Shown: positions 1 to 64,000 of the stretch, in pieces | Position numbering within the stretch: the first letter of the stretch is position 1 | How the letters are laid out: each line of letters opens with the position of its first letter | Source: Eubacteriales bacterium | GTDB lineage: Bacteria > Bacillota > Clostridia > Lachnospirales > Lachnospiraceae | NCBI GenBank assembly: GCA_030524175.1 | Contig: JAUNHC010000002.1 | Coordinates: 124,001 to 188,000 of the forward strand | Length of the DNA: 64,000 nt | Direction: 5' to 3' | Program-made: the position numbers and the translations under genes | Notes under the pieces: model-generated | Database searches by the model: none | What the model was told of the DNA's origin: nothing | The model's input: the letters and a program-made list of their open reading frames with translations, nothing else

Positions 1-727
1 TGATGAACCCACAAGGAACAGTATGGACTCGGTGTCTGACAGAGATTATGTTATAGAGCTTCTGTCAGCCCTCTCTACCATTATGATGCATCTCAGCCGT
101 TTTTCAGAGGAGATCATTTTGTGGAATTCCAATGAATACCGTTTCGTGGAAATTGATGATGCCTACAGCACCGGAAGCAGCATTATGCCTCAGAAAAAGA
201 ATCCTGACATCGCTGAGCTTGTGAGAGGAAAAACCGGACGTGTATACGGAGCACTGATGTCAATCCTTACTACCATGAAGGGCATCCCTCTTGCGTATAA
301 TAAAGATATGCAGGAAGATAAGGAGCTGACCTTTGATGCCATAGATACGGTGAAGGGCTGTCTGGCTCTGTTTACGGGGATGGTTTCCACCATGCAGTTC
401 TGTAAGGATAATATGGAGTCCAGTGCGAAGAATGGCTTTACAAACGCTACGGATGCAGCAGATTATCTGGTGAACCACGGTGTGCCTTTCCGGGATGCTC
501 ATGGTATTGTAGGGCGTCTGGTCCTTACCTGCATAGAAAAAGGAATTTCTTTGGATGAGCTGCCTTTGGAAGAGTATCAGGCGATCAGTCCTGTGTTTGA
601 GAAAGATATTTATGAGGCTGTGAGTATGCGTACCTGTGTGGAGAAACGTATGACCTTAGGCGCGCCGGGACCGGAAGCTATGGAGCAGGTTATTGCCATG
701 AACCGCGAGTATCTGGAAAAAATATAA
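1..727 (+). CDS. argH: argininosuccinate lyase, C-terminal part
   Basis: Last step of arginine synthesis: splits argininosuccinate into arginine and fumarate in the cytoplasm. The reading frame is open from base 2, so the gene starts before the window and about half of the usual 460 residues is visible. The frame enters with NSMDSVSDRDYV, the conserved ArgH stretch, and contains the superfamily signature GSSIMPQKKNPD that holds the catalytic serine loop. The C-terminal domain ends normally at 725-727. The ATG at 23 is internal, not a start. Identification is secure; the upstream part and operon partners cannot be seen. Confidence 0.96.
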   Translation, partial: DEPTRNSMDSVSDRDYVIELLSALSTIMMHLSRFSEEIILWNSNEYRFVEIDDAYSTGSSIMPQKKNPDIAELVRGKTGRVYGALMSILTTMKGIPLAYNKDMQEDKELTFDAIDTVKGCLALFTGMVSTMQFCKDNMESSAKNGFTNATDAADYLVNHGVPFRDAHGIVGRLVLTCIEKGISLDELPLEEYQAISPVFEKDIYEAVSMRTCVEKRMTLGAPGPEAMEQVIAMNREYLEKI

Positions 728-735
728 AAAAATGC

Positions 736-764
736 TTGCATTTTTTGGAAAAGTGTTATAGTAT
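736..764 (+). promoter_or_regulatory. probable sigma-A promoter of asd
   Basis: TTGCAT at 736-741 is followed 17 bases later by TAGTAT at 759-764; an overlapping TATAGT at 757-762 gives a 15-base spacer. It lies in the argH-asd gap and would start RNA about 60 bases before asd. Inferred from consensus only. Confidence 0.45.
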
Positions 765-831
765 TTACAAGAAAGACAGATGTGTGCCTATGGAAGACAT
801 GCGGAAGTAGAAAAGTGAGGAGATATTTATT

Positions 832-1917
832 ATGAGCGAAAAATTAAGAGTCGGTATTTTAGGTGCTACAGGAATGGTAGGACAGAGATTCATCTCCCTT
901 CTGGAGAATCATCCATGGTTTGAGGTTGTAACTCTGGCAGCCAGCGAGAGAAGTGCAGGCAAGACCTATGAAGAAGCAGTCGGACCAAGATGGAAAATGG
1001 ATACTCCCATGCCGGAAGCTGTGAAAAATATTACAGTTATGAATGTCAATGAGGTAGAAAAGGTTGCTGCAACTGTGGACTTTGTATTTTCTGCTGTAGA
1101 TATGTCTAAGGAGGAGATCAAGGCCATTGAGGAAGCTTACGCCAAGACAGAGACTCCGGTAGTTTCCAATAACAGTGCACACAGATGGACGCCTGACGTA
1201 CCCATGGTAGTGCCGGAAATCAATCCTGAACACTTTGATGTTATTGAATTCCAGAAAAAACGTCTTGGTACTACACGCGGATTCATTGCAGTAAAACCTA
1301 ATTGTTCTATCCAGAGCTATGCACCTGTTCTGACAGCGTGGAAAGAATTTGAGCCGTATGAAGTAGTTGCCACTACATATCAGGCAATTTCCGGAGCAGG
1401 AAAAACCTTTAAGGAATGGCCGGAGATGGAGCACAACATCATTCCATATATTGGCGGAGAAGAAGAGAAGAGCGAGAAAGAGCCTCTGAGACTTTGGGGG
1501 AAAATCGTAGACGGTGCTATCGTACCTGCTGCAGAGCCGGTTATTACCTGCCAGTGCGTACGTGTTCCGGTATTAAACGGACATACAGCAGCCGTATTTG
1601 TGAAGTTCCGCAAGAATCCTACAAAAGAGCAGCTGATCCAGGCTCTGAATGATTTCAAGGGAGCACCCCAGGAGCTTGATCTTCCAAGCGCACCAAAGCA
1701 GTTTATCCAGTATCTTGAAGAAGACAACCGTCCTCAGGTTACAGAAGATGTAAATTACGAAAACGGTATGGGCGTGTCTGTGGGACGTCTCCGTGAAGAC
1801 ACAGTATATGATTATAAATTTATCGGTCTTTCCCACAATACCGTAAGAGGTGCAGCCGGCGGAGCCGTTCTCTGCGCAGAAACATTAAAAGCAAAAGGAT
1901 ACATCCAAGCGAAATAA
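832..1917 (+). CDS. asd: aspartate-semialdehyde dehydrogenase
   Basis: Reduces aspartyl phosphate to aspartate semialdehyde, the branch point to lysine/diaminopimelate, threonine and methionine. The 361-residue protein opens with the nucleotide-binding motif GATGMVGQRF (about residues 11-20). The active-site cysteine sits in KPNCSIQ (about residue 162) and the SGAGK loop follows near residue 190. The length and the PNCSIQ form fit the archaeal/fungal-type Asd subfamily. A GAGGAG ribosome site precedes the ATG. The gene is followed at once by a strong hairpin. It feeds the same pathway as dapL near 46.8 kb. Confidence 0.95.
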   Translation: MSEKLRVGILGATGMVGQRFISLLENHPWFEVVTLAASERSAGKTYEEAVGPRWKMDTPMPEAVKNITVMNVNEVEKVAATVDFVFSAVDMSKEEIKAIEEAYAKTETPVVSNNSAHRWTPDVPMVVPEINPEHFDVIEFQKKRLGTTRGFIAVKPNCSIQSYAPVLTAWKEFEPYEVVATTYQAISGAGKTFKEWPEMEHNIIPYIGGEEEKSEKEPLRLWGKIVDGAIVPAAEPVITCQCVRVPVLNGHTAAVFVKFRKNPTKEQLIQALNDFKGAPQELDLPSAPKQFIQYLEEDNRPQVTEDVNYENGMGVSVGRLREDTVYDYKFIGLSHNTVRGAAGGAVLCAETLKAKGYIQAK

Positions 1918-1918
1918 A

Positions 1919-1950
1919 GAAAATTCCGGGCCGTAGAGCCCGGAATTTTC
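1919..1950. terminator. terminator hairpin, copy 1
   Basis: Perfect 13-bp stem (1919-1931 with 1938-1950) around loop CGTAGA, starting two bases after the asd stop. It is nearly identical to the hairpin at 1990-2011. The symmetry means it could act on both converging transcripts. Confidence 0.8.
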
Positions 1951-1989
1951 GCTGCTGATTGGCTGAAAGCCAAGCAGATACCAACTGTC

Positions 1990-2020
1990 TTCCGGGCCGT
2001 AGAGCCCGGAATTTTCTTTT
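1990..2020. terminator. terminator hairpin, copy 2
   Basis: Stem TTCCGGGC (1990-1997) and GCCCGGAA (2004-2011), loop CGTAGA, then TTTTCTTTT. Core and loop equal those of the hairpin at 1919-1950. The stop codon of the minus-strand kinase (2019-2021) lies in its T tract. Confidence 0.8.
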
Positions 2021-3308
2021 ATATCAGGAGCCGCAGCCGGAACCAAGTGCCGTCGGCCTGGAAATCCAAAAGGGCATTGTACTTTGAGGCAAAGCCGCAT
2101 ATGCTCTGGACTCCGTATCCATGGCCTTTTTCATTAGTGACAGGACGGTTGTCCTGAAAACGGATGGTGCCGTGATAGGTGTTTTTGATTTCCAGAAAAA
2201 ACTGGGCTTGTTTCATTTCACCGCTGATGACAATCTTACGTTTATCCTCATCTGGTATTTCCATACATGCATGAATGGCATTTTCCAAACCATTGGAAAT
2301 AAGCACACAGAATTCTATGATGTCAAAGGAAGGTTTTTCCGGCATGACCAGGGAAAGCTTAATGGAAATCCCCTGTTTTTCAGCCATATGTTTGTAATAG
2401 TTCAGAAGAGAATTTACAGATGAGGAATTTTGGCAGGCCACAGGGAAATAGTTTTCTGTATTGTCAGAATCGGACTGTGAAGCTGATACTTTATTCTTGA
2501 TCTGCTCCAGAATATGGGAAACTTCCTCTTTGTCATCAGAGAGAACAGCATTTTCCATCAACTGGCAATAATGGCGGATGTCATGGCGTATGATCCGCAT
2601 ATCCATATTTACATCCTGTAGCTGGTCACAGTGCTGACGGATTGCAGATACCTGAGTCTGGAGAAGGGAGCGCTCCCGCTCCATCTGGTGCTGCCTTTTA
2701 AGAAGGGCAAAAAGCCAGAGCAGTATGACATAAATTAAAAAACTTTCCAGAGTAATGGCATAATAGACAACACCGTAATTGTTTGGCAGGCCTGTATAGA
2801 AAACGAGAGCGATCAAGGATAGAGGAATCATGGATAGGGCATACCAGCCTCTTTCTATCCATTCCATTGCCTCCAGGAGTCTTGGTCTGTGGTAACGGTA
2901 ATTTAAATAAACAAAGATTATAAAAAAATCAAGGCGGACGAATGACTGGAAGTAGTAAGAACCAACCTCAAAAGGTCTGGAAAGGGTACTGCACAGGAAG
3001 ATCAGCATATAGGAGACAGAAATACTGAATAAAAGCCGCCCATGCTCCATTTTGCCAAGAACAAAAATCAGCAGGATCAAAACCCCGTGACAAAGGGGAG
3101 TAAACCTATACACATCAATTCTCTCAGTTCCGATATTCAGACTGCACCATATATTGTAAGGTACCAACACTAAAATGGCGGCTGCGCAGGAAAAAAAGAC
3201 GGTTTTTTTAGAAAACCGCCATTTTCTGACAAATAGAGTTAAGTATATGAGGACATTAATATTTTCAATAGTTGGAACGAATAATTTGGCAATCTCTTCA
3301 AATGTCAT
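2019..3308 (-). CDS. GHKL sensor histidine kinase (AgrC/HPK10-like)
   Basis: Membrane sensor kinase of 429 residues. The N-terminal half (about residues 1-205) is a chain of hydrophobic segments, as in peptide-sensing AgrC-type kinases. A short coiled region follows, then the phosphoacceptor motif IIRHDIRHYCQLME near residue 245. The C-terminal GHKL ATPase domain shows the N box GLENAIHAC (about 340) and the G box GHGYGVQSI (about 395). It lies 17 bases after the LytTR regulator gene on the same strand, so the two form one operon and a probable signalling pair. No peptide-processing or signal-peptide gene is adjacent, so the ligand is unknown. Confidence 0.88.
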   Translation of the reverse strand: MTFEEIAKLFVPTIENINVLIYLTLFVRKWRFSKKTVFFSCAAAILVLVPYNIWCSLNIGTERIDVYRFTPLCHGVLILLIFVLGKMEHGRLLFSISVSYMLIFLCSTLSRPFEVGSYYFQSFVRLDFFIIFVYLNYRYHRPRLLEAMEWIERGWYALSMIPLSLIALVFYTGLPNNYGVVYYAITLESFLIYVILLWLFALLKRQHQMERERSLLQTQVSAIRQHCDQLQDVNMDMRIIRHDIRHYCQLMENAVLSDDKEEVSHILEQIKNKVSASQSDSDNTENYFPVACQNSSSVNSLLNYYKHMAEKQGISIKLSLVMPEKPSFDIIEFCVLISNGLENAIHACMEIPDEDKRKIVISGEMKQAQFFLEIKNTYHGTIRFQDNRPVTNEKGHGYGVQSICGFASKYNALLDFQADGTWFRLRLLI

Positions 3309-3325
3309 GAGGTTTCATATCCTTT

Positions 3326-4069
3326 TCATAGCTCCGGTGCCTGGTTGGACAGAAAATCAAGGTATTCTTTTCGTATCTCCTTGACTCTTTTTTTAGAGAT
3401 AGGTATGATGGAAGAATCCTGCATGATGATCTCTGCGGGCTGCAGTCGGGAAGCATAATTCATATTGATGATATATGACTGATGAGGCCTGGTAAAACGG
3501 TAATCTTCCAGAAGGGAACCCATCTCTGCCTCAAAAGACTGACGTATATTTCTGGTCTTTAATATCTCTCCTGTATTCAGGTGCAGATATAGAATACGGT
3601 TTTTGCACTCAACATAGGTGATGGAGGAAAAGCGGACCTGGCGTTTCCCCTCGGGCAGAGACACAAGGAGATATCTGGCCAGTATCTTGGTACTGATCTC
3701 AGCGGCATCATCCAGTACGGAGAAAACGTCTTCTTCCTTTATGGGCTTGAGGAGATACTGCATTGCCTTTACCCCAAAAGCTTCCAAAGAATACTCCGGG
3801 GAGGCAGTGAGAAAAATGATCAGGCCATTTACAAATTTATCACGGAGCTGCCGGGCAAGGCTGATTCCGTCTTTTTCCGGCATCAGGATATCCAGAAAGT
3901 AGATATCATATTCTTTATTCTGCTCATGTGCTGCAAGAAGCTCGTCTGCTGAATGGAAGGGTTCAATATGAAAATCATATTCCGTATGTATGGATTGATA
4001 TTTAAACAAGTACTGATGTATCAGAGCAAGATCTTGTGGCTGATCATCACAGATTGCAATGCGTAGCAT
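3326..4069 (-). CDS. LytTR-family response regulator
   Basis: DNA-binding response regulator of 247 residues. The receiver domain has the acidic pair CDDQP at residues 8-9, the phosphoacceptor in FLDILMPEKDG (about residue 61) and the conserved lysine in LLKPI (about 111). The C-terminal half is a LytTR domain with FSSITYVECKNRILYLH and DYRFTRPHQSYIINMNY. It is first in the operon with the GHKL kinase. The target is not evident; LytTR proteins usually bind paired direct repeats upstream of the genes they control. A palindrome at 4185-4202 lies over its own presumed promoter. Confidence 0.92.
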   Translation of the reverse strand: MLRIAICDDQPQDLALIHQYLFKYQSIHTEYDFHIEPFHSADELLAAHEQNKEYDIYFLDILMPEKDGISLARQLRDKFVNGLIIFLTASPEYSLEAFGVKAMQYLLKPIKEEDVFSVLDDAAEISTKILARYLLVSLPEGKRQVRFSSITYVECKNRILYLHLNTGEILKTRNIRQSFEAEMGSLLEDYRFTRPHQSYIINMNYASRLQPAEIIMQDSSIIPISKKRVKEIRKEYLDFLSNQAPEL

Positions 4070-4141
4070 GGTATACCGACCTTTCTTTTACTTTTTCATA
4101 CTGTTCGGACATCGGCGAGATTTCTGTACATCGCAAAGGGC

Positions 4142-4168
4142 GTTACTGGTCACAGAGCGAACAGTAAC
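4142..4168. repeat. short inverted repeat GTTACTG/CAGTAAC
   Basis: Seven-base perfect arms (4142-4148, 4162-4168) around 13 bases, in the leader between the promoter region and the response-regulator gene. Related arms (CAGTTACTAT/ATAGTAACTG) occur after glnA at 41386-41425. It may belong to an interspersed palindrome family; this is only a suggestion from two copies. Confidence 0.35.
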
Positions 4169-4184
4169 CTTTTTCATATCATGG

Positions 4185-4202
4185 AAGTGGACTTGTCCAC
4201 TT
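4185..4202. promoter_or_regulatory. 18-base palindrome, possible operator
   Basis: AAGTGGAC-TT-GTCCACTT has perfect 8-base arms around TT. On the minus strand it lies just downstream of a TATAAT-like box (about 4205-4215), at the presumed start of the kinase/regulator transcript. A near copy (one change) is at 32070-32087 in the pyrG leader. The two-base loop favours a protein site on DNA over an RNA hairpin. Confidence 0.45.
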
Positions 4203-4319
4203 TATATTATATTGTAGCAGATTTCAGGAAGGATTTGAAGAAGTATTATGAGAAAATATGGTATAATTTGACGGAAGTTTAATTAAGGAAATCCCTGTAT
4301 ATTTTTAAGGATGGTGAAT

Positions 4320-4556
4320 ATGAGGAAAAAACAATTATGTACGGTCATTACTTTTGCCACAACTACTGATGCCATGGGAATGGAGGCAACGGCTGCGAAA
4401 TCAGGTTTTGCCGGAAGACTGATCCCTGTGCCGGGAGAATTGTCGGCAGGCTGCGGAATGGCATGGAAAAGCGTGAACCAGACAAATGAAGAGGCGATAG
4501 GATTTTTACAGGAACATCAGCTTTCTTTTGACGGTGTGTATCAAGTATTACTGTGA
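4320..4556 (+). CDS. DUF3343 small protein (putative Se/S carrier-like)
   Basis: Small protein of 78 residues if it starts at the ATG at 4320, which has an AAGG ribosome site at a normal distance; an in-frame ATG at 4311 is too close to that site. The sequence has the compact DUF3343 pattern: an N-terminal strand, a Pro-Gly turn (PVPGELSAGCGMAW) and a C-terminal helix. The family is annotated as putative Se/S carrier-like, but its function is not established and here only the CG pair is suggestive. It stands alone between a divergent two-component operon and a membrane channel gene. Confidence 0.75.
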   Translation: MRKKQLCTVITFATTTDAMGMEATAAKSGFAGRLIPVPGELSAGCGMAWKSVNQTNEEAIGFLQEHQLSFDGVYQVLL

Positions 4557-4804
4557 GTATTTACAACGTGTTAATTAAATAACCATAACGACAAAACAAT
4601 AACATAGTGTGGGATGAAGTACATTGAATAAGGGGACGCAATAGAGAGTTAATTACAGCTATAATCTGTACATATCATGAGATTTCTGAAAATAATTCTG
4701 CTAAATGAAAAAAATGGTTCGATTTTACATTTTCAGAATATTATGTATTGTGAAGAGATGCACAAAGTGATATAATATTAACATGAGTTTAAAGGAGGTG
4801 TTTT
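4557..4804 (+). promoter_or_regulatory. intergenic region with promoter of the FNT-family gene
   Basis: A good sigma-A promoter is present: TTGTGA at 4748-4753, 17-base spacer, TATAAT at 4771-4776. RNA would start about 20 bases before the strong AAAGGAGGTG site. Upstream, TTCTGAAAAT (about 4683) and ATTTTCAGAA (about 4731) form a 10-base inverted repeat that could end the DUF3343 transcript or be a control site. Confidence 0.6.
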
Positions 4805-5560
4805 ATGAATTACGAAGATGTACAAAAACTATCAAACGCGGCAAAAGGGAAGATCACTTTGCTGAACAACCATTTCGGTAAATATTTTATTCGCGCTATT
4901 ATGGCCGGATTTTTTATCGATATGGCAATGATCTACTGTAATGTTGTGGGCAATGTATTTTCCAGCACCATGCCCGAATGGGGAAAGATGTTGGGGGCAA
5001 TAGGCTTCTCCATTGCAGTGCTGTTGATTTGTCTCGTAGGCGGAGAGCTGTTCACCGGAAACAATCTGGTCATGGCCTTCGGTGCGTATGACAAAAAGGT
5101 AACCTGGGGTGATGCAGGTAAAGTATGGGGCGTCAGCTACATAGGAAATTTCGTAGGATGTCTTATATTTGCTTTGATTTTTGTATGGGCAGGAGCATCA
5201 GGGACCTCAGATTATTTTGCAGGATTTATTAACAATAAGTTGTCGATTCCTCTGGGAGAGATGTTCTTCCGTGCTGTTCTGTGTAACTTTTTTGTTTGCG
5301 CAGGTGTGCTTTGCGGTATTAAACTGAAGAGTGAATCAGCAAAATTCCTGATGATCGTAATGTGTATTTCGGGATTCGTGATCAGTGGTTTTGAGCATTG
5401 TGTGGCAAACATGGGTATTTTTGTAACTGCTTACTGCCTGGTACCAGGTTTATCCATCGGCGCTATGTTAAAGAGTATGCTGGTCGTAACCTTGGGTAAC
5501 TTTGTGGGCGGTGCGATATTGTTGGCATTGCCGCTGAGAAAGATGAGTGCAGACGAGTAA
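4805..5560 (+). CDS. formate/nitrite transporter family channel
   Basis: Membrane channel of 251 residues in the FocA/NirC/FNT family, which moves small monovalent anions such as formate, nitrite or hydrosulfide. Six hydrophobic segments are visible. The family motifs are recognisable in RAIMAGFFIDMAMI, GELFTGNN (about residues 80-87) and GFVISGFEHCVANM (near residue 200), which contains the central histidine. The substrate cannot be assigned from sequence: no pyruvate-formate lyase or nitrite reductase gene is adjacent. Its stop codon overlaps the topB start by one base (TAATG), so the two genes are probably co-translated. Confidence 0.88.
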   Translation: MNYEDVQKLSNAAKGKITLLNNHFGKYFIRAIMAGFFIDMAMIYCNVVGNVFSSTMPEWGKMLGAIGFSIAVLLICLVGGELFTGNNLVMAFGAYDKKVTWGDAGKVWGVSYIGNFVGCLIFALIFVWAGASGTSDYFAGFINNKLSIPLGEMFFRAVLCNFFVCAGVLCGIKLKSESAKFLMIVMCISGFVISGFEHCVANMGIFVTAYCLVPGLSIGAMLKSMLVVTLGNFVGGAILLALPLRKMSADE

Positions 5561-7605
5561 TGGCAAAAGCTTTATACATAGCAGAGAAGCCAAGTGTGGC
5601 TCAAGAATTTGCAAAAGCCTTAAAAATTAACGGACAAAGAAGAGATGGCTATCTTGAATCGGAAGATTCCGTGGTGACCTGGTGCGTAGGGCATTTGGTC
5701 ACCATGAGCTATCCCGAGAAATATGATATCAAGTATAAAAGGTGGAGTTTAGATACCCTGCCTTTTTTGCCGCGTGAATTTAAATATGAGGTAATACCAG
5801 GTGTAAAGAAACAGTTTGATATTGTGAAGGGACTTCTTAACCGCCCTGATGTGGATACCATATATGTGTGCACAGACTCCGGGCGGGAGGGTGAATATAT
5901 ATACCGTCTTGTCGCCCAGATGGCCCAGGTGAGGGGCAAAAATCAGAAGCGTGTGTGGATCGACTCCCAGACGGAAGAAGAAATCCTGCGTGGGATCAGG
6001 GAAGCAAAGGATCTGTCTTCTTATGATAATCTGTCTGCTTCTGCATATCTGCGTGCAAAAGAAGACTATCTGATGGGAATTAACTTTTCCCGGGTACTTA
6101 CACTGCGTTACGGGAACAGCATTTCCAATTACCTTAATTCCAAATATCAGGCTATCTCCGTGGGTCGCGTGATGACATGCGTACTCGGGATGGTAGTGAG
6201 AAGAGAGCGGGAAATCCGTGTGTTTGTAAAGACACCGTTTTACCGTGTGATCAGCAATATTGCCTTAGAAGGGGAAAACTTTGACGGGGAGTGGAGGGCT
6301 GTGGAAGGCAGCCGGTATTTTCAGTCTCCTCATTTATATAAAGAGAACGGCTTTAAAAAGAAAGAACATGCAGAGGAATTGATACAGTCACTCACAGAGC
6401 AGCCCCAGCAGTGCAGAGTGGAAAAGATAGAGCGAAAAAAGGAAAATAAGAATCCGCCTCTTCTGTTCAACCTGGCAGAGCTTCAGAATGTGTGTTCCAA
6501 ACTGTTTAAAATAAGCCCGGATGAAACACTGCGTATCGTTCAGGAGCTTTATGAGAAAAAGCTTGTAACTTATCCAAGAACTGACGCCCGTGTGCTTTCC
6601 ACTGCAGTTTCAAAAGAAATCTACAAGAATATTTCCGGCCTTCGCAATTACGCACAGACAGGAGAAGCGGCAAAAGAAGTGCTGGAAATGGGAAGCTATA
6701 AAAATATTTCCAAAACCAGATATGTAAATGACAAGCAGATCACTGACCATTATGCCATCATTCCTACCGGCCAGGGACTAAATGCATTAGCCGGCCTTTC
6801 CCTGACATCCCAGAGAGTGTATGAGACAGTCGTGCGCCGTTTTCTGTGCATTTTTTATCCCCCGGCAGTTTACCAGAAGGTGAATCTGGTGACGAAGATT
6901 AAAGAGGAATCCTTCTTTTCCACTTTTAAAGTGCTTCAGGAAGAGGGATATCTGAAAATAGCGGCTAACTCCTTTGCCAGAAAAAAGGCATCGGAAGGAG
7001 AAAAGGCACCGGAAGGTGATGAGGAAAAGGAAGTTTCCTGTGATACCCAGCTTCTGGCAGCGTTGCAGAGACTGAAAAAGAATGATATACTTCCAGTGGA
7101 CGGCCTGAGCATAAAGGAGGGAGAAACTTCTCCGCCCAAACGCTACAATTCCGGTTCTATGATCCTTGCCATGGAAAATGCAGGCCAGCTCATTGAAGAT
7201 GAAGAGCTTCGCGCCCAGATCAAGGGCAGCGGTATCGGCACAAGTGCCACAAGAGCAGAGATTCTTAAAAAGCTGGTGAATATCAAGTATCTTTCCTTGA
7301 ACAAGAAAACACAGGTGATCACCCCTACACTTCTGGGGGAGATGATTTTTGATGTGGTCAACTGTTCCATACGCCAGCTTCTCAATCCCGAGCTGACAGC
7401 CAGCTGGGAAAAGGGGCTTACCTATGTGGCAGAGGGCAGTATCACAGAGCAGGAATATATGGACAAATTAGAGCATTTCGTCCGTGTGCGTACCAATCAG
7501 GTGGAAGCCAGTAACTATCAGTATGCCCTGCGTCAGTTCTTCGACGCTGCAGCGCAGAATTATAAGAAGCCGGCTGCTTCTGAACGAGGAGGAAAAACAT
7601 CATGA
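5560..7605 (+). CDS. topB: DNA topoisomerase III
   Basis: Type IA topoisomerase of 681 residues that unlinks single-stranded or hemicatenated DNA. It begins with the TOPRIM domain (ALYIAEKPSVAQEFAKAL and the acidic cluster CTDSGREGEYIY near residues 105-116). The active-site tyrosine is in LVTYPRTDARVL (about residue 345). The domain between residues 300 and 620 has the type IA layout, including GSGIGTSATRAEIL (about 550). There is no C-terminal zinc-finger array, as usual for TopB in Firmicutes. It overlaps both neighbours by a few bases. The setting is chromosomal; no conjugation genes are seen. Confidence 0.94.
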   Translation: MAKALYIAEKPSVAQEFAKALKINGQRRDGYLESEDSVVTWCVGHLVTMSYPEKYDIKYKRWSLDTLPFLPREFKYEVIPGVKKQFDIVKGLLNRPDVDTIYVCTDSGREGEYIYRLVAQMAQVRGKNQKRVWIDSQTEEEILRGIREAKDLSSYDNLSASAYLRAKEDYLMGINFSRVLTLRYGNSISNYLNSKYQAISVGRVMTCVLGMVVRREREIRVFVKTPFYRVISNIALEGENFDGEWRAVEGSRYFQSPHLYKENGFKKKEHAEELIQSLTEQPQQCRVEKIERKKENKNPPLLFNLAELQNVCSKLFKISPDETLRIVQELYEKKLVTYPRTDARVLSTAVSKEIYKNISGLRNYAQTGEAAKEVLEMGSYKNISKTRYVNDKQITDHYAIIPTGQGLNALAGLSLTSQRVYETVVRRFLCIFYPPAVYQKVNLVTKIKEESFFSTFKVLQEEGYLKIAANSFARKKASEGEKAPEGDEEKEVSCDTQLLAALQRLKKNDILPVDGLSIKEGETSPPKRYNSGSMILAMENAGQLIEDEELRAQIKGSGIGTSATRAEILKKLVNIKYLSLNKKTQVITPTLLGEMIFDVVNCSIRQLLNPELTASWEKGLTYVAEGSITEQEYMDKLEHFVRVRTNQVEASNYQYALRQFFDAAAQNYKKPAASERGGKTS

Positions 7606-8267
7606 AAGAATTTGCCATTGTAAATCTTCTGGATTTGAATGAAACCATTGCCAAAGAGTTGTTCACCGGGAAAACATATCCCTGGGAGGTTCTCCCGGAA
7701 ATCAAGGATTTTATTGTTAAGCTTGGAAATACACTTGACCCGGATGAATACGATCATCAGGATGGCGATGTCTGGATCGCGAAATCTGCCAAGGTGGCGT
7801 CCAGTGCGTCCATTAACGGCCCGGCCATTATCGGAAAGAATGCAGAAGTCCGCCATTGTGCATTTATCCGTGGAAATGCCATTGTAGGGGAAGGCGCAGT
7901 TGTGGGGAATTCCACAGAGCTTAAAAATGTAGTGCTTTTTAATAAAGTGCAGGTTCCTCATTACAATTATGTAGGAGATTCTGTTCTTGGCTACAAATCC
8001 CATATGGGAGCCGGTTCAATCTGTTCTAACGTGAAATCGGATAAAAAACTGGTGGTCGTAAAGGACGGCAAAGAAGAGATCGAGACAGGCCTTAAGAAGT
8101 TCGGTGCAATGCTGGGAGACAATGTGGAAGTTGGCTGCGGCTCCGTGCTTAACCCCGGCACTGTGATCGGAAGAAATACAAATATTTATCCATTGTCTCC
8201 GGTTCGCGGCTGCATTCCGGCAGACAGTATCTATAAGAATAAAGATGAAATTATTGACAAACAGTAA
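7602..8267 (+). CDS. left-handed beta-helix protein, GlmU C-terminal-like
   Basis: 221-residue protein made mostly of hexapeptide repeats (residues about 60-200: IAKSAKVASSASI, PAIIGKNAEV, NAIVGEGAVV, IGRNTNI), the left-handed beta-helix fold of acyltransferases. It resembles the acetyltransferase half of GlmU and is often labelled UDP-N-acetylglucosamine pyrophosphorylase-related, but the nucleotidyltransferase domain is absent, so that name overstates what is known. NYVGDSVLGYKSHMGAGS resembles the GlmU active-site region. It starts in the topB stop (ATGA overlap), so it is the third gene of that operon. Substrate unknown. Confidence 0.75.
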   Translation: MKEFAIVNLLDLNETIAKELFTGKTYPWEVLPEIKDFIVKLGNTLDPDEYDHQDGDVWIAKSAKVASSASINGPAIIGKNAEVRHCAFIRGNAIVGEGAVVGNSTELKNVVLFNKVQVPHYNYVGDSVLGYKSHMGAGSICSNVKSDKKLVVVKDGKEEIETGLKKFGAMLGDNVEVGCGSVLNPGTVIGRNTNIYPLSPVRGCIPADSIYKNKDEIIDKQ

Positions 8268-8305
8268 ATCTTGAAAATCAGGCAGATCCATATCTGCTGA
8301 CGCAT

Positions 8306-8354
8306 AAAAAATCCCCGTCCCTGTGGAAGACTAAACACAGGACGGGGATTTTTT
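8306..8354. terminator. bidirectional terminator
   Basis: Stem of about 19 bp with one bulged C, starting with A6 and ending with T6, between two convergent genes. The A run and T run suit termination on either strand. Confidence 0.88.
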
Positions 8355-8424
8355 GCGTACCGGAAAAGCTTTCCGGCAAAACAGAAGGCTATGACCTTTC
8401 CGGTAGATAAAAATCCTCTGATCA

Positions 8425-9165
8425 TCAGGAATAGAAAAGCAGCTGCCTCAGAATCACAAGGACAGCAATATGCAGGGGATAAAATGCATAGAAAAAGTAT
8501 TTGGCTGCTTTTCCCTTAATAAAACCTCGTTTGCCGTTGTACATATTAATGGAGATAAAGGCAAAGCAGGCTTTCCACTCATAATACAGCCAGCAGCTTC
8601 CGATGATTGCCTGGGAGGCCTTATAATTGCGGAACCAGTACATGATCAGCAGAAAAATATAACCCCGCCATCCATAATCTGCATCAAGGTAACAGGAAAC
8701 CAGGAATAATCCTGCCAGGCAAAGGAACTGGACAGGCTGGCTTTCCCAGAAATATTCTATGGCACAAAAAGCAAGATATCCCAAAAACAAGGTGAAAAAT
8801 ACATTCTGCTTTTCAAAGGTCCAGGAATTGGTGAACATGAAGTTCCATGGAATTTCTGAAATGCAGGCAAAAAGAAAGAGATTCAGACCGTATTTTCTGC
8901 GGTTTCTTGTGTGGATGAAGCCTTCCACCAGCAGGAAACAGAAGATCGGAAAGGCGGCGCGTCCCACATCCCTGCATATGCGGTACAAGGTGTAGCCCTT
9001 TGTTCCGATGGTAAACAACGGAATATTGGCAGGGGCATAACCGCTTAAAAGGACAAGGGCACTATGGTCTATGAGCATGATGATGATCGCGATCATTTTC
9101 AGGGCACTGCCGCTGAGGATCCTGAATTTTTCCGGAAAAAATGAAGTAGGTGTTGTGTCAGTCAT
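8425..9165 (-). CDS. TraX-family membrane protein
   Basis: 246-residue integral membrane protein with about seven hydrophobic segments. LSGSALKMIAIIIMLIDH near the N-terminus and RAAFPIFCFLLVEGFIHTRN are the hallmarks of the TraX family, named for the F-plasmid pilin acetylase. Chromosomal Firmicute members are not linked to conjugation and probably modify a surface molecule; that role is inference. It is a single gene convergent with the topB operon. Confidence 0.85.
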   Translation of the reverse strand: MTDTTPTSFFPEKFRILSGSALKMIAIIIMLIDHSALVLLSGYAPANIPLFTIGTKGYTLYRICRDVGRAAFPIFCFLLVEGFIHTRNRRKYGLNLFLFACISEIPWNFMFTNSWTFEKQNVFFTLFLGYLAFCAIEYFWESQPVQFLCLAGLFLVSCYLDADYGWRGYIFLLIMYWFRNYKASQAIIGSCWLYYEWKACFAFISINMYNGKRGFIKGKAAKYFFYAFYPLHIAVLVILRQLLFYS

Positions 9166-9324
9166 GTTTATTCTCCTTGAAGTATTTAACCTTACATAAA
9201 CTGTTGCTGTAAGGGGATGAACGGGAAGCTGATCTGGAAAATTTGTGTCAGAGTATATTCTATCATATTTGTAAGGGGATTGAAATAAGGAGAGGAAAAA
9301 AGCATAATTTTATGGAAATAGGTA

Positions 9325-9364
9325 TTGACAAAATGTATATAAGTGTATATATTGAGTATATACA
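9325..9364 (+). promoter_or_regulatory. promoter with overlapping operator for the GntR/ABC operon
   Basis: TTGACA at 9325-9330, 17-base spacer, TATATT at 9348-9353: a near-consensus promoter. An inverted repeat TGTATATA (9334-9341) and TATATACA (9357-9364) covers the spacer and the start point, with AGTGTA inside. This is the expected place for autorepression by the first gene. Confidence 0.75.
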
Positions 9365-9401
9365 ATAAAACTATTAAATGTATATAAAAGGTGAGGCGCC
9401 T

Positions 9402-9773
9402 ATGAACATTATTTTGAACAATTCCTGCGGAAAACCTATTTATGAGCAGATTACTTCCCAGATGAAGCAGATGATACTCACCGGAGATTTAAAACCAGGT
9501 GATGCACTGCCCAGTATGAGATTCCTGGCGAAAGAACTGCGGATCAGCGTAATTACCACTAAACGTGCTTATGAAGATTTGGAGAGAGACGGATTTATCC
9601 ATACAGTTGTAGGCAAGGGAAGTTTTGTTGCGGAATCAAATCAGGAGTTTCTGAGGGAAGGTAAATTCAGAGAAATTGAAGATGATCTGGAACGTGCAGT
9701 TGAAAAAGCACGTAAGTATGGAATATCCCTGGAGGAACTTCAGGAGAGAATGGAACTGCTCTATCAGGGATAA
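9402..9773 (+). CDS. GntR-family regulator, YtrA type
   Basis: Transcription regulator of 123 residues. The winged helix-turn-helix is residues about 5-75 (PIYEQITSQMKQMIL, LPSMRFLAKELRISVITTKRAYEDLERDGFI, GKGSFVAES). Only about 40 residues follow, too few for a ligand domain, which is typical of the YtrA subfamily that represses linked ABC transporters. The start is set at 9402 because AAGGTGAGG lies just before it; the ATG at 9378 precedes that site. It probably binds the palindrome at 9334-9364 and thereby controls itself and the two ABC genes that follow. Confidence 0.9.
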   Translation: MNIILNNSCGKPIYEQITSQMKQMILTGDLKPGDALPSMRFLAKELRISVITTKRAYEDLERDGFIHTVVGKGSFVAESNQEFLREGKFREIEDDLERAVEKARKYGISLEELQERMELLYQG

Positions 9774-9848
9774 AACGCACACAATGATATCAGCCTGCTT
9801 ATGCAGCGGCAAAAAAGGGATTTATAAATTTCCCGGACAGGAGGCAAT

Positions 9849-10718
9849 ATGGAGACAGCGATCCGATTGGAAAATGTGACAAAGAGGTATGGAGACTTTG
9901 CTCTTGAAAATATTAATCTGGAGATACCAAAGGGATGCATTGTGGGGCTTGTGGGAGAAAACGGTGCAGGCAAGACAACAATGATCAAGGCGATCATGGG
10001 ACTTATCCATCCCCAGGAAGGGACTGTTTATATAAACGACAAGCCCTTAGATGCCCTGGAAGAAGAGTGGAAAGAGGATTTAGGAGCAGTTCTGGCCGGA
10101 TTATATTTTTTCACTGAAGGCACAGCCGATATGCTGGGGAACTGTATGAGAGATATTTATAAGAACTGGGATGATACTGTCTATCAGGAATATCTGGAAA
10201 AGTTTAAGATTCCTCCGCAGAAAAAAATCAGTGATTATTCCAAGGGAATGAAAGTGAAGCTGAATATAGCAGTGGCCTTTTCCCACCACGCCAAGCTTCT
10301 GCTCCTGGATGAGCCCACAAGCGGACTGGATCCGGTCATACGGGATGAAATCCTTGATATTTTGCTGGACTTTATCCAGGACGAAGAAAATACGGTCCTT
10401 ATGTCTTCCCATATTATATCTGATATGGAGAGAACTGCTGATTACATTGCATTTCTAAGAGACGGAAAACTGCAGTTTATGGAAAGCAGGGAGAAACTGC
10501 TGGAGGAATACGGGTTAGTGCGCTGCAGGAAAGAGGAATTGGATATGCTGCCTGAGGCCTATATCAAAGGAGTGAGAAAAAGCGCTTTTGACTGTGAGCT
10601 TTTGGTTAAAGGCAAACAGCAGTTTGTCAGAGAATTTCCTCATTTGGTGGTCAATGAAGCAAGGGTGGAGGATATTATAGTTTATTCTGTCCGCGGTGTA
10701 AAGGAGGTGCAGAAATGA
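9849..10718 (+). CDS. ABC transporter ATP-binding protein
   Basis: 289-residue ATPase with Walker A GENGAGKTTM (about residue 37), signature YSKGMKVKLNIA (about 132), Walker B LLLLDEPTSGLDP (about 152) and the H-loop in MSSHI (about 187). The C-terminal extension of about 80 residues is usual for the YtrB/BcrA-type exporters linked to YtrA regulators. It overlaps the next gene by four bases. Such two-gene exporters often respond to cell-wall-active compounds, but nothing here identifies the substrate. Confidence 0.93.
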   Translation: METAIRLENVTKRYGDFALENINLEIPKGCIVGLVGENGAGKTTMIKAIMGLIHPQEGTVYINDKPLDALEEEWKEDLGAVLAGLYFFTEGTADMLGNCMRDIYKNWDDTVYQEYLEKFKIPPQKKISDYSKGMKVKLNIAVAFSHHAKLLLLDEPTSGLDPVIRDEILDILLDFIQDEENTVLMSSHIISDMERTADYIAFLRDGKLQFMESREKLLEEYGLVRCRKEELDMLPEAYIKGVRKSAFDCELLVKGKQQFVREFPHLVVNEARVEDIIVYSVRGVKEVQK

Positions 10719-11344
10719 AAGGTTTGCTCAAATCAGATTTATATATGACAAAAAAGGAAATGATTAATTATTACAAAATGTTTGGTTTTTTCATCATTCT
10801 TTCTGTGATCATGAAATCGGCTATTTATGTGATCACCATGCAGCTTGTGATCACTGTTATGCATCTTTTAAATATGATGCTGCTGGATGAGAACGGCAGA
10901 GATGCCTACTATTTGCAGATGCCCTTCAGCCGTAAAAAGCTTGTTGCGGAAAAATATGTAAGAGCCGTTGTATTTCTTACACCCTTCTGGGCATGTGCTG
11001 CAGTGGCATCCTTATTGATCACCCTTATTTTTCATTTGGATATAGGTGATTTTATCGGCTCATGTCTTTTGGGAGTGGTTTACCTTGTATTTTCCGTGGA
11101 TGTTATAATACCTATGGCAATCAAAAGAGGGGCGTCAAGAATACGCTTGCTGGCCTCAATCATTATTTTACTGCCATGTACGGGGATTGTACTTATGGCA
11201 AGTACTTATGCAAAGTCAGTTTCATGGATAAATTCTGACACTTTAATGAATTACGTTATGGCGGTCCTGGCAATTGCCGCTGTCATACTCCTTCCTGCTT
11301 CCTATCAACTGAGCGTGAAATATTACCAGAAGAAAGAGTTTTGA
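10715..11344 (+). CDS. ABC-2 type permease subunit
   Basis: 209-residue membrane protein with about six hydrophobic segments, beginning MKGLLKSDLYMTKKEM, a usual start for ABC-2-type permeases. It overlaps the ATPase gene by four bases (ATGA) and is the last gene of the regulator-ATPase-permease unit. The membrane domain is small, so it probably works as a homodimer with the ATPase. Confidence 0.85.
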   Translation: MKGLLKSDLYMTKKEMINYYKMFGFFIILSVIMKSAIYVITMQLVITVMHLLNMMLLDENGRDAYYLQMPFSRKKLVAEKYVRAVVFLTPFWACAAVASLLITLIFHLDIGDFIGSCLLGVVYLVFSVDVIIPMAIKRGASRIRLLASIIILLPCTGIVLMASTYAKSVSWINSDTLMNYVMAVLAIAAVILLPASYQLSVKYYQKKEF

Positions 11345-11521
11345 CAAGATATGCCTGAGTATGGGGATTTCCCGCCATATATGCCGCCCTTAAATAAGAT
11401 AGTTAAAAATTTTACAAATTATGACTGGACTAATGACGAATTTTGTGAGAAAATAACGCTAGGATGTTAGGTACAATTATACAACATCATAAGTCAATCT
11501 ATACTTGAAAGGAGTTTTAAA

Positions 11522-12214
11522 ATGATTTATTCACACGAAGTAGAAACAATGTGTCCAGTGGCACAGGGCGTGGCACACGGAGCAGCTCCGATCCCTGAAG
11601 AAGCAAAATGGGTAAAAGCAAAAGAAATCAAAGATATTTCTGGTCTGACTCACGGCGTTGGCTGGTGTGCACCGCAGCAGGGTGCCTGCAAGCTTACTCT
11701 GAATGTAAAAGAAGGCGTTATCCAGGAAGCATTAGTTGAGACTTTAGGATGTTCAGGTATGACTCATTCTGCAGCTATGGCATCTGAAATTCTGCCGGGC
11801 AGAACTATTTTAGAAGCATTAAACACAGACTTAGTATGTGATGCTATCAACACAGCAATGAGAGAACTCTTCCTTCAGATCGTATACGGAAGAACTCAGA
11901 GTGCATTCTCTGAAGACGGACTTCCCATCGGTGCTGGTCTGGAAGACCTTGGAAAAGGACTTCGTTCCCAGGTTGGTACCATGTACGGCACTCTGAAAAA
12001 AGGTCCTCGTTATCTGGAAATGGCAGAAGGCTATGTAACTGGAATCGCACTTGACGATGAAGACTGCATCATTGGATACCAGTATGTAAACTTCGGAAAA
12101 ATGATGGACTTCATCAAAGCCGGCGACGATGCAAACACAGCATTAGAGAAAGCAAAAGGCCAGTACGGACGTGTTGCAGATGCTGCAAAGATCATCGACC
12201 CGCGTAAAGCTTGA
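11522..12214 (+). CDS. Fe-S scaffold-like partner of the GGGtGRT protein
   Basis: 230-residue protein with the IscU/NifU-like scaffold pattern: cysteines in GWCAPQQGACKL (about residues 56-63) and in LGCSGMTHSAAMAS (about 80-93), followed by a helical tail. It is always read with the next gene as the GGGtGRT pair and is annotated in databases as an iron-sulfur cluster assembly scaffold; the biological role is not established. The pair uses strongly restricted codons (GAA, AAA, GCA, GGT/GGA) compared with its neighbours, suggesting high expression. A strong AAAGGAG site precedes the start. Confidence 0.82.
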   Translation: MIYSHEVETMCPVAQGVAHGAAPIPEEAKWVKAKEIKDISGLTHGVGWCAPQQGACKLTLNVKEGVIQEALVETLGCSGMTHSAAMASEILPGRTILEALNTDLVCDAINTAMRELFLQIVYGRTQSAFSEDGLPIGAGLEDLGKGLRSQVGTMYGTLKKGPRYLEMAEGYVTGIALDDEDCIIGYQYVNFGKMMDFIKAGDDANTALEKAKGQYGRVADAAKIIDPRKA

Positions 12215-12255
12215 TGTACATATCTGCCATAGAATATTAGAGGAGGACAATTAGA

Positions 12256-13266
12256 ATGGCTTTATTTGAATCATATGAAAGAAGAATTGATAAAATCAAC
12301 TCCGTTTTAAATAGCTATGGAATCTCTTCCATTGAAGAAGCGGAAAAAATCACAAAAGACGCTGGATTAGACGTTTACAATCAGGTGAAAAATATCCAGC
12401 CGATCTGTTTCGAGAATGCATGCTGGGCATACATCGTAGGTGCAGCCATCGCAATCAAAAAAGGCTGCAAGAGAGCAGCTGACGCAGCTGCAGCAATCGG
12501 TGAAGGTCTTCAGGCTTTCTGTATCCCGGGGTCTGTTGCTGACCAGCGTAAAGTAGGTCTTGGCCACGGTAACCTTGGAAAAATGTTACTGGAAGAAGAT
12601 ACAGACTGCTTCTGCTTCCTGGCAGGACATGAGTCCTTCGCAGCAGCAGAAGGCGCTATCGGTATCGCTGAGAAAGCAAACAAAGTACGTCAGAAACCTC
12701 TGCGTGTTATCCTGAACGGTCTTGGAAAAGACGCCGCTCAGATCATCGCACGTATCAACGGCTTTACTTATGTAGAGACAGACTATGACTACTATACAGG
12801 AGAATTAAAAGAAGTTTTCCGCAAAGCATACTCCGACGGAGCACGTGCCAAAGTTAACTGCTACGGCGCTAACGATGTCCGCGAAGGCGTTGCCATCATG
12901 TGGAAAGAGGGCGTAGACGTTTCCATCACCGGAAACTCCACCAACCCAACACGTTTCCAGCATCCGGTTGCAGGTACATACAAAAAAGAATGTATCGAAG
13001 CCGGCAAGAAATACTTCTCCGTTGCATCCGGCGGCGGTACAGGCCGTACCCTTCATCCGGACAACATGGCAGCAGGCCCTGCTTCCTATGGTATGACTGA
13101 TACTCTGGGACGTATGCACTCCGATGCACAGTTCGCAGGTTCCTCATCCGTACCGGCTCACGTTGAAATGATGGGTCTTATCGGCGCAGGAAATAACCCC
13201 ATGGTTGGTATGACTGTTGCTGTTGCTGTTTCGATCGAGGAGAGCGCTAAAGAAGGTAAGTTCTAA
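12256..13266 (+). CDS. GGGtGRT protein
   Basis: 336-residue protein with the diagnostic GGGTGRTLHPDNMAAGP near residue 258. It is rich in glycine and alanine and lacks membrane segments or a signal peptide, so it is cytoplasmic. PGSVADQRKVGLGHGNLGKML (residues about 92-112) and the pair of cysteines around DTDCFCFLAGHESF are other conserved-looking blocks. It lies 41 bases after its scaffold-like partner and ends the operon before a hairpin. I know the family by name only; no enzyme activity is established. Codon use is as strongly biased as in the partner gene. Confidence 0.88.
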   Translation: MALFESYERRIDKINSVLNSYGISSIEEAEKITKDAGLDVYNQVKNIQPICFENACWAYIVGAAIAIKKGCKRAADAAAAIGEGLQAFCIPGSVADQRKVGLGHGNLGKMLLEEDTDCFCFLAGHESFAAAEGAIGIAEKANKVRQKPLRVILNGLGKDAAQIIARINGFTYVETDYDYYTGELKEVFRKAYSDGARAKVNCYGANDVREGVAIMWKEGVDVSITGNSTNPTRFQHPVAGTYKKECIEAGKKYFSVASGGGTGRTLHPDNMAAGPASYGMTDTLGRMHSDAQFAGSSSVPAHVEMMGLIGAGNNPMVGMTVAVAVSIEESAKEGKF

Positions 13267-13311
13267 GAAATTCCTTATTTTATAAAAGCTTAAGAAGTAG
13301 TTAAGAGTAGG

Positions 13312-13357
13312 CAGGAGTGACTTTTTATGTAGAATAAGAGGCCACTCCTGAATTTTT
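13312..13357 (+). terminator. terminator of the GGGtGRT operon
   Basis: Stem CAGGAGTG (13312-13319) with CACTCCTG (13343-13350), then AATTTTT. The rest of the 290-base gap up to 13557 holds nothing I can name. Confidence 0.65.
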
Positions 13358-13556
13358 GTGTATTTACTTGCTGCTGTTTCTATATGTTGTTTGTATGTTG
13401 ATTGGAATGGCAGAGCTTTAAAGTTTTTTGAAGAAGAGGAATATTCTTTGTTTTCTGTTTAAGGAAAAGTATAGCCGGATTTATGTATGATCAAGAAAAA
13501 CACAGTTTAGTATTATCGTAAGATGTTTTAGGATAAATGCAGTAGGTGAATCTGAT

Positions 13557-15053
13557 ATGAAGAACGAAAGAAAAAAATATTTAAGTTTAGCCTTATATAC
13601 AATATGTGTCATGCTTTTTTGTGCGGGTTCCTCGCCGATTACAAACGGAATGGGCACAGACAGTTCTGTGTTTTTTACCATAGGAAGAAGTATGCGGGCA
13701 GGAAAAATTGCATATGTAGATCTTTTTGACCATAAGGGGTGGTATATTTATTTTTTTAATTTTCTCGGTGCCTGTATCAGTGATAGAACAACGTGGGGGC
13801 TTTTTATCATTGAGAGTATATTTATGTGTGTAAATGTCCTCGCTTTTTATAAGATTGCGGATCTATTGTTAGGGAAGGACGTTTCAGATACTTTTAAATT
13901 TATCACTGTGTCTTTGCTGTTACTGTTATCCTTGAATTTCCTCACTTATCAGGGAGGGAATTTTGTCGAAACTTACGGGCTTACGTTTCAGTTAACGTCT
14001 GTACTTTTAGTGATAAAATACTATAAACAAGAGAAGATTGAGCATTTTCCATTATTTATGTTAATCCATGGGTTTTGTGCAGGAATCATGTTTGGGTTGA
14101 GAGCAAATATGGCAGCTATGTGGGGGGCTGTTGCGGCTGTTATTTTGGTGAGGCTCCTCCTATATAAAAAGTACAAAAATATGTTAATAAATATTGTTAT
14201 GGGAATCCTTGGTGTGTTTGCCGGATTTCTGCCAATAATTATATATTGCTTGAAAACGGGAAGCTTAAGGGAAATGATAGAACAATCCATCCTTTTTAAT
14301 ATGACCTATTCTTCAAGTGGTTCCTTTTTACAGGATATATTGAAGGTATTCATTCACTATAGGAGTTTTTGGATTGCTTTGGGAGGAATTGTCTCAATTT
14401 TTATTGTAATAAAAGCAAAGAAATTCACCAGAAGTTTTCGGGTTATGTATATAATGGCTTTTTTGCTTTCTATATTTTCTGTTGCTATTTCAGGAAGAAA
14501 TTATGGACATTATTACGAATATCTGATTCTGTTTCTGATCCCGGTTGTGTTGGCTATTGTAAAGAAGTGGTGTGTATATTTTCAGAAATATTTAAGGCAT
14601 AGTCTGGTGATAGTGATGAGCCTTTTTGTCCTTACCTTAATGGTAAATATGCAGACGCCTATAAGAATATTGGGCTTGACTAACGTTCAAAAAAGTTCCA
14701 AAGGTGCGGATGCAATGGGTGCGCTTTATCAAAAAGAATATTCCCATAAAAAAACAATGCTTGTAGTGAACAACAAGTCTATGTTCTACAATAAGTTCAA
14801 CCTGATACCGGAAGAACGGTACTTTTACATACCGGCTATAGATTACCGGATTTTTCCGGATGCAGTGGATGCGCAGGCGGAGTCGATGTTAAGCGGAGAT
14901 AATGATATTCTGATTATTTCCTATCGAAATTATGCAAAAAGATGGATTCTTCCCTATGGAATAAAGAATAAAGAGATTCTTCGATGTCTTGAACAAAAAT
15001 ATCAGATGGTATATGAACAAAATCATATAGAAATGTATGTGAAAAAGGAGTAG
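13557..15053 (+). CDS. GT-C-fold (GT39-like) membrane glycosyltransferase, putative
   Basis: 498-residue polytopic protein with about ten to twelve hydrophobic segments and a soluble C-terminal tail of about 110 residues. MGTDSSVFFTIGRSMRAGKIAYVDLFDHKGWYIY-type sequence (residues about 30-65) matches the first loop of Firmicute GT39-like proteins, where the aspartate after Gly-Thr is the likely catalytic base. It is followed after 44 bases by a GT2 transferase of the dolichyl-phosphate-mannose-synthase type, a common pairing: the GT2 makes the polyprenyl sugar donor, the GT-C protein uses it outside. Base composition is clearly more AT-rich than in neighbours, suggesting an accessory origin. 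Confidence 0.65.
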   Translation: MKNERKKYLSLALYTICVMLFCAGSSPITNGMGTDSSVFFTIGRSMRAGKIAYVDLFDHKGWYIYFFNFLGACISDRTTWGLFIIESIFMCVNVLAFYKIADLLLGKDVSDTFKFITVSLLLLLSLNFLTYQGGNFVETYGLTFQLTSVLLVIKYYKQEKIEHFPLFMLIHGFCAGIMFGLRANMAAMWGAVAAVILVRLLLYKKYKNMLINIVMGILGVFAGFLPIIIYCLKTGSLREMIEQSILFNMTYSSSGSFLQDILKVFIHYRSFWIALGGIVSIFIVIKAKKFTRSFRVMYIMAFLLSIFSVAISGRNYGHYYEYLILFLIPVVLAIVKKWCVYFQKYLRHSLVIVMSLFVLTLMVNMQTPIRILGLTNVQKSSKGADAMGALYQKEYSHKKTMLVVNNKSMFYNKFNLIPEERYFYIPAIDYRIFPDAVDAQAESMLSGDNDILIISYRNYAKRWILPYGIKNKEILRCLEQKYQMVYEQNHIEMYVKKE

Positions 15054-15097
15054 GATATAAAAAGGAAGCAGGATATTAATTAAGGGAGACAGCACAT

Positions 15098-15808
15098 ATG
15101 GAGAGTTTATATATTGTAGTGCCGGCATACAATGAACAGTTAAATATTGAGACAACAATAAAACAATGGTATCCCATAGTAGAGAAATATAATGGCGGAG
15201 GCTTATCCCGCCTTGTTGTGGTGAATGATGGAAGTACGGATAAGACCGGGGATATTCTTGGGCAGCTTGAGAAAACTATGCCGCTTTTGAAACCACTAAA
15301 GAAGAAAAACGGTGGACATGGAAGCTCGGTGCTTTATGGCTATCGTTATGCAATACACAAGAGAGCTGATTATATTTTCCAGACAGATGCCGACGGACAG
15401 ACGAACCCGGATGAATTTGATGCATTCTGGAAGATGAAGGATCAGTATGACGCAGTGATCGGTAAGCGCACGGTGAGAGGCGACGGGCAATCCCGTAAGT
15501 TTGTGGAAAATACAGTGTGTCTTTTGCTCCGTATTGTTTTTGGGGTAAAGGTTTCGGATGCAAACGCTCCCTTCCGTCTGATGAAAACAGCACTTGTAAA
15601 AAAATACATCAGGAAGCTGCCGGAGAATTATAATCTTCCCAATATTATGATGACTACATATTTTGTATATTATCATGAAAAGGTGTGCTTTCTGGAGATA
15701 TCTTTTAAACCCCGGCGCGCAGGGAAAAATTCAATCAACGGCAAAAAAATTATGAAGATTGGATGGGAAGCCCTCGGTGATTTCCGGAGGTTAAAAAAGG
15801 AACTTTAA
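15098..15808 (+). CDS. family 2 glycosyltransferase (DPM-synthase-like)
   Basis: 236-residue GT-A enzyme: YIVVPAYNEQLNIETTI at the N-terminus, VVVNDGSTDKT (about residue 47) for nucleotide-sugar binding and FQTDADGQTNPDEF (about 92) with the metal-binding DxD. No membrane segment at the C-terminus, so it acts at the inner membrane face, probably charging a polyprenyl phosphate. The preceding membrane glycosyltransferase is the likely user of its product. Sugar and acceptor are unknown. Confidence 0.85.
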   Translation: MESLYIVVPAYNEQLNIETTIKQWYPIVEKYNGGGLSRLVVVNDGSTDKTGDILGQLEKTMPLLKPLKKKNGGHGSSVLYGYRYAIHKRADYIFQTDADGQTNPDEFDAFWKMKDQYDAVIGKRTVRGDGQSRKFVENTVCLLLRIVFGVKVSDANAPFRLMKTALVKKYIRKLPENYNLPNIMMTTYFVYYHEKVCFLEISFKPRRAGKNSINGKKIMKIGWEALGDFRRLKKEL

Positions 15809-16308
15809 CATATCAAGGGAGTGTTCCGCTTCCATTTATCGTGTAGTATAAATAATTAAAACGTATTATAAAGTTGTTAGTAACGCACAGTAGCACATTA
15901 TTCAGAGTTGTTACGCCTTACATGTGATACTACAAAAAGTAGCGCCTTAGTTTACCAGACCGAGGGCGCTAATTTTGCGTTTAATGTAGATCACAGGAAT
16001 TTCTATCTTTGTTATCGGTCAAACCACTTTGGGCGGTTGTCTTTGAAGGTTGGTGCGGTTTTCTGAATGTATAACAGTAAGGATAATGAAGATGTTGTAT
16101 AGTTAAAATATTATAGGGAGTGAATCAGGTGATGTGTATCACAGTAATGTACATTGGATTTATGTATAATCACAATAAATGAAATGCTTTAGAAAGTTTT
16201 TATATAATTATCCTGAGATTCAGTGTATTTTGCGTAGCTAGATACCATTTCCCTTTTAAAGCATTTCATATTGAGACATTAGGCAGAACAATGAAAAGGA
16301 GGTTTGCT
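15809..16308. other. 500-base intergenic region with weak hairpin and long inverted repeat
   Basis: TAGCGCC (15940-15946) and GGCGCTA (15965-15971) followed by ATTTT may end the glycosyltransferase transcript. Further on, ATGAAATGCTTTA (16179-16191) and its exact complement TAAAGCATTTCAT (16257-16269) form a 13-base inverted repeat separated by 65 AT-rich bases. I see no gene or known RNA family here. Confidence 0.5.
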
Positions 16309-17433
16309 ATGAAGAAAAGGATTACTATGCTGCTGGCAGTGTGTTTGATGCTTGTGTGGGGATTGTCTGTGGCAGCGGCAGAAAAGGCCCCGGAAAAAGA
16401 ACCGGAAAAAATGAAGGTTATCTTTGACACAGATAATGGGATATTTGGGGACGATACAAAGGCCTTGTTCATGATGCTGAATTCAGGGAGATTTGATTTA
16501 TTAGGCATCACTACAGTAATTGGTAATAACTGGGTGGAGGCTAGTACAGCATATACCCTCCGGCATCTTGAACTTGCAGGACGTACAGATATTCCGGTAT
16601 ATATGGGGATGGGTGAGCCATTGATGGGAGACCATACGCCATATCTTGAAAGTGGCATGCTGACCGGTATTGTAGGAGGTAATGTGGGATATATGGCAGG
16701 GCCCAGGCCGGATTCTTATTTGAATCTTCCGGAAGAGCCTGTGATTGGTTATCCCAAGACAAAGCCTCAGGAGGGCCATGCAGTAGATTTCATTGCTGAA
16801 CAAGTAAAAAAATACCCGGGAGAAGTTACTCTTATCTGTACTGGTGCAGGAACGAATATTGCTATGACTGTGAAGCGTTATCCTGAGATAGTTCCTCTGG
16901 TAAAACAGGTTGTTTATATGGGCGGGGCTATTGATGTGCCGGGGAATACAACATCTGCTGCAGAGTTTAACTGGTGGGCTGATCCGGAAGCAATTAAAAT
17001 TTGCCTGAACAGCGATTTTGCACGACAGGTCATTGTTCCGAAAGACATTTGTGCAAAAGCACGTATTACATATGATACGTATGAAAAAATCAAGGCTGCT
17101 CCGGAAACCTATGCGACCAAATTGTTTATGGAGATATCCGGACCAAATCATGAAAATAATCCGGAATATACAAACACCCTGTGGGATGAGGTAACGGTAT
17201 TGTATCTTTTAGATTCCTCTTTTGTAACCTCTTCTGAGGAGAGATATCTGGATATTGATACAACAATGGGCATGAATTACGGGCGTTCCATAGGATATAA
17301 AACGGAGCCGCGCAGGCCGGATGATTTTGTTATCGATCCGCTGGCAAAGAAGGTTGAAGTTCTTTTAGATATGGATGTGGAACATTTTATGGATCTGTAT
17401 GTGAAATACTTTACTATGCAGCCCCAGCCTTGA
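16309..17433 (+). CDS. secreted nucleoside hydrolase (IunH-like)
   Basis: 374-residue protein that should split ribonucleosides into base and ribose. The start at 16309 follows AAAAGGAGG directly; the ATG at 16291 lies before that site. Residues 1-24 form a signal peptide (MKKRITMLLAVCLML, cut near AAA-EK), then a short Glu/Lys-rich linker. The calcium-binding N-terminal motif reads DTDNGIFGDDTKAL, the spacing seen in exported Bacteroides-type members, not the classic DTDPGIDD. NWWADPEA near residue 220 and the C-terminal DTTMGMNYGRS match later conserved blocks. Export points to salvage of extracellular nucleosides; no linked transporter is visible. Confidence 0.85.
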   Translation: MKKRITMLLAVCLMLVWGLSVAAAEKAPEKEPEKMKVIFDTDNGIFGDDTKALFMMLNSGRFDLLGITTVIGNNWVEASTAYTLRHLELAGRTDIPVYMGMGEPLMGDHTPYLESGMLTGIVGGNVGYMAGPRPDSYLNLPEEPVIGYPKTKPQEGHAVDFIAEQVKKYPGEVTLICTGAGTNIAMTVKRYPEIVPLVKQVVYMGGAIDVPGNTTSAAEFNWWADPEAIKICLNSDFARQVIVPKDICAKARITYDTYEKIKAAPETYATKLFMEISGPNHENNPEYTNTLWDEVTVLYLLDSSFVTSSEERYLDIDTTMGMNYGRSIGYKTEPRRPDDFVIDPLAKKVEVLLDMDVEHFMDLYVKYFTMQPQP

Positions 17434-17500
17434 TTAGTTTCAGAACAATACATGCTTGAAGACAAAACGAAAAAACTGACAGGATATTATATAAAAGGAT

Positions 17501-17556
17501 AAAGAGGGCTGTTGGGCCGGCTGCGATAATCATGCGGCTGGGCGATAGCTCTTTTG
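17501..17556 (+). terminator. imperfect terminator after the nucleoside hydrolase
   Basis: AAAGAG...GGCCGGCTGC pairs imperfectly with GCGGCTGGGC...CTCTTTT around a short loop, ending in TTTT. The stem has several mismatches. Confidence 0.45.
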
Positions 17557-17753
17557 TTTATATGAAGTCAGAATCTCTTTCAATCTTCCGGATGCTTTAT
17601 GGCGGAAGGGGCCTGTGCTCCCGCATGGACGGTCTTGTTTATCCTGCCGTTTATTGTAGCGGGAGTCTTATGGCTTCCAAGAGGTATGTTATTATGGTAT
17701 CACGTGTGATGTATTTTGTTTTTTATCCGCAGACATGCCTCGGTATGCATGAT
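17557..17753. other. stretch between convergent genes, possible gene remnant
   Basis: A short hydrophobic reading frame (VLFILPFIVAGVLWLPRGM, about 17625-17690, plus strand) lies in a frame without start or normal length. It may be a decayed membrane-protein gene. The longer open frame at 17532-17819 has no family resemblance and runs into the opposite gene. I cannot assign either. Confidence 0.25.
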
Positions 17754-18359
17754 CTAGTGTCGGGAAAAGGGCATTTGGATCAACCCTTTGATATCTTTTC
17801 CGCACCAGTAGTCAATTAACCAGAAGGCCTTTTCATCGGTGCTTACCACATGTAATGTTTTTAAATGTTCCTTCTCTTTATCGGTGATTTTCCGTTTTGA
17901 GTCTGCATAAGACATATTTCGCAGCAGGTCATCTGTGCTTTCCTTTACATCTGCCATATATGTATATAATTTTTCTATATTAAGCTTTCTTGAAAAGTCT
18001 GCAATCTGTTGTTTTTCAAGTTCGTTTCCTGTAGTGATAATAGGAGAAGAAGTGTATTCCTGATAGTTTCCTGAGAAGAAAATCTGCTCGTCACCTTTAA
18101 TAAGCGTATGAGCTACGATATCTTCGATACGGAAAATATGCCATATTGAGTAAGCAATTGTTTTGTTATGGTAGCCGTTGGCATTAATAAAAGGAATTGA
18201 ATTGTAGTCTTCTCTGCTTAATTCCTCTTTAAAGGAATATAATACATCAGCCAGCGATTGGCGCAAGCCTAAAAGGGTTTGGATACCTTGAGTAAATGTT
18301 GCTTCTTTTTTCAACTGCATCTGTATTATTTTATTTGATTCTGACCATTCTTTATTCAT
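17754..18359 (-). CDS. DinB-like four-helix protein, putative
   Basis: 201-residue soluble, helix-rich protein. TIAYSIWHIFRIEDIVAHTLI (residues about 68-88) resembles the metal-ligand helix of the DinB/YfiT superfamily, with its histidine and the RIED run. Further possible ligand histidines are near residues 158-168. Members include thiol transferases and stress proteins of unclear role, so no function is given. GGAGG nine bases before the ATG supports the start. It is a single gene convergent with the nucleoside hydrolase. Confidence 0.6.
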   Translation of the reverse strand: MNKEWSESNKIIQMQLKKEATFTQGIQTLLGLRQSLADVLYSFKEELSREDYNSIPFINANGYHNKTIAYSIWHIFRIEDIVAHTLIKGDEQIFFSGNYQEYTSSPIITTGNELEKQQIADFSRKLNIEKLYTYMADVKESTDDLLRNMSYADSKRKITDKEKEHLKTLHVVSTDEKAFWLIDYWCGKDIKGLIQMPFSRH

Positions 18360-18748
18360 TTCTAAGTACCTCCGCTTTTTTATCGGATAACTATTTTGTC
18401 AATACATAGATTGGATCAATTGCTGTATCAGAAGAATAACATGTAAGGCTTCTGAGTAATTTGATTTTTATGAAGCTCATGTCTGATTAAGTATATTTAA
18501 TTCTTCTAGAGTAAAGGTATATTCCTGTACATTATAATAAAACATACTGGCATCCGCGGCAATCACATATTGGTTTATTTTCATTCCTTTTCTTGTGTTA
18601 TCGTGATATAATCAAGGGGAAAGGCAGTAATATGGTTTTATATAACTGTTACAGGCTGTAAGCATGTATGGAAGAACATCAACTTAAAACTGTTATCAAC
18701 GAGCAGAGAAGCGGACTGTAAATATCCGCTGGGCCTGGGAGGTATGGT
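18360..18748. other. 389-base AT-rich gap between divergent genes
   Basis: Must hold the promoters of the DinB-like gene (minus) and of the secreted protein (plus). A stretch on the minus strand near 18585-18480 can be read as about 35 residues (MKINQYVIAADASMFYYN...), without a good ribosome site; I do not call it a gene. No repeats or RNA families recognised. Confidence 0.4.
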
Positions 18749-19393
18749 ATGAATAAAAAGATAATATTGTCAGCGATTATTCCGTGTTTAATGTTCAGCA
18801 ATGTGACGGCCATGGCAAAGGGGCCTGTTTACAATGTGGAAGCCCGGGAATCAGAAAAAAATGAAGAGATTGACAACTTCTATTATGATATTAAAGATGA
18901 AGAAGTTTTCCTGGACACATATTTTGGGGATGAGGACGTGGTGGAGATAAAGTCATCCTACACCATTGAGGGAGTTAAGTACAGAACGAATCTTTCTGAT
19001 TTCCATATAGGATTAGGTGATACAACTGTAAAGACTGTTATACTTGATGAGGGTATTACAGAAGTGAAAAATTCCATATTTGCTTTTACAGATGTCCAGA
19101 ATGTATTTTTTCCAAAAAGTATGTCAATTGTATATGATGATACATTAGGATATCTGCACCCAAAAGAGGATAATGAATATATCAAGATTTATTATGCAGG
19201 AACACAGGATGAATGGGAAAAGATATTTACAAAATATAAAAGCAAAAGGGTAAGGGATGCCATTGAAGAAAAAGATATAGGTGAGGTAGGAACTGCTCTT
19301 GCAGATAAACTGAACCAATTGATCGGTTCCGGTTACGATAGTTCCGAGTTTGAATATTATTTCGAAGCAAGTCCCGGGGATCTGCTTCAGTGA
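18749..19393 (+). CDS. secreted protein with LRR5/BspA-like segment
   Basis: 214-residue exported protein. Residues 1-23 are a signal peptide ending TAMAKG. After an acidic region comes one leucine-rich repeat type 5 unit (VKTVILDEGITEVKNSIFAFTDVQNVFFPKSM, broken here as VKTVILDEGITEV ... NVFFPKSM, about residues 95-130). IYYAGTQDEWEKI (about 150-163) is the run that follows LRR5 repeats in BspA-like surface proteins of gut Clostridia. Only one repeat is left, so this may be a trimmed relative; no cell-wall anchor is seen. GGGAGG precedes the start. Confidence 0.6.
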   Translation: MNKKIILSAIIPCLMFSNVTAMAKGPVYNVEARESEKNEEIDNFYYDIKDEEVFLDTYFGDEDVVEIKSSYTIEGVKYRTNLSDFHIGLGDTTVKTVILDEGITEVKNSIFAFTDVQNVFFPKSMSIVYDDTLGYLHPKEDNEYIKIYYAGTQDEWEKIFTKYKSKRVRDAIEEKDIGEVGTALADKLNQLIGSGYDSSEFEYYFEASPGDLLQ

Positions 19394-19446
19394 CATTTTA
19401 CTTGCAGGCAGTAAACAGCCGGATAACGGGAAAGGGCGGTGGAAAC

Positions 19447-19626
19447 ATGAAATTGCGCATCAGGAATAAAATCAAATCCCGTCTTGGATACCATAGGTAC
19501 CGCACATACAAAGACGAAATCCTCAAACCTTATCTGGAGTGTGAAAGGGAGTATAAGAAATGGGTTCGGAATCATCATGTCACAGAACTGGATTTGGAAC
19601 AGGAATTGTGGGAATATTATGGATAA
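19447..19626 (+). CDS. small basic/charged hypothetical protein
   Basis: 59 residues from the ATG at 19447, which follows GGGCGGTGG. Lys/Arg/Tyr-rich N-terminal half, acidic C-terminal half (HHVTELDLEQELWEYYG). No signal peptide or membrane segment. It lies 53 bases after the secreted LRR5-like gene and may be co-transcribed. Family unknown. Confidence 0.4.
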   Translation: MKLRIRNKIKSRLGYHRYRTYKDEILKPYLECEREYKKWVRNHHVTELDLEQELWEYYG

Positions 19627-19957
19627 GCATAAAGTAGTTTATGGAGGCAGTTAAAAAAATGCCGGTAGTTCAGGGGAAAAAGGAAGGATGCCGGAACCTC
19701 AGCGGCTCCGGCGTATGAAAAAGAAAAAGTGTATGTGAAAAAGCTTATCGCTTTGTTGAATAACAATATACCTGGAATTTGTGATGGATTTGTGATGAAC
19801 AGATGAAAGATTTGTAAAAATATGTTTACAAATAATTTATTTTGTTATCGATCACATCCGGATGTATGGGCTGTTAATTTTTCGGAAATAGAATATTAAG
19901 TTGTCTTTGCCTGAATAAATATCAAAACAGTGCAGATATTATAATTGAGGTGATAAA
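19627..19957. other. 331-base gap, nothing assignable
   Basis: Contains a GC-rich inverted repeat (GCCGGA...TCCGGC, about 19690-19716) without a T run on the plus strand, then AT-rich DNA that must hold the promoter of the 48-residue gene that follows. Confidence 0.4.
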
Positions 19958-20104
19958 ATGGACAAAGACAAACAAGAATTTTTAAACAGAAAAAAATCCA
20001 ATGAAAAATTTAATAGTATAACGCAAAAAGTAAAGCCGGAAAACCAGAACCAGACCCACAATGCCAGATCTGAGGCAGTGGAGCCTAAAATCCGTCAGGT
20101 ATGA
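19958..20104 (+). CDS. 48-residue hydrophilic hypothetical protein
   Basis: Short open frame with a good GAGGTG site six bases before the ATG. The product is very polar (MDKDKQEFLNRKKSNEKFNS..., rich in Lys, Asn, Gln) with no hydrophobic core, so probably disordered. Its ribosome-site context, GGTGATAAAATG, is the same as that of the small convergent gene at 20330-20545. No family recognised. Confidence 0.45.
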   Translation: MDKDKQEFLNRKKSNEKFNSITQKVKPENQNQTHNARSEAVEPKIRQV

Positions 20105-20234
20105 AGATATTTCCGGTCACGGAATCAACTGTTACAGAGGGACGGCATCTGAGAAATCAGATGCTTTTTCTGACCGTGATTTTATACAGAAATTATGGTA
20201 TAATGAGAACACTTAGCAAAGAATATTCAAAATA

Positions 20235-20275
20235 ATACCAGCCCGTCCTTTGTTGGAAGGAGAACGGGCTGGTAT
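20235..20275. terminator. hairpin between two convergent small genes
   Basis: Twelve-base perfect stem ATACCAGCCCGT (20235-20246) with ACGGGCTGGTAT (20264-20275), loop with a further CCTT/AAGG pairing. The T-rich flank is on the minus-strand side, so it mainly ends the gene at 20330-20545. Confidence 0.7.
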
Positions 20276-20329
20276 GCCTGGCCTTTGGGGCATGAGGCGT
20301 GAGAGGTTTGTGTGTGTTACACACCTGAG

Positions 20330-20545
20330 TTAGATGAGGTGCTGCACATCCTGTACCCTTCCGTCGAACATGGATTCTACATAATTGCGCATTTCGTTAT
20401 GGGAGGTCACCTGCCGTGCGCCTTGTATAACGGAATCCTGTTCCTGTTTGGAAAGATGGGAGAAACGGTTAAGGATATCAGAGTGCATAGCTAGCTCCAT
20501 CGTGAATCCGATGGGAAGTTCACGATTGTCTATCAAATTTTTCAT
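20330..20545 (-). CDS. conserved small cytoplasmic protein of unknown function
   Basis: 71 residues beginning MKNLIDNRELPIGFTMELAM, a start I recognise from small unnamed proteins found singly in many Clostridia genomes. The rest is one helical domain (NRFSHLSKQEQDSVIQGARQ) ending in an acidic/amide tail. A GGGGTG site six bases before the ATG and a downstream hairpin support a real monocistronic gene. Function unknown. Confidence 0.7.
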   Translation of the reverse strand: MKNLIDNRELPIGFTMELAMHSDILNRFSHLSKQEQDSVIQGARQVTSHNEMRNYVESMFDGRVQDVQHLI

Positions 20546-20635
20546 TTTATCACCCCAGAGCTAGTATTTGTTGAAACATAAAAGAATATACAAGGAAAAT
20601 AAAAAATTCAGCGGGAGAGAGCGGAGGTACTTAAG

Positions 20636-21643
20636 ATGATACGTTTTGCTACAATAGGCACAAATTTTATAACAAAAAATTTTTTGGAAGCAGCGGAGAA
20701 ATGCAGTGAGTTGTGTCTGTCCGGTGTTTATTCCAGAGGGGAGGACACAGCAATAAGCTTTGCAGAACAATACAGGGTTAATAAATGGTATACAGATTTA
20801 AATAAACTTGCAGAGGATAAAGAAATTGATGCTGTGTATATTGCCAGTCCCAACAGTCTTCACTGCGCGCAGGCAGTTTTGATGATGAATCACGGAAAGC
20901 ATGTTCTGTGTGAAAAACCAATCGCCAGCAATGGTGAGGAGCTTGAACATATGCTGGAAACGGCGAAGAAGAATGGGGTGGTACTTCTGGAAGCCATGCG
21001 CCCTGTATTTGACCCGGGGTTTAAGGCTGTGTGCGACAATCTCCCGAAGCTTGGAAAAGTACGCAGAGTGACTTTCCAGTTCTGTCAGTATTCCTCCAGG
21101 TATGACAAATATAAAAAAGGGATTGTAGAAAATGCTTTCCGGCCTGAGTTTTCCAACGGAGCGTTAATGGATATCGGAGTTTACTGTGTCCATCCCCTTG
21201 TAAAGTTATTCGGAATGCCTGAAAGTGTCCGGGCAGAAGCTGTTTTTCTGGATAATGGAGTGGACGGGGCAGGAACAATCCTGGCAGGTTATCCTGATAT
21301 GCAGGCTGAGCTTATTTATTCCAAGATTGCAGACGGCAGCCTTCCCAGCCAGATTCAGGGGGAAGAAGGAAATATGCTTATCCGGCAGATCCAGGATACT
21401 GTGGACATCAGGATCCAATACCGTAAGGGAGAGGAAGAAATCATCCCTGTGGAGAAAGAATCCAACAATATGTACTACGAGGCAGTGGAGTGGGCACGGC
21501 TTATCAACCAAGGTTTGTCAACAGAGGAATACGACTGCTGTTCCCTTATGGAGCTGTCTGTCATGGATGAGGCAAGAAAGCAGCTGGGCATTGTTTTTCC
21601 GGCAGACAAAGAAAAAAGATGGGAGATAGAAGTTGGAAAATAA
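20636..21643 (+). CDS. Gfo/Idh/MocA-family oxidoreductase
   Basis: 335-residue NAD(P)-dependent dehydrogenase. The N-terminal Rossmann domain (residues 1-120) carries the EKPIA motif in HVLCEKPIASNGEEL (about residue 92-106) with the catalytic lysine. The C-terminal domain has the family's open sheet and YCVHPLVKL. The nucleotide loop reads ATIGTNFITKNF, a GxxxxT/N variant common in these sugar or sugar-alcohol dehydrogenases. The MATE gene overlaps its end by 11 bases, so it is co-translated. Substrate unknown. Confidence 0.88.
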   Translation: MIRFATIGTNFITKNFLEAAEKCSELCLSGVYSRGEDTAISFAEQYRVNKWYTDLNKLAEDKEIDAVYIASPNSLHCAQAVLMMNHGKHVLCEKPIASNGEELEHMLETAKKNGVVLLEAMRPVFDPGFKAVCDNLPKLGKVRRVTFQFCQYSSRYDKYKKGIVENAFRPEFSNGALMDIGVYCVHPLVKLFGMPESVRAEAVFLDNGVDGAGTILAGYPDMQAELIYSKIADGSLPSQIQGEEGNMLIRQIQDTVDIRIQYRKGEEEIIPVEKESNNMYYEAVEWARLINQGLSTEEYDCCSLMELSVMDEARKQLGIVFPADKEKRWEIEVGK

Positions 21644-22973
21644 GAATTTTTACAGGTCGTTTTTTGCCATGTACATAGTTTTAGTACTGCAAAATGTCAT
21701 ATCTTTAAGTGTCAATCTGGCAGACAATATCATGCTGGGGGCATACAGCGAGGCATCCTTGTCCGGGGTGGCAGCGGTGAACCAGATTCAGTTTATTTTT
21801 CAGCAGCTTCTCACTGCCATCGGTGACGGCCTGGTGATCCTCTGCAGCCAGTATTGGGGAAAGAAGCAGACAGAGCCAATGAAGAAGATATCAGCTGTGG
21901 CCATGCGTACAGCTCTTGGTGTGGCTGTTGTGCTTTTTGTTGTGGTGAGTCTGTTTCCTGTTAATGTTGTAGGACTCTTTACCACTGATGGCGCCATAAT
22001 AGCCCAGGGAGTGGAGTATTTAAATATCATCCGTTTTACATATTTGTTTTTTGCAGTAACAATGACCCTTCTTGCCACAATGCGCAGTGTGGAGACTGTA
22101 AATATAGCCTTTTATCTTTCCGTATCTACATTGATCATTAACTGCGGAATTAATTATGTTCTCATATACGGGAATTTCGGGGCGCCCAGGCTGGGAGTGA
22201 GAGGTGCTGCAATAGGTACGCTCACTGCAAGGTTCGTGGAATGCGCTGTTGTACTGATCTATATTTGGAAAAAGGATGTACATCTGCATATAACATTAAA
22301 GGATTATTTGAAAATTGATAAAGTTCTCTGCAGAGATTATTTCCGTGTGAGCCTGCCTATGGTTTTTGTTCAGGGCTTGTGGGGGGTGAACACGGCAATG
22401 CAGACTGCTGTGCTGGGACATATGACAGCCAGCGCCATTGCCGCTAACAGTATGGCATCCACCTTGTTCCTGGTGGTGAAATCAACTGCAGTAGGCGCCG
22501 CCTCCACAGCCTCCGTGATCATAGGGAAGGCTATCGGAATGGGTGATATGAACGTGGTGAAAAAGTATGCCCGGCGGCTTCAGAAGATGTTTGTGGGCAT
22601 CGGAATCGTGTCGGGGATCATTTTGTTTTTTGTGAGGATACCTGTCCTGGGACTGTACGACTTGTCCCCGGAGACAAGAGATATGGCAAATACCTTTTTG
22701 ATCATCCTCAGCGTTGTCTGTGTGGGAATGTCTTATCAGATGCCTACCAATAACGGTATTATCCGCGGTGGCGGAAATGCCATGTTTGTGGTGAAGATGG
22801 ATTTGATCAGTATCTGGGGAATCGTTATGCCTTTGTCCTTTATTATGGCTTTTGTGGTAAAGGCATCCCCTGTTGTGGTAGTCTGCTGTCTTAATGCGGA
22901 TCAGGTATTTAAGTGTATTCCGGCTTTTCTTGAGGCCAATTACGGAAATTGGGTACGGAAACTGACAAGATAG
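21633..22973 (+). CDS. MATE-family efflux transporter
   Basis: 446-residue membrane exporter with twelve hydrophobic segments in two halves. LSVNLADNIMLGAYSEASLSGVA and FFRGGNAM-like IIRGGGNAM near residue 380 are typical MATE blocks. The start is TTG at 21633, inside the upstream gene and 8 bases after GGGAG; the first ATG (about 21670) would remove the start of the first membrane helix, so TTG is preferred. Drives drug or metabolite export with Na+ or H+; substrate not predictable. Confidence 0.88.
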   Translation: MENKNFYRSFFAMYIVLVLQNVISLSVNLADNIMLGAYSEASLSGVAAVNQIQFIFQQLLTAIGDGLVILCSQYWGKKQTEPMKKISAVAMRTALGVAVVLFVVVSLFPVNVVGLFTTDGAIIAQGVEYLNIIRFTYLFFAVTMTLLATMRSVETVNIAFYLSVSTLIINCGINYVLIYGNFGAPRLGVRGAAIGTLTARFVECAVVLIYIWKKDVHLHITLKDYLKIDKVLCRDYFRVSLPMVFVQGLWGVNTAMQTAVLGHMTASAIAANSMASTLFLVVKSTAVGAASTASVIIGKAIGMGDMNVVKKYARRLQKMFVGIGIVSGIILFFVRIPVLGLYDLSPETRDMANTFLIILSVVCVGMSYQMPTNNGIIRGGGNAMFVVKMDLISIWGIVMPLSFIMAFVVKASPVVVVCCLNADQVFKCIPAFLEANYGNWVRKLTR

Positions 22974-22992
22974 GCAAGAGGAGAAGTGTGAT

Positions 22993-23673
22993 ATGGAATT
23001 TCTGGAGATTGCAGAGTATCAGGAGATTATAACATTTATTATGGAGATGCTGGGCACGGTTGCCTTTGCTGCATCAGGAGCCATGGTTGGAGTGGGCCGG
23101 AAAATGGATATCTTCGGTGTCAGTGTGCTGGGTGTGGTAACCGCGGTGGGCGGAGGAATGATCCGTGATATTATCCTTGGGAATATCCCGCCCAGTGTGT
23201 TTCAGCACGCAGTGTATGCAGCGGTGGCTACCGTTACTTCCTGCCTGGTGTTTCTTGTTTTGTACTGGAACAGAGAGTTGCTGGAAGGCCGGTTCCGGGT
23301 CACATACGACAGGATAATGCTGGTCATGGACTCCATCGGTCTTGGGATTTTCACCGTGGTTGGTGTGAATACGGGGATTCAGCACGGTTATATCCGCCAC
23401 ACCTTTCTCCTGGTGTTTCTGGGGACTATTACAGGGGTTGGGGGCGGTCTTCTCAGGGATATGATGGCAGGTGTTCCGCCGTATATTTTTGTGCGCCATG
23501 TTTATGCCTGCGCATCTATCGTAGGCGCAATTGCCTGTGTATATATGTACCGCTATTTTGGGGCTGTGGAAGCTATGGTAGTGTCTTCGGGAGTGGTGAT
23601 CCTCATTCGTTATCTTGCGGCTCATTACCATTGGAATCTTCCAAGGCTTCAGCGTGAGGAAGAAGAGAAATGA
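22993..23673 (+). CDS. TRIC/YicG-type membrane channel
   Basis: 226-residue protein with two repeated three-helix units of the trimeric intracellular cation channel family (YicG/UPF0126). The duplicated glycine-rich motif appears twice: GVVTAVGGGMIRDIILGNIPP (about residues 50-70) and GTITGVGGGLLRDMMAGVPP (about 135-155). It lies 20 bases after the MATE gene with its own GAGGAG site. Bacterial members conduct K+/Na+ or small solutes; the role here is unknown. Confidence 0.88.
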   Translation: MEFLEIAEYQEIITFIMEMLGTVAFAASGAMVGVGRKMDIFGVSVLGVVTAVGGGMIRDIILGNIPPSVFQHAVYAAVATVTSCLVFLVLYWNRELLEGRFRVTYDRIMLVMDSIGLGIFTVVGVNTGIQHGYIRHTFLLVFLGTITGVGGGLLRDMMAGVPPYIFVRHVYACASIVGAIACVYMYRYFGAVEAMVVSSGVVILIRYLAAHYHWNLPRLQREEEEK

Positions 23674-23691
23674 TCCAGTTTCGGCAATAGA

Positions 23692-23737
23692 AAAACTACA
23701 GGCATCCGGTTAGATTTCCGGATGCCTGTAGTTTTTT
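23692..23737. terminator. bidirectional terminator
   Basis: Perfect 18-bp stem (23692-23709 with 23718-23735), A-rich before, T6 after, between the convergent YicG-type and amt genes. Confidence 0.92.
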
Positions 23738-23778
23738 GCCCTTAAAGGCAATTTATGGTTAGTTATTATGAGTGAGCC

Positions 23779-25518
23779 TTATTCATTGGGCAGTGTATCC
23801 TGAAGGGCGAGATAGCCTTCTTCCCCGGTACGTATTTTTACTACATTTTCAATGTCATAAACAAATACTTTACCGTCGCCGATCTGTCCGGTCTGAAGAA
23901 CTTTCTTAGCTGTCTCGATCACTGTCTGTACAGGTACAAGACTTACAACAATTTCAATTTTTACCTTTGGAAGAAGATTCATGTCCAGCTCAACGCCTCG
24001 ATAGTAGGATGGCGCCCCTTTCTGGATACCGCAGCCCAGGACGTTGGTGATGGTGATTCCGGTGACGCCGATGTCATTCATAGCCTGCATAAATTCATCC
24101 AGTTTATTCTGACGGGTGACAATCACCACCTTGGTCAGTTTATGGGTACCTTCTTTCGGAAATACGTCTGGGGCTTCTGTGGGAGCAGAAGCGGCTGTTC
24201 CGGGCTGTGGCATTGCTTTTGAAGTTCCCATGGGGATTGGGACTTTCACAAGACTGTCCTGGACCACGAAGTCACCGTAAGCGCTTGCAAGCCCATGTTC
24301 TTTGCTGTCAAGTCCGGCAATTTCTTCTTCGGAAGATACACGAAGACCAATGGTGTGTTTGATCGCCTGGAAGATGATAGTCATGGTAACTGCAACCCAG
24401 GCGATGGTAATGATGGTTCCCATAAACTGAACACCAAGACCATGGACTCCGCCCCCTGTAAAAAGTCCTTTCCAGTCTGTGCCGCTGCCGTCAGAGAAAA
24501 GTCCCACTGCCAGAGTGCCGAAAGCACCGCAAAGTCCATGGACACCAACTGCACCCACAGGATCATCGACCTTCAAAATTTTATCTACAAATTCAATGCC
24601 GAACACTACGATAAAGCCGGCCAGGATACCGATGATAGCTGCAAAGACAGGGGATACGGTGTCGCATCCTGCAGTGATAGCCACAAGTCCTGCCAGGGAA
24701 CCATTTAAGGACATGGAAACATCCGGTTTTTTATAACGGACCCAGGTGATAAGCATGACAGTGACAGTGGCTACGGCAGCTGCCAGGTTTGTTGTCACAA
24801 AAATCTTTCCTGCACTGACAATAGCATCCCCCTCCATACTGACAGTGGAAGCGCCATTAAAACCAAACCAGCAGAACCACAGAATAAATACACCTAAAGC
24901 ACCGATCGTCAGGTTATGTCCGGGAATAGCCTTGGACTTTCCGCTTTTGGAATATTTTCCTATACGAGGGCCAAGGATAAGAGCACCTACAAAGGCTGCT
25001 ACACCGCCCACCATATGTACGGCACAGGAACCGGCGAAATCGTGGAAGCCCATCCCGCTGATGAAACCGCCTCCCCAGATCCAGTGTCCTGATATGGGAT
25101 AAACAACCAGACTGATCAAAAGGCTGTAAATGCAGTAGGAGGAAAATTTAGTACGCTCTGCCATAGCACCGGATACGATGGTGGCTGAGGTGGCGCAGAA
25201 AACTGTCTGGAAGATTAAAAAGGCCCAGAAGGGAACACCATCTGGAAGCATGCCGTTTCCATAATTTGCTTCTGATGCGATTCCACCGATTTTTCCAAAG
25301 AATCCAGAGCCTGTACCAAACATGATACCAAAGCCGATCAGCCAGAAGGCAGGCGTTCCGATACAGAAATCCATCAGGTTTTTCATAATAATGTTGCCGG
25401 CATTTTTGGCCCGGGTGAACCCTGTCTCCACCATGGCGAAGCCGGCCTGCATAAAGAATACAAGTGCGGCGCCTAAAAGCACCCAGATTGTGTTTACGGA
25501 AGAAAATAATTCATTCAT
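23779..25518 (-). CDS. amt: ammonium transporter fused to a PII domain
   Basis: 579-residue fusion. Residues about 1-410 are an Amt channel with eleven membrane segments (FFMQAGFAMVETGF, WIWGGGF, GHNLTIGALGVFILWFCWFGFN). After a Pro/Ala/Thr-rich linker (about 415-455), residues 458-579 are a complete PII signal domain: B-loop TGQIGDGKVFVYD, C-terminal RTGEE, and T-loop YYRGVELDMNLLPKVKIEIVV. In E. coli PII the T-loop has tyrosine 51 for uridylylation; here that place is leucine 511, so this control is absent. The built-in PII probably blocks the channel according to 2-oxoglutarate/ADP/ATP. Leader with the AAAGGC hairpin at 25548-25587. Confidence 0.95.
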   Translation of the reverse strand: MNELFSSVNTIWVLLGAALVFFMQAGFAMVETGFTRAKNAGNIIMKNLMDFCIGTPAFWLIGFGIMFGTGSGFFGKIGGIASEANYGNGMLPDGVPFWAFLIFQTVFCATSATIVSGAMAERTKFSSYCIYSLLISLVVYPISGHWIWGGGFISGMGFHDFAGSCAVHMVGGVAAFVGALILGPRIGKYSKSGKSKAIPGHNLTIGALGVFILWFCWFGFNGASTVSMEGDAIVSAGKIFVTTNLAAAVATVTVMLITWVRYKKPDVSMSLNGSLAGLVAITAGCDTVSPVFAAIIGILAGFIVVFGIEFVDKILKVDDPVGAVGVHGLCGAFGTLAVGLFSDGSGTDWKGLFTGGGVHGLGVQFMGTIITIAWVAVTMTIIFQAIKHTIGLRVSSEEEIAGLDSKEHGLASAYGDFVVQDSLVKVPIPMGTSKAMPQPGTAASAPTEAPDVFPKEGTHKLTKVVIVTRQNKLDEFMQAMNDIGVTGITITNVLGCGIQKGAPSYYRGVELDMNLLPKVKIEIVVSLVPVQTVIETAKKVLQTGQIGDGKVFVYDIENVVKIRTGEEGYLALQDTLPNE

Positions 25519-25547
25519 AATAAAACTCCCTCTCTTTCCTTTTCATT

Positions 25548-25587
25548 GTAAAAGGTGCAGAAAATTTCTCTTCCGCGCCTTTACGAA
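25548..25587 (-). promoter_or_regulatory. amt leader: AAAGGC hexaloop hairpin overlapping a terminator
   Basis: Read on the minus strand: TTCGT (25587-25583), loop AAAGGC (25582-25577), GCGGAA (25576-25571), a 5-bp stem with two G-U pairs. Loop plus 3' arm also pair with the segment ending near 25549 to give a second hairpin of about 14 bp (one C-A mismatch) followed by TTTTAC. This is the weakest of the five leaders: its terminator has a short T run and no clear -35 box is visible. Confidence 0.6.
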
Positions 25588-25650
25588 TTAAATATATATG
25601 ATGTACGGGACAGAAGATATTTTCGCCCAGGCATCATAAATATATGTAAA

Positions 25651-25735
25651 ACAGGAGATATCTGCATCGTGTGATTAATGGATGAGGAAATCGATAATGA
25701 ATTATGAAGTAGAGTTCATAAAAGATATCCCCTGT
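25651..25735 (-). terminator. possible long-loop terminator of glnN
   Basis: Arms 25651-25663 and 25723-25735 pair at 12 of 13 positions with a 59-base loop; on the minus strand the second arm is followed by TTTTAC. It lies just after the glnN stop. Confidence 0.4.
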
Positions 25736-25752
25736 ATTTACCTTATGAAATT

Positions 25753-27852
25753 TTAAATGGAGAACAAAAGCTTATCGTAAGTGGGGTAAGGAAGCAATGT
25801 CTCCGGAAGAAGAGCTTCAGCCTCGTCTGCCGCTTTTCTTAAGGACTCCATGTCAGCAAGGACAGTGGCCTGATATGCCTTTGAAGATTCAAGTATATCG
25901 TCATAGGATTGTGCTTTGGAGGTATCTTTTTTTAAGGTTTGGATGGCCTCAGTCATTGCGTCCTGGAGTTCTGTGAGTTTTTTCAGGAGTGCAGCTTCGC
26001 TTGCTATGGAGATATCTGCCACAACAGCTTTTTTAAGTCTGGCAGTGTTTGCCACCTGCTCCATATAGGTGATCATGCAGGGAAGCACATCCTTCTGTAC
26101 CATTTCTGCCATGGTGTTGGATTCAATATTTATTGTCTTGGCGTAGTTTTCCAGCCAAATTTCATAGCGGGAATGAAGCTCTCCTTTTGTAAAAATCTTA
26201 TGTTCAGTGAGCAATGCCACGTTTTTTTCAGATGTAAACATAGGCAGAGCATCAGGGGTGGTCTTTAAGTTGTAAAGGCCGCGTTTTTCTGCTTCCTCCA
26301 CCCACTCGTCCGTATAACCGTTTCCATTGAAGATGATCCGTTTATGCTCTGAAATTGTATTTTTCAGCAGCTTATGGACAGCCGTTTCCATGTCTTCAGG
26401 GGCCACATTTTCCAGCTGTTGGGAAAATTCCCGCAGCGACTGGGCAACAGCAGTGTTAAGTACAATATTAGGGTTGGCAACAGAGGCTGCGGAACCCAGC
26501 ATACGGAATTCAAATTTATTTCCGGTAAATGCAAAAGGTGAGGTACGGTTTCTGTCAGTATTGTCCTTGACAAAATGGGGCAGTACCTTTGCACCGATAT
26601 CCATCTGTATGGCATTTTGGCCGTTGAAATACTTATCATTTTCAATTGCCTTCAAAATTTCTGTCAGTTCATCCCCAAGGAAGATGGACACAATGGCCGG
26701 GGGCGCTTCATTGGCGCCGAGACGATGGTCATTTCCCGGGCTTGCCACAGAGATTCTAAGCAGGTCCGCATAATTGTCAACCGCCTTGATGACCGCTGTG
26801 AGAAATACAAGGAACTGGGTATTCTCTGCCGGGGTTTTGCCCGGATCCAGAAGATTGCAGCCTCCGTCGGTGATCATGGACCAGTTGTTGTGCTTGCCGC
26901 TTCCATTGATCCCTTCAAAAGGTTTTTCATGGAGAAGACAGACCAATCCGTGCTTATCAGCGACCTTTTTCATAATCTCCATAGTGAGCTGGTTGTGGTC
27001 AACCGCCACGTTTGTAGTGTCAAATACAGGAGCCAGTTCGTGCTGGGCCGGAGCCACTTCATTATGCTTAGTTTTTGCCGGAATTCCTAATTTCCACAGT
27101 TCCTCGTCCAACTCGTGCATGTAAGCAGAAATTCTGGGTTTCAAAGCACCGAAATAATGGTCTTCCATTTCCTGTCCTTTGGGAGCCGGAGCACCGATCA
27201 AGGTACGTCCGCAGAAGATTAAATCCTTTCTCTGGTTATACAGTTCTTTATCTACAAGGAAGTATTCCTGCTCAGGTCCTACTGTGGTGGTGACATGCTT
27301 TACATCCTTATTTCCAAGGAGATGAAGCATATGTACGGCTTCTCTGTTCAGTGTTTCCATGGATCGGAGAAGAGGTGTTTTTTTGTCAAGAGCTTCTCCG
27401 CTGTAAGAACAGAAGGCGGTAGGGATATAAAGGGTTCCGTCCTTGATGAAAGCCGGGGAGGTAGGGTCCCAGGCAGTGTATCCTCTGGCCTCGAAGGTGG
27501 CGCGCAGGCCTCCCGACGGAAAGCTGGATGCATCAGGTTCCCCTTTTACAAGTTCCTTGCCGGAAAAATCCATGATCACCTGCCCGTCACCGGTTGGTGA
27601 GATGAAGCTGTCATGCTTTTCAGCAGTAACGTTTGTCATGGGCTGGAACCAGTGGGTGTAATGAGTTGCGCCGTTTTCAATGGCCCATTCTTTCATGGCT
27701 ACAGCCACAGAATTGGCTACGTCCAGCTCTAAATGTGTTTCGTTCTGGATTGTTTTTTTCAGCGCTTTGTACATATCTTTCGGCAATTTACTCCGCATGA
27801 TCTTGTCGTTAAAAACAAGACTTCCATAAAGTTCAGGAATGTTTTGTGCCAT
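25753..27852 (-). CDS. glnN: glutamine synthetase type III
   Basis: 699-residue GS-III, a dodecameric ATP-dependent enzyme making glutamine from glutamate and ammonium. Length and motifs fit the family: FPSGGLRATFEARGYTAWDP near residue 110, TVGPEQEYFLVD (about 195), KHNEVAPAQHELAPVFDTTNVAVDHNQL (split: KHNEVAPAQHELAPVF, about 260) and GSGKHNNWSM (about 317). A second synthetase (type I) lies at 40052-41377. It is transcribed away from purF, and both genes have almost the same hairpin/terminator leader. Monocistronic, ending before amt on the same strand. Confidence 0.96.
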   Translation of the reverse strand: MAQNIPELYGSLVFNDKIMRSKLPKDMYKALKKTIQNETHLELDVANSVAVAMKEWAIENGATHYTHWFQPMTNVTAEKHDSFISPTGDGQVIMDFSGKELVKGEPDASSFPSGGLRATFEARGYTAWDPTSPAFIKDGTLYIPTAFCSYSGEALDKKTPLLRSMETLNREAVHMLHLLGNKDVKHVTTTVGPEQEYFLVDKELYNQRKDLIFCGRTLIGAPAPKGQEMEDHYFGALKPRISAYMHELDEELWKLGIPAKTKHNEVAPAQHELAPVFDTTNVAVDHNQLTMEIMKKVADKHGLVCLLHEKPFEGINGSGKHNNWSMITDGGCNLLDPGKTPAENTQFLVFLTAVIKAVDNYADLLRISVASPGNDHRLGANEAPPAIVSIFLGDELTEILKAIENDKYFNGQNAIQMDIGAKVLPHFVKDNTDRNRTSPFAFTGNKFEFRMLGSAASVANPNIVLNTAVAQSLREFSQQLENVAPEDMETAVHKLLKNTISEHKRIIFNGNGYTDEWVEEAEKRGLYNLKTTPDALPMFTSEKNVALLTEHKIFTKGELHSRYEIWLENYAKTINIESNTMAEMVQKDVLPCMITYMEQVANTARLKKAVVADISIASEAALLKKLTELQDAMTEAIQTLKKDTSKAQSYDDILESSKAYQATVLADMESLRKAADEAEALLPETLLPYPTYDKLLFSI

Positions 27853-27916
27853 ATAGGTACGCTCCTTTCATTCTTTCCATTTCCTTTTTCTATTTGAATA
27901 TGTGTGAAAGAAAAAC

Positions 27917-27994
27917 AAAAAAAGCGCCTTGGAGATGACTCCAAAGCGCCTTTGCTTATGTGCTGTAGTATACACGAAAAAATAGGAATGTCAA
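27917..27994 (-). promoter_or_regulatory. glnN promoter and AAAGGC hairpin/terminator leader
   Basis: Minus strand: TTGACA (27994-27989), 16-base spacer, TATACT (27972-27967). RNA should start near 27960. Within three bases comes AAGC-AAAGGC-GCTT (27957-27944), a 4-bp stem with hexaloop. The loop and its 3' arm are also the 5' arm of a 15-bp terminator (27953-27918, two G-U pairs, loop TCAT) followed by T7. The two structures cannot coexist. Confidence 0.85.
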
Positions 27995-28038
27995 TGATTT
28001 TTTCAAAAAAAATCATAAAAAAATTTCGCTGGTTTGGG

Positions 28039-28117
28039 TTGACAATTCTGTGTCTTCTATTATAATCTGGATGTAAGCAAAGGCGCTTCGGATATGTCCG
28101 GGGCGCCTCTTTTTTTA
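28039..28117 (+). promoter_or_regulatory. purF promoter and AAAGGC hairpin/terminator leader
   Basis: TTGACA 28039-28044, 16-base spacer, TATAAT 28061-28066; RNA start near 28072. AAGC (28075-28078), loop AAAGGC (28079-28084), GCTT (28085-28088). Terminator: 28081-28092 pairs with 28097-28108 (12 bp, two G-U pairs, loop TATG), then T7. Shares TAAGCAAAGGCGCTT with the divergent glnN leader. The remaining 85 bases to the start codon show nothing further. Confidence 0.87.
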
Positions 28118-28204
28118 TGTTTTTTACTTTGAAAAATATAGTTGCAGTAACAGCTCAGACCTGACTGAACTGCTGCTGTTTGCAATAAGAATGGAGGAAA
28201 TTTA

Positions 28205-29626
28205 ATGGCAGAAATAAAAGAAGAATGCGGGGTATTCGGTATTTATAATCTGGATGGAGGAAATGTGGTGCCGTCCATCTATTACGGCCTCACATCCCTG
28301 CAGCACAGGGGACAGGAATCATGCGGTCTGGCAGTTTCCCGTACAGATGGAGAGAGGGGAAATATACAGTTTCATAAAAATCTGGGTCTTGTGAGCGAAG
28401 TGCTGCGGGAGGATACTATTCATAGTATGGATGGGGATATCGGTATTGGTCATGTCCGCTATTCCACAACTGGAGCAACGGTAGCTGAGAATGCCCAGCC
28501 CCTTGTCCTTTCCTACGTGAAGGGGACGCTGGCATTGGCTCACAATGGAAATCTTATTAACACTGGGCAGCTAAAATGGGAATTGATACAAAACGGAGCT
28601 ATTTTTCATACCACCACTGACTCAGAGGTGATTGCCTTCCATATAGCAAGAGAACGGGTCCATTCCAAAACAGTGGAGGAGGCCATTGGAAAGACTGTCA
28701 GGAAAATCAAGGGGGCCTATGGCCTGGTGATCATGAGTCCCAGAAAGCTCATTGGTGTCCGGGATCCCCTGGGTCTGAAGCCCTTATGCCTGGGAAAAAG
28801 GGACAATACATATGTGTTGGCATCAGAAAGCTGTGCTCTCACCTCTGTTGGGGCAGAATTTGTCAGAGATATCGAACCGGGAGAAATCATAACCATTACA
28901 AAGGAAGGATTGAAATCAGATAAAACCTTATCAACGGGAAAACATGCCCTATGTGTGTTTGAATATATTTATTTTGCAAGGCTTGACAGCACTATGGACG
29001 GAGTAAATATATATGATGCCAGAATCCGCGGGGGAAAATCACTTGCAAAGTCTTACCCTGTAGAGGCTGATCTGGTCACGGGAGTGCCAGAGTCAGGTAT
29101 CCCGGCGGCAAAAGGTTATTCCGAGGAATCCGGCATTCCTTTCGGCCTTGCTTTTTATAAAAACAGCTATATCGGAAGAACTTTTATAAAACCCACCCAG
29201 AAGGAGAGAGAATCCAGTGTCCATCTGAAACTGAATGTTCTGCAGCCGGCAGTAAAAGGAAAACGGATCATACTTGTGGATGATTCTATAGTCCGGGGCA
29301 CAACAATTGCCAACTTGATTCATATGCTGAAAGAAGCAGGGGCAAAAGAGGTGCATGTGCGCATCAGCTCGCCGCCATTTCTCTATCCCTGCTATTTCGG
29401 AACAGATGTCCCTTCCAATGACCAGCTCATTGCCGCCAGCTACAGTTCAGAGGAAATCTGCGCTATGATAGGGGCAGACTCTCTAGGGTATATGAAAATA
29501 GACTATCTGGAAGGCATGGCAGGAGGACTGCCCTTGTGCAAAGCCTGTTTTGACGGAAAATATCCCATGGATATCCCAGAAGAAGGTAACCATTCAGTAC
29601 CTTGCGGGATATGGCCTGCTGAATAG
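28205..29626 (+). CDS. purF: amidophosphoribosyltransferase
   Basis: 473-residue enzyme for the first step of purine synthesis, moving the amide of glutamine to PRPP. The short propeptide (MAEIKEE) is followed by the N-terminal nucleophile cysteine in CGVFGIY (residue 8). The PRPP loop VDDSIVRGTTI is near residue 358. Cysteines in PCYFGTD and GLPLCKACFDGKYP fit the 4Fe-4S, oxygen-sensitive form. It is apart from other purine genes and instead divergent from glnN, with a leader of the nitrogen type, so control seems to follow glutamine supply. No purine riboswitch is seen. Confidence 0.96.
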   Translation: MAEIKEECGVFGIYNLDGGNVVPSIYYGLTSLQHRGQESCGLAVSRTDGERGNIQFHKNLGLVSEVLREDTIHSMDGDIGIGHVRYSTTGATVAENAQPLVLSYVKGTLALAHNGNLINTGQLKWELIQNGAIFHTTTDSEVIAFHIARERVHSKTVEEAIGKTVRKIKGAYGLVIMSPRKLIGVRDPLGLKPLCLGKRDNTYVLASESCALTSVGAEFVRDIEPGEIITITKEGLKSDKTLSTGKHALCVFEYIYFARLDSTMDGVNIYDARIRGGKSLAKSYPVEADLVTGVPESGIPAAKGYSEESGIPFGLAFYKNSYIGRTFIKPTQKERESSVHLKLNVLQPAVKGKRIILVDDSIVRGTTIANLIHMLKEAGAKEVHVRISSPPFLYPCYFGTDVPSNDQLIAASYSSEEICAMIGADSLGYMKIDYLEGMAGGLPLCKACFDGKYPMDIPEEGNHSVPCGIWPAE

Positions 29627-29756
29627 TTACAGAAGAAGTTACAAAATGAGGATGAAAATCATAAAAAATATGAAATCAATCCCATAATATCGCGTTAAAG
29701 CGTGTATGCAAAAAAGGAAAAATATAACAAAGCACCTTTAAAGATAATAGGTGTAA

Positions 29757-29969
29757 TTGTATAAAATGATGAATTGTTTAAATTTTATCAAAAAAAGAAA
29801 CAAAAATCCGGGCCTTGACAAATGGAAAAATGTGGAACATAATGTGAGCATCCAAGGAACAAGTGTTTATCTCATTAAAAATATTGTCTCAGTCAGGCAA
29901 AGGCAAAAATTTGAAAGAGTAAGCCGGCACCTCATTGAGCTATTAAGAAAGGATGAGTTTTATGTCTGA
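29757..29969 (+). CDS. small basic hypothetical protein before the HPr-like gene
   Basis: Open frame of up to 70 residues; start unclear (TTG at 29757, or ATG at 29766 giving 67 residues, after AGGTG). Lys/Arg/Asn-rich, with KNIVSVRQRQKFERVSRHLIELLRK as a likely helix. Its end overlaps the start of the HPr-like gene by eight bases, which suggests translational coupling. No family recognised; it could be spurious. Confidence 0.4.
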   Translation: MYKMMNCLNFIKKRNKNPGLDKWKNVEHNVSIQGTSVYLIKNIVSVRQRQKFERVSRHLIELLRKDEFYV

Positions 29970-30186
29970 AAAAATTAAATTAAACGCAGCCGAGGATGTT
30001 AAGGAGTTTGTAACAGCAGCTAGCAAGTGCGATTTTGATATTGATATATGTTACAACAGGATTATGGTTGATGCTAAATCTATCCTTGGAATCCTCAGCA
30101 TGGATTTGTCAAGAATCCTGACAGTGAATTGTCACGGTGAAAGCAGAGAGTTTGACAGAACTTTGAAGAAGTTTGCTGCAGCTTGA
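29962..30186 (+). CDS. HPr-like protein lacking the active histidine
   Basis: 74-residue protein with the HPr fold outline. The segment around HPr Ser46 is kept (MVDAKSILGILSMDLS, about residues 36-51), but the N-terminal GIHARPA loop that carries His15 is missing: the frame goes directly from KLNAAEDVKEF to the TAASK helix. So it cannot act as a sugar phosphotransferase carrier; like Crh it may serve only through the Ser46-like site, which is inference. The start at 29962 is preferred because AAGG at 29948-29952 is at the right distance; the ATG at 29953 abuts it. A strong terminator follows. Confidence 0.75.
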   Translation: MSEKIKLNAAEDVKEFVTAASKCDFDIDICYNRIMVDAKSILGILSMDLSRILTVNCHGESREFDRTLKKFAAA

Positions 30187-30212
30187 TCAAGACAATTTAC
30201 TACTGAACTGGT

Positions 30213-30287
30213 AAAAAACAGAGCCTTTTGTGGAATGACGGAATTTCGTGACCTTATGATATCCACAGAAGGGGCTGTTTTTTTGTG
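30213..30287 (+). terminator. terminator of the HPr-like gene
   Basis: Arms 30213-30234 and 30262-30283 pair at about 20 of 22 positions (A6 to T7) with a two-base internal mismatch and a 27-base loop. Confidence 0.88.
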
Positions 30288-30529
30288 TATCTTGGGAAAA
30301 GCCAGATTTTTGTTGTGATGGACATACTGGCATGGTATACTATAAATATATTGACAGATATGAACGAGAAATACTTAGTATTGTTCATACAAAAGGCCGG
30401 AAGAGAATTCAGGAGGGTTACATATGAATAGAAAATCTATTGCCACGGAAATTAATGTGAATACTTGACAGGCCATAGTCAAGATAAGATATGTACTGTC
30501 ACAATACTTAGATGAGGAGGATAAACAAT
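30288..30529 (+). other. gap with a 14-codon open frame (30424-30468)
   Basis: ATG at 30424 after a strong CAGGAGGG site opens a 14-residue frame, MNRKSIATEINVNT, ending at 30468. It may be a leader peptide for the small membrane protein, or the remnant of a longer gene. No terminator/antiterminator pair is visible behind it. Confidence 0.35.
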
Positions 30530-30730
30530 ATGAAGAAAACTACTGTGAACACTATAGTAAAAATCATACTTTGCTATGTAGTATGCTTTATCTTTTATCT
30601 GATTTACTGCTTTACTAGTAAGCAGCCCCTTGATATTTCCTGGAAGGGAGAACTGATCATCCTGGCAGGTACAATTATTCTTTACCTGGCTGAAAGCGCC
30701 TGGAAAAAGCGAAAGAACAGAAATACATAG
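30530..30730 (+). CDS. small membrane protein, two segments
   Basis: 66 residues from the ATG at 30530, which follows AGGAGG; the ATG at 30512 lies before that site. Two hydrophobic stretches (IILCYVVCFIFYLIYCF and LIILAGTIILYLAES) joined by a short polar loop, with a basic tail KKRKNRNT. No family recognised. Confidence 0.6.
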   Translation: MKKTTVNTIVKIILCYVVCFIFYLIYCFTSKQPLDISWKGELIILAGTIILYLAESAWKKRKNRNT

Positions 30731-30739
30731 GAATTAAAA

Positions 30740-30784
30740 AGGGGCAGTGAAACCAATTAAAATTCTTGGTTTCACTGCCTTTAT
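30740..30784. terminator. bidirectional terminator
   Basis: Perfect 14-bp stem GGCAGTGAAACCAA (30743-30756) with 30766-30779, A-rich on the left and TTTA on the right, between convergent genes. Confidence 0.8.
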
Positions 30785-30835
30785 GGTGTCAAAGCGTCAG
30801 AATACTCTTTGTATTACCTGCTCCCGGTTTTAACT

Positions 30836-31804
30836 TCATTTACCCGCAGCAGGATTTGTGCCGCATCCGCGGTGACAGCAGCATGGATTGCATCCACAGC
30901 GTGGACAGCAGTGCCGGCACGGCGGAACAGGTGATCCGCAGGGAGGGGTAACTACTGGAAAGGTGGTTGCAGCCGCATAGGCGCTGGGGGTGCCTGCCAC
31001 ACCGTTGACAATGGCTGACACCTTGTAATAATAGGTGGTATCGGGACTTAATCCTGTGTCGCTGAAGGATGGATCGGATGTTGTACCCACGTACTGGTAG
31101 GTTCCGTCCGGTGTGGTGCTGCGGTACACTGCATAGGCGGTGGCATTTGGTACTGTATTCCACGTTGTGTTGATCTGTGTCTGGCTTACCGGAGTTGCCA
31201 GTACGTTGGTGGGCATGGGAATGTCCGCTTCTGTGGCAGCGGATGCAATATTGCTAAGTGCACCTTCTGTTTCACCTGCTACGGCTGCCACCCGGTAATA
31301 ATATAAGGTACCTGGTGTCAGGCCTGCATCGGTGAATGACGGCGAACCAGCCAGGCCGGCCAGTGTAAACGGGCCGGAGTCCGTGGTACTGCGGTACACA
31401 TTGTACCGGGTTGCGCCAGCTACTGGGTCCCAGGTTGTATTGATCTGTGTGGGGCCTGCGGCTGTGGCTGTGAGATTCTGGGGCGCGTCAGGTGCAGCGG
31501 CAGTGGTGGCGCTGACAGGTGCCGACAGAGGCCCATCGCCGTCTGTATCATATGCTGACAGTTGATAAAAATAGGTGGTATTAGGGGTTAAGTCCATATC
31601 GGTAAACGCTGTTGCAGGGGTGCTGCCAACCTGTGCGTATGTGCCGCTTTCTGCGGTACTGCGGAACACATGATAGCCGGCTGCACCTGCTGCCGCCTCC
31701 CACGTGATCTGGATGTTGGATGCATCCACTGCGTTGGCGGTGACATTTATGGGCGTAGTTGTAACAGCTGTAATACTAACATTCATGTTTTGCTGATTAT
31801 TCAT
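30836..31804 (-). CDS. three fibronectin type III domains with cysteine-rich tail
   Basis: 322 residues from the ATG at 31804, which has AAAGGAGG six bases before it; a farther upstream ATG at 31849 lacks such a site. Three FN3 domains of about 90 residues follow each other (about residues 12-100, 101-190, 191-280), each with the pattern ITW...YxVYRST...Y-Y-V-A. The tail holds about ten cysteines in 27 residues (PPCRHCCPRCGCNPCCCHRGCG). There is no signal peptide, membrane segment or wall anchor. That combination recalls self-assembling coat proteins (for example of spores) more than secreted glycan-binding FN3 proteins, but this is inference. Higher GC than neighbours. Confidence 0.8.
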   Translation of the reverse strand: MNNQQNMNVSITAVTTTPINVTANAVDASNIQITWEAAAGAAGYHVFRSTAESGTYAQVGSTPATAFTDMDLTPNTTYFYQLSAYDTDGDGPLSAPVSATTAAAPDAPQNLTATAAGPTQINTTWDPVAGATRYNVYRSTTDSGPFTLAGLAGSPSFTDAGLTPGTLYYYRVAAVAGETEGALSNIASAATEADIPMPTNVLATPVSQTQINTTWNTVPNATAYAVYRSTTPDGTYQYVGTTSDPSFSDTGLSPDTTYYYKVSAIVNGVAGTPSAYAAATTFPVVTPPCGSPVPPCRHCCPRCGCNPCCCHRGCGTNPAAGK

Positions 31805-31925
31805 AATAGTCCTCCTTTCGTAAGGACGAGACAAAGTGTCACTGTTCACTTTGTACCAGTAATACGCTTCGTGTTGTACAGTAACGACAAAGTCTCAATA
31901 CCAGTATATGCCTCCACAAAAAATG
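31805..31925. other. intergenic region upstream of the FN3 gene
   Basis: ACAAAGTG (31831-31838) and CACTTTGT (31847-31854) form an 8-base inverted repeat in the leader of the FN3 gene. The promoter of that gene should lie to its right, but I see no clear consensus. Confidence 0.4.
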
Positions 31926-32055
31926 TTGACAAACAAAAAAAAATAGTATATAGTAAACCATATTTTTAAGAAAACATACTACCTGACAAAGGCGTCAGAA
32001 GCAGACTCCGGAGGAAGCATCATTCCCCGGCACCCCTGCTTTTGACGCCTTTTTC
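31926..32055 (+). promoter_or_regulatory. pyrG promoter and AAAGGC hairpin/terminator leader
   Basis: TTGACA 31926-31931, 17-base spacer, TATAGT 31949-31954; RNA start near 31961. CTGAC (31983-31987), loop AAAGGC (31988-31993), GTCAG (31994-31998) form a 5-bp hexaloop hairpin. The loop and 3' arm continue as the 5' arm of a 17-base stem (31988-32004 with about 32036-32053, one mismatch) ending in T5. Here about 22 bases precede the hairpin, more than in the glnN, purF and glnA leaders. Confidence 0.85.
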
Positions 32056-32069
32056 TTGTCAGGGAATTT

Positions 32070-32087
32070 AAGCGGACTTGTCCACTT
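32070..32087. promoter_or_regulatory. second copy of the GGAC-TT-GTCC palindrome
   Basis: AAGCGGAC-TT-GTCCACTT, 17 of 18 bases equal to the palindrome at 4185-4202. It lies between the pyrG leader terminator and the pyrG ribosome site. Confidence 0.4.
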
Positions 32088-32124
32088 TGTTTTGTATATG
32101 ACCCAATGGAGGAGGAAATCAGAA

Positions 32125-33732
32125 ATGGCAGTGAAATATGTATTTGTCACAGGCGGAGTGGTATCCGGCCTGGGAAAAGGGATTACTGCGGCATCTCTTG
32201 GAAGGCTTCTGAAAGCAAGAGGCTGCCGGGTGACCATGCAGAAATTTGACCCTTATATCAATATAGATCCGGGAACTATGAATCCCATTCAGCACGGAGA
32301 GGTGTTTGTCACAGAAGACGGAACAGAGACTGATTTGGATTTGGGACATTATGAACGTTTTATTGATGAAAATCTGGACAAAAATTCCAATGTGACAACA
32401 GGAAAAATTTACTGGTCTGTTCTCCAGAAGGAGCGGCACGGGGATTTCGGCGGAGGGACTGTGCAGGTGATCCCTCATATCACAAATGAGATCAAGAACA
32501 GATTTTACCGCGGAAAGTCGCCGGAGGAAGACAGGATCGCCATCATCGAGGTTGGCGGTACAGTGGGAGATATTGAAAGTCAGCCGTTTCTGGAGTCCAT
32601 CAGGCAGTTTCAGCATGAGGTGGGACGAGAAAACGCAGTTCTGGTTCATGTGACCTTAATACCGTATCTTAAGGCTTCCGGTGAGATGAAAACCAAACCC
32701 ACCCAGGCAAGTGTGAAGGAACTTCAGGGGATGGGGATCCAGCCGGATGTGCTGGTGTGCCGAAGCGAGTATCCTGTATCGGAAGAGCTGAAGGAGAAAA
32801 TTGCATTGTTCTGTAATGTCCCTGTCAGCCATGTACTGCAGAATCTGGATGTAGAATATTTATACGAAGCTCCTCTGGCCATGGAAAGAGAACGGCTGGC
32901 AGATGTAGTCCTGGAAAGTCTCAGACTGGAAAACCGTAAGCCTGATTTAAGTGAATGGGAGACTATGGTAAACAATCTGAGGAACCCGGACAAGACGGTC
33001 AGGATTGCAGTGGTAGGAAAATACACTCAGCTTCATGATGCTTATTTAAGTGTTGCGGAGGCTTTGAAGCACGGCGGGATTTCCTGTAAGGCCAAGGTGG
33101 AGCTGCTCTGGGTAGATTCTGAAGAGCTTGAGGAGAAGACCCTTGACCAGCAGTTATACAGTGCAGATGGGATACTGGTGCCCGGAGGCTTTGGAAACAG
33201 GGGCACGGAAGGCATGATCCTGGCTGCCTGGTATGCAAGGACGCATAAAATACCATACCTGGGGATCTGCCTGGGAATGCAGATGGCAATAGTGGAATAT
33301 GCCCGTCATGTGCTTGGATATGAGGATGCCAACAGCATGGAACTGGAACCAGATACAAAGCATCCGGTCATTGCCCTTATGCCGGACCAGGAGGACATAG
33401 AAGATTTAGGCGGTACACTCAGGCTTGGAAGTTACCCCTGTGTGCTGTCTGAGAATTCCATATCTTACACTTTATTCGGCGAGAAAGAGATCAGGGAGAG
33501 ACACAGACACCGCTATGAAGTAAACAACGAATTCCGGGAAGCACTTCAGGAAAAAGGGATGGCTATTGTAGGTACTTCTCCTGATGGCCATATTGTGGAG
33601 ATGGTGGAAGTGCCCGGACATCCGTTTTTTGTGGGAACCCAGGGGCACCCTGAATTTAAGTCAAGACCTAACCGGGCACATCCATTGTTCCGCGGGTTTG
33701 TCCAGGCAGCAGTGGAAAAGATAAACAGATAG
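32125..33732 (+). CDS. pyrG: CTP synthase
   Basis: 535-residue enzyme making CTP from UTP, ATP and glutamine. The start at 32125 follows GGAGGAGG and gives the usual N-terminus ([19 protein letters not shown]). The synthase domain is residues 1-265; the glutamine amidotransferase domain has its nucleophile in [10 protein letters not shown] (about residue 382) and the His/Glu pair in GHPEFKSRP near residue 510. It is followed by gltB after 15 bases, so pyrG, gltB and gltD form one operon; a glutamine user is thus tied to glutamate synthase. Its leader is of the nitrogen type, not the C-rich reiterative pyrG attenuator known from Bacillus. Confidence 0.96.
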
Positions 33733-33747
33733 GAAAGGATGAGGAAC

Positions 33748-36700
33748 ATGGCAGAGATGAAAAGAGAACAAAAAGGACTTTATTGTCCGGAATTTGAACA
33801 TGATAACTGCGGTATCGGTGCGGTGGTCAACATCAAAGGAAAGAAGAGCCATGACACAGTGGCAAATGCTCTCAAGATTGTAGAGAATCTGGAGCACCGG
33901 GCAGGAAAAGATGCTGAGGGAAAAACAGGCGACGGTGTAGGGATCCTTCTGCAGATATCCCACAAATTTTTCAAAAAAGCCTGTAAGAAGGAAGGAATTG
34001 AGCTTGGACAGGAAAGAGAATACGGTATCGGCCAGTTCTTTTTCCCTCAGCATGAGATCAAGCGTGCCCAGGCAAAAAAGATGTTTGAGATCATCCTGAA
34101 AAAAGAAGGGCTTCAGCTTTTAGGCTGGCGTACAGTTCCTGTGTTTCCCCAGGTGCTGGGAAATAAGGCAAAGGAGTGTATGCCCTGCATCATGCAGGCA
34201 TTTATCCGCAAGCCGGACGAAATGGAGAAAGGCCTTGATTTCGACAGGATATTATATATTGTACGGAGGGAATTCGAACAGAGCAATGACAATACTTATG
34301 TAGTTTCCATGAGCAGCCGTACCATTGTATATAAAGGAATGTTTCTGGTAGGACAGCTCCGTACCTTTTTTGAGGATTTGCAGAGTCCTGATTATGAGTC
34401 AGCCATCGCACTGGTGCATTCACGTTTCAGTACCAACACCAATCCAAGCTGGGAACGGGCTCATCCCAACCGATTTATGGTACATAACGGAGAAATCAAT
34501 ACCATACGGGGAAATGCAGACAAGATGCTTGCAAGAGAAGAAAACATGGAGTCGCCTTATTTAAAAGGTGAGCTTCACAAAGTACTTCCCGTAGTAAACC
34601 GCAATGGATCTGACTCCGCAATGCTGGATAATACCCTGGAATTTCTTGTCATGAGCGGTATGGAGCTGCCCTTAGCTGTAATGATAACCATTCCGGAGCC
34701 GTGGGCAAACAATGACACCATTTCCCAGGAAAAGCGTGATTTTTACCAGTATTATGCCACTATGATGGAGCCATGGGACGGTCCGGCATCCATTCTGTTC
34801 TCAGATGGTGATGTGATGGGGGCAGTCCTTGACAGGAACGGACTTCGGCCGTCCCGGTACTATATCACCTCAGACGGTTATATGATACTTTCCTCAGAAG
34901 TGGGCGTCCTTCCTGTTCCGGAGGAGAAAATAATACTAAAGGAACGCCTTCATCCCGGGAAAATGCTTTTGGTGGATACGGTGCAGGGAAAGGTGATGGA
35001 TGACGATGAACTGAAGGAAAGCTATGCGAAAAAGCAGCCATACGGAGAGTGGCTTGACAGCAATCTTCTTCAGCTTAAAGATATTAAAATCCCAAACAAA
35101 AAACCGCAGGAATATGGGGAGGAACAACGTTCCAGACTGCAGAAAGCATTTGGCTACACTTATGAGCAGTACCGTACTTCTATCCGGAATATGGCATTAA
35201 ACGGCAGTGAAAGTATAGGTGCCATGGGGGTGGATACGCCGCTGGCAGTGCTTTCCACACAGCATAGACCGCTGTTTGACTATTTTAAGCAGCTTTTTGC
35301 CCAGGTGACGAACCCGCCTATTGATGCTATCCGTGAAGAAATTGTCACCTGTACCAGTGTGTATGTGGGAAAAGACGGAAACCTGCTGGAGCAAAAGCCG
35401 GAGAACTGTCAGGTACTTAAGATCAATAATCCCATTCTCACCAATACGGATATGATGAAAATCAAAAATATGAAGCAGGAAGGCTTCCAGGTAGCAGTTG
35501 TTTCTACCTTATATTATAAAAGTACGAAACTGGAGAGGGCAATTGACAGGCTGTTTGTGGAGGTTGACAAGGCATTTCGCGAGGGCGCCAATATCCTGGT
35601 GCTTTCTGACCGGGGTGTGGATGAAAACCATATGCCCATTCCATCGCTGCTGGCGGTATCCGCGGTGCATCAGCATCTTGTAAAAACGAAGAAAAGCACT
35701 TCGCTGGCTATTATCCTGGAGTCAGGGGAACCCCGGGAGGTCCATCATTTTGCAGCATTGCTGGGATACGGGGCAAGCGCAGTCAATCCCTATCTTGCCC
35801 TGGAGACGATCCGTGAGCTGATTGACAATCATATGCTGGATAAGGACTATTATGCGGCAGTGGATGATTACAACCATGCAGTGATCAGCGGTATTGTGAA
35901 GATTGCATCCAAAATGGGAATATCAACCATCCAGTCCTATCAGGGTTCCCAGATTTTTGAGGCGATCGGGGTGTCCCGGGAAGTGATTGAAAAATATTTT
36001 ACAGGGACAGTGAGCCGGGTGGGAGGTATTACTCTGGAGGATATTGAGGATAATGTGGAGCGTCTCCATTCAGAAGCCTTTGACCCGCTGGGACTGAGTA
36101 CAGACTTGACACTGGACAGTGTAGGCGCCCATAAAATGAGAAGCCAGGGGGAAGAACACCGTTATAATCCACAGACTATCCATCTTCTCCAGGAATCCAC
36201 CAGAAGAGGGAGCTATGAGCTTTTTAAAGATTATACAAAAATGGTGGACGAAGAAAACCATGGCAGTCTCAGAGGCCTGCTTGAGTTTCGCTTTGCAGAA
36301 AATCCTGTTCCTCTGGATGAGGTGGAGAGTGTGGAGGAGATTGTGAGGCGGTTCAAAACAGGAGCCATGTCTTACGGCTCTATTTCCCAGGAAGCACATG
36401 AAACACTGGCCATTGCAATGAACCATCTTCATGGGAAATCAAACACAGGCGAAGGCGGTGAGAGTGAGGAGAGACTTGACTCTCAGGGGACGGAAAATGA
36501 CCGCTGTTCTGCTATCAAGCAGGTGGCAAGCGGCCGCTTCGGTGTCACCAGCCGGTACCTTGTATCAGCAAAAGAAATCCAGATCAAGATGGCTCAGGGG
36601 GCCAAGCCCGGTGAGGGCGGACATCTTCCGGGGAAAAAGGTATATCCCTGGGTAGCCAGGACACGTCATTCCACCCCGGGGGTAAGCTTGATCTCCCCTC

Positions 36701-38295
36701 CCCCTCATCATGATATTTATTCCATAGAAGATTTGGCACAGCTTATATATGATTTGAAAAATGCAAATAAATATGCGGACATTTCTGTGAAGCTTGTGTC
36801 TGAAGCCGGTGTGGGAACTGTGGCGGCAGGTGTGGCGAAGGCCGGAGCACAGACAATTCTTATATCCGGTTATGACGGGGGAACAGGAGCTGCCCCCAGA
36901 AGCTCCATCCACAATGCAGGGCTGCCCTGGGAACTGGGACTGGCAGAAACTCACCAGACACTTCTGATGAACGGCCTGAGAAACCGTGTGCGGATCGAGA
37001 CGGACGGCAAGCTCATGAGCGGACGGGATGTGGCTTTTGCGGCACTTTTAGGCGCGGAAGAGTTTGGCTTTGCCACGGCTCCTCTTGTGACTATGGGCTG
37101 TGTGATGATGAGGGTGTGCAACCTGGATACCTGTCCTGTGGGCGTGGCTACCCAGAATCCGGAGCTTCGTAAGAGATTCCGGGGAAAACCGGAATATGTG
37201 GAAAATTTTATGCGTTTTATCGCTCAGGAATTAAGGGAATACATGGCAAAGCTGGGTGTACGCACCATTGATGAGATGGTGGGCCGTACAGATCTTCTTG
37301 TCCCGTCTCCTCATATTGAAGAGCCTCATAAGAGTAAGGTGGATTTAAGTGCTGTTTTGGAAAATCCCTTTGCCGGAAAGGGACAGAAGGTCACCTTTGA
37401 CCCGAAATGGGAATACAACTTCCAACTGGAAAAAACCTTGGATGAAAAGGTTCTTTTAAAGAAATGTACAAATGCTGTGATAAAAGGCGAAAAGCTGGAG
37501 CTTTCCCTGGAAGTGACAAACACAGACCGTTCCTTCGGCACCATCCTGGGTTCAGAGATCACAAGGAATCATAAAGAGGGACTTCCGGAAGACAGCATTA
37601 TGATTCACTGTAATGGTGCCGGAGGACAGAGCTTCGGGGCGTTTATACCAAAAGGTCTGACTCTGGAGCTTACCGGTGACAGTAACGATTATTTCGGAAA
37701 AGGTCTTTCAGGCGGGAAACTGATCGTGCGTGTTCCCGAGAAGGCAGCCTACAAAGCCGAAGAGAATATCATTGTGGGAAACGTGGCACTTTACGGAGCC
37801 ACAAGCGGTATGGCATTTATTAACGGCGTGGCAGGAGAACGCTTTGCTGTCCGCAATTCCGGCGTCTATGTAGTGGTGGAAGGCGTTGGGGAGCACGGCT
37901 GTGAGTATATGACAGGCGGCCGTGTGGTAGTTCTTGGAAAAACAGGGAAAAACTTTGCCGCTGGTATGAGCGGAGGTGTTGCTTATGTGCTGGACCTTGA
38001 AAATGAGTTGTACAAAAACGTAAATAAAGCTATGATTTCCATCGAAAAGGTGGAAAGCAAATACGACAGAAAAGAGCTTCGGGGCCTTATAGAAGCCCAC
38101 GTAAAGGCCACAGGCTCCAGGCTGGGGGCAAAGATTGCAGCAGAATTTGACGCTTACCTTCCCCACTTTAAAAAGCTGATCCCTAATGAGTATAAGCGTA
38201 TGGTAACTTTAAGCGCAAAGCTTGAGGAAAAAGGCCTGAACAGCCAGGAGGCACAGATGGAAGCCTTCTATGAAAGCGTTGGTGCAAAACATTAA
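33748..38295 (+). CDS. gltB: glutamate synthase, large subunit
   Basis: 1515-residue subunit that takes ammonia from glutamine and makes glutamate with 2-oxoglutarate. Start at 33748 preferred over 33739 for ribosome-site spacing. A short propeptide ends before the nucleophile cysteine in DNCGIGAVV (residue 21). Domains in order: type II amidotransferase (about 21-420), central domain (about 450-760), FMN/3Fe-4S synthase domain (about 800-1200, with GEGGESEERL, AQGAKPGEGGHLPG and CNLDTCPVGVATQ) and the GXGXG beta-helix domain (about 1250-1480). Full length for the family. The gltD gene begins 37 bases later. Confidence 0.96.
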   Translation: MAEMKREQKGLYCPEFEHDNCGIGAVVNIKGKKSHDTVANALKIVENLEHRAGKDAEGKTGDGVGILLQISHKFFKKACKKEGIELGQEREYGIGQFFFPQHEIKRAQAKKMFEIILKKEGLQLLGWRTVPVFPQVLGNKAKECMPCIMQAFIRKPDEMEKGLDFDRILYIVRREFEQSNDNTYVVSMSSRTIVYKGMFLVGQLRTFFEDLQSPDYESAIALVHSRFSTNTNPSWERAHPNRFMVHNGEINTIRGNADKMLAREENMESPYLKGELHKVLPVVNRNGSDSAMLDNTLEFLVMSGMELPLAVMITIPEPWANNDTISQEKRDFYQYYATMMEPWDGPASILFSDGDVMGAVLDRNGLRPSRYYITSDGYMILSSEVGVLPVPEEKIILKERLHPGKMLLVDTVQGKVMDDDELKESYAKKQPYGEWLDSNLLQLKDIKIPNKKPQEYGEEQRSRLQKAFGYTYEQYRTSIRNMALNGSESIGAMGVDTPLAVLSTQHRPLFDYFKQLFAQVTNPPIDAIREEIVTCTSVYVGKDGNLLEQKPENCQVLKINNPILTNTDMMKIKNMKQEGFQVAVVSTLYYKSTKLERAIDRLFVEVDKAFREGANILVLSDRGVDENHMPIPSLLAVSAVHQHLVKTKKSTSLAIILESGEPREVHHFAALLGYGASAVNPYLALETIRELIDNHMLDKDYYAAVDDYNHAVISGIVKIASKMGISTIQSYQGSQIFEAIGVSREVIEKYFTGTVSRVGGITLEDIEDNVERLHSEAFDPLGLSTDLTLDSVGAHKMRSQGEEHRYNPQTIHLLQESTRRGSYELFKDYTKMVDEENHGSLRGLLEFRFAENPVPLDEVESVEEIVRRFKTGAMSYGSISQEAHETLAIAMNHLHGKSNTGEGGESEERLDSQGTENDRCSAIKQVASGRFGVTSRYLVSAKEIQIKMAQGAKPGEGGHLPGKKVYPWVARTRHSTPGVSLISPPPHHDIYSIEDLAQLIYDLKNANKYADISVKLVSEAGVGTVAAGVAKAGAQTILISGYDGGTGAAPRSSIHNAGLPWELGLAETHQTLLMNGLRNRVRIETDGKLMSGRDVAFAALLGAEEFGFATAPLVTMGCVMMRVCNLDTCPVGVATQNPELRKRFRGKPEYVENFMRFIAQELREYMAKLGVRTIDEMVGRTDLLVPSPHIEEPHKSKVDLSAVLENPFAGKGQKVTFDPKWEYNFQLEKTLDEKVLLKKCTNAVIKGEKLELSLEVTNTDRSFGTILGSEITRNHKEGLPEDSIMIHCNGAGGQSFGAFIPKGLTLELTGDSNDYFGKGLSGGKLIVRVPEKAAYKAEENIIVGNVALYGATSGMAFINGVAGERFAVRNSGVYVVVEGVGEHGCEYMTGGRVVVLGKTGKNFAAGMSGGVAYVLDLENELYKNVNKAMISIEKVESKYDRKELRGLIEAHVKATGSRLGAKIAAEFDAYLPHFKKLIPNEYKRMVTLSAKLEEKGLNSQEAQMEAFYESVGAKH

Positions 38296-38332
38296 GAAGA
38301 TAGGCGCAGTGAATGCGCAACAGGAGGAAATC

Positions 38333-39817
38333 ATGGGAAAACCAACAGGATTTTTAGATTATAAGAGAGAGTCGGCAAAGGTTCAGCCGGCAAAAGTCCG
38401 CATTGCTCATTTCAATGAATTCCGGATTCCGTTAAAGAAGGAGAAACAGAAATTACAGGGAGCGCGCTGCATGGCCTGTGGCGTACCCTTCTGCCAGTCA
38501 GGCATGATGCTTGGAGGTATGGCTTCCGGCTGTCCCCTTCATAATCTGGTTCCGGAGACAAACGATCTGGTGTATACGGGAAACTGGAAGCAGGCATATT
38601 TAAGGCTGAGTAAGACACACTGTTTTCCGGAGTTTACTTCCAGGGTTTGTCCGGCTCTCTGCGAGGCTGCTTGTACCTGCAATCTGGACGGAGAACCTGT
38701 AGCAACGAAGGAGAATGAGCGGGCGATCATTGAGACTGCATTTGAGCAGGGCTGGGTACAGCCAAATCCCCCAAAAGTAAGGACAGGAAAGACAATCGCT
38801 GTCATTGGAAGCGGCCCGGCAGGTCTGGCAGCAGCCCAGCAACTGAATCACAGGGGGCATAATGTGACAGTGTTTGAGAGAAGTGACCGTATTGGCGGGC
38901 TGCTGCGCTACGGTATTCCCAATATGAAGCTGGAGAAATCCATTATTGACAGAAGAGTGAAGATCATGGAAGCCGAAGGCGTAACCTTTGTTACCAATAC
39001 CAATGTAGGTACAGATATCAAGGCAGAGGAACTTCTGAAAAAGTTTGACAGAGTGGTTCTGGCCTGCGGAGCCTCTAACCCCAGAGATATCAAGGTGCCG
39101 GGAAGAGAGGCGAAGGGAATTTACTTCGCCGTGGATTTTCTGAAACAAGTGACAAAGACTCTTCAGGACTCTGATTTTGGGAAGGTACCCTACGAGCTGG
39201 CAAAGGGTAAGAATGTCCTTGTTATTGGCGGCGGTGATACGGGAAATGACTGTGTGGGAACAGTGATCCGCCTGGGTGCAAAGTCTGTAACCCAGCTTGA
39301 GATGATGCCCAAACCGCCTGCTGAACGGGCAGAGGATAATCCATGGCCCCAGTGGCCAAAGGTTTTGAAAACCGACTATGGCCAGGAGGAAGCCATTGCT
39401 GTGTTCGGACATGACCCAAGAGTTTACCAGACAACAGTGACTGAATTTATACAAGATAAAAAAGGAAATGTCTGCAAAGCAAAGACAGTGAAGCTGAAAA
39501 GTGAAAAAGACCCTAAAACAGGCAGAGTGCAGATGGTTCCGGTGGAAGGAAGCGAAGAAGTGATTTTGGCTGATTTAGTCTTGATCGCCGCAGGCTTTCT
39601 GGGAAGCGAGAAATATGTAACCGATGCATTTAAAGTAGCTGTCAACGGGCGGACAAATGTAGAGACAAAACAAGAGGGATATGCAACAACGGTACCAGGA
39701 GTGTTTACTGCAGGTGACATGCACAGAGGCCAGTCATTGGTAGTGTGGGCGATCCGTGAGGGCAGGGAGGCTGCAAAGGCAGTAGACCAATCTCTTATGG
39801 GATATTCCAATTTATAG
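38333..39817 (+). CDS. gltD: glutamate synthase, small subunit
   Basis: 494-residue subunit that passes electrons from NAD(P)H through FAD and 4Fe-4S clusters to GltB. The start at 38333 follows CAGGAGG; the ATG at 38270 lies inside gltB. N-terminal cysteines for the clusters are in ARCMACGVPFCQSG, GCPLHN, CPALCEAACTC. The FAD loop is VIGSGPAGLAAAQQL (about 155), the NAD(P)H loop VIGGGDTGNDCVG (about 300). VPGVFTAGDMHRGQSLVVWAI near the end closes the FAD site. Third gene of the pyrG-gltB-gltD operon. Confidence 0.95.
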   Translation: MGKPTGFLDYKRESAKVQPAKVRIAHFNEFRIPLKKEKQKLQGARCMACGVPFCQSGMMLGGMASGCPLHNLVPETNDLVYTGNWKQAYLRLSKTHCFPEFTSRVCPALCEAACTCNLDGEPVATKENERAIIETAFEQGWVQPNPPKVRTGKTIAVIGSGPAGLAAAQQLNHRGHNVTVFERSDRIGGLLRYGIPNMKLEKSIIDRRVKIMEAEGVTFVTNTNVGTDIKAEELLKKFDRVVLACGASNPRDIKVPGREAKGIYFAVDFLKQVTKTLQDSDFGKVPYELAKGKNVLVIGGGDTGNDCVGTVIRLGAKSVTQLEMMPKPPAERAEDNPWPQWPKVLKTDYGQEEAIAVFGHDPRVYQTTVTEFIQDKKGNVCKAKTVKLKSEKDPKTGRVQMVPVEGSEEVILADLVLIAAGFLGSEKYVTDAFKVAVNGRTNVETKQEGYATTVPGVFTAGDMHRGQSLVVWAIREGREAAKAVDQSLMGYSNL

Positions 39818-39826
39818 AAAAAGGAG

Positions 39827-39914
39827 TTGACAAAGGGGTACCCTGTTGCTATAATACCTGCATGAACAAAGGCGTTCTTTTGAAAGGTAACTCTTCGAAA
39901 GTGCGCCATTTTTT
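39827..39914 (+). promoter_or_regulatory. glnA promoter and AAAGGC hairpin/terminator leader
   Basis: TTGACA 39827-39832, 17-base spacer, TATAAT 39850-39855, RNA start near 39862. GAAC (39864-39867), loop AAAGGC (39868-39873), GTTC (39874-39877). Terminator: GGCGTTCTTTTGAA (39871-39884) pairs with the segment ending GCGCC at 39907, followed by ATTTTTT (39908-39914). The next 137 bases to the start codon hold one more inverted repeat (TCCGTTTT/AAAACGGA, about 39938-39969) without a T run. Confidence 0.87.
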
Positions 39915-40051
39915 GTACTTGAAGCACAAAATGACAGTCCGTTTTAAGTGATGGATCGAGGAAAACGGAGCGGAATTATCCGTCTCACAGCGATAACGGA
40001 AGAGCCTGGTACAGGCTGTTTGGAATCCGGGAATGATAAGGAGAGATAACA

Positions 40052-41377
40052 ATGGGGAATTATACCAGAGACGAAATTTTACAGATGGCGGAGGATGAAG
40101 ACGTAGAGTTCATCCGGCTGCAGTTTACCGACATGTTTGGTACGCTGAAGAATATTGCCATCACTGCCCGGGAACTTCCCAGGGCGTTGAATAACGAATA
40201 CATTGTGGACGGCTCTTTTATAGCCGGGATAGCCGGAGGGGAGATGGAGCCTGATATGTACCTCCATCCGGATCTGGATACCTTCAATATCCTTCCGTGG
40301 CGTCCCCAGCAGGGAAAGGTCGCCAGGCTGCTCTGTGATATTTACCGCCCTGACGGTACACCCTATGAGGGAAGCTGCCGGCAGCTGCTGAAAAATGTGG
40401 TGGAAGAGGCAGCGCAGGAGGGATATACCTGTTATATAGACCCAGAGTGTGAATTTTTCCTGTTCCACACGGACGACAACGGTATGCCTACCACAGTCAC
40501 ACATGAGAAAGCAGGATATCTGGATATCAGTCCTTTGGATTTAGGCGAAAATGCAAGGCGGGATATGGTACTTAATCTGGAGGATATGGGTATTGAGGTG
40601 GAATCCTCTCACCATGAGACAGCCCCGGCTCAGCACGAAATAGATTTTAAGTATGGCGAAGCAAAAAAAATGGCAGACTGTATTATGACCTTTAAAATGG
40701 CAGTACGTACCATTGCCAAACGTCATGGTCTGCACGCCACCTTTATGCCGAAGCCAAAAGCAGAGGCAAACGGTTCAGGCATGCACATTCATTTTTCTTT
40801 ATTTAAAAATGGGAGAAATATATTTGCAAATGCGGAAAATCCGGGAGAGTTAAGCGGGGAGGCATATTACTTTGTGGGCGGGCTTCTGGCGCACAGTAAG
40901 GAAATGGCCCTTATTACAAATCCTTTGGTGAATTCATATAAACGTCTTGTTCCGGGATATGAAGCACCCACGGAACTTACATGGACAGTAAACAATCAGA
41001 ATTCCCTGGTGAGAATACCAAACGCAAGAGGTGCGGAGACAAAAATAGAGTTAAGAAGCCCGGATGCGTCCTCTAATCCCTATCTTGTATTTGCTGTGTG
41101 TCTTGCAGCAGGGCTTGACGGTATCCGGAGAAAACTGTTTCCCACAAAGTCCTCTGACCGCTCACTCTCCCCGTCGGATCAGAAGGCTATGAATATTGAG
41201 AATCTTCCTGAAAATCTGAAAGAAGCCATTGGATTTTTCGAGGAAAGTACCTGGCTTAAGGATATCCTGGGCAAGGAATTCTGTGAAGAATACGCAGCAG
41301 CTAAAAAGAAAGAATGGCTCCGGTATACAAGACAGGTGACACAGTGGGAGCTGGAGGAATACCTTTATCGTATTTAG
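40052..41377 (+). CDS. glnA: glutamine synthetase type I (alpha-like)
   Basis: 441-residue GS-I. Active-site blocks: DPECEFFLF near residue 130, ETAPAQHEIDFKY (about 190), NGSGMHIHFSL (about 243) and GAETKIELRSPDASSNPYL (about 330). The C-terminal region reads MNIENLPENLKEAI and lacks the adenylylated tyrosine of GS-I-beta, so it is not of the GlnE-controlled type. The N-terminal beta-grasp carries RLQFTDMFGTLKNIAI. Followed after about 90 bases by the ANTAR regulator gene, probably on the same transcript. Two synthetases of different type in one block suggest division by nitrogen supply. Confidence 0.95.
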   Translation: MGNYTRDEILQMAEDEDVEFIRLQFTDMFGTLKNIAITARELPRALNNEYIVDGSFIAGIAGGEMEPDMYLHPDLDTFNILPWRPQQGKVARLLCDIYRPDGTPYEGSCRQLLKNVVEEAAQEGYTCYIDPECEFFLFHTDDNGMPTTVTHEKAGYLDISPLDLGENARRDMVLNLEDMGIEVESSHHETAPAQHEIDFKYGEAKKMADCIMTFKMAVRTIAKRHGLHATFMPKPKAEANGSGMHIHFSLFKNGRNIFANAENPGELSGEAYYFVGGLLAHSKEMALITNPLVNSYKRLVPGYEAPTELTWTVNNQNSLVRIPNARGAETKIELRSPDASSNPYLVFAVCLAAGLDGIRRKLFPTKSSDRSLSPSDQKAMNIENLPENLKEAIGFFEESTWLKDILGKEFCEEYAAAKKKEWLRYTRQVTQWELEEYLYRI

Positions 41378-41385
41378 TGTACTGA

Positions 41386-41425
41386 CAGTTACTATGCCCG
41401 GCCAATAGGACCGTAATAGTAACTG
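41386..41425. repeat. inverted repeat between glnA and the ANTAR gene
   Basis: CAGTTACTAT (41386-41395) and ATAGTAACTG (41416-41425), perfect 10-base arms with a GC-rich 20-base centre that can pair CGG with CCG. No T run follows, so it is not a standard terminator. It might adjust the ratio of the two mRNAs. Confidence 0.6.
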
Positions 41426-41467
41426 CTGACAGGATGAGGCATCAGGCGTAAGAGGAGTGAAAATTTT

Positions 41468-42022
41468 ATGAGCAGCAGTATTGTGATCGCATTGCCCAAA
41501 ATTGAAGATGCAAAGAAAATCCGTACTATCTTAAGCAGGCATGGAATTTCGGTGGCTTCAATCTGCAGCTCAGCCGCACAGGCGTTGTCAAGCATATCAG
41601 AGCTTGACTGCGGTATCCTGATCTGCGGGTATCGTCTGCCGGATATGCCGTACAGGGATTTGGCAGAATGTCTGCCGAAATATTTTGAGCTTCTTCTTCT
41701 TGCTTCAGCCAGAGTGATCAATGAGGCACCGCCCTCTGTACTTACGGTGGAGATGCCGGTTAAGGTCAGTGATCTTATAAACACAGTGAACATGATGCTC
41801 AGTCAGCAGGAGAGGCTGAGACGAAAAGAGAAAAATAAGCCTAAGCAGAGGTCATGGAAAGAGCAGAATTATATTTCCAATGCAAAGATGCTTCTCATGC
41901 AGAGAAATCACTTAAGCGAGGATGATGCTTACCGTTATATCCAGAAATGCAGTATGGATTCCGGCACCAATATGGCGGAGACGGCACAGATGGTGCTGAG
42001 GCTTATGTACGATGAAGTATGA
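41468..42022 (+). CDS. ANTAR-domain RNA-binding antiterminator with degenerate receiver
   Basis: 184-residue protein. Residues about 1-120 have the receiver fold, but the acidic pair is lost (IALPKIEDAKK), the phosphoacceptor place reads ICGYRLPDM where active receivers have a D before YRLPDM, and the lysine of KP is replaced (VEMPVKV). Residues about 125-184 are an ANTAR domain: AKMLLMQRNHLSEDDAYRYIQKCSMDSGTNMAETAQMVL. ANTAR proteins of the NasR/EutV/AmiR type bind hexaloop RNA hairpins and block terminators. It sits behind glnA in a window with five AAAGGC hexaloop leaders, so it is the natural candidate reader. With no phosphorylation site, the signal is probably protein contact or a ligand. 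A terminator follows. Confidence 0.88.
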   Translation: MSSSIVIALPKIEDAKKIRTILSRHGISVASICSSAAQALSSISELDCGILICGYRLPDMPYRDLAECLPKYFELLLLASARVINEAPPSVLTVEMPVKVSDLINTVNMMLSQQERLRRKEKNKPKQRSWKEQNYISNAKMLLMQRNHLSEDDAYRYIQKCSMDSGTNMAETAQMVLRLMYDEV

Positions 42023-42080
42023 GACTGTTACAGTAATTTAATAATTGTTTGGGATTACAACGGTGTAATCAAAATATCCA

Positions 42081-42124
42081 ATCCTGGCATACCTGGGCTT
42101 TTTCGGGTATGCCGGGATTTTTTT
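42081..42124 (+). terminator. terminator of the glnA-ANTAR operon
   Basis: Stem 42081-42093 with 42106-42118 (13 bp, one G-U pair), then T7. No AAAGGC loop, so it is outside the leader family described for the nitrogen genes. Confidence 0.85.
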
Positions 42125-42142
42125 GAAATGGAGGATGAGGAC

Positions 42143-43474
42143 ATGGAATTTATGGATGGAACATGGAAAAAGGAAATTTTAAGCTGGGATATGCTGATGG
42201 ATGACAGGAGTCTGGATCAGGAGGCTGGTGTGGAGGGTATCATCCACAGTATACGTAACATGGGTGATGTGGTCTTTGTCATTCTCAGGAAACGGGAAGG
42301 GCTGTTTCAGACTGTCTGTGAAAATGCCCGGACAAATGTTTCCGTAAATGAATGGAAAGAAGGGATGGCTGTGTGTATGAAGGGGATTCTCAGCAGTGAG
42401 CAAAGGGCGCCTCACGGCAGAGAACTGCATGTCACCCATATTGAGATTCTTTCATCCCCGGCAGCGCCTTTGCCTATGGCCATTGACAAATGGAAGCTGG
42501 ACACATCCCTGGAGGCAAAGCTTAATTACCGTCCCATTTCTCTCCGTAATATTCAGGAACGCTCAAAATTTAAAATCCAGGAGGCACTGGTGCGGTCATT
42601 CCGTGATTATCTCTATGGACAGGGATTTACGGAGATACATACTCCCAAAGTAGGGGCGCGCGGCGCTGAAGGAGGTGCGAACCTGTTTAAGTTAAGCTAT
42701 TTCCACAAGCCGGCTGTTTTGGCTCAAAGCCCGCAGTTTTATAAGCAGATGATGGTGGGAGTATTTGACAGGGTTTTTGAGACAGGCCCTGTATTTAGGG
42801 CCGAGAAGCATAATACAAAGCGTCATTTGAACGAATATACAAGCCTGGACTTTGAGATGGGGTTCATTGACAGCTTTGAAGAGATTATGGCAATGGAAAC
42901 AGGGTTCCTACAATATGCTATGGAGCTTCTGAGAAAGGACTACCAAAAGGAATTGTCCATTTTGAAAATCCAGCTTCCTGATGTGGGGAAAATTCCTACA
43001 GTACGCTTTGACACTGCGAAAAAACTTGCAGCAGAAAAGTATGGGAGAAAAATCCGTAATCCTTATGATCTGGAGCCGGAGGAGGAAGCTTTGATCGGAC
43101 AGTATTTTAAAGAGGAACATCAGGCGGATTTTGTATTTGTCACTCATTATCCCTCTAAAAAAAGACCTTTCTATGCCATGGACGACCCGGAGGATGAAAG
43201 ATATACCTTAAGCTTTGATCTTCTTTTCCATGGTCTGGAGGTGACAACAGGAGGACAGCGTATCCACGATTACTCCAAGCTCACAGAAAAAATGGAGAAG
43301 CGGGGAATGACTCGGGAGGGAATGGAGCAGTATCTTGATACTTTCAAGCATGGAATGCCGCCTCACGGAGGTTTGGGAATCGGCCTTGAGCGTCTGACTA
43401 TGCAGCTTCTGGGGGAAGACAATGTAAGGGAGGTTTGTCTCTTCCCGAGAGATATGACACGTCTGGAACCGTGA
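42143..43474 (+). CDS. aspS: aspartyl-tRNA synthetase, nondiscriminating archaeal type
   Basis: 443-residue class II synthetase of the AspRS2 type, shorter than bacterial AspRS. OB-fold anticodon domain at residues about 20-110; catalytic domain with FTEIHTPKVGARGAEGGANLF (split as FTEIHTPKV and GAEGGANLF), SPQFYKQMMVG (about 198), VFRAEKHNTKRHLNEYTSLDFEM (motif 2 region) and GGLGIGLERLTMQLL (motif 3). It should charge both tRNA-Asp and tRNA-Asn with aspartate; the adjacent gatC-gatA-gatB genes then amidate Asp-tRNA-Asn. The start at 42143 follows GGAGG; the ATG at 42128 precedes it. Confidence 0.88.
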   Translation: MEFMDGTWKKEILSWDMLMDDRSLDQEAGVEGIIHSIRNMGDVVFVILRKREGLFQTVCENARTNVSVNEWKEGMAVCMKGILSSEQRAPHGRELHVTHIEILSSPAAPLPMAIDKWKLDTSLEAKLNYRPISLRNIQERSKFKIQEALVRSFRDYLYGQGFTEIHTPKVGARGAEGGANLFKLSYFHKPAVLAQSPQFYKQMMVGVFDRVFETGPVFRAEKHNTKRHLNEYTSLDFEMGFIDSFEEIMAMETGFLQYAMELLRKDYQKELSILKIQLPDVGKIPTVRFDTAKKLAAEKYGRKIRNPYDLEPEEEALIGQYFKEEHQADFVFVTHYPSKKRPFYAMDDPEDERYTLSFDLLFHGLEVTTGGQRIHDYSKLTEKMEKRGMTREGMEQYLDTFKHGMPPHGGLGIGLERLTMQLLGEDNVREVCLFPRDMTRLEP

Positions 43475-43501
43475 GTAAAGAATGGCAGGGAGGTCAGGAA
43501 A

Positions 43502-43795
43502 ATGGCAGAAATGATTGATGACAGAACAATGGAAAACATATGTATTCTGGCTAAACTTTCCCTCACCGGGGAAGAAAAGGAAAAAGCAAAAGCAGATATG
43601 CAGAAAATGCTGGATTACGTTAATAAATTAGAGGAACTGGACACAGAAGAGGTAGAGCCTATGGTCCATATTTTTAAGGAAGTAAACGTATTCCGGGAGG
43701 ATGAGGTGACAAACAGTGACAGCAAAGAAGCCATGCTTTTTAATGCGCCGAAAGAAAAAGAGGGACAGTATCAGGTTCCAAAAACAGTAGGATAG
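43502..43795 (+). CDS. gatC: aspartyl/glutamyl-tRNA amidotransferase subunit C
   Basis: 97-residue clamp subunit that holds GatA and GatB together. Typical start IDDRTMENICILAKLSLTGEEKEK and middle MLDYVNKLEELDTEEVEPMVH. First of three gat genes, 27 bases after aspS. Confidence 0.93.
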   Translation: MAEMIDDRTMENICILAKLSLTGEEKEKAKADMQKMLDYVNKLEELDTEEVEPMVHIFKEVNVFREDEVTNSDSKEAMLFNAPKEKEGQYQVPKTVG

Positions 43796-43806
43796 GAGAC
43801 AGGACA

Positions 43807-45279
43807 ATGGAGTTGGAAAAATTAACAGCCCTGGAATTGGGCGTCAAAATCAAACAACGTCAGGTCAGTGTCCTGGATGGTGTGAAAGCAGTATTCGGCC
43901 AGATAGAAAAAAAAGAGGATAAGGTACATGCTTTCCTGGACATTTACAAAAAAGAAGCTTATGCACGTGCAAAGCAGGTGGAAAAAGGGATTTCAGACGG
44001 TACCTACAAGGGGCCTCTGGCAGGTATCCCTATTGCGGTAAAGGATAATATCTGCATTAAGAATAAAAAGACTACCTGTGCTTCGAGAATCCTTGGGGAT
44101 TTCCGGCCTCAGTACCAGGCAGAGGTGATCAACAGGCTGGAGAAGGCAGGTATGATAATCATCGGCAAGACCAATATGGACGAATTTGCCATGGGGAGTA
44201 CCACGGAAACCTCGGCCTATGGAATTACAAGAAATCCTTGGAATCTGTCCCACGTGCCGGGCGGTTCTTCTGGAGGATCATGTGCTGCGGTGGCGGCAGG
44301 GGAAACCTGTCTGGCCCTTGGATCCGATACCGGCGGCTCCATCCGCCAGCCAAGTGCTTTCTGCGGTGTGACAGGCCTGAAACCCACTTACGGCACGGTA
44401 TCCCGCTATGGCCTTGTGGCCTATGCATCGTCTCTGGACCAGATAGGGCCTGTGGGAAGAGATGTGGCGGACTGCGCCGCACTTCTGGAGGTGATAGCAG
44501 GATATGACAGTAAGGACAGCACCTCCGTGAAACGGCGTGACCTGGATTTTTCAAAAGAGATGACAGACAGAATCATGGGAATGAAATTCGGCGTTCCCAA
44601 GGAATATCTGGCAGAAGGATTGAACCCTCAGGTGAAAGGTGCTTTTATGGAGGCATTGAAGCATCTGACGAACATGGGGGCGATCGTAGAATTTTTTTCA
44701 CTGAAAACAGTGGAATACATGATCCCGGCTTATTATATCATTGCCAGTGCCGAGGCCAGTTCCAACCTGGAACGGTTTGACGGGGTGAAATATGGATCCC
44801 GGGCAGAGAATTATGACAGCCTTCACGACATGTATAAGAAAACCAGGACAGAGGGCTTCGGAGAAGAAGTAAAACGGCGTATCATGCTGGGTTCCTTTGT
44901 GTTAAGCTCCGGTTACTATGATGCTTATTACCTGAAAGCCTTGAAGACAAAAGCTCTTATAAAAAGAGAGTTCGACCATGCCTTTGGGAAATATGACGTG
45001 CTTCTTGCCCCTGCGGCACCCTATACAGCGCCGAAAATCGGGGAAAGTCTGAAAGACCCCCTTGCCATGTATCTTGGTGACATTTATACAGTGGCTGTGA
45101 ATCTCTGCGGCCTGCCGGCAGTGTCTGTTCCCTGCGGCATAGACTCGCAAGGGCTGCCCATAGGTATCCAGATGATCGGAGACTGCTTTATGGAAAAGAA
45201 AATCATACGGGCGGCACATGCCTATGAGACAAGCCGCGGCCCATACCCTACACCAGCACAAGGAGGCGGTCTGTCATGA
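43807..45279 (+). CDS. gatA: aspartyl/glutamyl-tRNA amidotransferase subunit A
   Basis: 490-residue amidase that frees ammonia from glutamine for the transamidation. The Ser-cisSer-Lys triad is visible: lysine in AVKDNICIKN (about residue 79), GGSSGGSCAAVAAGE (about 153) and GSDTGGSIRQPSAFCG (about 174-189). VPGGSSGG and GLKPTYGTVSRYG are family blocks. Its end overlaps gatB by four bases. Confidence 0.96.
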   Translation: MELEKLTALELGVKIKQRQVSVLDGVKAVFGQIEKKEDKVHAFLDIYKKEAYARAKQVEKGISDGTYKGPLAGIPIAVKDNICIKNKKTTCASRILGDFRPQYQAEVINRLEKAGMIIIGKTNMDEFAMGSTTETSAYGITRNPWNLSHVPGGSSGGSCAAVAAGETCLALGSDTGGSIRQPSAFCGVTGLKPTYGTVSRYGLVAYASSLDQIGPVGRDVADCAALLEVIAGYDSKDSTSVKRRDLDFSKEMTDRIMGMKFGVPKEYLAEGLNPQVKGAFMEALKHLTNMGAIVEFFSLKTVEYMIPAYYIIASAEASSNLERFDGVKYGSRAENYDSLHDMYKKTRTEGFGEEVKRRIMLGSFVLSSGYYDAYYLKALKTKALIKREFDHAFGKYDVLLAPAAPYTAPKIGESLKDPLAMYLGDIYTVAVNLCGLPAVSVPCGIDSQGLPIGIQMIGDCFMEKKIIRAAHAYETSRGPYPTPAQGGGLS

Positions 45280-46718
45280 AACAATACGAAACGGTCATCG
45301 GTCTGGAAGTCCATGTAGAGCTTTCTACAAAAACGAAAATATTCTGCGGATGCTCCACAGAATTCGGCGGTGCCCCAAACACCCATACCTGTCCTGTTTG
45401 CTCAGGAATGCCTGGCTCTCTTCCTGTTCTTAATAAGAAGGTGGTGGAATTTGCCCTGAAGGCCGGATTGGCCGCAAACTGCCAGATCAACCAGCACTGC
45501 AGGTTTGACAGAAAAAACTATTTTTATCCTGACAATCCTCAGAATTACCAGATTTCCCAGCTTTATCTTCCTATTTGTCATGACGGATGGGTAGAAATTG
45601 ACACACCGGGAGGAAGTAAAAAAATCCGCATTCACGAGATGCACATGGAAGAGGATGCAGGTAAGCTGATACATGATGAGTGGGAGGATTGTTCTCTGGT
45701 AGATTATAACCGAAGCGGTGTGCCTTTGATAGAAATCGTGTCTGAGCCTGATATGAGAAATGCAGAGGAAGTCATTTCCTATCTGGAAAAGCTCCGCTGT
45801 ATGATGCAGTATCTGGGAGTTTCTGATTGTAAACTCCAGGAAGGCTCCATGCGGGCAGATGTAAACCTTTCCGTACGGGAAGAAGGAAGCGGTACATTAG
45901 GAACCAGGACAGAGATGAAAAATCTTAACTCTTTTAAGGCAATTGCAAGAGCCATTGAAGGAGAACGGGAGAGACAGACAGAACTTCTGGAAGAGGGACA
46001 GGCGGTCATCCAGGAGACACGCCGCTGGGACGATAATAAGGAATCTTCCTATGCCATGCGTTCTAAGGAGGATGCCAAGGACTACCGTTATTTTCCTGAT
46101 CCTGATCTGCCGCCTGTGTATATCAGCAATGAATGGATAGAGGAGATAAGAAGCTCGTTACCGGAACTGCGGGAAGAAAAAAAGCAGCGTTACCAGGATA
46201 AACTGGGGCTTTCCCCTTATGATGCAGGTATTCTTACGGAATCCAGACACCTGTCAGAACTTTTTGAGGAGACTGCAAGACTCTGCGGGAATCCGAAAAA
46301 AGCAGCCAACTGGTTTATGGTTGAGGTTCTCCGTCTGATGAAGGATAAGGGCACAGACCCGGAGGAGGTAAACTTCACTCCCAAGCATGTGGCAGACTTG
46401 CTGAAAATGATTGAGAAAAGAACCATTAGCCCTCAGAATGCCAAAAAAGTTTTCCAAAAAATATTTGAAGAGGATTTAGAGCCGGAGAGCTTCATTGAAC
46501 AAGCAGGGTTGAGGATTGTGGAGGATACAGGGCTTCTTACAGAAAAAATCAATGAAATCCTGGACAGAAATCCAGGTCCTCTGGAGGAACTGCTCAATGG
46601 AAAAGATAAGGTTTCCGGCTTTTTTGTGGGACAGATCATGAAGGAGATGAAAGGAAAAGCAGATCCCGCCGGAGTTCGGGAGGCATTGAATAAAGAAGTA
46701 GAGAAACGAAAAAACTAA
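45276..46718 (+). CDS. gatB: aspartyl/glutamyl-tRNA amidotransferase subunit B
   Basis: 480-residue kinase/transferase subunit. It starts YETVIGLEVHVELSTKTKIFCGCS, with a zinc-binding set of cysteines (CGCS, CPVCSGMPG). RKNYFYPDNPQNYQISQ and MEEDAGKL-type blocks of the catalytic cradle follow; the C-terminal tail domain (about 330-480) binds tRNA. As glutamine is the amide donor, this operon is one more glutamine user, but no AAAGGC leader is found before aspS. Confidence 0.96.
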   Translation: MKQYETVIGLEVHVELSTKTKIFCGCSTEFGGAPNTHTCPVCSGMPGSLPVLNKKVVEFALKAGLAANCQINQHCRFDRKNYFYPDNPQNYQISQLYLPICHDGWVEIDTPGGSKKIRIHEMHMEEDAGKLIHDEWEDCSLVDYNRSGVPLIEIVSEPDMRNAEEVISYLEKLRCMMQYLGVSDCKLQEGSMRADVNLSVREEGSGTLGTRTEMKNLNSFKAIARAIEGERERQTELLEEGQAVIQETRRWDDNKESSYAMRSKEDAKDYRYFPDPDLPPVYISNEWIEEIRSSLPELREEKKQRYQDKLGLSPYDAGILTESRHLSELFEETARLCGNPKKAANWFMVEVLRLMKDKGTDPEEVNFTPKHVADLLKMIEKRTISPQNAKKVFQKIFEEDLEPESFIEQAGLRIVEDTGLLTEKINEILDRNPGPLEELLNGKDKVSGFFVGQIMKEMKGKADPAGVREALNKEVEKRKN

Positions 46719-46751
46719 TAGTTATGAATAATGGATGAGGAGGAGTAACCC

Positions 46752-47966
46752 ATGGTTACCGTGAATAAAAATTATATGAAATTACCGGGAAGCTATTTGT
46801 TTTCCACAATTGCAAAAAAAGTAAATGCCTATCAGAAGGCTCATCCTGAGAGCCGTATCATACGTCTTGGCATCGGGGATGTGACCCAGCCCCTGGCTCC
46901 GGCCATCATCGAAGCACTTCATAAGGCTGTGGAGGAAATGGCTCATGCAGAAACCTTCCGGGGCTATGCTCCTGATCTGGGCTATGAATTTCTAAGGAAT
47001 GCCATAGTAAAAAATGATTATAAGGACAGAGGCTGCCGGATAGAGGCTGATGAAATCTTTGTGTCTGACGGGGCAAAAAGTGATTCGGGAAATATACAGG
47101 AGATATTCGGACTGGATAATAAGGTGGCTGTGTGTGACCCGGTGTATCCTGTTTATGCAGATACCAATGTGATGGCTGGACGTACAGGAGATTACAACAG
47201 TGCAAAAGAAAATTTTGACGGCATGATCTATATGGCCTGCCGGGAAGATAACGGGTTCTTGCCGGAATTTCCTGCAGAGGTGCCGGACTTGATCTATCTT
47301 TGTTTCCCAAACAATCCCACAGGCTGTGCCATAACAAAAGATCAGCTTCAGAAGTGGGTGGATTACGCCAATAAAAATGGATCGGTGATCATATATGATG
47401 CTGCCTACGAAGCATACATCTCACAGGAGGATGTGCCCCACAGTATTTATGAATGCGAAGGGGCAAGAACCTGTGCCATAGAGCTTCGCAGTTTCTCTAA
47501 AAATGCCGGGTTTACAGGTGTCCGGTTAGGTTTCACCGTAATCCCCAAGGAGCTTAAGAGAGACGGAGTCTCCCTTCACAGTCTCTGGGCCAGACGTCAT
47601 GGCACGAAATTTAACGGAGCACCCTATATTGTCCAGCGGGCAGGCGAGGCCGTATATTCCCCTGAAGGCAAAACACAGCTCAAGGAGCAGGTTGCCGGAT
47701 ATATGAGAAACGCAAAGGTGATCTATGAAGGACTGAAGGAGGCCGGTTATTCTGTATCAGGAGGTGTCAATGCCCCATATATCTGGCTGAAAACCCCAAA
47801 GGTAATGACTTCCTGGGACTTTTTTGATCATCTTTTGGAGAAAGCCAATGTTGTGGGAACTCCCGGCTCAGGCTTCGGAACTCACGGGGAAGGTTACTTC
47901 CGCCTTACTGCTTTTGGTACTTACGAAAATACAGCAGAGGCAATTGACAGAATCAGAAAATTGTGA
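46752..47966 (+). CDS. dapL: LL-diaminopimelate aminotransferase
   Basis: 404-residue PLP enzyme that converts tetrahydrodipicolinate directly to LL-diaminopimelate with glutamate as donor, the short lysine/peptidoglycan route. Recognisable start NKNYMKLPGSYLFSTIAKKV, then RLGIGDVTQPL, ETFRGYAPDLGYEFLR, VSDGAKSDSGNIQEIF, and the PLP lysine in RSFSKNAGFTGVRLGF (about residue 240). Full length. It lies 33 bases after gatB and may share that operon. Asd, near the start of the window, supplies the pathway. Confidence 0.94.
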   Translation: MVTVNKNYMKLPGSYLFSTIAKKVNAYQKAHPESRIIRLGIGDVTQPLAPAIIEALHKAVEEMAHAETFRGYAPDLGYEFLRNAIVKNDYKDRGCRIEADEIFVSDGAKSDSGNIQEIFGLDNKVAVCDPVYPVYADTNVMAGRTGDYNSAKENFDGMIYMACREDNGFLPEFPAEVPDLIYLCFPNNPTGCAITKDQLQKWVDYANKNGSVIIYDAAYEAYISQEDVPHSIYECEGARTCAIELRSFSKNAGFTGVRLGFTVIPKELKRDGVSLHSLWARRHGTKFNGAPYIVQRAGEAVYSPEGKTQLKEQVAGYMRNAKVIYEGLKEAGYSVSGGVNAPYIWLKTPKVMTSWDFFDHLLEKANVVGTPGSGFGTHGEGYFRLTAFGTYENTAEAIDRIRKL

Positions 47967-48036
47967 AATGATAAAAGAAGTCCGGAGAAGAAACAGAAAT
48001 CTCCGGCAGACGGTTATAAGAATGGGAGGATATAAG

Positions 48037-48363
48037 ATGAATATCAGACGAGTAGAAAACATGTGTGACGGTTACGGTCATGTGATCATCAAGGAAATTC
48101 TGGAGGAAGAGCAGTTAAACGGTAAATGCGGCCTGTACGCAGAGGTTACTCTGGAACCGGGCTGTTCTCTTGGATACCATGAGCATCATGGAGAAAGTGA
48201 AACCTATTATATTATCTCAGGCCAGGGCGAATACAATGATAACGGCACATACCGTCCGGTGCAGGCAGGAGATATCACTTTCACCCCTGACGGAAAAGGC
48301 CACGGCCTTGCAAATACAGGAAATACAGATTTAGTATTTATGGCGCTGATCATCCTGGATTAA
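48037..48363 (+). CDS. small cupin-domain protein
   Basis: 108 residues from the ATG at 48037, with GGGAGG before it. Single cupin barrel: motif 1 GYHEHHGESETYYIISGQGEYN (split as GYHEHHGESETYYI and GQGEYN, residues about 47-65) with the metal-binding His/His/Glu, and motif 2 GDITFTPDGKGHGLANTG with the last histidine. Such small cupins bind metals and sugars or act as isomerases or sensors; no specific role can be given. 70 bases after dapL. Confidence 0.85.
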   Translation: MNIRRVENMCDGYGHVIIKEILEEEQLNGKCGLYAEVTLEPGCSLGYHEHHGESETYYIISGQGEYNDNGTYRPVQAGDITFTPDGKGHGLANTGNTDLVFMALIILD

Positions 48364-48376
48364 TTAAAAATCAATG

Positions 48377-48415
48377 AACCAGAAAGCGGAGGTCTTTGGC
48401 CTCCGCTTTCTGGTT
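48377..48415. terminator. strong hairpin after the cupin gene
   Basis: Perfect 16-bp stem (48377-48392 with 48400-48415) but without a T run on the plus strand; it may protect RNA or stop polymerase inefficiently. Confidence 0.55.
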
Positions 48416-48487
48416 GCTACGGAATAGAAATTGGAGTATAATGGAAAATAATAATTGATAAGCCGCATAGTGAGAAGGAGAAAACAT

Positions 48488-49942
48488 ATGAAAAGAAAAA
48501 TCTGTTTATGCATGGCAGGTCTGCTGGCAGTATCCCTGGCCGGCTGCAGCGGGAGCGGAAGCACTAAGCTTTTGGATCCGAAGAATCCTATTACCTTAAC
48601 GATCTGGCATTACTACAACGGGAATCAGCAGAGTGCCTTTGACAGTCTTGTAGATGAGTTTAATGAGACAGAAGGGAAAGATAAAGGGATATTTATACAG
48701 AGTTACAGTCAGGGTGCAGTGGATTCCCTTGAGGCGGCAGTCATGTCCTCTATCAAGGGGGAGGTGGGTGCAGATGAAGTCCCTGATATATTTTCCTCTT
48801 ATGCGGACACGGCTTATTCCATTGAAGAGATGGGCAAGCTTGCAGACATCACTCAGTATCTTTCTGAGGAGGAACTGGATGAATATGTGGATGCCTACAT
48901 AGAAGAGGGAAGAATCGCCAAGGATGGAAGTCTGAGGATTTTTCCCGTTGCAAAGTCCACAGAGATCATGATGGTAAATAAGACAGACTGGGATGCTTTT
49001 GCCAATGAGACAGGAGTTACCATGGAAGAGCTTGCTACCTTTGAAGGCGTGACGAAAGTGGCACAGCAATACTATGAGTGGACTGACGCCCAGACTCCGG
49101 ATATTCCAAATGACGGGAAGGCTTTCTATGGAAGGGATTCCATGGCTAATTACTTTGTGATAGGCGTCCGGCAGCAGGGAAAAGAGATTTTTCAGGCGGA
49201 CAAGGGCAAGGTCACATTAAATATAGATAAAGAATATATAAGGCGGCTGTGGGATAATTATTATATCCCATATATTAAAGGATACTTTGCGTCCTACGGA
49301 AAATTCCGTTCGGATGACGTGAAGACCGGAGATCTTTTAGCTTTTACAGGGTCGATTACTGCATCCATGTATTTCCCGGACCAGGTGGAGACAGGAACAG
49401 AAAGCTATCCCATTGATTATGCTGTCCTCCCGGCACCTGTTCTGGAAGGGGGAGAACCCTACATGGTCCAGCAGGGAGCTGGTATGGTGGTGAGCAAAAG
49501 TGATGAGGCACACGAGTTTGCCGCTGTCACTTTCCTGAAATGGTTTACTAAGGCAGAGAATAATCTTAAATTTGCATGTTCCTCCGGATATCTGCCTGTT
49601 AAAAAAGAGGCGGTGGATAAAGAGAAGCTTGATCAGGTGATCGCCAAGGATAATCTGGAGATACCGGAAAAGACATATGATTGTCTCACCAGTATACTGG
49701 GAGAAGAAAATCCGGATCTGCTTTATACCACAAAAGCTTTTTCCAGCGGATTTGCGGCAAGAAAAGTGCTGGATTACAATCTTTCCGATAAGGCGGCGGC
49801 AGACAGGGAAGTGATAAAGGAAGCTCTTGATAAGGGCGGCAGTCTGGAAGAGGTGTGTGCTCCCTATTTGACGGAGGAAGCCTTTGACAGTTGGTATGAA
49901 GGATTTAAAGACGCCTTGACAGAAATAATAGAACAAAAATAA
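48488..49942 (+). CDS. extracellular solute-binding lipoprotein
   Basis: 484-residue surface lipoprotein of the family 1 (sugar-type) binding proteins. Signal peptide MKRKICLCMAGLLAVSLAGC with the lipobox LAGC, cysteine about residue 20. ITLTIWHYYNGNQQSAFDSLVDEFN starts the mature domain (split: ITLTIWHYY, FDSLVDEFN). The ATG at 48488 follows GAGAAGGAG. No ABC permease or ATPase is near; instead, 26 bases later, the large sensor kinase begins. The likely role is to present a ligand to that kinase's extracellular domain, a layout seen in related Clostridia; this is inference. Confidence 0.88.
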   Translation: MKRKICLCMAGLLAVSLAGCSGSGSTKLLDPKNPITLTIWHYYNGNQQSAFDSLVDEFNETEGKDKGIFIQSYSQGAVDSLEAAVMSSIKGEVGADEVPDIFSSYADTAYSIEEMGKLADITQYLSEEELDEYVDAYIEEGRIAKDGSLRIFPVAKSTEIMMVNKTDWDAFANETGVTMEELATFEGVTKVAQQYYEWTDAQTPDIPNDGKAFYGRDSMANYFVIGVRQQGKEIFQADKGKVTLNIDKEYIRRLWDNYYIPYIKGYFASYGKFRSDDVKTGDLLAFTGSITASMYFPDQVETGTESYPIDYAVLPAPVLEGGEPYMVQQGAGMVVSKSDEAHEFAAVTFLKWFTKAENNLKFACSSGYLPVKKEAVDKEKLDQVIAKDNLEIPEKTYDCLTSILGEENPDLLYTTKAFSSGFAARKVLDYNLSDKAAADREVIKEALDKGGSLEEVCAPYLTEEAFDSWYEGFKDALTEIIEQK

Positions 49943-49968
49943 CAGAACAGTAAAAGGAACAGGGTATC

Positions 49969-50616
49969 ATGAAAAGAAACCGGAAAAAGACGATATTCAA
50001 ACTGTTTCTCATACCCTTGACAGTTGTAATGCTGATACAGGGCGGAATTTCTTTCAGCACATTGATATTGACAAAAGCGTCAGGCGCACTGAGGGAATAT
50101 TCAGTGGGCATGATGTACAAGACAGTGGAAAACCGCTCTGTGATTCTGCAGAATGATATGGTTCAGCGCTGGACCGCCATCAATGGCAGGACAGACAGCT
50201 TTCAGCAGTCGCTTGAAGAGTTGATGAAGAGAAACAATCTGTCTATAGATGAATTTCTTGCTTCGGAAGAAGCACAGAAGGAATACCTGGAGGATATTAT
50301 CCGTGATTGTGTAGGCATATTGCGGAATAATACCACCACAGGTCTTTTTGTGGTACTTGCAAACGAAGATATCCCATTTAATGACGGATCCTGCAACGGC
50401 TTTTATATAAGAGATGCAGACCCGTCCTCCAATCCCAACGATCTGTCAGATCTGTTGATGGAACGGGGAAACAAGGAACTTTCCAGAAATATAAATATCC
50501 CCCTGGACAGCTATTGGTCCACGGATTTTCACCTGAGCGGCGAAGGTGAACGTATGGAGGATGATTTTTTTATAAACCTTATATTGCAGGTGTTAAGAAC
50601 CCGGATGCACAGGTGA
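49969..50616 (+). CDS. sensor kinase, N-terminal fragment (frameshifted)
   Basis: 215 residues: cytoplasmic basic start, one membrane helix (LFLIPLTVVMLIQGGISFSTLILT, here residues about 11-34), then the first part of a dCache-type extracellular sensor domain. The frame is normal up to EDDFF (about 50571) and then runs into out-of-frame sequence and a stop at 50614. An eighth T in the T7 run at 50565-50571 would join it to the following frame as EDDFFYKPYIAG, the family's usual sequence. So this and 50613-53900 are one gene of about 1310 residues. Confidence 0.8.
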   Translation: MKRNRKKTIFKLFLIPLTVVMLIQGGISFSTLILTKASGALREYSVGMMYKTVENRSVILQNDMVQRWTAINGRTDSFQQSLEELMKRNNLSIDEFLASEEAQKEYLEDIIRDCVGILRNNTTTGLFVVLANEDIPFNDGSCNGFYIRDADPSSNPNDLSDLLMERGNKELSRNINIPLDSYWSTDFHLSGEGERMEDDFFINLILQVLRTRMHR

Positions 50617-53600
50617 AGAATCTGGGATACTGGTCAGAACCTTTTATCCTGGAAGCTGGGTTAAAAGGAGATACCTATGAAATGATCACCTATTCCATAC
50701 CTCTTATCTATAAGGATACGGTATATGGTGTGGCAGGTGTGGAGTTATCCGATGAATATCTTCAAGGGCTTCTTCCTGTCAAAGAATTAGATGACGGACT
50801 CCAGGCAGGATATATGTTTGCAAAGGAGCAGGAAGATGGTACCTGGCTTCTTATGGAGGGAAACGGAGTCCTCTATGAGCGCCTCATGGAAAAAGGAGAG
50901 TCTGTAAAAGCCCGGGAGGCGGGATTCGAAGGTTTTTACCAGCTGGACTATGAAAATCAGGAGAAGCAGACACTTTATGCAGTGGTGCGGCCCTTGAAGC
51001 TTTATAATACGAACACCCCCTTTTCCGCTGATAAATGGGCAGTGATAGGAGTGCGGACAGGAGATCAGCTTTTTGGCATTGGAAATCAGATGTATTTCCA
51101 TATGGGAACTGCCATAGGCATAGGAATCCTGTTTGGAGTGGTGTGCATTTATTTTCTTATCCGTTATTTGACCAAGCCCATCAAACGTCTGATGGAATGT
51201 ATTGGGAGCAGCTCCAGAAACGGACTGGAGAAATTCAAAAAGTCAGGTATTGTGGAGATTGACGGCCTTTACGAGGTAGTAAAGAATCTTACTGACCGCC
51301 AAAAAGATACAGAAGACAGCCTTATTGAAGAAAAAGAGAGATATCGCCTTGCCCTGGAAGGAAGTAAAGACACTTTTTTTACCCAGGATTTAAAATCAGG
51401 GAACCTGGATGTGTTCAATACGAATATCCTGGAAGGAAAATGGAATTATAAGAAAATAGACAATTTAATCGGTATTTTTAAGGAGGATGAAATCCATCCG
51501 GATGATAAAGCAAAGGTACAGAAGATTTTTGAAAACTTATCAGGAAGTGTTAAGACAGAACTTCGCCTGAAGCTTCACGGATGGGAGGAATACAGGTGGA
51601 TCGTCTTAAACGGTAAAGTTATTTATGATTCAGAGGGGAAACGTTCAAAATTTGTAGGCAGCCTGAGAGACATCCAGGAACAGAAGCTGAAGGAGATCAG
51701 AAGGCTGGAAAAAGCATCCATTGACCCTGTTACTTCATTATATACCTGTAAAGCGGGAATGAAAAAGATAAATGAAATGCGGAAAAGCATACCTCAGGGT
51801 ATCATGGTTTTTATGGATCTGGATAATTTCCGTGAAATGGATGAGCAGTATGGAATTGTTTTCGGCGATACGATTCTGGAAGAATTAGGCCGTATCATAC
51901 AGGAATTGTGCCGGGAGGATAAGAGAAAAGGGAAAGAAGAAATCCTTCCTCTTCGTTTCGGGGGAGATGAACTGGTTTTATGGCTTCCCGCCTACACAAA
52001 AGAGGAGGGAAAGAACTTTCTGGATGAATGGTACAGAAGAATTTCCCGCATGTTTGGCGGCAGCAGGCTTCAGATCAGCATCACATCGGGAGCGGCAGTG
52101 GCAGGTCAGGGGCAGGATACAAAAATCCTTACAGGAAAAGCAATGTTTGCTCAGAGAGAGGCGAAACGTACCTCGAAGGGATATTACAGATTTTACAGCG
52201 ATGTGGATGACGGCAGAAAGAAGTATCTTTCCGATACAAAGGGAAGTGAGATTGTTTCCCTTGGTTATGCGGAGAGGCTTAATATGGTATCTCTCACCCT
52301 TAATTTCTTTGACAAGAGCGGCGATGCAGATACTGTGATGACAGTGCTTCTGATGAAGCTTGGAAGATATTACGGAGCCAGTGATATCCTGATCACCACA
52401 GTAAACCGGGATTTCCGTTCCATTTATTTGGAATATCAGTGGCATGACAAAGCAGAGGACTGGATTGATTCGCCTGCAGATCATTACGCTGCCAGGGAAT
52501 TGGATACCTTTACTTCCTGGTATAAGGAAGGTACCCGGGAGTTTGGGGTTGACGCTCCGTGCTCCGGGATGCTGTGCAAGTTTCTCATGGTACGACCGGG
52601 ACAAAAGGGCGTGGCTGTTTCCATGGTGGATAATGGGGTTTATATGGGCACCATCAGCTTTGTGGGCGGAAGTGATTCACTTCTGATGAACGGAGAAGAG
52701 AGAAAGAATCTCCGTGAGATCGGGACGATCATCCAGAACAGTATGAACCGTGAGCGCCATGATTCAGCCAGCAGGGCAAAAAGTGAATTCCTGTCAAGAA
52801 TGTCACATGAAATCCGTACTCCTATGAATGGGATCATCGGAATGGTGCAGATCGCTCTGCAGGAAGGACAAAAGCAGGAAAGAGTATTGGATTGTCTTCA
52901 GAAGATTGAAAATTCGTCTCAATATCTGTTGGGTTTGATCAATGACATCCTGGATATGTCTAAGATTGAAAGCGGCAAAATGAAACTGGATCCTGTTGAT
53001 TTTAATCTGCGTCATATGTTTGAAGATATTTCCGGCTTGATCGAGCCTCAGGCCAACGGAAAGAACATTACCTATGAACAGGAAATCAGTCTTAAGCATG
53101 ATTGGTTTTTCGGGGACAGGCTTCGTATCAGCCAGGTTCTCATCAACCTTCTGGGAAATGCTGTAAAGTTCACTCCCGAAGGCGGAAGAGTCACGCTGAA
53201 GGCAAAGGAGAATGTTTTGGGTGACGGCAAGACAGAAGTTTATTTTGAGGTAAAAGACAACGGCATCGGAATAAGCAAGGAGAATCAGGAGAGGGTGTTC
53301 CATTCCTTTGAACAGGCGGAAGGAAACGGAATGAGCCAATCCAGCGGAACCGGGCTTGGCCTTGCCATAAGCAGCCGTCTGGTGCAGCTCATGGACGGGG
53401 AAATTAAACTGGACAGTGAAAAAGGCAAAGGAAGCTGTTTCTATTTCAAAATCCCCCTTAAGCCGGGAAAAATTGTAAACAGACAGGCAGCAGACCAGCA
53501 GGAGAATATTTCTTATAAGGGCAGGAATGTGCTTCTTGTGGAAGACAATGAGTTAAATGCAGAAATTGCCCAGCTATTACTGGAAAACTATGGTTTTACA

Positions 53601-53900
53601 GTGGAGTGGGTGCAGAATGGCAAAGAGGCAGTGGATCGTGTAAGCTCCGCCCGGCCCGGCACTTATGATTTGATCATGATGGATATCCGTATGCCTGTTA
53701 TGGACGGATTGGAGGCCACAAAGGCAATAAGGCGCATGGACCGCCCTGACACGGCCTCTGTTCCCATCGTGGCAATGACCGCCAACGCCTTTGACGAGGA
53801 CATGAAGAAATCCATTGAATGCGGTATGAACGGACATCTGGCAAAGCCTGTGGATGTGCGTAAGCTGCAGGAAATATTACATCAATTATTTAAGGAGTGA
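50613..53900 (+). CDS. sensor kinase, main part (PAS-GGDEF-GAF-like-HisKA-HATPase-REC)
   Basis: Open frame of 1095 residues; its nominal GTG start has no ribosome site, as expected for the second part of a frameshifted gene. Domains in order: rest of the extracellular sensor (1-155), membrane helix (about 159-184), PAS (about 240-360), GGDEF-like (about 370-530, motif FGGDEL), GAF-like (about 550-705), HisKA with SHEIRTPMNGIIGM (His about 731), HATPase with NLLGNAVKF, DNGIGIS and GTGLGLAI (about 830-945), receiver with LVEDNE and phosphoacceptor in MMDIRMP (about 1021). Such hybrid kinases normally pass phosphate to a separate regulator; none is adjacent. The M18 gene follows at once. Confidence 0.85.
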   Translation: MKNLGYWSEPFILEAGLKGDTYEMITYSIPLIYKDTVYGVAGVELSDEYLQGLLPVKELDDGLQAGYMFAKEQEDGTWLLMEGNGVLYERLMEKGESVKAREAGFEGFYQLDYENQEKQTLYAVVRPLKLYNTNTPFSADKWAVIGVRTGDQLFGIGNQMYFHMGTAIGIGILFGVVCIYFLIRYLTKPIKRLMECIGSSSRNGLEKFKKSGIVEIDGLYEVVKNLTDRQKDTEDSLIEEKERYRLALEGSKDTFFTQDLKSGNLDVFNTNILEGKWNYKKIDNLIGIFKEDEIHPDDKAKVQKIFENLSGSVKTELRLKLHGWEEYRWIVLNGKVIYDSEGKRSKFVGSLRDIQEQKLKEIRRLEKASIDPVTSLYTCKAGMKKINEMRKSIPQGIMVFMDLDNFREMDEQYGIVFGDTILEELGRIIQELCREDKRKGKEEILPLRFGGDELVLWLPAYTKEEGKNFLDEWYRRISRMFGGSRLQISITSGAAVAGQGQDTKILTGKAMFAQREAKRTSKGYYRFYSDVDDGRKKYLSDTKGSEIVSLGYAERLNMVSLTLNFFDKSGDADTVMTVLLMKLGRYYGASDILITTVNRDFRSIYLEYQWHDKAEDWIDSPADHYAARELDTFTSWYKEGTREFGVDAPCSGMLCKFLMVRPGQKGVAVSMVDNGVYMGTISFVGGSDSLLMNGEERKNLREIGTIIQNSMNRERHDSASRAKSEFLSRMSHEIRTPMNGIIGMVQIALQEGQKQERVLDCLQKIENSSQYLLGLINDILDMSKIESGKMKLDPVDFNLRHMFEDISGLIEPQANGKNITYEQEISLKHDWFFGDRLRISQVLINLLGNAVKFTPEGGRVTLKAKENVLGDGKTEVYFEVKDNGIGISKENQERVFHSFEQAEGNGMSQSSGTGLGLAISSRLVQLMDGEIKLDSEKGKGSCFYFKIPLKPGKIVNRQAADQQENISYKGRNVLLVEDNELNAEIAQLLLENYGFTVEWVQNGKEAVDRVSSARPGTYDLIMMDIRMPVMDGLEATKAIRRMDRPDTASVPIVAMTANAFDEDMKKSIECGMNGHLAKPVDVRKLQEILHQLFKE

Positions 53901-53904
53901 CGGA

Positions 53905-55173
53905 ATGTATCAGGAGACTGCAAAACGATTATTGGAATTTATAAGAAAAAGTCCTACCGCTTTTCATGCAGTGGAGGAAATGGGGCAACGTTTTTTGGAA
54001 AGGGGCTTTAAGGAATTAAAAGAGGAAGAGCATTGGGAACTGTGCTGCGGGGGTAATTATTTTGTCACAAGGAACCACTCTGCCATCATTGCTTTTTCTA
54101 TTCCCAAGGAGGAGGTTTGGCAGTTCCGCATCATGGCAAGCCACAGCGATTCCCCTTCCTTTAAGATTAAAGAGAACCCGGAAATTACTGTGGAAGATGC
54201 ATATGTGAAGCTGAATGTGGAGAAATACGGAGGTATGCTGCTGGCACCTTGGTTTGACCGCCCATTGTCAGTGGCAGGACGTATGATCGTACGGGAAAAC
54301 GGAAAATTCAAGGAAAAGCTTGTGTGTGTGGACAGGGATCTTCTGATGATCCCTAGCCTGGCAATCCATATGAACCGGGAGGTAAATGAAGGATACAAAT
54401 ATAATGTACAGACAGATCTGCTTCCTCTTTACGGCAGTTCAGAGGCTAAGGGGAGTTTCCTGTCTCTTATAGCCGGGGAGGCAGGAGTGAAGGAAGAGGA
54501 TGTACTGGGACATGATCTGTTTCTCTATAACCGTACTCCCGGTACGATCTGGGGAGCAGAGAATGAGTTTATCTCCAGTTCCCGCCTGGATGATCTCCAG
54601 TGTGCGTTTTCCTCAATGGAGGGATTTCTCAATGGGGGGCGGAGCGAGAGCATAGCAGTCCACTGTGTCATGGATAACGAAGAGGTGGGAAGCACCACGA
54701 AACAAGGGGCAGCGTCCACCTTCCTTAAGGATACCCTCATGCGTATCAATGCCGGACTTGGAAGAACCCAGGAGGAATATTTAATGACTCTTGCAGGCAG
54801 CTTTATGGTGTCAGCTGACAATGCACATGCCCTCCATCCGAATTATACCGGGAAAGCAGATCCCGTGAACAGGCCTGTGCTCAATAAAGGTATTGTAATA
54901 AAATATAATGCAAACCAGAAGTATTGTACTGACGGATTGTCCGGTGCTGTGTTTAAGGATATCTGCCGGGAGGCGAAAGTTCCAGTACAGACCTTTGTAA
55001 ATCGTTCTGACATAGCAGGAGGTTCTACACTGGGGAATATTTCCAATACCCAGGCTGCTATGAACACCGTGGATATCGGCCTGCCCCAGCTTGCCATGCA
55101 TTCTTCTTATGAAACAGCAGGGATTCAGGACACAGAGTATTTGATCAAGGCAGCAGAGGTGCTGTTCAGATGA
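53905..55173 (+). CDS. M18-family aminopeptidase
   Basis: 422-residue zinc aminopeptidase removing N-terminal (often acidic or neutral) residues in the cytoplasm. The start at 53905 follows AAGGAG and comes 4 bases after the kinase stop. Ligand blocks: MASHSDSPSFKIKE (about residue 76-89), SSRLDDLQCAFSSMEG (about 230), MDNEEVGSTTKQGAAS (about 256-271) and the late HALHPNYTGKADP and ALHSSY-like MHSSYET near residue 400. Full length for the family. Confidence 0.94.
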   Translation: MYQETAKRLLEFIRKSPTAFHAVEEMGQRFLERGFKELKEEEHWELCCGGNYFVTRNHSAIIAFSIPKEEVWQFRIMASHSDSPSFKIKENPEITVEDAYVKLNVEKYGGMLLAPWFDRPLSVAGRMIVRENGKFKEKLVCVDRDLLMIPSLAIHMNREVNEGYKYNVQTDLLPLYGSSEAKGSFLSLIAGEAGVKEEDVLGHDLFLYNRTPGTIWGAENEFISSSRLDDLQCAFSSMEGFLNGGRSESIAVHCVMDNEEVGSTTKQGAASTFLKDTLMRINAGLGRTQEEYLMTLAGSFMVSADNAHALHPNYTGKADPVNRPVLNKGIVIKYNANQKYCTDGLSGAVFKDICREAKVPVQTFVNRSDIAGGSTLGNISNTQAAMNTVDIGLPQLAMHSSYETAGIQDTEYLIKAAEVLFR

Positions 55174-55241
55174 CCGGGGGCTGCCGAGAGCAGCAGCAGG
55201 TTTAGGATAGTATCTCAGGTTACAACAGGAGTGGACAAAAG

Positions 55242-56048
55242 ATGGGAAAGAAGATTGTATTTTTTGATGCAGACGGAACCGTTTGTGACATAGAAAAGGG
55301 GGTGCCGGACAGTGCGGTAAGAGCCATAGCCGCCTTGCGGGAAAATGGTCATGAGGCCTGGCTCTGTACAGGGAGAAGCCGCGCTTTCGTGCCCTGGTAT
55401 CTGGAACAGGTGCCCTTTACAGGTATGATAACTGCCTGCGGTGCCACAATTGAGAAGGAAGGGAAACGTCTTTTTAATAAGGAAATGTCTCCTGAGGTTG
55501 CGAAAACCTCTGTCACAGTGCTTCGCCGTAACGGACTTGTGCCGGTAATGGAAGGTGCTGATTACATGTATTATGACAAAGAGGAATATACTACGGAGGT
55601 AAACTGGTATTCCGGCCTGATCACAGAAGCCCTTGGAGAGAAGTGGCGGCCTATAACAGGGAATATGGATTGCATGAGGATCAACAAGATCAGCGCCAAA
55701 ATGGTTCCGGGATGTAATGCAGACCAGGCCTGCGGGGAACTGTCCGCGTATTTTGATGTGATCCGCCATGAGAACAATTCTTTTGTAGGGACTACCATAG
55801 AGATGGTTCCAAGAGGCTTTAACAAGGCTGTGGGAATAGCAGCAGTTCTCAAGAGCTTTGGAATCCCCTGGGAGGACACGATAGTCTTCGGTGACAGCAA
55901 CAATGACCTTTCTATGTTTGAGTATGCCCATACAAAGGTGGCAATGGGAAACGGTTCTGATAAGATTAAGGAGCTGGCGGATTATGTGACAACGGATATG
56001 TTTCATTACGGTATCCGTGAAGGACTTAAGCATCTGGCTCTGATTTAA
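55242..56048 (+). CDS. Cof-type HAD hydrolase
   Basis: 268-residue HAD phosphatase. Motif I FFDADGTVCD (nucleophile Asp about residue 8), motif II in LCTGRSRAF, motif III lysine near residue 200 (RGFNKAVG), motif IV VFGDSNNDLSMFE (about 213-225). The cap is of type C2B, as in Cof/YbiV-like enzymes acting on sugar phosphates or flavin phosphates. Substrate not predictable. It starts about 70 bases after the aminopeptidase gene. Confidence 0.9.
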   Translation: MGKKIVFFDADGTVCDIEKGVPDSAVRAIAALRENGHEAWLCTGRSRAFVPWYLEQVPFTGMITACGATIEKEGKRLFNKEMSPEVAKTSVTVLRRNGLVPVMEGADYMYYDKEEYTTEVNWYSGLITEALGEKWRPITGNMDCMRINKISAKMVPGCNADQACGELSAYFDVIRHENNSFVGTTIEMVPRGFNKAVGIAAVLKSFGIPWEDTIVFGDSNNDLSMFEYAHTKVAMGNGSDKIKELADYVTTDMFHYGIREGLKHLALI

Positions 56049-56125
56049 ATCCAACAGGCATAACAGGGATGGCAGTCGGGCCAGCTGACCGGCAATTTCC
56101 TGATCATATAAGGAGGAAACAAGAG

Positions 56126-56482
56126 ATGACATTATTTATAGAATATCCTAAATGCACTACCTGCCAGAAGGCAAAGAAATGGCTCACGGAAAACGGGGTG
56201 GAATTTCAGGACAGACACATTGTGGAGGAAAATCCCACAAAGGAAGAATTGAAGGAGTGGATCGCCAGAAGCGGCCTTCCTATGAAGCGTTTCTTTAACA
56301 CCAGCGGAATGAAGTACAGGGAGCTTGGACTTAAGGATAAGCTTCCCACCATGCCTGAGGATGAGCAGCTTGACCTGCTGGCCTCTGATGGAATGATCGT
56401 GAAACGGCCGCTGCTGGTGGGAGAAGATTTTGTTATCCCGGGATTTAAGGATGCAGCGTGGAGGGAAGCGCTGAAATTATAA
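56126..56482 (+). CDS. ArsC/Spx-family thioredoxin-fold protein
   Basis: 118 residues from the ATG at 56126 (AAGGAGG before it). Thioredoxin fold with CTTC in YPKCTTCQKAKKWLTENG (Cys about residues 10 and 13) and RPLLVGEDFVIPGF near residue 95, where ArsC/Spx members have RPL/I. Members include arsenate reductases and redox regulators. No ars genes are nearby, so a general redox role is more likely. Confidence 0.85.
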   Translation: MTLFIEYPKCTTCQKAKKWLTENGVEFQDRHIVEENPTKEELKEWIARSGLPMKRFFNTSGMKYRELGLKDKLPTMPEDEQLDLLASDGMIVKRPLLVGEDFVIPGFKDAAWREALKL

Positions 56483-56576
56483 GAAATAGGGCCGCAGATT
56501 TCAGGAAGGGATGATAAGTCCCTCATAATTTGCTGGTGCCCATGACAGTATATTTTAGAAAGAGAGGATGAGAGGT

Positions 56577-59102
56577 TTGAAAACATTGAAATTAAGGGAT
56601 GGGTTTTATTGGACAGGAATTGTGGATGACTCTTTGAGAGTTTTTGACATCATTATGTATACAGAATTCGGTACCACCTACAATTCGTATGTGTGGAAGG
56701 CAGGGGATAAGATCGTACTGTTTGAGACTGCCAAAGTGAAATTTTTTGACGAATATCTGGAAAAGCTGAAAGAAGTCATTGATGTGACGAAAATTGACTA
56801 TCTGGTGGTGGACCACACAGAGCCTGACCATGCAGGAAGCATTGAAAAGCTTCTTGATTACAGCCCTCAGATGAAAATAATCGCAACAGGCTGTGCAGTG
56901 GGATTTTTAAAAGAAATTGTGAACAGAGACTTTTGTTCCATTGCAGTGAAGGACAACCAGTCTATGGAAATCGGAGGGAAGACCCTGCGGTTTTTAGTGG
57001 TACCTAATCTTCACTGGCCGGATACTATGTATACTTATATTGAAGAAGAGCAGCTTCTTGTCACCTGTGATTCCTTTGGTTCTCATTACGGGTTCCATGA
57101 TGTGCTGGTGAGTAAAGTGGTGAATCATGAGGATTATATGAAAGCTGCCAAATATTATTTTGACTGTATCATAGGGCCTTTTAAGCCTTATATGTCAAAA
57201 GCCCTGGAAAGAGTGAGAGGCCTTGACGTATCCATGATCTGTCCCGGCCATGGCCCTGTGCTTGATGAAAAAATTGATTTTATGTACAACACCTATGAAC
57301 AGTGGTGTACAGTAAAAAATCCCAACACCCGCAAGACCGTGGTGATTCCCTATGTGAGTGCCTACGGCTACACGGCTCAGCTTGCCCAGGAGATAGCCAG
57401 AGGAATCAAGGACAGCGGTGATGTGGATGTGCGTTCTTATGACATGGTGGAGGCTGACCAGGAAAAGGTTCTTGAGGAGCTTGGTTTCGCAGACGGTTTC
57501 TTATTGGGAACGCCCACTATTGTAGGGGAGGCCCTGAAGCCCATATGGGATCTGACCACTTCTATTTTCGCAGGTACTCACGGCGGGAAACTTGCCAGTG
57601 CATTTGGCAGCTATGGCTGGAGCGGCGAAGGTGTTCCTCATATCATAGAACGTCTGAAACAATTGAAGATGAAGGTGGTGGACGGCCTTTGCGTGCGGTT
57701 TAAGCCAAGTGAGGTACAGCTTCTGGATGCATATGAATATGGATATAATTTCGGCTGTATCCTCCAGGAGAAAGAGAATCCCAAGAAGGCCCAAGGCCCC
57801 CGTACACTTGTAAAATGTCTTGTATGCGGAGAAATCTTTGATTCTTCCCTGGAAATCTGTCCTGTCTGCGGAGTTGGCAAGGAAAACTTCGTGCCTGTGG
57901 ATTCTGAGGAGACGGGATTCCGCAGAGATTCAGAGAATTTCTATGTGATCCTTGGGAACGGGACAGCAGGATTAAGTGCAGCCAAGGCGATCAGGGAGAG
58001 AGATAAAAAAGGTTCTGTTGTCATGGTTTCCAACGAGCCCTACAGCACCTATAACCGTCCTATGCTCACTAAGTCTATGGTGGCTGAACTGGATGCAGGG
58101 GAGATTGCTGTGGAGCCGGAATCCTGGTATGAAGAGAACAGAGTGTACCAGGTGCTCGGCAAGGAAGTGAAAGCCATCCATACAGATGATAAGGAAGTGG
58201 AGCTGGCTGACGGGACAAAGATGAAATATACCAAGTTAATCTATGCTCTTGGTTCCGAGTGCTTCATCCCGCCTATCAAAGGAGCTGACAAGCCGGAGGT
58301 TGTGGCAATCCGCCGTATGAGTGATATTGAAAAAATTGAGTCACTTCTTCACCGGGTACAGAACGTGGTTGTCATCGGCGGAGGTGTCCTTGGACTGGAG
58401 GCTGCCTGGGAGCTGAAAAAGGCGCATAAGAATGTGACCGTGCTGGAAGCGGCGCCTCAGATCATGGGCCGTCAGCTGGACAGTGCTGCAAGTGAGATGC
58501 TTACCCTGATCAGTGAAGGCAATGGCATTGATATCCATGCAGGAGTTAAGATTACAGCTATCCAGGGAGATTCCTCTGTGACGGGAGTAGAGCTTGATGA
58601 CGGAACTGTCTATCCGGCAGAGCTGGTGGTAGTGTCCGCAGGTGTCCGGGCCAACACATCAGTGGCTAAGGATGCAGGTGTCCTTCTGAACAGAGGGGTA
58701 TTGGTCAATGCCCGTATGGAGACAAATATAGAAGATATTTATGCCTGTGGGGACTGCGCTGAGTATGACGGCATCAACTATGCCATCTGGCCTCAGGCGT
58801 TGGAGCAGGGTAAGACAGCAGGTGCCAACGCAGCAGGGGAGGCCCTGGAATACACAACTGTTTCTGCAGGTCTTTCCTTCCACGGCATGAATACATCGCT
58901 TTATGCAATTGGTGACAATGGCAAAAATCCTAATCTTATTTACAGGACAGTGGAATTTAAAGATATGGGAAGAAAACAGTATGAAAAATACTATTTCCTT
59001 AACAATCGTCTGTGCGGTGTGATTCTTATAGGGGACACTTCTAAGATGGCCAGCGTCACAGAGGCTGTGGAACAGAGAAAAACATTTAAGGAATTATTTT
59101 AA
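56577..59102 (+). CDS. class F flavodiiron protein (FDP-rubredoxin-NADH oxidoreductase fusion)
   Basis: About 841 residues. Domain order: metallo-beta-lactamase-like diiron domain (1-250) with ligands in HTEPDHAGS, LHWPD, TCDSFG and CPGHGP; flavodoxin domain (about 255-395, VIPYVSAYGYTAQLAQEIARG); rubredoxin (about 415-450, VKCLVCGEIF and ICPVCGVG); pyridine nucleotide-disulfide oxidoreductase (about 455-841, GNGTAGLSAAKAI, VIGGGVLGLEAAWEL, YACGDCAEY). One chain can thus carry electrons from NADH to O2 or NO, as in the class F enzymes of Clostridioides. All diiron ligands are present. Start is uncertain: TTG at 56577 fits the GAGAGG site; ATG at 56568 abuts it. Confidence 0.93.
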   Translation: MKTLKLRDGFYWTGIVDDSLRVFDIIMYTEFGTTYNSYVWKAGDKIVLFETAKVKFFDEYLEKLKEVIDVTKIDYLVVDHTEPDHAGSIEKLLDYSPQMKIIATGCAVGFLKEIVNRDFCSIAVKDNQSMEIGGKTLRFLVVPNLHWPDTMYTYIEEEQLLVTCDSFGSHYGFHDVLVSKVVNHEDYMKAAKYYFDCIIGPFKPYMSKALERVRGLDVSMICPGHGPVLDEKIDFMYNTYEQWCTVKNPNTRKTVVIPYVSAYGYTAQLAQEIARGIKDSGDVDVRSYDMVEADQEKVLEELGFADGFLLGTPTIVGEALKPIWDLTTSIFAGTHGGKLASAFGSYGWSGEGVPHIIERLKQLKMKVVDGLCVRFKPSEVQLLDAYEYGYNFGCILQEKENPKKAQGPRTLVKCLVCGEIFDSSLEICPVCGVGKENFVPVDSEETGFRRDSENFYVILGNGTAGLSAAKAIRERDKKGSVVMVSNEPYSTYNRPMLTKSMVAELDAGEIAVEPESWYEENRVYQVLGKEVKAIHTDDKEVELADGTKMKYTKLIYALGSECFIPPIKGADKPEVVAIRRMSDIEKIESLLHRVQNVVVIGGGVLGLEAAWELKKAHKNVTVLEAAPQIMGRQLDSAASEMLTLISEGNGIDIHAGVKITAIQGDSSVTGVELDDGTVYPAELVVVSAGVRANTSVAKDAGVLLNRGVLVNARMETNIEDIYACGDCAEYDGINYAIWPQALEQGKTAGANAAGEALEYTTVSAGLSFHGMNTSLYAIGDNGKNPNLIYRTVEFKDMGRKQYEKYYFLNNRLCGVILIGDTSKMASVTEAVEQRKTFKELF

Positions 59103-59114
59103 TATTTATATGAT

Positions 59115-60272
59115 ATGAAAAACAGACAGTATTATGAGGAAGAATTGATTAAGCTGCGCCGTTTTTTCCACCAGTATCCGGAACTGAGTCTTAAGGAGGT
59201 AAAGACTTCCGCATATATTACGGAATATCTTAAGAACCTGGGGTACGAGATCACCCAGGTTCCGCCTACGGGCCTTTGGGCCGACCTTCCGGCTCACAAG
59301 GAAAAAGAGAAAAAAGTGGTGCTCCGGGCAGAGATGGACGGACTGCCTATCCAGGAGAAGACAGGCCTTCCATACGCCTCCCTTCATGAGGGCTGTATGC
59401 ATGCCTGCGGCCATGATGCCATTTTGGCAGTGGCACTTGTAATGGCAAAAATAGCGGCAGAAGAGGGTGCGGATTTCCCAGTGGGAATCCGTTTCCTTTT
59501 TGAACCTGCAGAGGAAACAGGAGAAGGGGCCAGGCGTATGGTGGAAGCCGGTGCTCTTGATGATCCAAAAACAGATGCTTTTCTCATGTTTCATTTTGCC
59601 GGTGACCAGTCCCTGGGAATGGCAGTTCATGAAGGACAGGCTTCTGCCATGATTGGCGGGATGCAGATACACATCCATGGAAAATCCAGTCACTGGTGTG
59701 AGGCACATAAGGGAATCGACAGCATTTATGCGGCGTCCCTTGTAATCGGTGCAGTACATGATTTAAATGTCAGTTATCAGGGACAGGCTCCTTGCCTGGT
59801 GGGGATTGGCTCTGTCCACGGCGGAGAGTATTCCAATATAATTGCCGACCATGTGGTCCTGGGAGGTAATATCCGTGCCTGCCGTGAAGCTGATTACAAC
59901 CGTCTAAAAGAAGAACTGGAAATAGCTTTTGGCGGGATTGAGAGAAAAACCGGCACAAGGATAGAAATGGTATTTCCAAAAGAACCTGTACTTTCCTTTG
60001 AAAATGATTCCGCCCTTACCAGGCTTGCTGCCGATGCCGGGAGAAAAGTGTTCGGAGACAGATTTTTCCTGGAAGGGGAGGATGAATTGTTTCTTTCCGG
60101 GGACAATGCCTATCGCTATTTTCAGCGGACAAGAGGAGTGTTTCCGGTGTTTCTGGCGGGAATCCCGGGAGAAGATCATCCTCTCCATCATCCAGAATTT
60201 CAGCTGGATGAGAGGATCCTGCCCCTTAGTCTGGAGGCATTATACGAGATTATCCACAGTATTGGGAAATAG
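59115..60272 (+). CDS. M20-family amidohydrolase
   Basis: 385-residue metal hydrolase of the IAA-amino acid/hippurate hydrolase group. RAEMDGLPIQEKTG (about residue 77) and MHACGHDAILAVALVMAK (about 97-114) carry the metal ligands; FLFEPAEETGEGARRM (about 127-142) has the catalytic glutamate pair. The dimerisation lid is residues 180-290. It begins 12 bases after the flavodiiron gene without a good ribosome site, so translation probably depends on that gene. The LysR gene follows after 16 bases. Substrate: an N-acyl amino acid or similar; not known. Confidence 0.88.
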   Translation: MKNRQYYEEELIKLRRFFHQYPELSLKEVKTSAYITEYLKNLGYEITQVPPTGLWADLPAHKEKEKKVVLRAEMDGLPIQEKTGLPYASLHEGCMHACGHDAILAVALVMAKIAAEEGADFPVGIRFLFEPAEETGEGARRMVEAGALDDPKTDAFLMFHFAGDQSLGMAVHEGQASAMIGGMQIHIHGKSSHWCEAHKGIDSIYAASLVIGAVHDLNVSYQGQAPCLVGIGSVHGGEYSNIIADHVVLGGNIRACREADYNRLKEELEIAFGGIERKTGTRIEMVFPKEPVLSFENDSALTRLAADAGRKVFGDRFFLEGEDELFLSGDNAYRYFQRTRGVFPVFLAGIPGEDHPLHHPEFQLDERILPLSLEALYEIIHSIGK

Positions 60273-60288
60273 CCTGGAGGTGAAGTTT

Positions 60289-61155
60289 ATGCTGGAAGAG
60301 TTAAAGACATTTATTGCAGTGGTAAAATACGGAAATTTCACAAAAGCCGGTGAGGCGGTAAATCTCTCCCAGCCGGCTGTAAGTACTCATATCAGCCGCC
60401 TTGAGAAACATTACGGAACTAAACTTGTGCTCCGCAACACAAAATCTATCCATATCACCGACAACGGCTGGATGCTCTACCGCAAGGCACAGGAAATCAC
60501 TGCCCTCTTTGAGGAGGCAGAACGGGAACAGAAGGAAGCGGGAAAAGAGCTGAAAGGTTCTTTGAAAGTAGGCGGGACTTATACAGTAGGGGAATGTGTA
60601 ATGCCGGGAATCTTGTGCCGGTACAAAGAGAAATACCCTGGTGTTCAGGTGGAGATGGTAATCGCTAACACAGAAGAAATTTTACATCTTGTACGGAAGG
60701 AACAGATTCAGATAGGCTTTATCGAAGGCCTTCATCAGAGAGACGAATTTGTGGGAAAATATTTCATGGAGGATTCCCTGAAGCTTCTTGTTTCCAGGGA
60801 TAATCCCCTTTCCAGGGAGCAGAAAATATGTCCCCGGATGTTAAAGCATCAGAACTGGATTTCCAGGGAGGAAGGTTCAGGCACAAGGGAGTATATGGAC
60901 TTCTTCCTTACCAGATATCACATCGAGCCTGAGAATATTACGGTCATGGGCAGCAATTATGCCATCAGAGAGGCTGTCCGCCACAATATGGGCATTACAG
61001 TGGCTTCAGGGCTTCTTGTAAGGGATGAGGACGAAATCTATGCCATGGATTTTGAAGAACCTTATGTAAGGCCGTTCTCCTATGTACTCCACAAGGAAGC
61101 AGAGATTTCCAGAACAGGAAAAGCCCTGCTGGAAATCCTTGAAGAAAAGCAGTAA
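60289..61155 (+). CDS. LysR-family transcription regulator
   Basis: 288 residues from the ATG at 60289, after CTGGAGGTG. Winged helix-turn-helix at residues 1-60 (LKTFIAVVKYGNFTKAGEAVNLSQPAVSTHISRLE, split around residue 20), then the periplasmic-binding-like effector domain (about 90-285). It is downstream of the M20 gene on the same strand and convergent with an AEC transporter gene, so it may control the hydrolase or the transporter; LysR genes more often face their targets divergently, which is not the case here. Confidence 0.92.
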   Translation: MLEELKTFIAVVKYGNFTKAGEAVNLSQPAVSTHISRLEKHYGTKLVLRNTKSIHITDNGWMLYRKAQEITALFEEAEREQKEAGKELKGSLKVGGTYTVGECVMPGILCRYKEKYPGVQVEMVIANTEEILHLVRKEQIQIGFIEGLHQRDEFVGKYFMEDSLKLLVSRDNPLSREQKICPRMLKHQNWISREEGSGTREYMDFFLTRYHIEPENITVMGSNYAIREAVRHNMGITVASGLLVRDEDEIYAMDFEEPYVRPFSYVLHKEAEISRTGKALLEILEEKQ

Positions 61156-61202
61156 GAGGATCCGCTTCATGGCAGCGTGATATTTGTGCCTGTGGTGAGT
61201 AA

Positions 61203-62147
61203 CTAGATCAGCCCCATGTTCCTGCAGAGGAACAGCCAGAAGGTGAGGGTGAAAGCACTCAGCAGGGTAGTCAGGAGGATGACACCTGAGGAGAAGGAAC
61301 CTTCATGGTCCATATTTTTAGCCATGATGAAACAGCTCACTGTGGTGGCGGAGCCCAGCATGATAATGATAGCCACCAGTTTGTCCTTGGTAAAGCCAAG
61401 TGATACGGCCAAGGGCAGAAACAATGCCTCAAAGCCTATAAGCTTTAAAAACGTACAGGCAGCGGCTGCCTTGATTCTTGAGAAGGCTTTGCCAAGCTTG
61501 AGAGAGCCGCCCATTGCCATCAGACCAAGAGGAGTTGCGATCTTACCCAGATTATTGATTGTAGTATCCAGGATAACAGGTTTGGGAAGTTTCAGGACTG
61601 ACCAGATCATGCCTGCCAGGATACCCAGGATAATAGGGTTAGTCACGATTCCTCTTATTGTGTTTTTCAGCATACGTTTATTAAATTTATCCTGTCCCGG
61701 CCGGAAAAAGGAAAGGACAGTGACAGCCATGACATTGTACAGAGGGACACTGGCGATGATCATAAGCGGAGCCATGCCGGCATTGCCGTAAAGATTCTGG
61801 ATCACAGCAATGCCGAGAAGGGCAGCGCTGCTTCTGTAGGAGGCCTGGATAAATTCTCCCTGGATATCCTTGGGCTTAAGGAAAAATGAAAGCCCCGTGG
61901 AAATGGCTATGCTGGCAAGTGTAGCAAGAAAGCAGAAAAGAACCATTCTGCCGTCCCATACATCATAGAAATCAGCGCTTGAAATATCCTGAAACAGAAG
62001 GGCAGGAAGGGCAGCGGCAAACACAAACTTATTCATCCTGCTTACAAAGGTATCATCAAAAAGCCCTATACGCCGGAACAGAAACCCTAAAACCAAGGTG
62101 AGGAATATGGGGATGGTGGCGTTAAGGCAGAAAATTAAATTCTCCAT
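61203..62147 (-). CDS. AEC-family (auxin efflux carrier-like) transporter
   Basis: 314 residues from the ATG at 62147, the start giving the usual first helix MENLIFCLNATIPIFLTLVLGF; an ATG farther up (62204) adds a polar stretch not expected in the family. About ten hydrophobic segments in two halves, with IGLFDDTFVSRMNKFVFAAALPALLFQDIS and PIILGILAGMIWSVL. Members move malate, other organic acids or amino-acid derivatives. The neighbouring M20 hydrolase may use or make the same compound, but this is only proximity. Confidence 0.88.
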   Translation of the reverse strand: MENLIFCLNATIPIFLTLVLGFLFRRIGLFDDTFVSRMNKFVFAAALPALLFQDISSADFYDVWDGRMVLFCFLATLASIAISTGLSFFLKPKDIQGEFIQASYRSSAALLGIAVIQNLYGNAGMAPLMIIASVPLYNVMAVTVLSFFRPGQDKFNKRMLKNTIRGIVTNPIILGILAGMIWSVLKLPKPVILDTTINNLGKIATPLGLMAMGGSLKLGKAFSRIKAAAACTFLKLIGFEALFLPLAVSLGFTKDKLVAIIIMLGSATTVSCFIMAKNMDHEGSFSSGVILLTTLLSAFTLTFWLFLCRNMGLI

Positions 62148-62223
62148 GTGAAATTCAACCTCTCTTATATGGGAATGGTATTTTACTTTTAACTCCCACA
62201 TCATTATAGTCTTTTATGTGGAA

Positions 62224-62273
62224 TTGTCAAATTCCTGTATCTGTGCTACACTTAAATAAGTGTAACGTAAAAC
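62224..62273 (+). promoter_or_regulatory. promoter and operator of the LacI gene
   Basis: TTGTCA 62224-62229, 17-base spacer, TACACT 62247-62252. GTGTAACGTAAAAC at 62260-62273 covers the start point. Two near-identical sites lie after the gene, so it is the likely self-regulation site. Confidence 0.8.
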
Positions 62274-62303
62274 CACGCAGTAAATTCCGGAGGAGATACA
62301 GCC

Positions 62304-63344
62304 ATGGCAACTATTAAAGATATTGCAAAACAAGCCGGGGTGAGTTTTACCACAGTGTCAAATGTCATCCATGGGAATACAAAAAAGGTTTCTCCTGCCA
62401 CCATAGAAAAGGTGGAGAAGCTTATGAAGGAAATGAATTATGTGCCTAATATGGGCGCCCGGATGCTGGTGCGGAGCTGTTCAAAGATCATAGGCGTCAT
62501 TGCAAGTGATATGACAGAACCTCTGAAAGAAGGGATCCAGAGTCCCTTTATGGCGGAAATCCTGGGTACCATGGAGAGGGAAATCCGGACTGCCGGGTAC
62601 TATATGATGCTGTGTTTTTCTGATTCTGCAGAAGAGATCGAGAAGCTTACAAGTACCTGGAACGTAGACGGGGTTATAACCGTGAGCCTTGGCACTGTCC
62701 TGAGCCGCAGGCTGGCCAAAAAGGTCCATGTTCCGGCTGTATATACTGACTGCTATTTTGATGCCAGGGAACCTTATATCAATGTGGGCACAGAGGATGA
62801 AAAAGGAGCCCGGGATATTACAGAATATCTTTTAGGCTTAGGGCACAGGAAACTTCTGTTCATCTCCGATGTGGAGAACCCTTCAGACCCTCAGACCTGC
62901 TGCGATGTGGGAAGAAAGCGGGAAGAAGGATTCCTGAATGCAATGAAAGACGCAGGGCTTGGCGATTGCAGCGGCAGGATTCTCCGCTGTGCAAATAAAA
63001 GAGAAGAAAAAGAACTCCTTTTCGAAAAAATAATTGCCAGAAAGGGAAAGGACACAGCCTTGGTTTTCTGTAATGATTACTTTGCCATAGAGGGAATTGA
63101 CTACCTCAGACATAAAGGGATCCATGTACCAAAGGACTTTTCCGTTACCGGATTTGATGATATCAACATGGCAGGTCTTATAAGTCCAAGGCTTACAACT
63201 GTCCATCAGGGTGTGAGCCAAAAAGGAAGGCTTGCGGTGAAGCATCTTCTGGCCCTTATAGAAAACAAGCCTCTTCCCGGAGAAATCCAGAGACTTCCTG
63301 TCAATATAGTGATTCGTGAATCTGCACAAAAAATCCAGGAAAAA

Positions 63345-63350
<6 letters not shown>
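62304..63350 (+). CDS. LacI-family regulator (MalR-like position)
   Basis: 348 residues. Helix-turn-helix and hinge at residues 1-60 (MATIKDIAKQAGVSFTTVSNVIHG, here split after AGVS; VEKLMKEMNYVPNMGARML), then a sugar-binding-protein-like effector domain with VTGFDDINMAGLISPRLTTVHQ near residue 285. The GH13 glucosidase gene follows after 148 bases with two copies of the presumed operator around its promoter. So it is probably a maltose/isomaltose-type sugar repressor; the inducer is inferred from the target. Confidence 0.92.

Positions 63351-64000
<650 letters not shown>

Follow-up and report, generated by a model that had tools for sequence, protein, structure and literature searches.

Five leaders of glutamine and ammonium genes in a Blautia-like gut bacterium (genome of 5.95 Mb in 119 contigs, about 91% complete) are very probably RNA antiterminators of the ANTAR type, and it is likely that a single hexaloop hairpin suffices. 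The leaders lie in the stretch of 64,000 nucleotides analysed here (the window) and precede amt, glnN, purF, pyrG-gltB-gltD and glnA. The relevant features are listed below; bit scores marked R2 come from R2, a model of promoter plus hairpin built from 43 training sequences.

23779..25518, minus strand: amt, with a C-terminal P-II domain
about 25549-25582, minus strand: imperfect amt terminator overlapping the hairpin, by folding
25571..25587, minus strand: amt leader hairpin UUCGU-AAAGGC-GCGGA(A)
25753..27852, minus strand: glnN, glutamine synthetase III
27920..27953, minus strand: glnN terminator, 15 pairs, using the loop and 3' arm of the hairpin
27944..27957, minus strand: glnN leader hairpin AAGC-AAAGGC-GCUU (R2 43.3 bits)
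27967..27994, minus strand: predicted glnN promoter TTGACA-N16-TATACT
28039..28066, plus strand: predicted purF promoter TTGACA-N16-TATAAT
28075..28088, plus strand: purF leader hairpin AAGC-AAAGGC-GCUU (R2 41.3 bits)
28081..28108, plus strand: purF terminator, 12 pairs, followed by a T-run
28205..29626, plus strand: purF, amidophosphoribosyltransferase
31926..31954, plus strand: predicted pyrG promoter TTGACA-N17-TATAGT
31983..31998, plus strand: pyrG-gltB-gltD leader hairpin CUGAC-AAAGGC-GUCAG, some 22 nt from the predicted RNA start
31988..32052, plus strand: pyrG terminator
32125..39817, plus strand: pyrG, gltB and gltD
39827..39855, plus strand: predicted glnA promoter TTGACA-N17-TATAAT, 12 of 12 consensus positions
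39864..39877, plus strand: glnA leader hairpin GAAC-AAAGGC-GUUC, near predicted +2 (R2 58 bits)
39868..39914, plus strand: glnA terminator, imperfect stem and T-run
40052..41377, plus strand: glnA, type I glutamine synthetase
41468..42022, plus strand: ANTAR regulator P0001, 184 aa, pseudo-receiver plus ANTAR (PF03861 match)

Hairpins and terminators in the window

The original prediction placed a hairpin with the loop AAAGGC in each of these leaders, and all five are present where it put them; its stems stand for four leaders, whereas that of amt is better drawn as UUCGU/GCGGA, two of its pairs being G-U. AAAGGC occurs 61 times in the window, and 5 of these occurrences, exactly the five leaders, are closed by 4 pairs or more, against a mean of 0.9 and a maximum of 5 such hexaloops in 200 dinucleotide-preserving shuffles. 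A strictly defined overlapping terminator is found at purF, pyrG and glnN (3 observed; shuffle mean 0.01, maximum 1), and AAAGGC is the sole hexaloop in the window that occurs with one more than once. The glnA and amt leaders fall outside this strict definition, and both fold into imperfect overlapping terminators. The bare 7-mer AAAGGCG shows no enrichment in the window (11 observed, 7.3 expected); the signal is the combination of hairpin, terminator and position rather than the 7-mer itself.

By folding, the loop and 3' arm of the hairpin double as the 5' arm of the terminator in all five leaders, as had been proposed. The minimum-energy fold is the terminator in each case, with segment energies of -17 to -42 kcal/mol, and the fold in which the hairpin is forced is 9 to 16 kcal/mol weaker. 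Because the hairpin thus lends its loop and 3' arm to a far stronger terminator, the default outcome should be to stop. Terminators so much more stable than the hairpin might also be taken as constitutive elements of short leaders, serving RNA stability or the production of small RNAs and involving no switching. This reading is very improbable, since central genes would then presumably be silenced, and a terminator alone should require neither a conserved hexaloop nor a covarying 5' stem.

The ANTAR protein

A PF03861 profile search of the genome returns a single ANTAR gene; glnA precedes it by 90 nt, and the gap holds nothing that resembles a terminator. The AlphaFold2 model of its product, a confident one (pLDDT 91.2, pTM 0.65), has RNA-bound EutV as its best fold match (TM 0.70). 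Of the residues by which EutV contacts RNA, Met172 has M as its equivalent in 40 of 40 homologues and Tyr164 has Y, F or H in 40 of 40; R142, K143 and K147 are not kept, the homologues having mostly Q, N and N in a register set by eye. The position of the phosphoacceptor Asp54 is occupied by G in 33 homologues, S in 5 and A in 2, and by Asp in none. With a receiver lacking the phosphoacceptor Asp, a protein or ligand switch is to be expected.

A receiver-like domain followed by ANTAR, encoded beside glnA, is the layout of NitR. Judged by domain layout and glnA adjacency, the protein is a NitR-type ANTAR regulator.

Conservation of the leaders among relatives

Conservation was assessed in 80 listed loci of at least 581 confirmed candidates, mostly from Blautia or other Lachnospiraceae. 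The ANTAR gene has glnA immediately upstream in 78 of these loci, and the remaining two have no glnA match. A predicted glnA promoter (TTGACA/TATAAT-like, 0-3 mismatches, within 450 nt) is found in 63 of the 77 listed leaders that are long enough, and 55 of the 63 have at most one mismatch in 12. A hexaloop hairpin of at least 4 pairs, whatever its loop, lies within 30 nt of the -10 box in 61 of the 63 listed promoter-bearing leaders, among which the commonest loops are AAGGGC (29) and AAAGGC (20), the next one reaching 10. For 11 of the 14 listed leaders without a promoter, gltD is directly upstream by coordinates. When looser promoter rules are applied to the listed loci and the window, AANGGY occurs within 45 nt of the -10 box in 58 of 78 glnA leaders, and 53 of these 58 have at least 4 pairs, the stem not being a search condition; across the 80 listed loci, true sites included, AANGGY has at least 4 pairs at 236 of 6478 occurrences (3.6%). 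The listed pyrG leaders carry an AANGGC/U hexaloop with at least 4 pairs and a T-run in 24 of 32 cases, and the hexaloop stands behind a promoter in 18 of 33.

For glnN, amt and purF, 24 named genomes were considered. An AANGR hexaloop overlapping a terminator precedes glnN in 23 of 23 relatives; the test initially returned 16 of 23, missing AACGGC and AATGGC, and reached 23 once the terminator arm was allowed to start at loop position 4. The same arrangement precedes amt in 16 of the 20 relatives that bear the gene, with loops AAAGGC, AAAGGA, AAAGAC, AAAGAA, AAAGAT, AAAGGT and others (G4 was required in the search). For purF, an overlapping terminator accompanies the hexaloop in 6 of 24 relatives, and any AANGR hexaloop is found in 8 of 24, two of which look like chance; an automatic tally of 9 of 24 included chance loops and was set aside in favour of 6. 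The second glnN paralogue, a control of seven genes only, has the overlapping terminator in 0 of 7 and any AANGR hexaloop in 1 of 7. Hence, the hairpin is not missing before the same genes in relatives as far as glnA, glnN, amt and pyrG are concerned, and the original proposal is supported to the extent that one set of sites covers the genes for ammonium uptake, both glutamine synthetases and glutamate synthase, together with pyrG; purF is lineage-limited and was ruled out as a core member.

A count anchored on stems, with the loop left free, yielded 149 hairpins, 22 of which are the divergent glnN/purF site read on the opposite strand. The remaining 127 loops have A1 in 121 cases and G4 in 124, in agreement with the proposal of an ANTAR-type A1/G4 hexaloop; four have G1 in place of A1 and keep G4. 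Two glnA leaders (L104, L105) carry the G1 loops GAAGGC and GAGGGT, with stem and promoter kept. The stems covary between units and between species. The covariation among 51 hairpins is partly built in, because nearly all of them were picked for having at least 4 pairs, and the position-only (58 of 78) and stem-anchored (127) counts are less biased in this respect. Together with the competing folds, covariation supports a contest between hairpin and terminator at the RNA level.

The location of the sites at promoters and the AANGGC common to all of them could also be accounted for by a DNA operator, or by an effect of the initially transcribed sequence, with no RNA structure involved. We deem this highly improbable, given that the stems change together across units and species, as anticipated for an RNA structure rather than a DNA site, and that the distance from the -10 box to the loop varies (10-21 nt for glnA and 18-39 nt for pyrG, misplaced loops omitted) while the overlap with the terminator stays.

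A probable single hairpin at the predicted start of the transcript

Published ANTAR targets are dual hexaloops, as described in the excerpts available of PMC3369931, PMC8934654 and PMC8164766, and the main departure of the present leaders from them is geometric. In glnA (54 leaders), glnN (6), purF (3) and amt (1), the stem starts -2 to 9 nt from the predicted +1, with a median of about 2, and none of these 64 leaders has a P1-like A1/G4 hexaloop between the predicted +1 and the hairpin, a count made without a dual-hexaloop positive control. In glnA, glnN and purF the hairpin follows the predicted start by some 2 nt, which leaves no room for an upstream "recruitment" hairpin. The pyrG stem starts 7-27 nt from the predicted +1 (median 22, 18 leaders), and a P1-like hexaloop is present in 1 of the 18. 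These spacings omit the glnA leaders of L061, L065 and L109 and the pyrG leaders of L058 and L061, where the loop is off the orthologous site, and the glnA leader of L075, where the register is wrong. The leaders are not independent, many being from close relatives. For amt, no convincing sigma-70 promoter was found in the window (25590-25700, minus strand), and the amt promoters of relatives also score poorly; amt may therefore use another promoter type, and it can be called a single-hairpin leader only tentatively. The predicted promoters of glnA, glnN, purF and pyrG do not place transcription starts downstream of the hairpins.

Judged by predicted starts, two hairpins separated by a linker of 2-25 nt, as in dual-hexaloop targets in their 2012 and 2021 definitions, are thus found in 0 of 64 leaders and in 1 of 18 pyrG leaders, whereas the downstream hairpin overlapping an intrinsic terminator, the other hallmark of ANTAR targets, is found in the window, in 23 of 23 glnN leaders and in 16 of 20 amt leaders. 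The original prediction was right to recognize an ANTAR hexaloop, and the contrast between its single hairpin and the dual targets described went unnoticed.

In other clostridial families, a hexaloop site picked by eye is found in 14 of 20 ANTAR regions. Nine of the 14, from three families, abut the promoter, have no more than 8 nt before the hairpin and lack a P1; the remaining sites have long leaders, two of them with a P1-like hairpin. A further locus (L256) was also scored as promoter-abutting, but its promoter is not trusted. In another family (L249, L250, L253 and L256), leaders are mostly longer and the loops before glnA are AAUGAC, AACGAC and GAAGAC; they form another variant, which may include an upstream element.

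It might be argued that we are dealing with ordinary dual-hexaloop targets in which transcription starts further upstream and the upstream hairpin has been overlooked. This would conform to the targets described in excerpts of PMC3369931 and PMC8164766, and would be compatible with the 7-27 nt of room in pyrG leaders, one of which does hold a P1-like hexaloop, and with the P1-like hairpins at 2 of the 14 other-family sites, both with long leaders. We nevertheless regard it as unlikely. The predicted glnA promoters deviate from consensus at no more than 1 of 12 positions in 55 of the 77 listed leaders and adjoin the hairpin in nearly all of the 63 listed leaders that have one; no P1 was found in the predicted RNA of the 64 glnA, glnN, purF and amt leaders, and 9 of 14 other-family sites leave at most 8 nt upstream.

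Searches of whole genomes

A hairpin-only model (R1) gave nine matches at E<=10 in the genome of origin, comprising four window leaders (glnA, pyrG, glnN, purF), one plausible new leader and four that look like chance by eye; it is too short for specificity. With R2, glnA, glnN and purF rank as the top three in this genome, all three being in the training set. In 30 hand-picked ANTAR-bearing genomes of the family, R2 has 40 matches at E<=0.1, spread over 19 genomes. Thirty of the matched loci were examined. The hexaloop, closed by 4 pairs or more, is present in 27 of them, and in 26 a gene of the set follows within 450 nt: glnA in 16, glnN in 6 and amt in 4. Twenty-two of these 26 are not training sequences; 4 of the 30 loci are, and R2 is to that extent not independent of these genomes. 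Two of the loci examined (L198, L209) were rejected, as they carry GAACANNTGTTC-like boxes instead; the genes beside them are presumably lexA. A purF leader was likewise discarded (L189), its hairpin being present but the purF start lying 963 nt downstream. In one glnA leader matched by R2 (L196) the hairpin is absent.

R2 finds nothing at E<=0.1 in the other 11 of these 30 genomes, all of which bear an ANTAR gene; the system is thus common across the clade without being universal. In 20 glnA regions, from these 11 genomes and 9 others, three have an AA-loop hairpin of at least 4 pairs, two more have 3 pairs by eye and 15 have none; some of the hexaloop-free regions retain promoter and terminator. 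Two glnA leaders next to an ANTAR gene (L214 in G046 and L224 in G033) have a promoter and strong terminator-like sequence but no hexaloop that can be recognized. In another genome (G069) the ANTAR gene is present and the best R2 match lacks the hairpin.

Among genomes with a divergent ANTAR protein, the hairpin is found in 12 of the 20 best R2 matches read, before glnN (five), purF (one), a class-II glutamine amidotransferase gene (three) and, once each, genes for an asparagine synthase, a periplasmic binding protein and an aminotransferase, targets other than glnN and purF being the first long ORF downstream. A complete unit of promoter, hairpin and terminator is seen at those amidotransferase, synthase, aminotransferase and binding-protein genes (L147, L148, L155, L149, L170, L154).

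The ANTAR-less set comprises 14 of 16 genomes without a protein match, those that also lack PF03861 at E<=0.01. A hexaloop with at least 4 pairs occurs in 0 of the 9 best R2 matches read from these 14 genomes; two others have matches outside the nine, and three have none at E<=1. One match in an ANTAR-less genome (L175) has an AAAGGA loop with 3 pairs only. Absences in the genome search carry little weight, because in each genome the scoring covered 150 first-look candidates out of a pool of hundreds to thousands.

These results bear on whether the leaders might be attenuators governed by some other factor (a small ligand, another RNA-binding protein or nucleotide-dependent effects at the start site), with the ANTAR gene as a bystander. 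The 11 ANTAR-bearing genomes without an R2 match would fit such a scheme, but the conservation of A1 and G4 in the loop, the linkage of glnA to the ANTAR gene and the lack of a full hairpin in all nine ANTAR-less matches make it decidedly unlikely. No Rfam family fits the leaders (no match at the gathering threshold, and sub-threshold hits only, none convincing, when relaxed), and a hairpin of 14-18 nt is, on general grounds, small for an aptamer.

Relation to known systems and proposed mechanism

The original suggestion that the regulon may be undescribed was only partly right. Excerpts of PMC3369931 contain a 2012 prediction of ANTAR sites before genes for ammonium transporters, P-II and glutamate and glutamine synthases, and NitR of Clostridium saccharobutylicum (Stutz et al. 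2007) is cited in the part of PMC6316151 available as acting by antitermination, with GS/GOGAT induced on nitrogen limitation. An ANTAR antiterminator role has also been suggested in the GS-GOGAT cluster of C. thermocellum (excerpt of PMC4676874). Searches of the open-licence literature yielded no account of ANTAR antitermination by a single hexaloop, nor of the present regulon in Lachnospiraceae.

As with NitR, an ANTAR regulator is here linked to GS/GOGAT; unlike the NitR case, the set of sites extends to glnN, amt-PII, pyrG and sometimes purF, the sites being single hexaloops that abut the promoter. The leaders share with the EutV/eut, NasR/nasF and AmiR/ami systems, as portrayed in excerpts of PMC3369931 and PMC8934654, the A1/G4 hexaloop, the P2-like hairpin overlapping a terminator and the association with nitrogen genes, but no P1 was found and the hairpin is the first transcribed sequence. 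The regulator differs from EutV in having no phosphoacceptor and resembles AmiR in its pseudo-receiver and ANTAR architecture, AmiR being under the control of a partner protein (excerpt of PMC8934654). The regulons predicted in Desulfotomaculum and others likewise unite ammonium transporter, P-II and glutamate and glutamine synthases under one motif, yet they were found with a dual-hairpin model, and the excerpts of PMC3369931 mention neither purF nor pyrG. According to the available part of PMC8934654, EutV needs both hexaloops for antitermination and yet binds one at a time, and in 2022 the role of single-hexaloop sites was left to further work. The leaders described here are natural single-hexaloop candidates in many genomes, and the question raised by the EutV work is therefore directly testable. 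They should escape a model built to require two hairpins.

In the mechanism we propose, transcription would begin at a strong promoter, and the initial 18-20 nt or so of the transcript, or in pyrG a segment starting near nt 22, would fold into an A-A-N-G-G-C/U hairpin. The NitR-type ANTAR protein, which probably binds the leaders, would grip this hairpin via its loop until the polymerase clears the T-run, and read-through would turn on glnA-ANTAR, pyrG-gltBD, glnN and amt, as well as purF in some lineages. By analogy with the NitR work cited above, activation would take place on nitrogen limitation, and the neighbouring gene product, glutamine synthetase, is our guess as the leading candidate for the gate. 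We lean, with some reserve, towards extending this scheme across the Clostridia: one first-transcribed hexaloop would suffice, a non-phosphorylatable NitR-type ANTAR protein would capture the nascent RNA at promoter escape, and the regulon would centre on glutamine. The same extended reading would dispense with a recruitment hairpin, the protein possibly being pre-loaded near the polymerase and gated by glutamine synthetase, and would extend the regulon to the synthesis of pyrimidines, here and there of purines, and perhaps of Asn/Gln-tRNA. The leaders thus offer a concrete candidate for the switching of nitrogen assimilation in abundant gut Clostridia.

Further candidate sites

A candidate sixth site, again with an A1/G4 hexaloop, is found directly after the ANTAR gene, before the genes of a glutamine-using transamidation set.

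42053..42070, plus strand: candidate hairpin GAUUAC-AACGGU-GUAAUC before aspS(non-discriminating)-gatCAB (17.0 bits, E 0.19)

Together, the hairpin and aspS-gatC-gatA-gatB occupy window positions 42053-46718. In this genome hairpin and terminator (42080-42119) do not overlap. An AAAGGC or AACGGC hexaloop precedes aspS-gatCAB in 6 of 30 listed relatives, and the sequence of Blautia wexlerae (L049) suggests an overlap of hairpin and terminator at this site.

Elsewhere in the genome of origin, at C108:91510-91527 (minus strand), a promoter, a GAAGGC hairpin and a terminator precede the gene of a PPDK_N-domain protein (unit 91508-91564; L118/L125). The loop has G1 in place of A1, and the gene is, to go by this leader, a possible member of the regulon on the carbon side.
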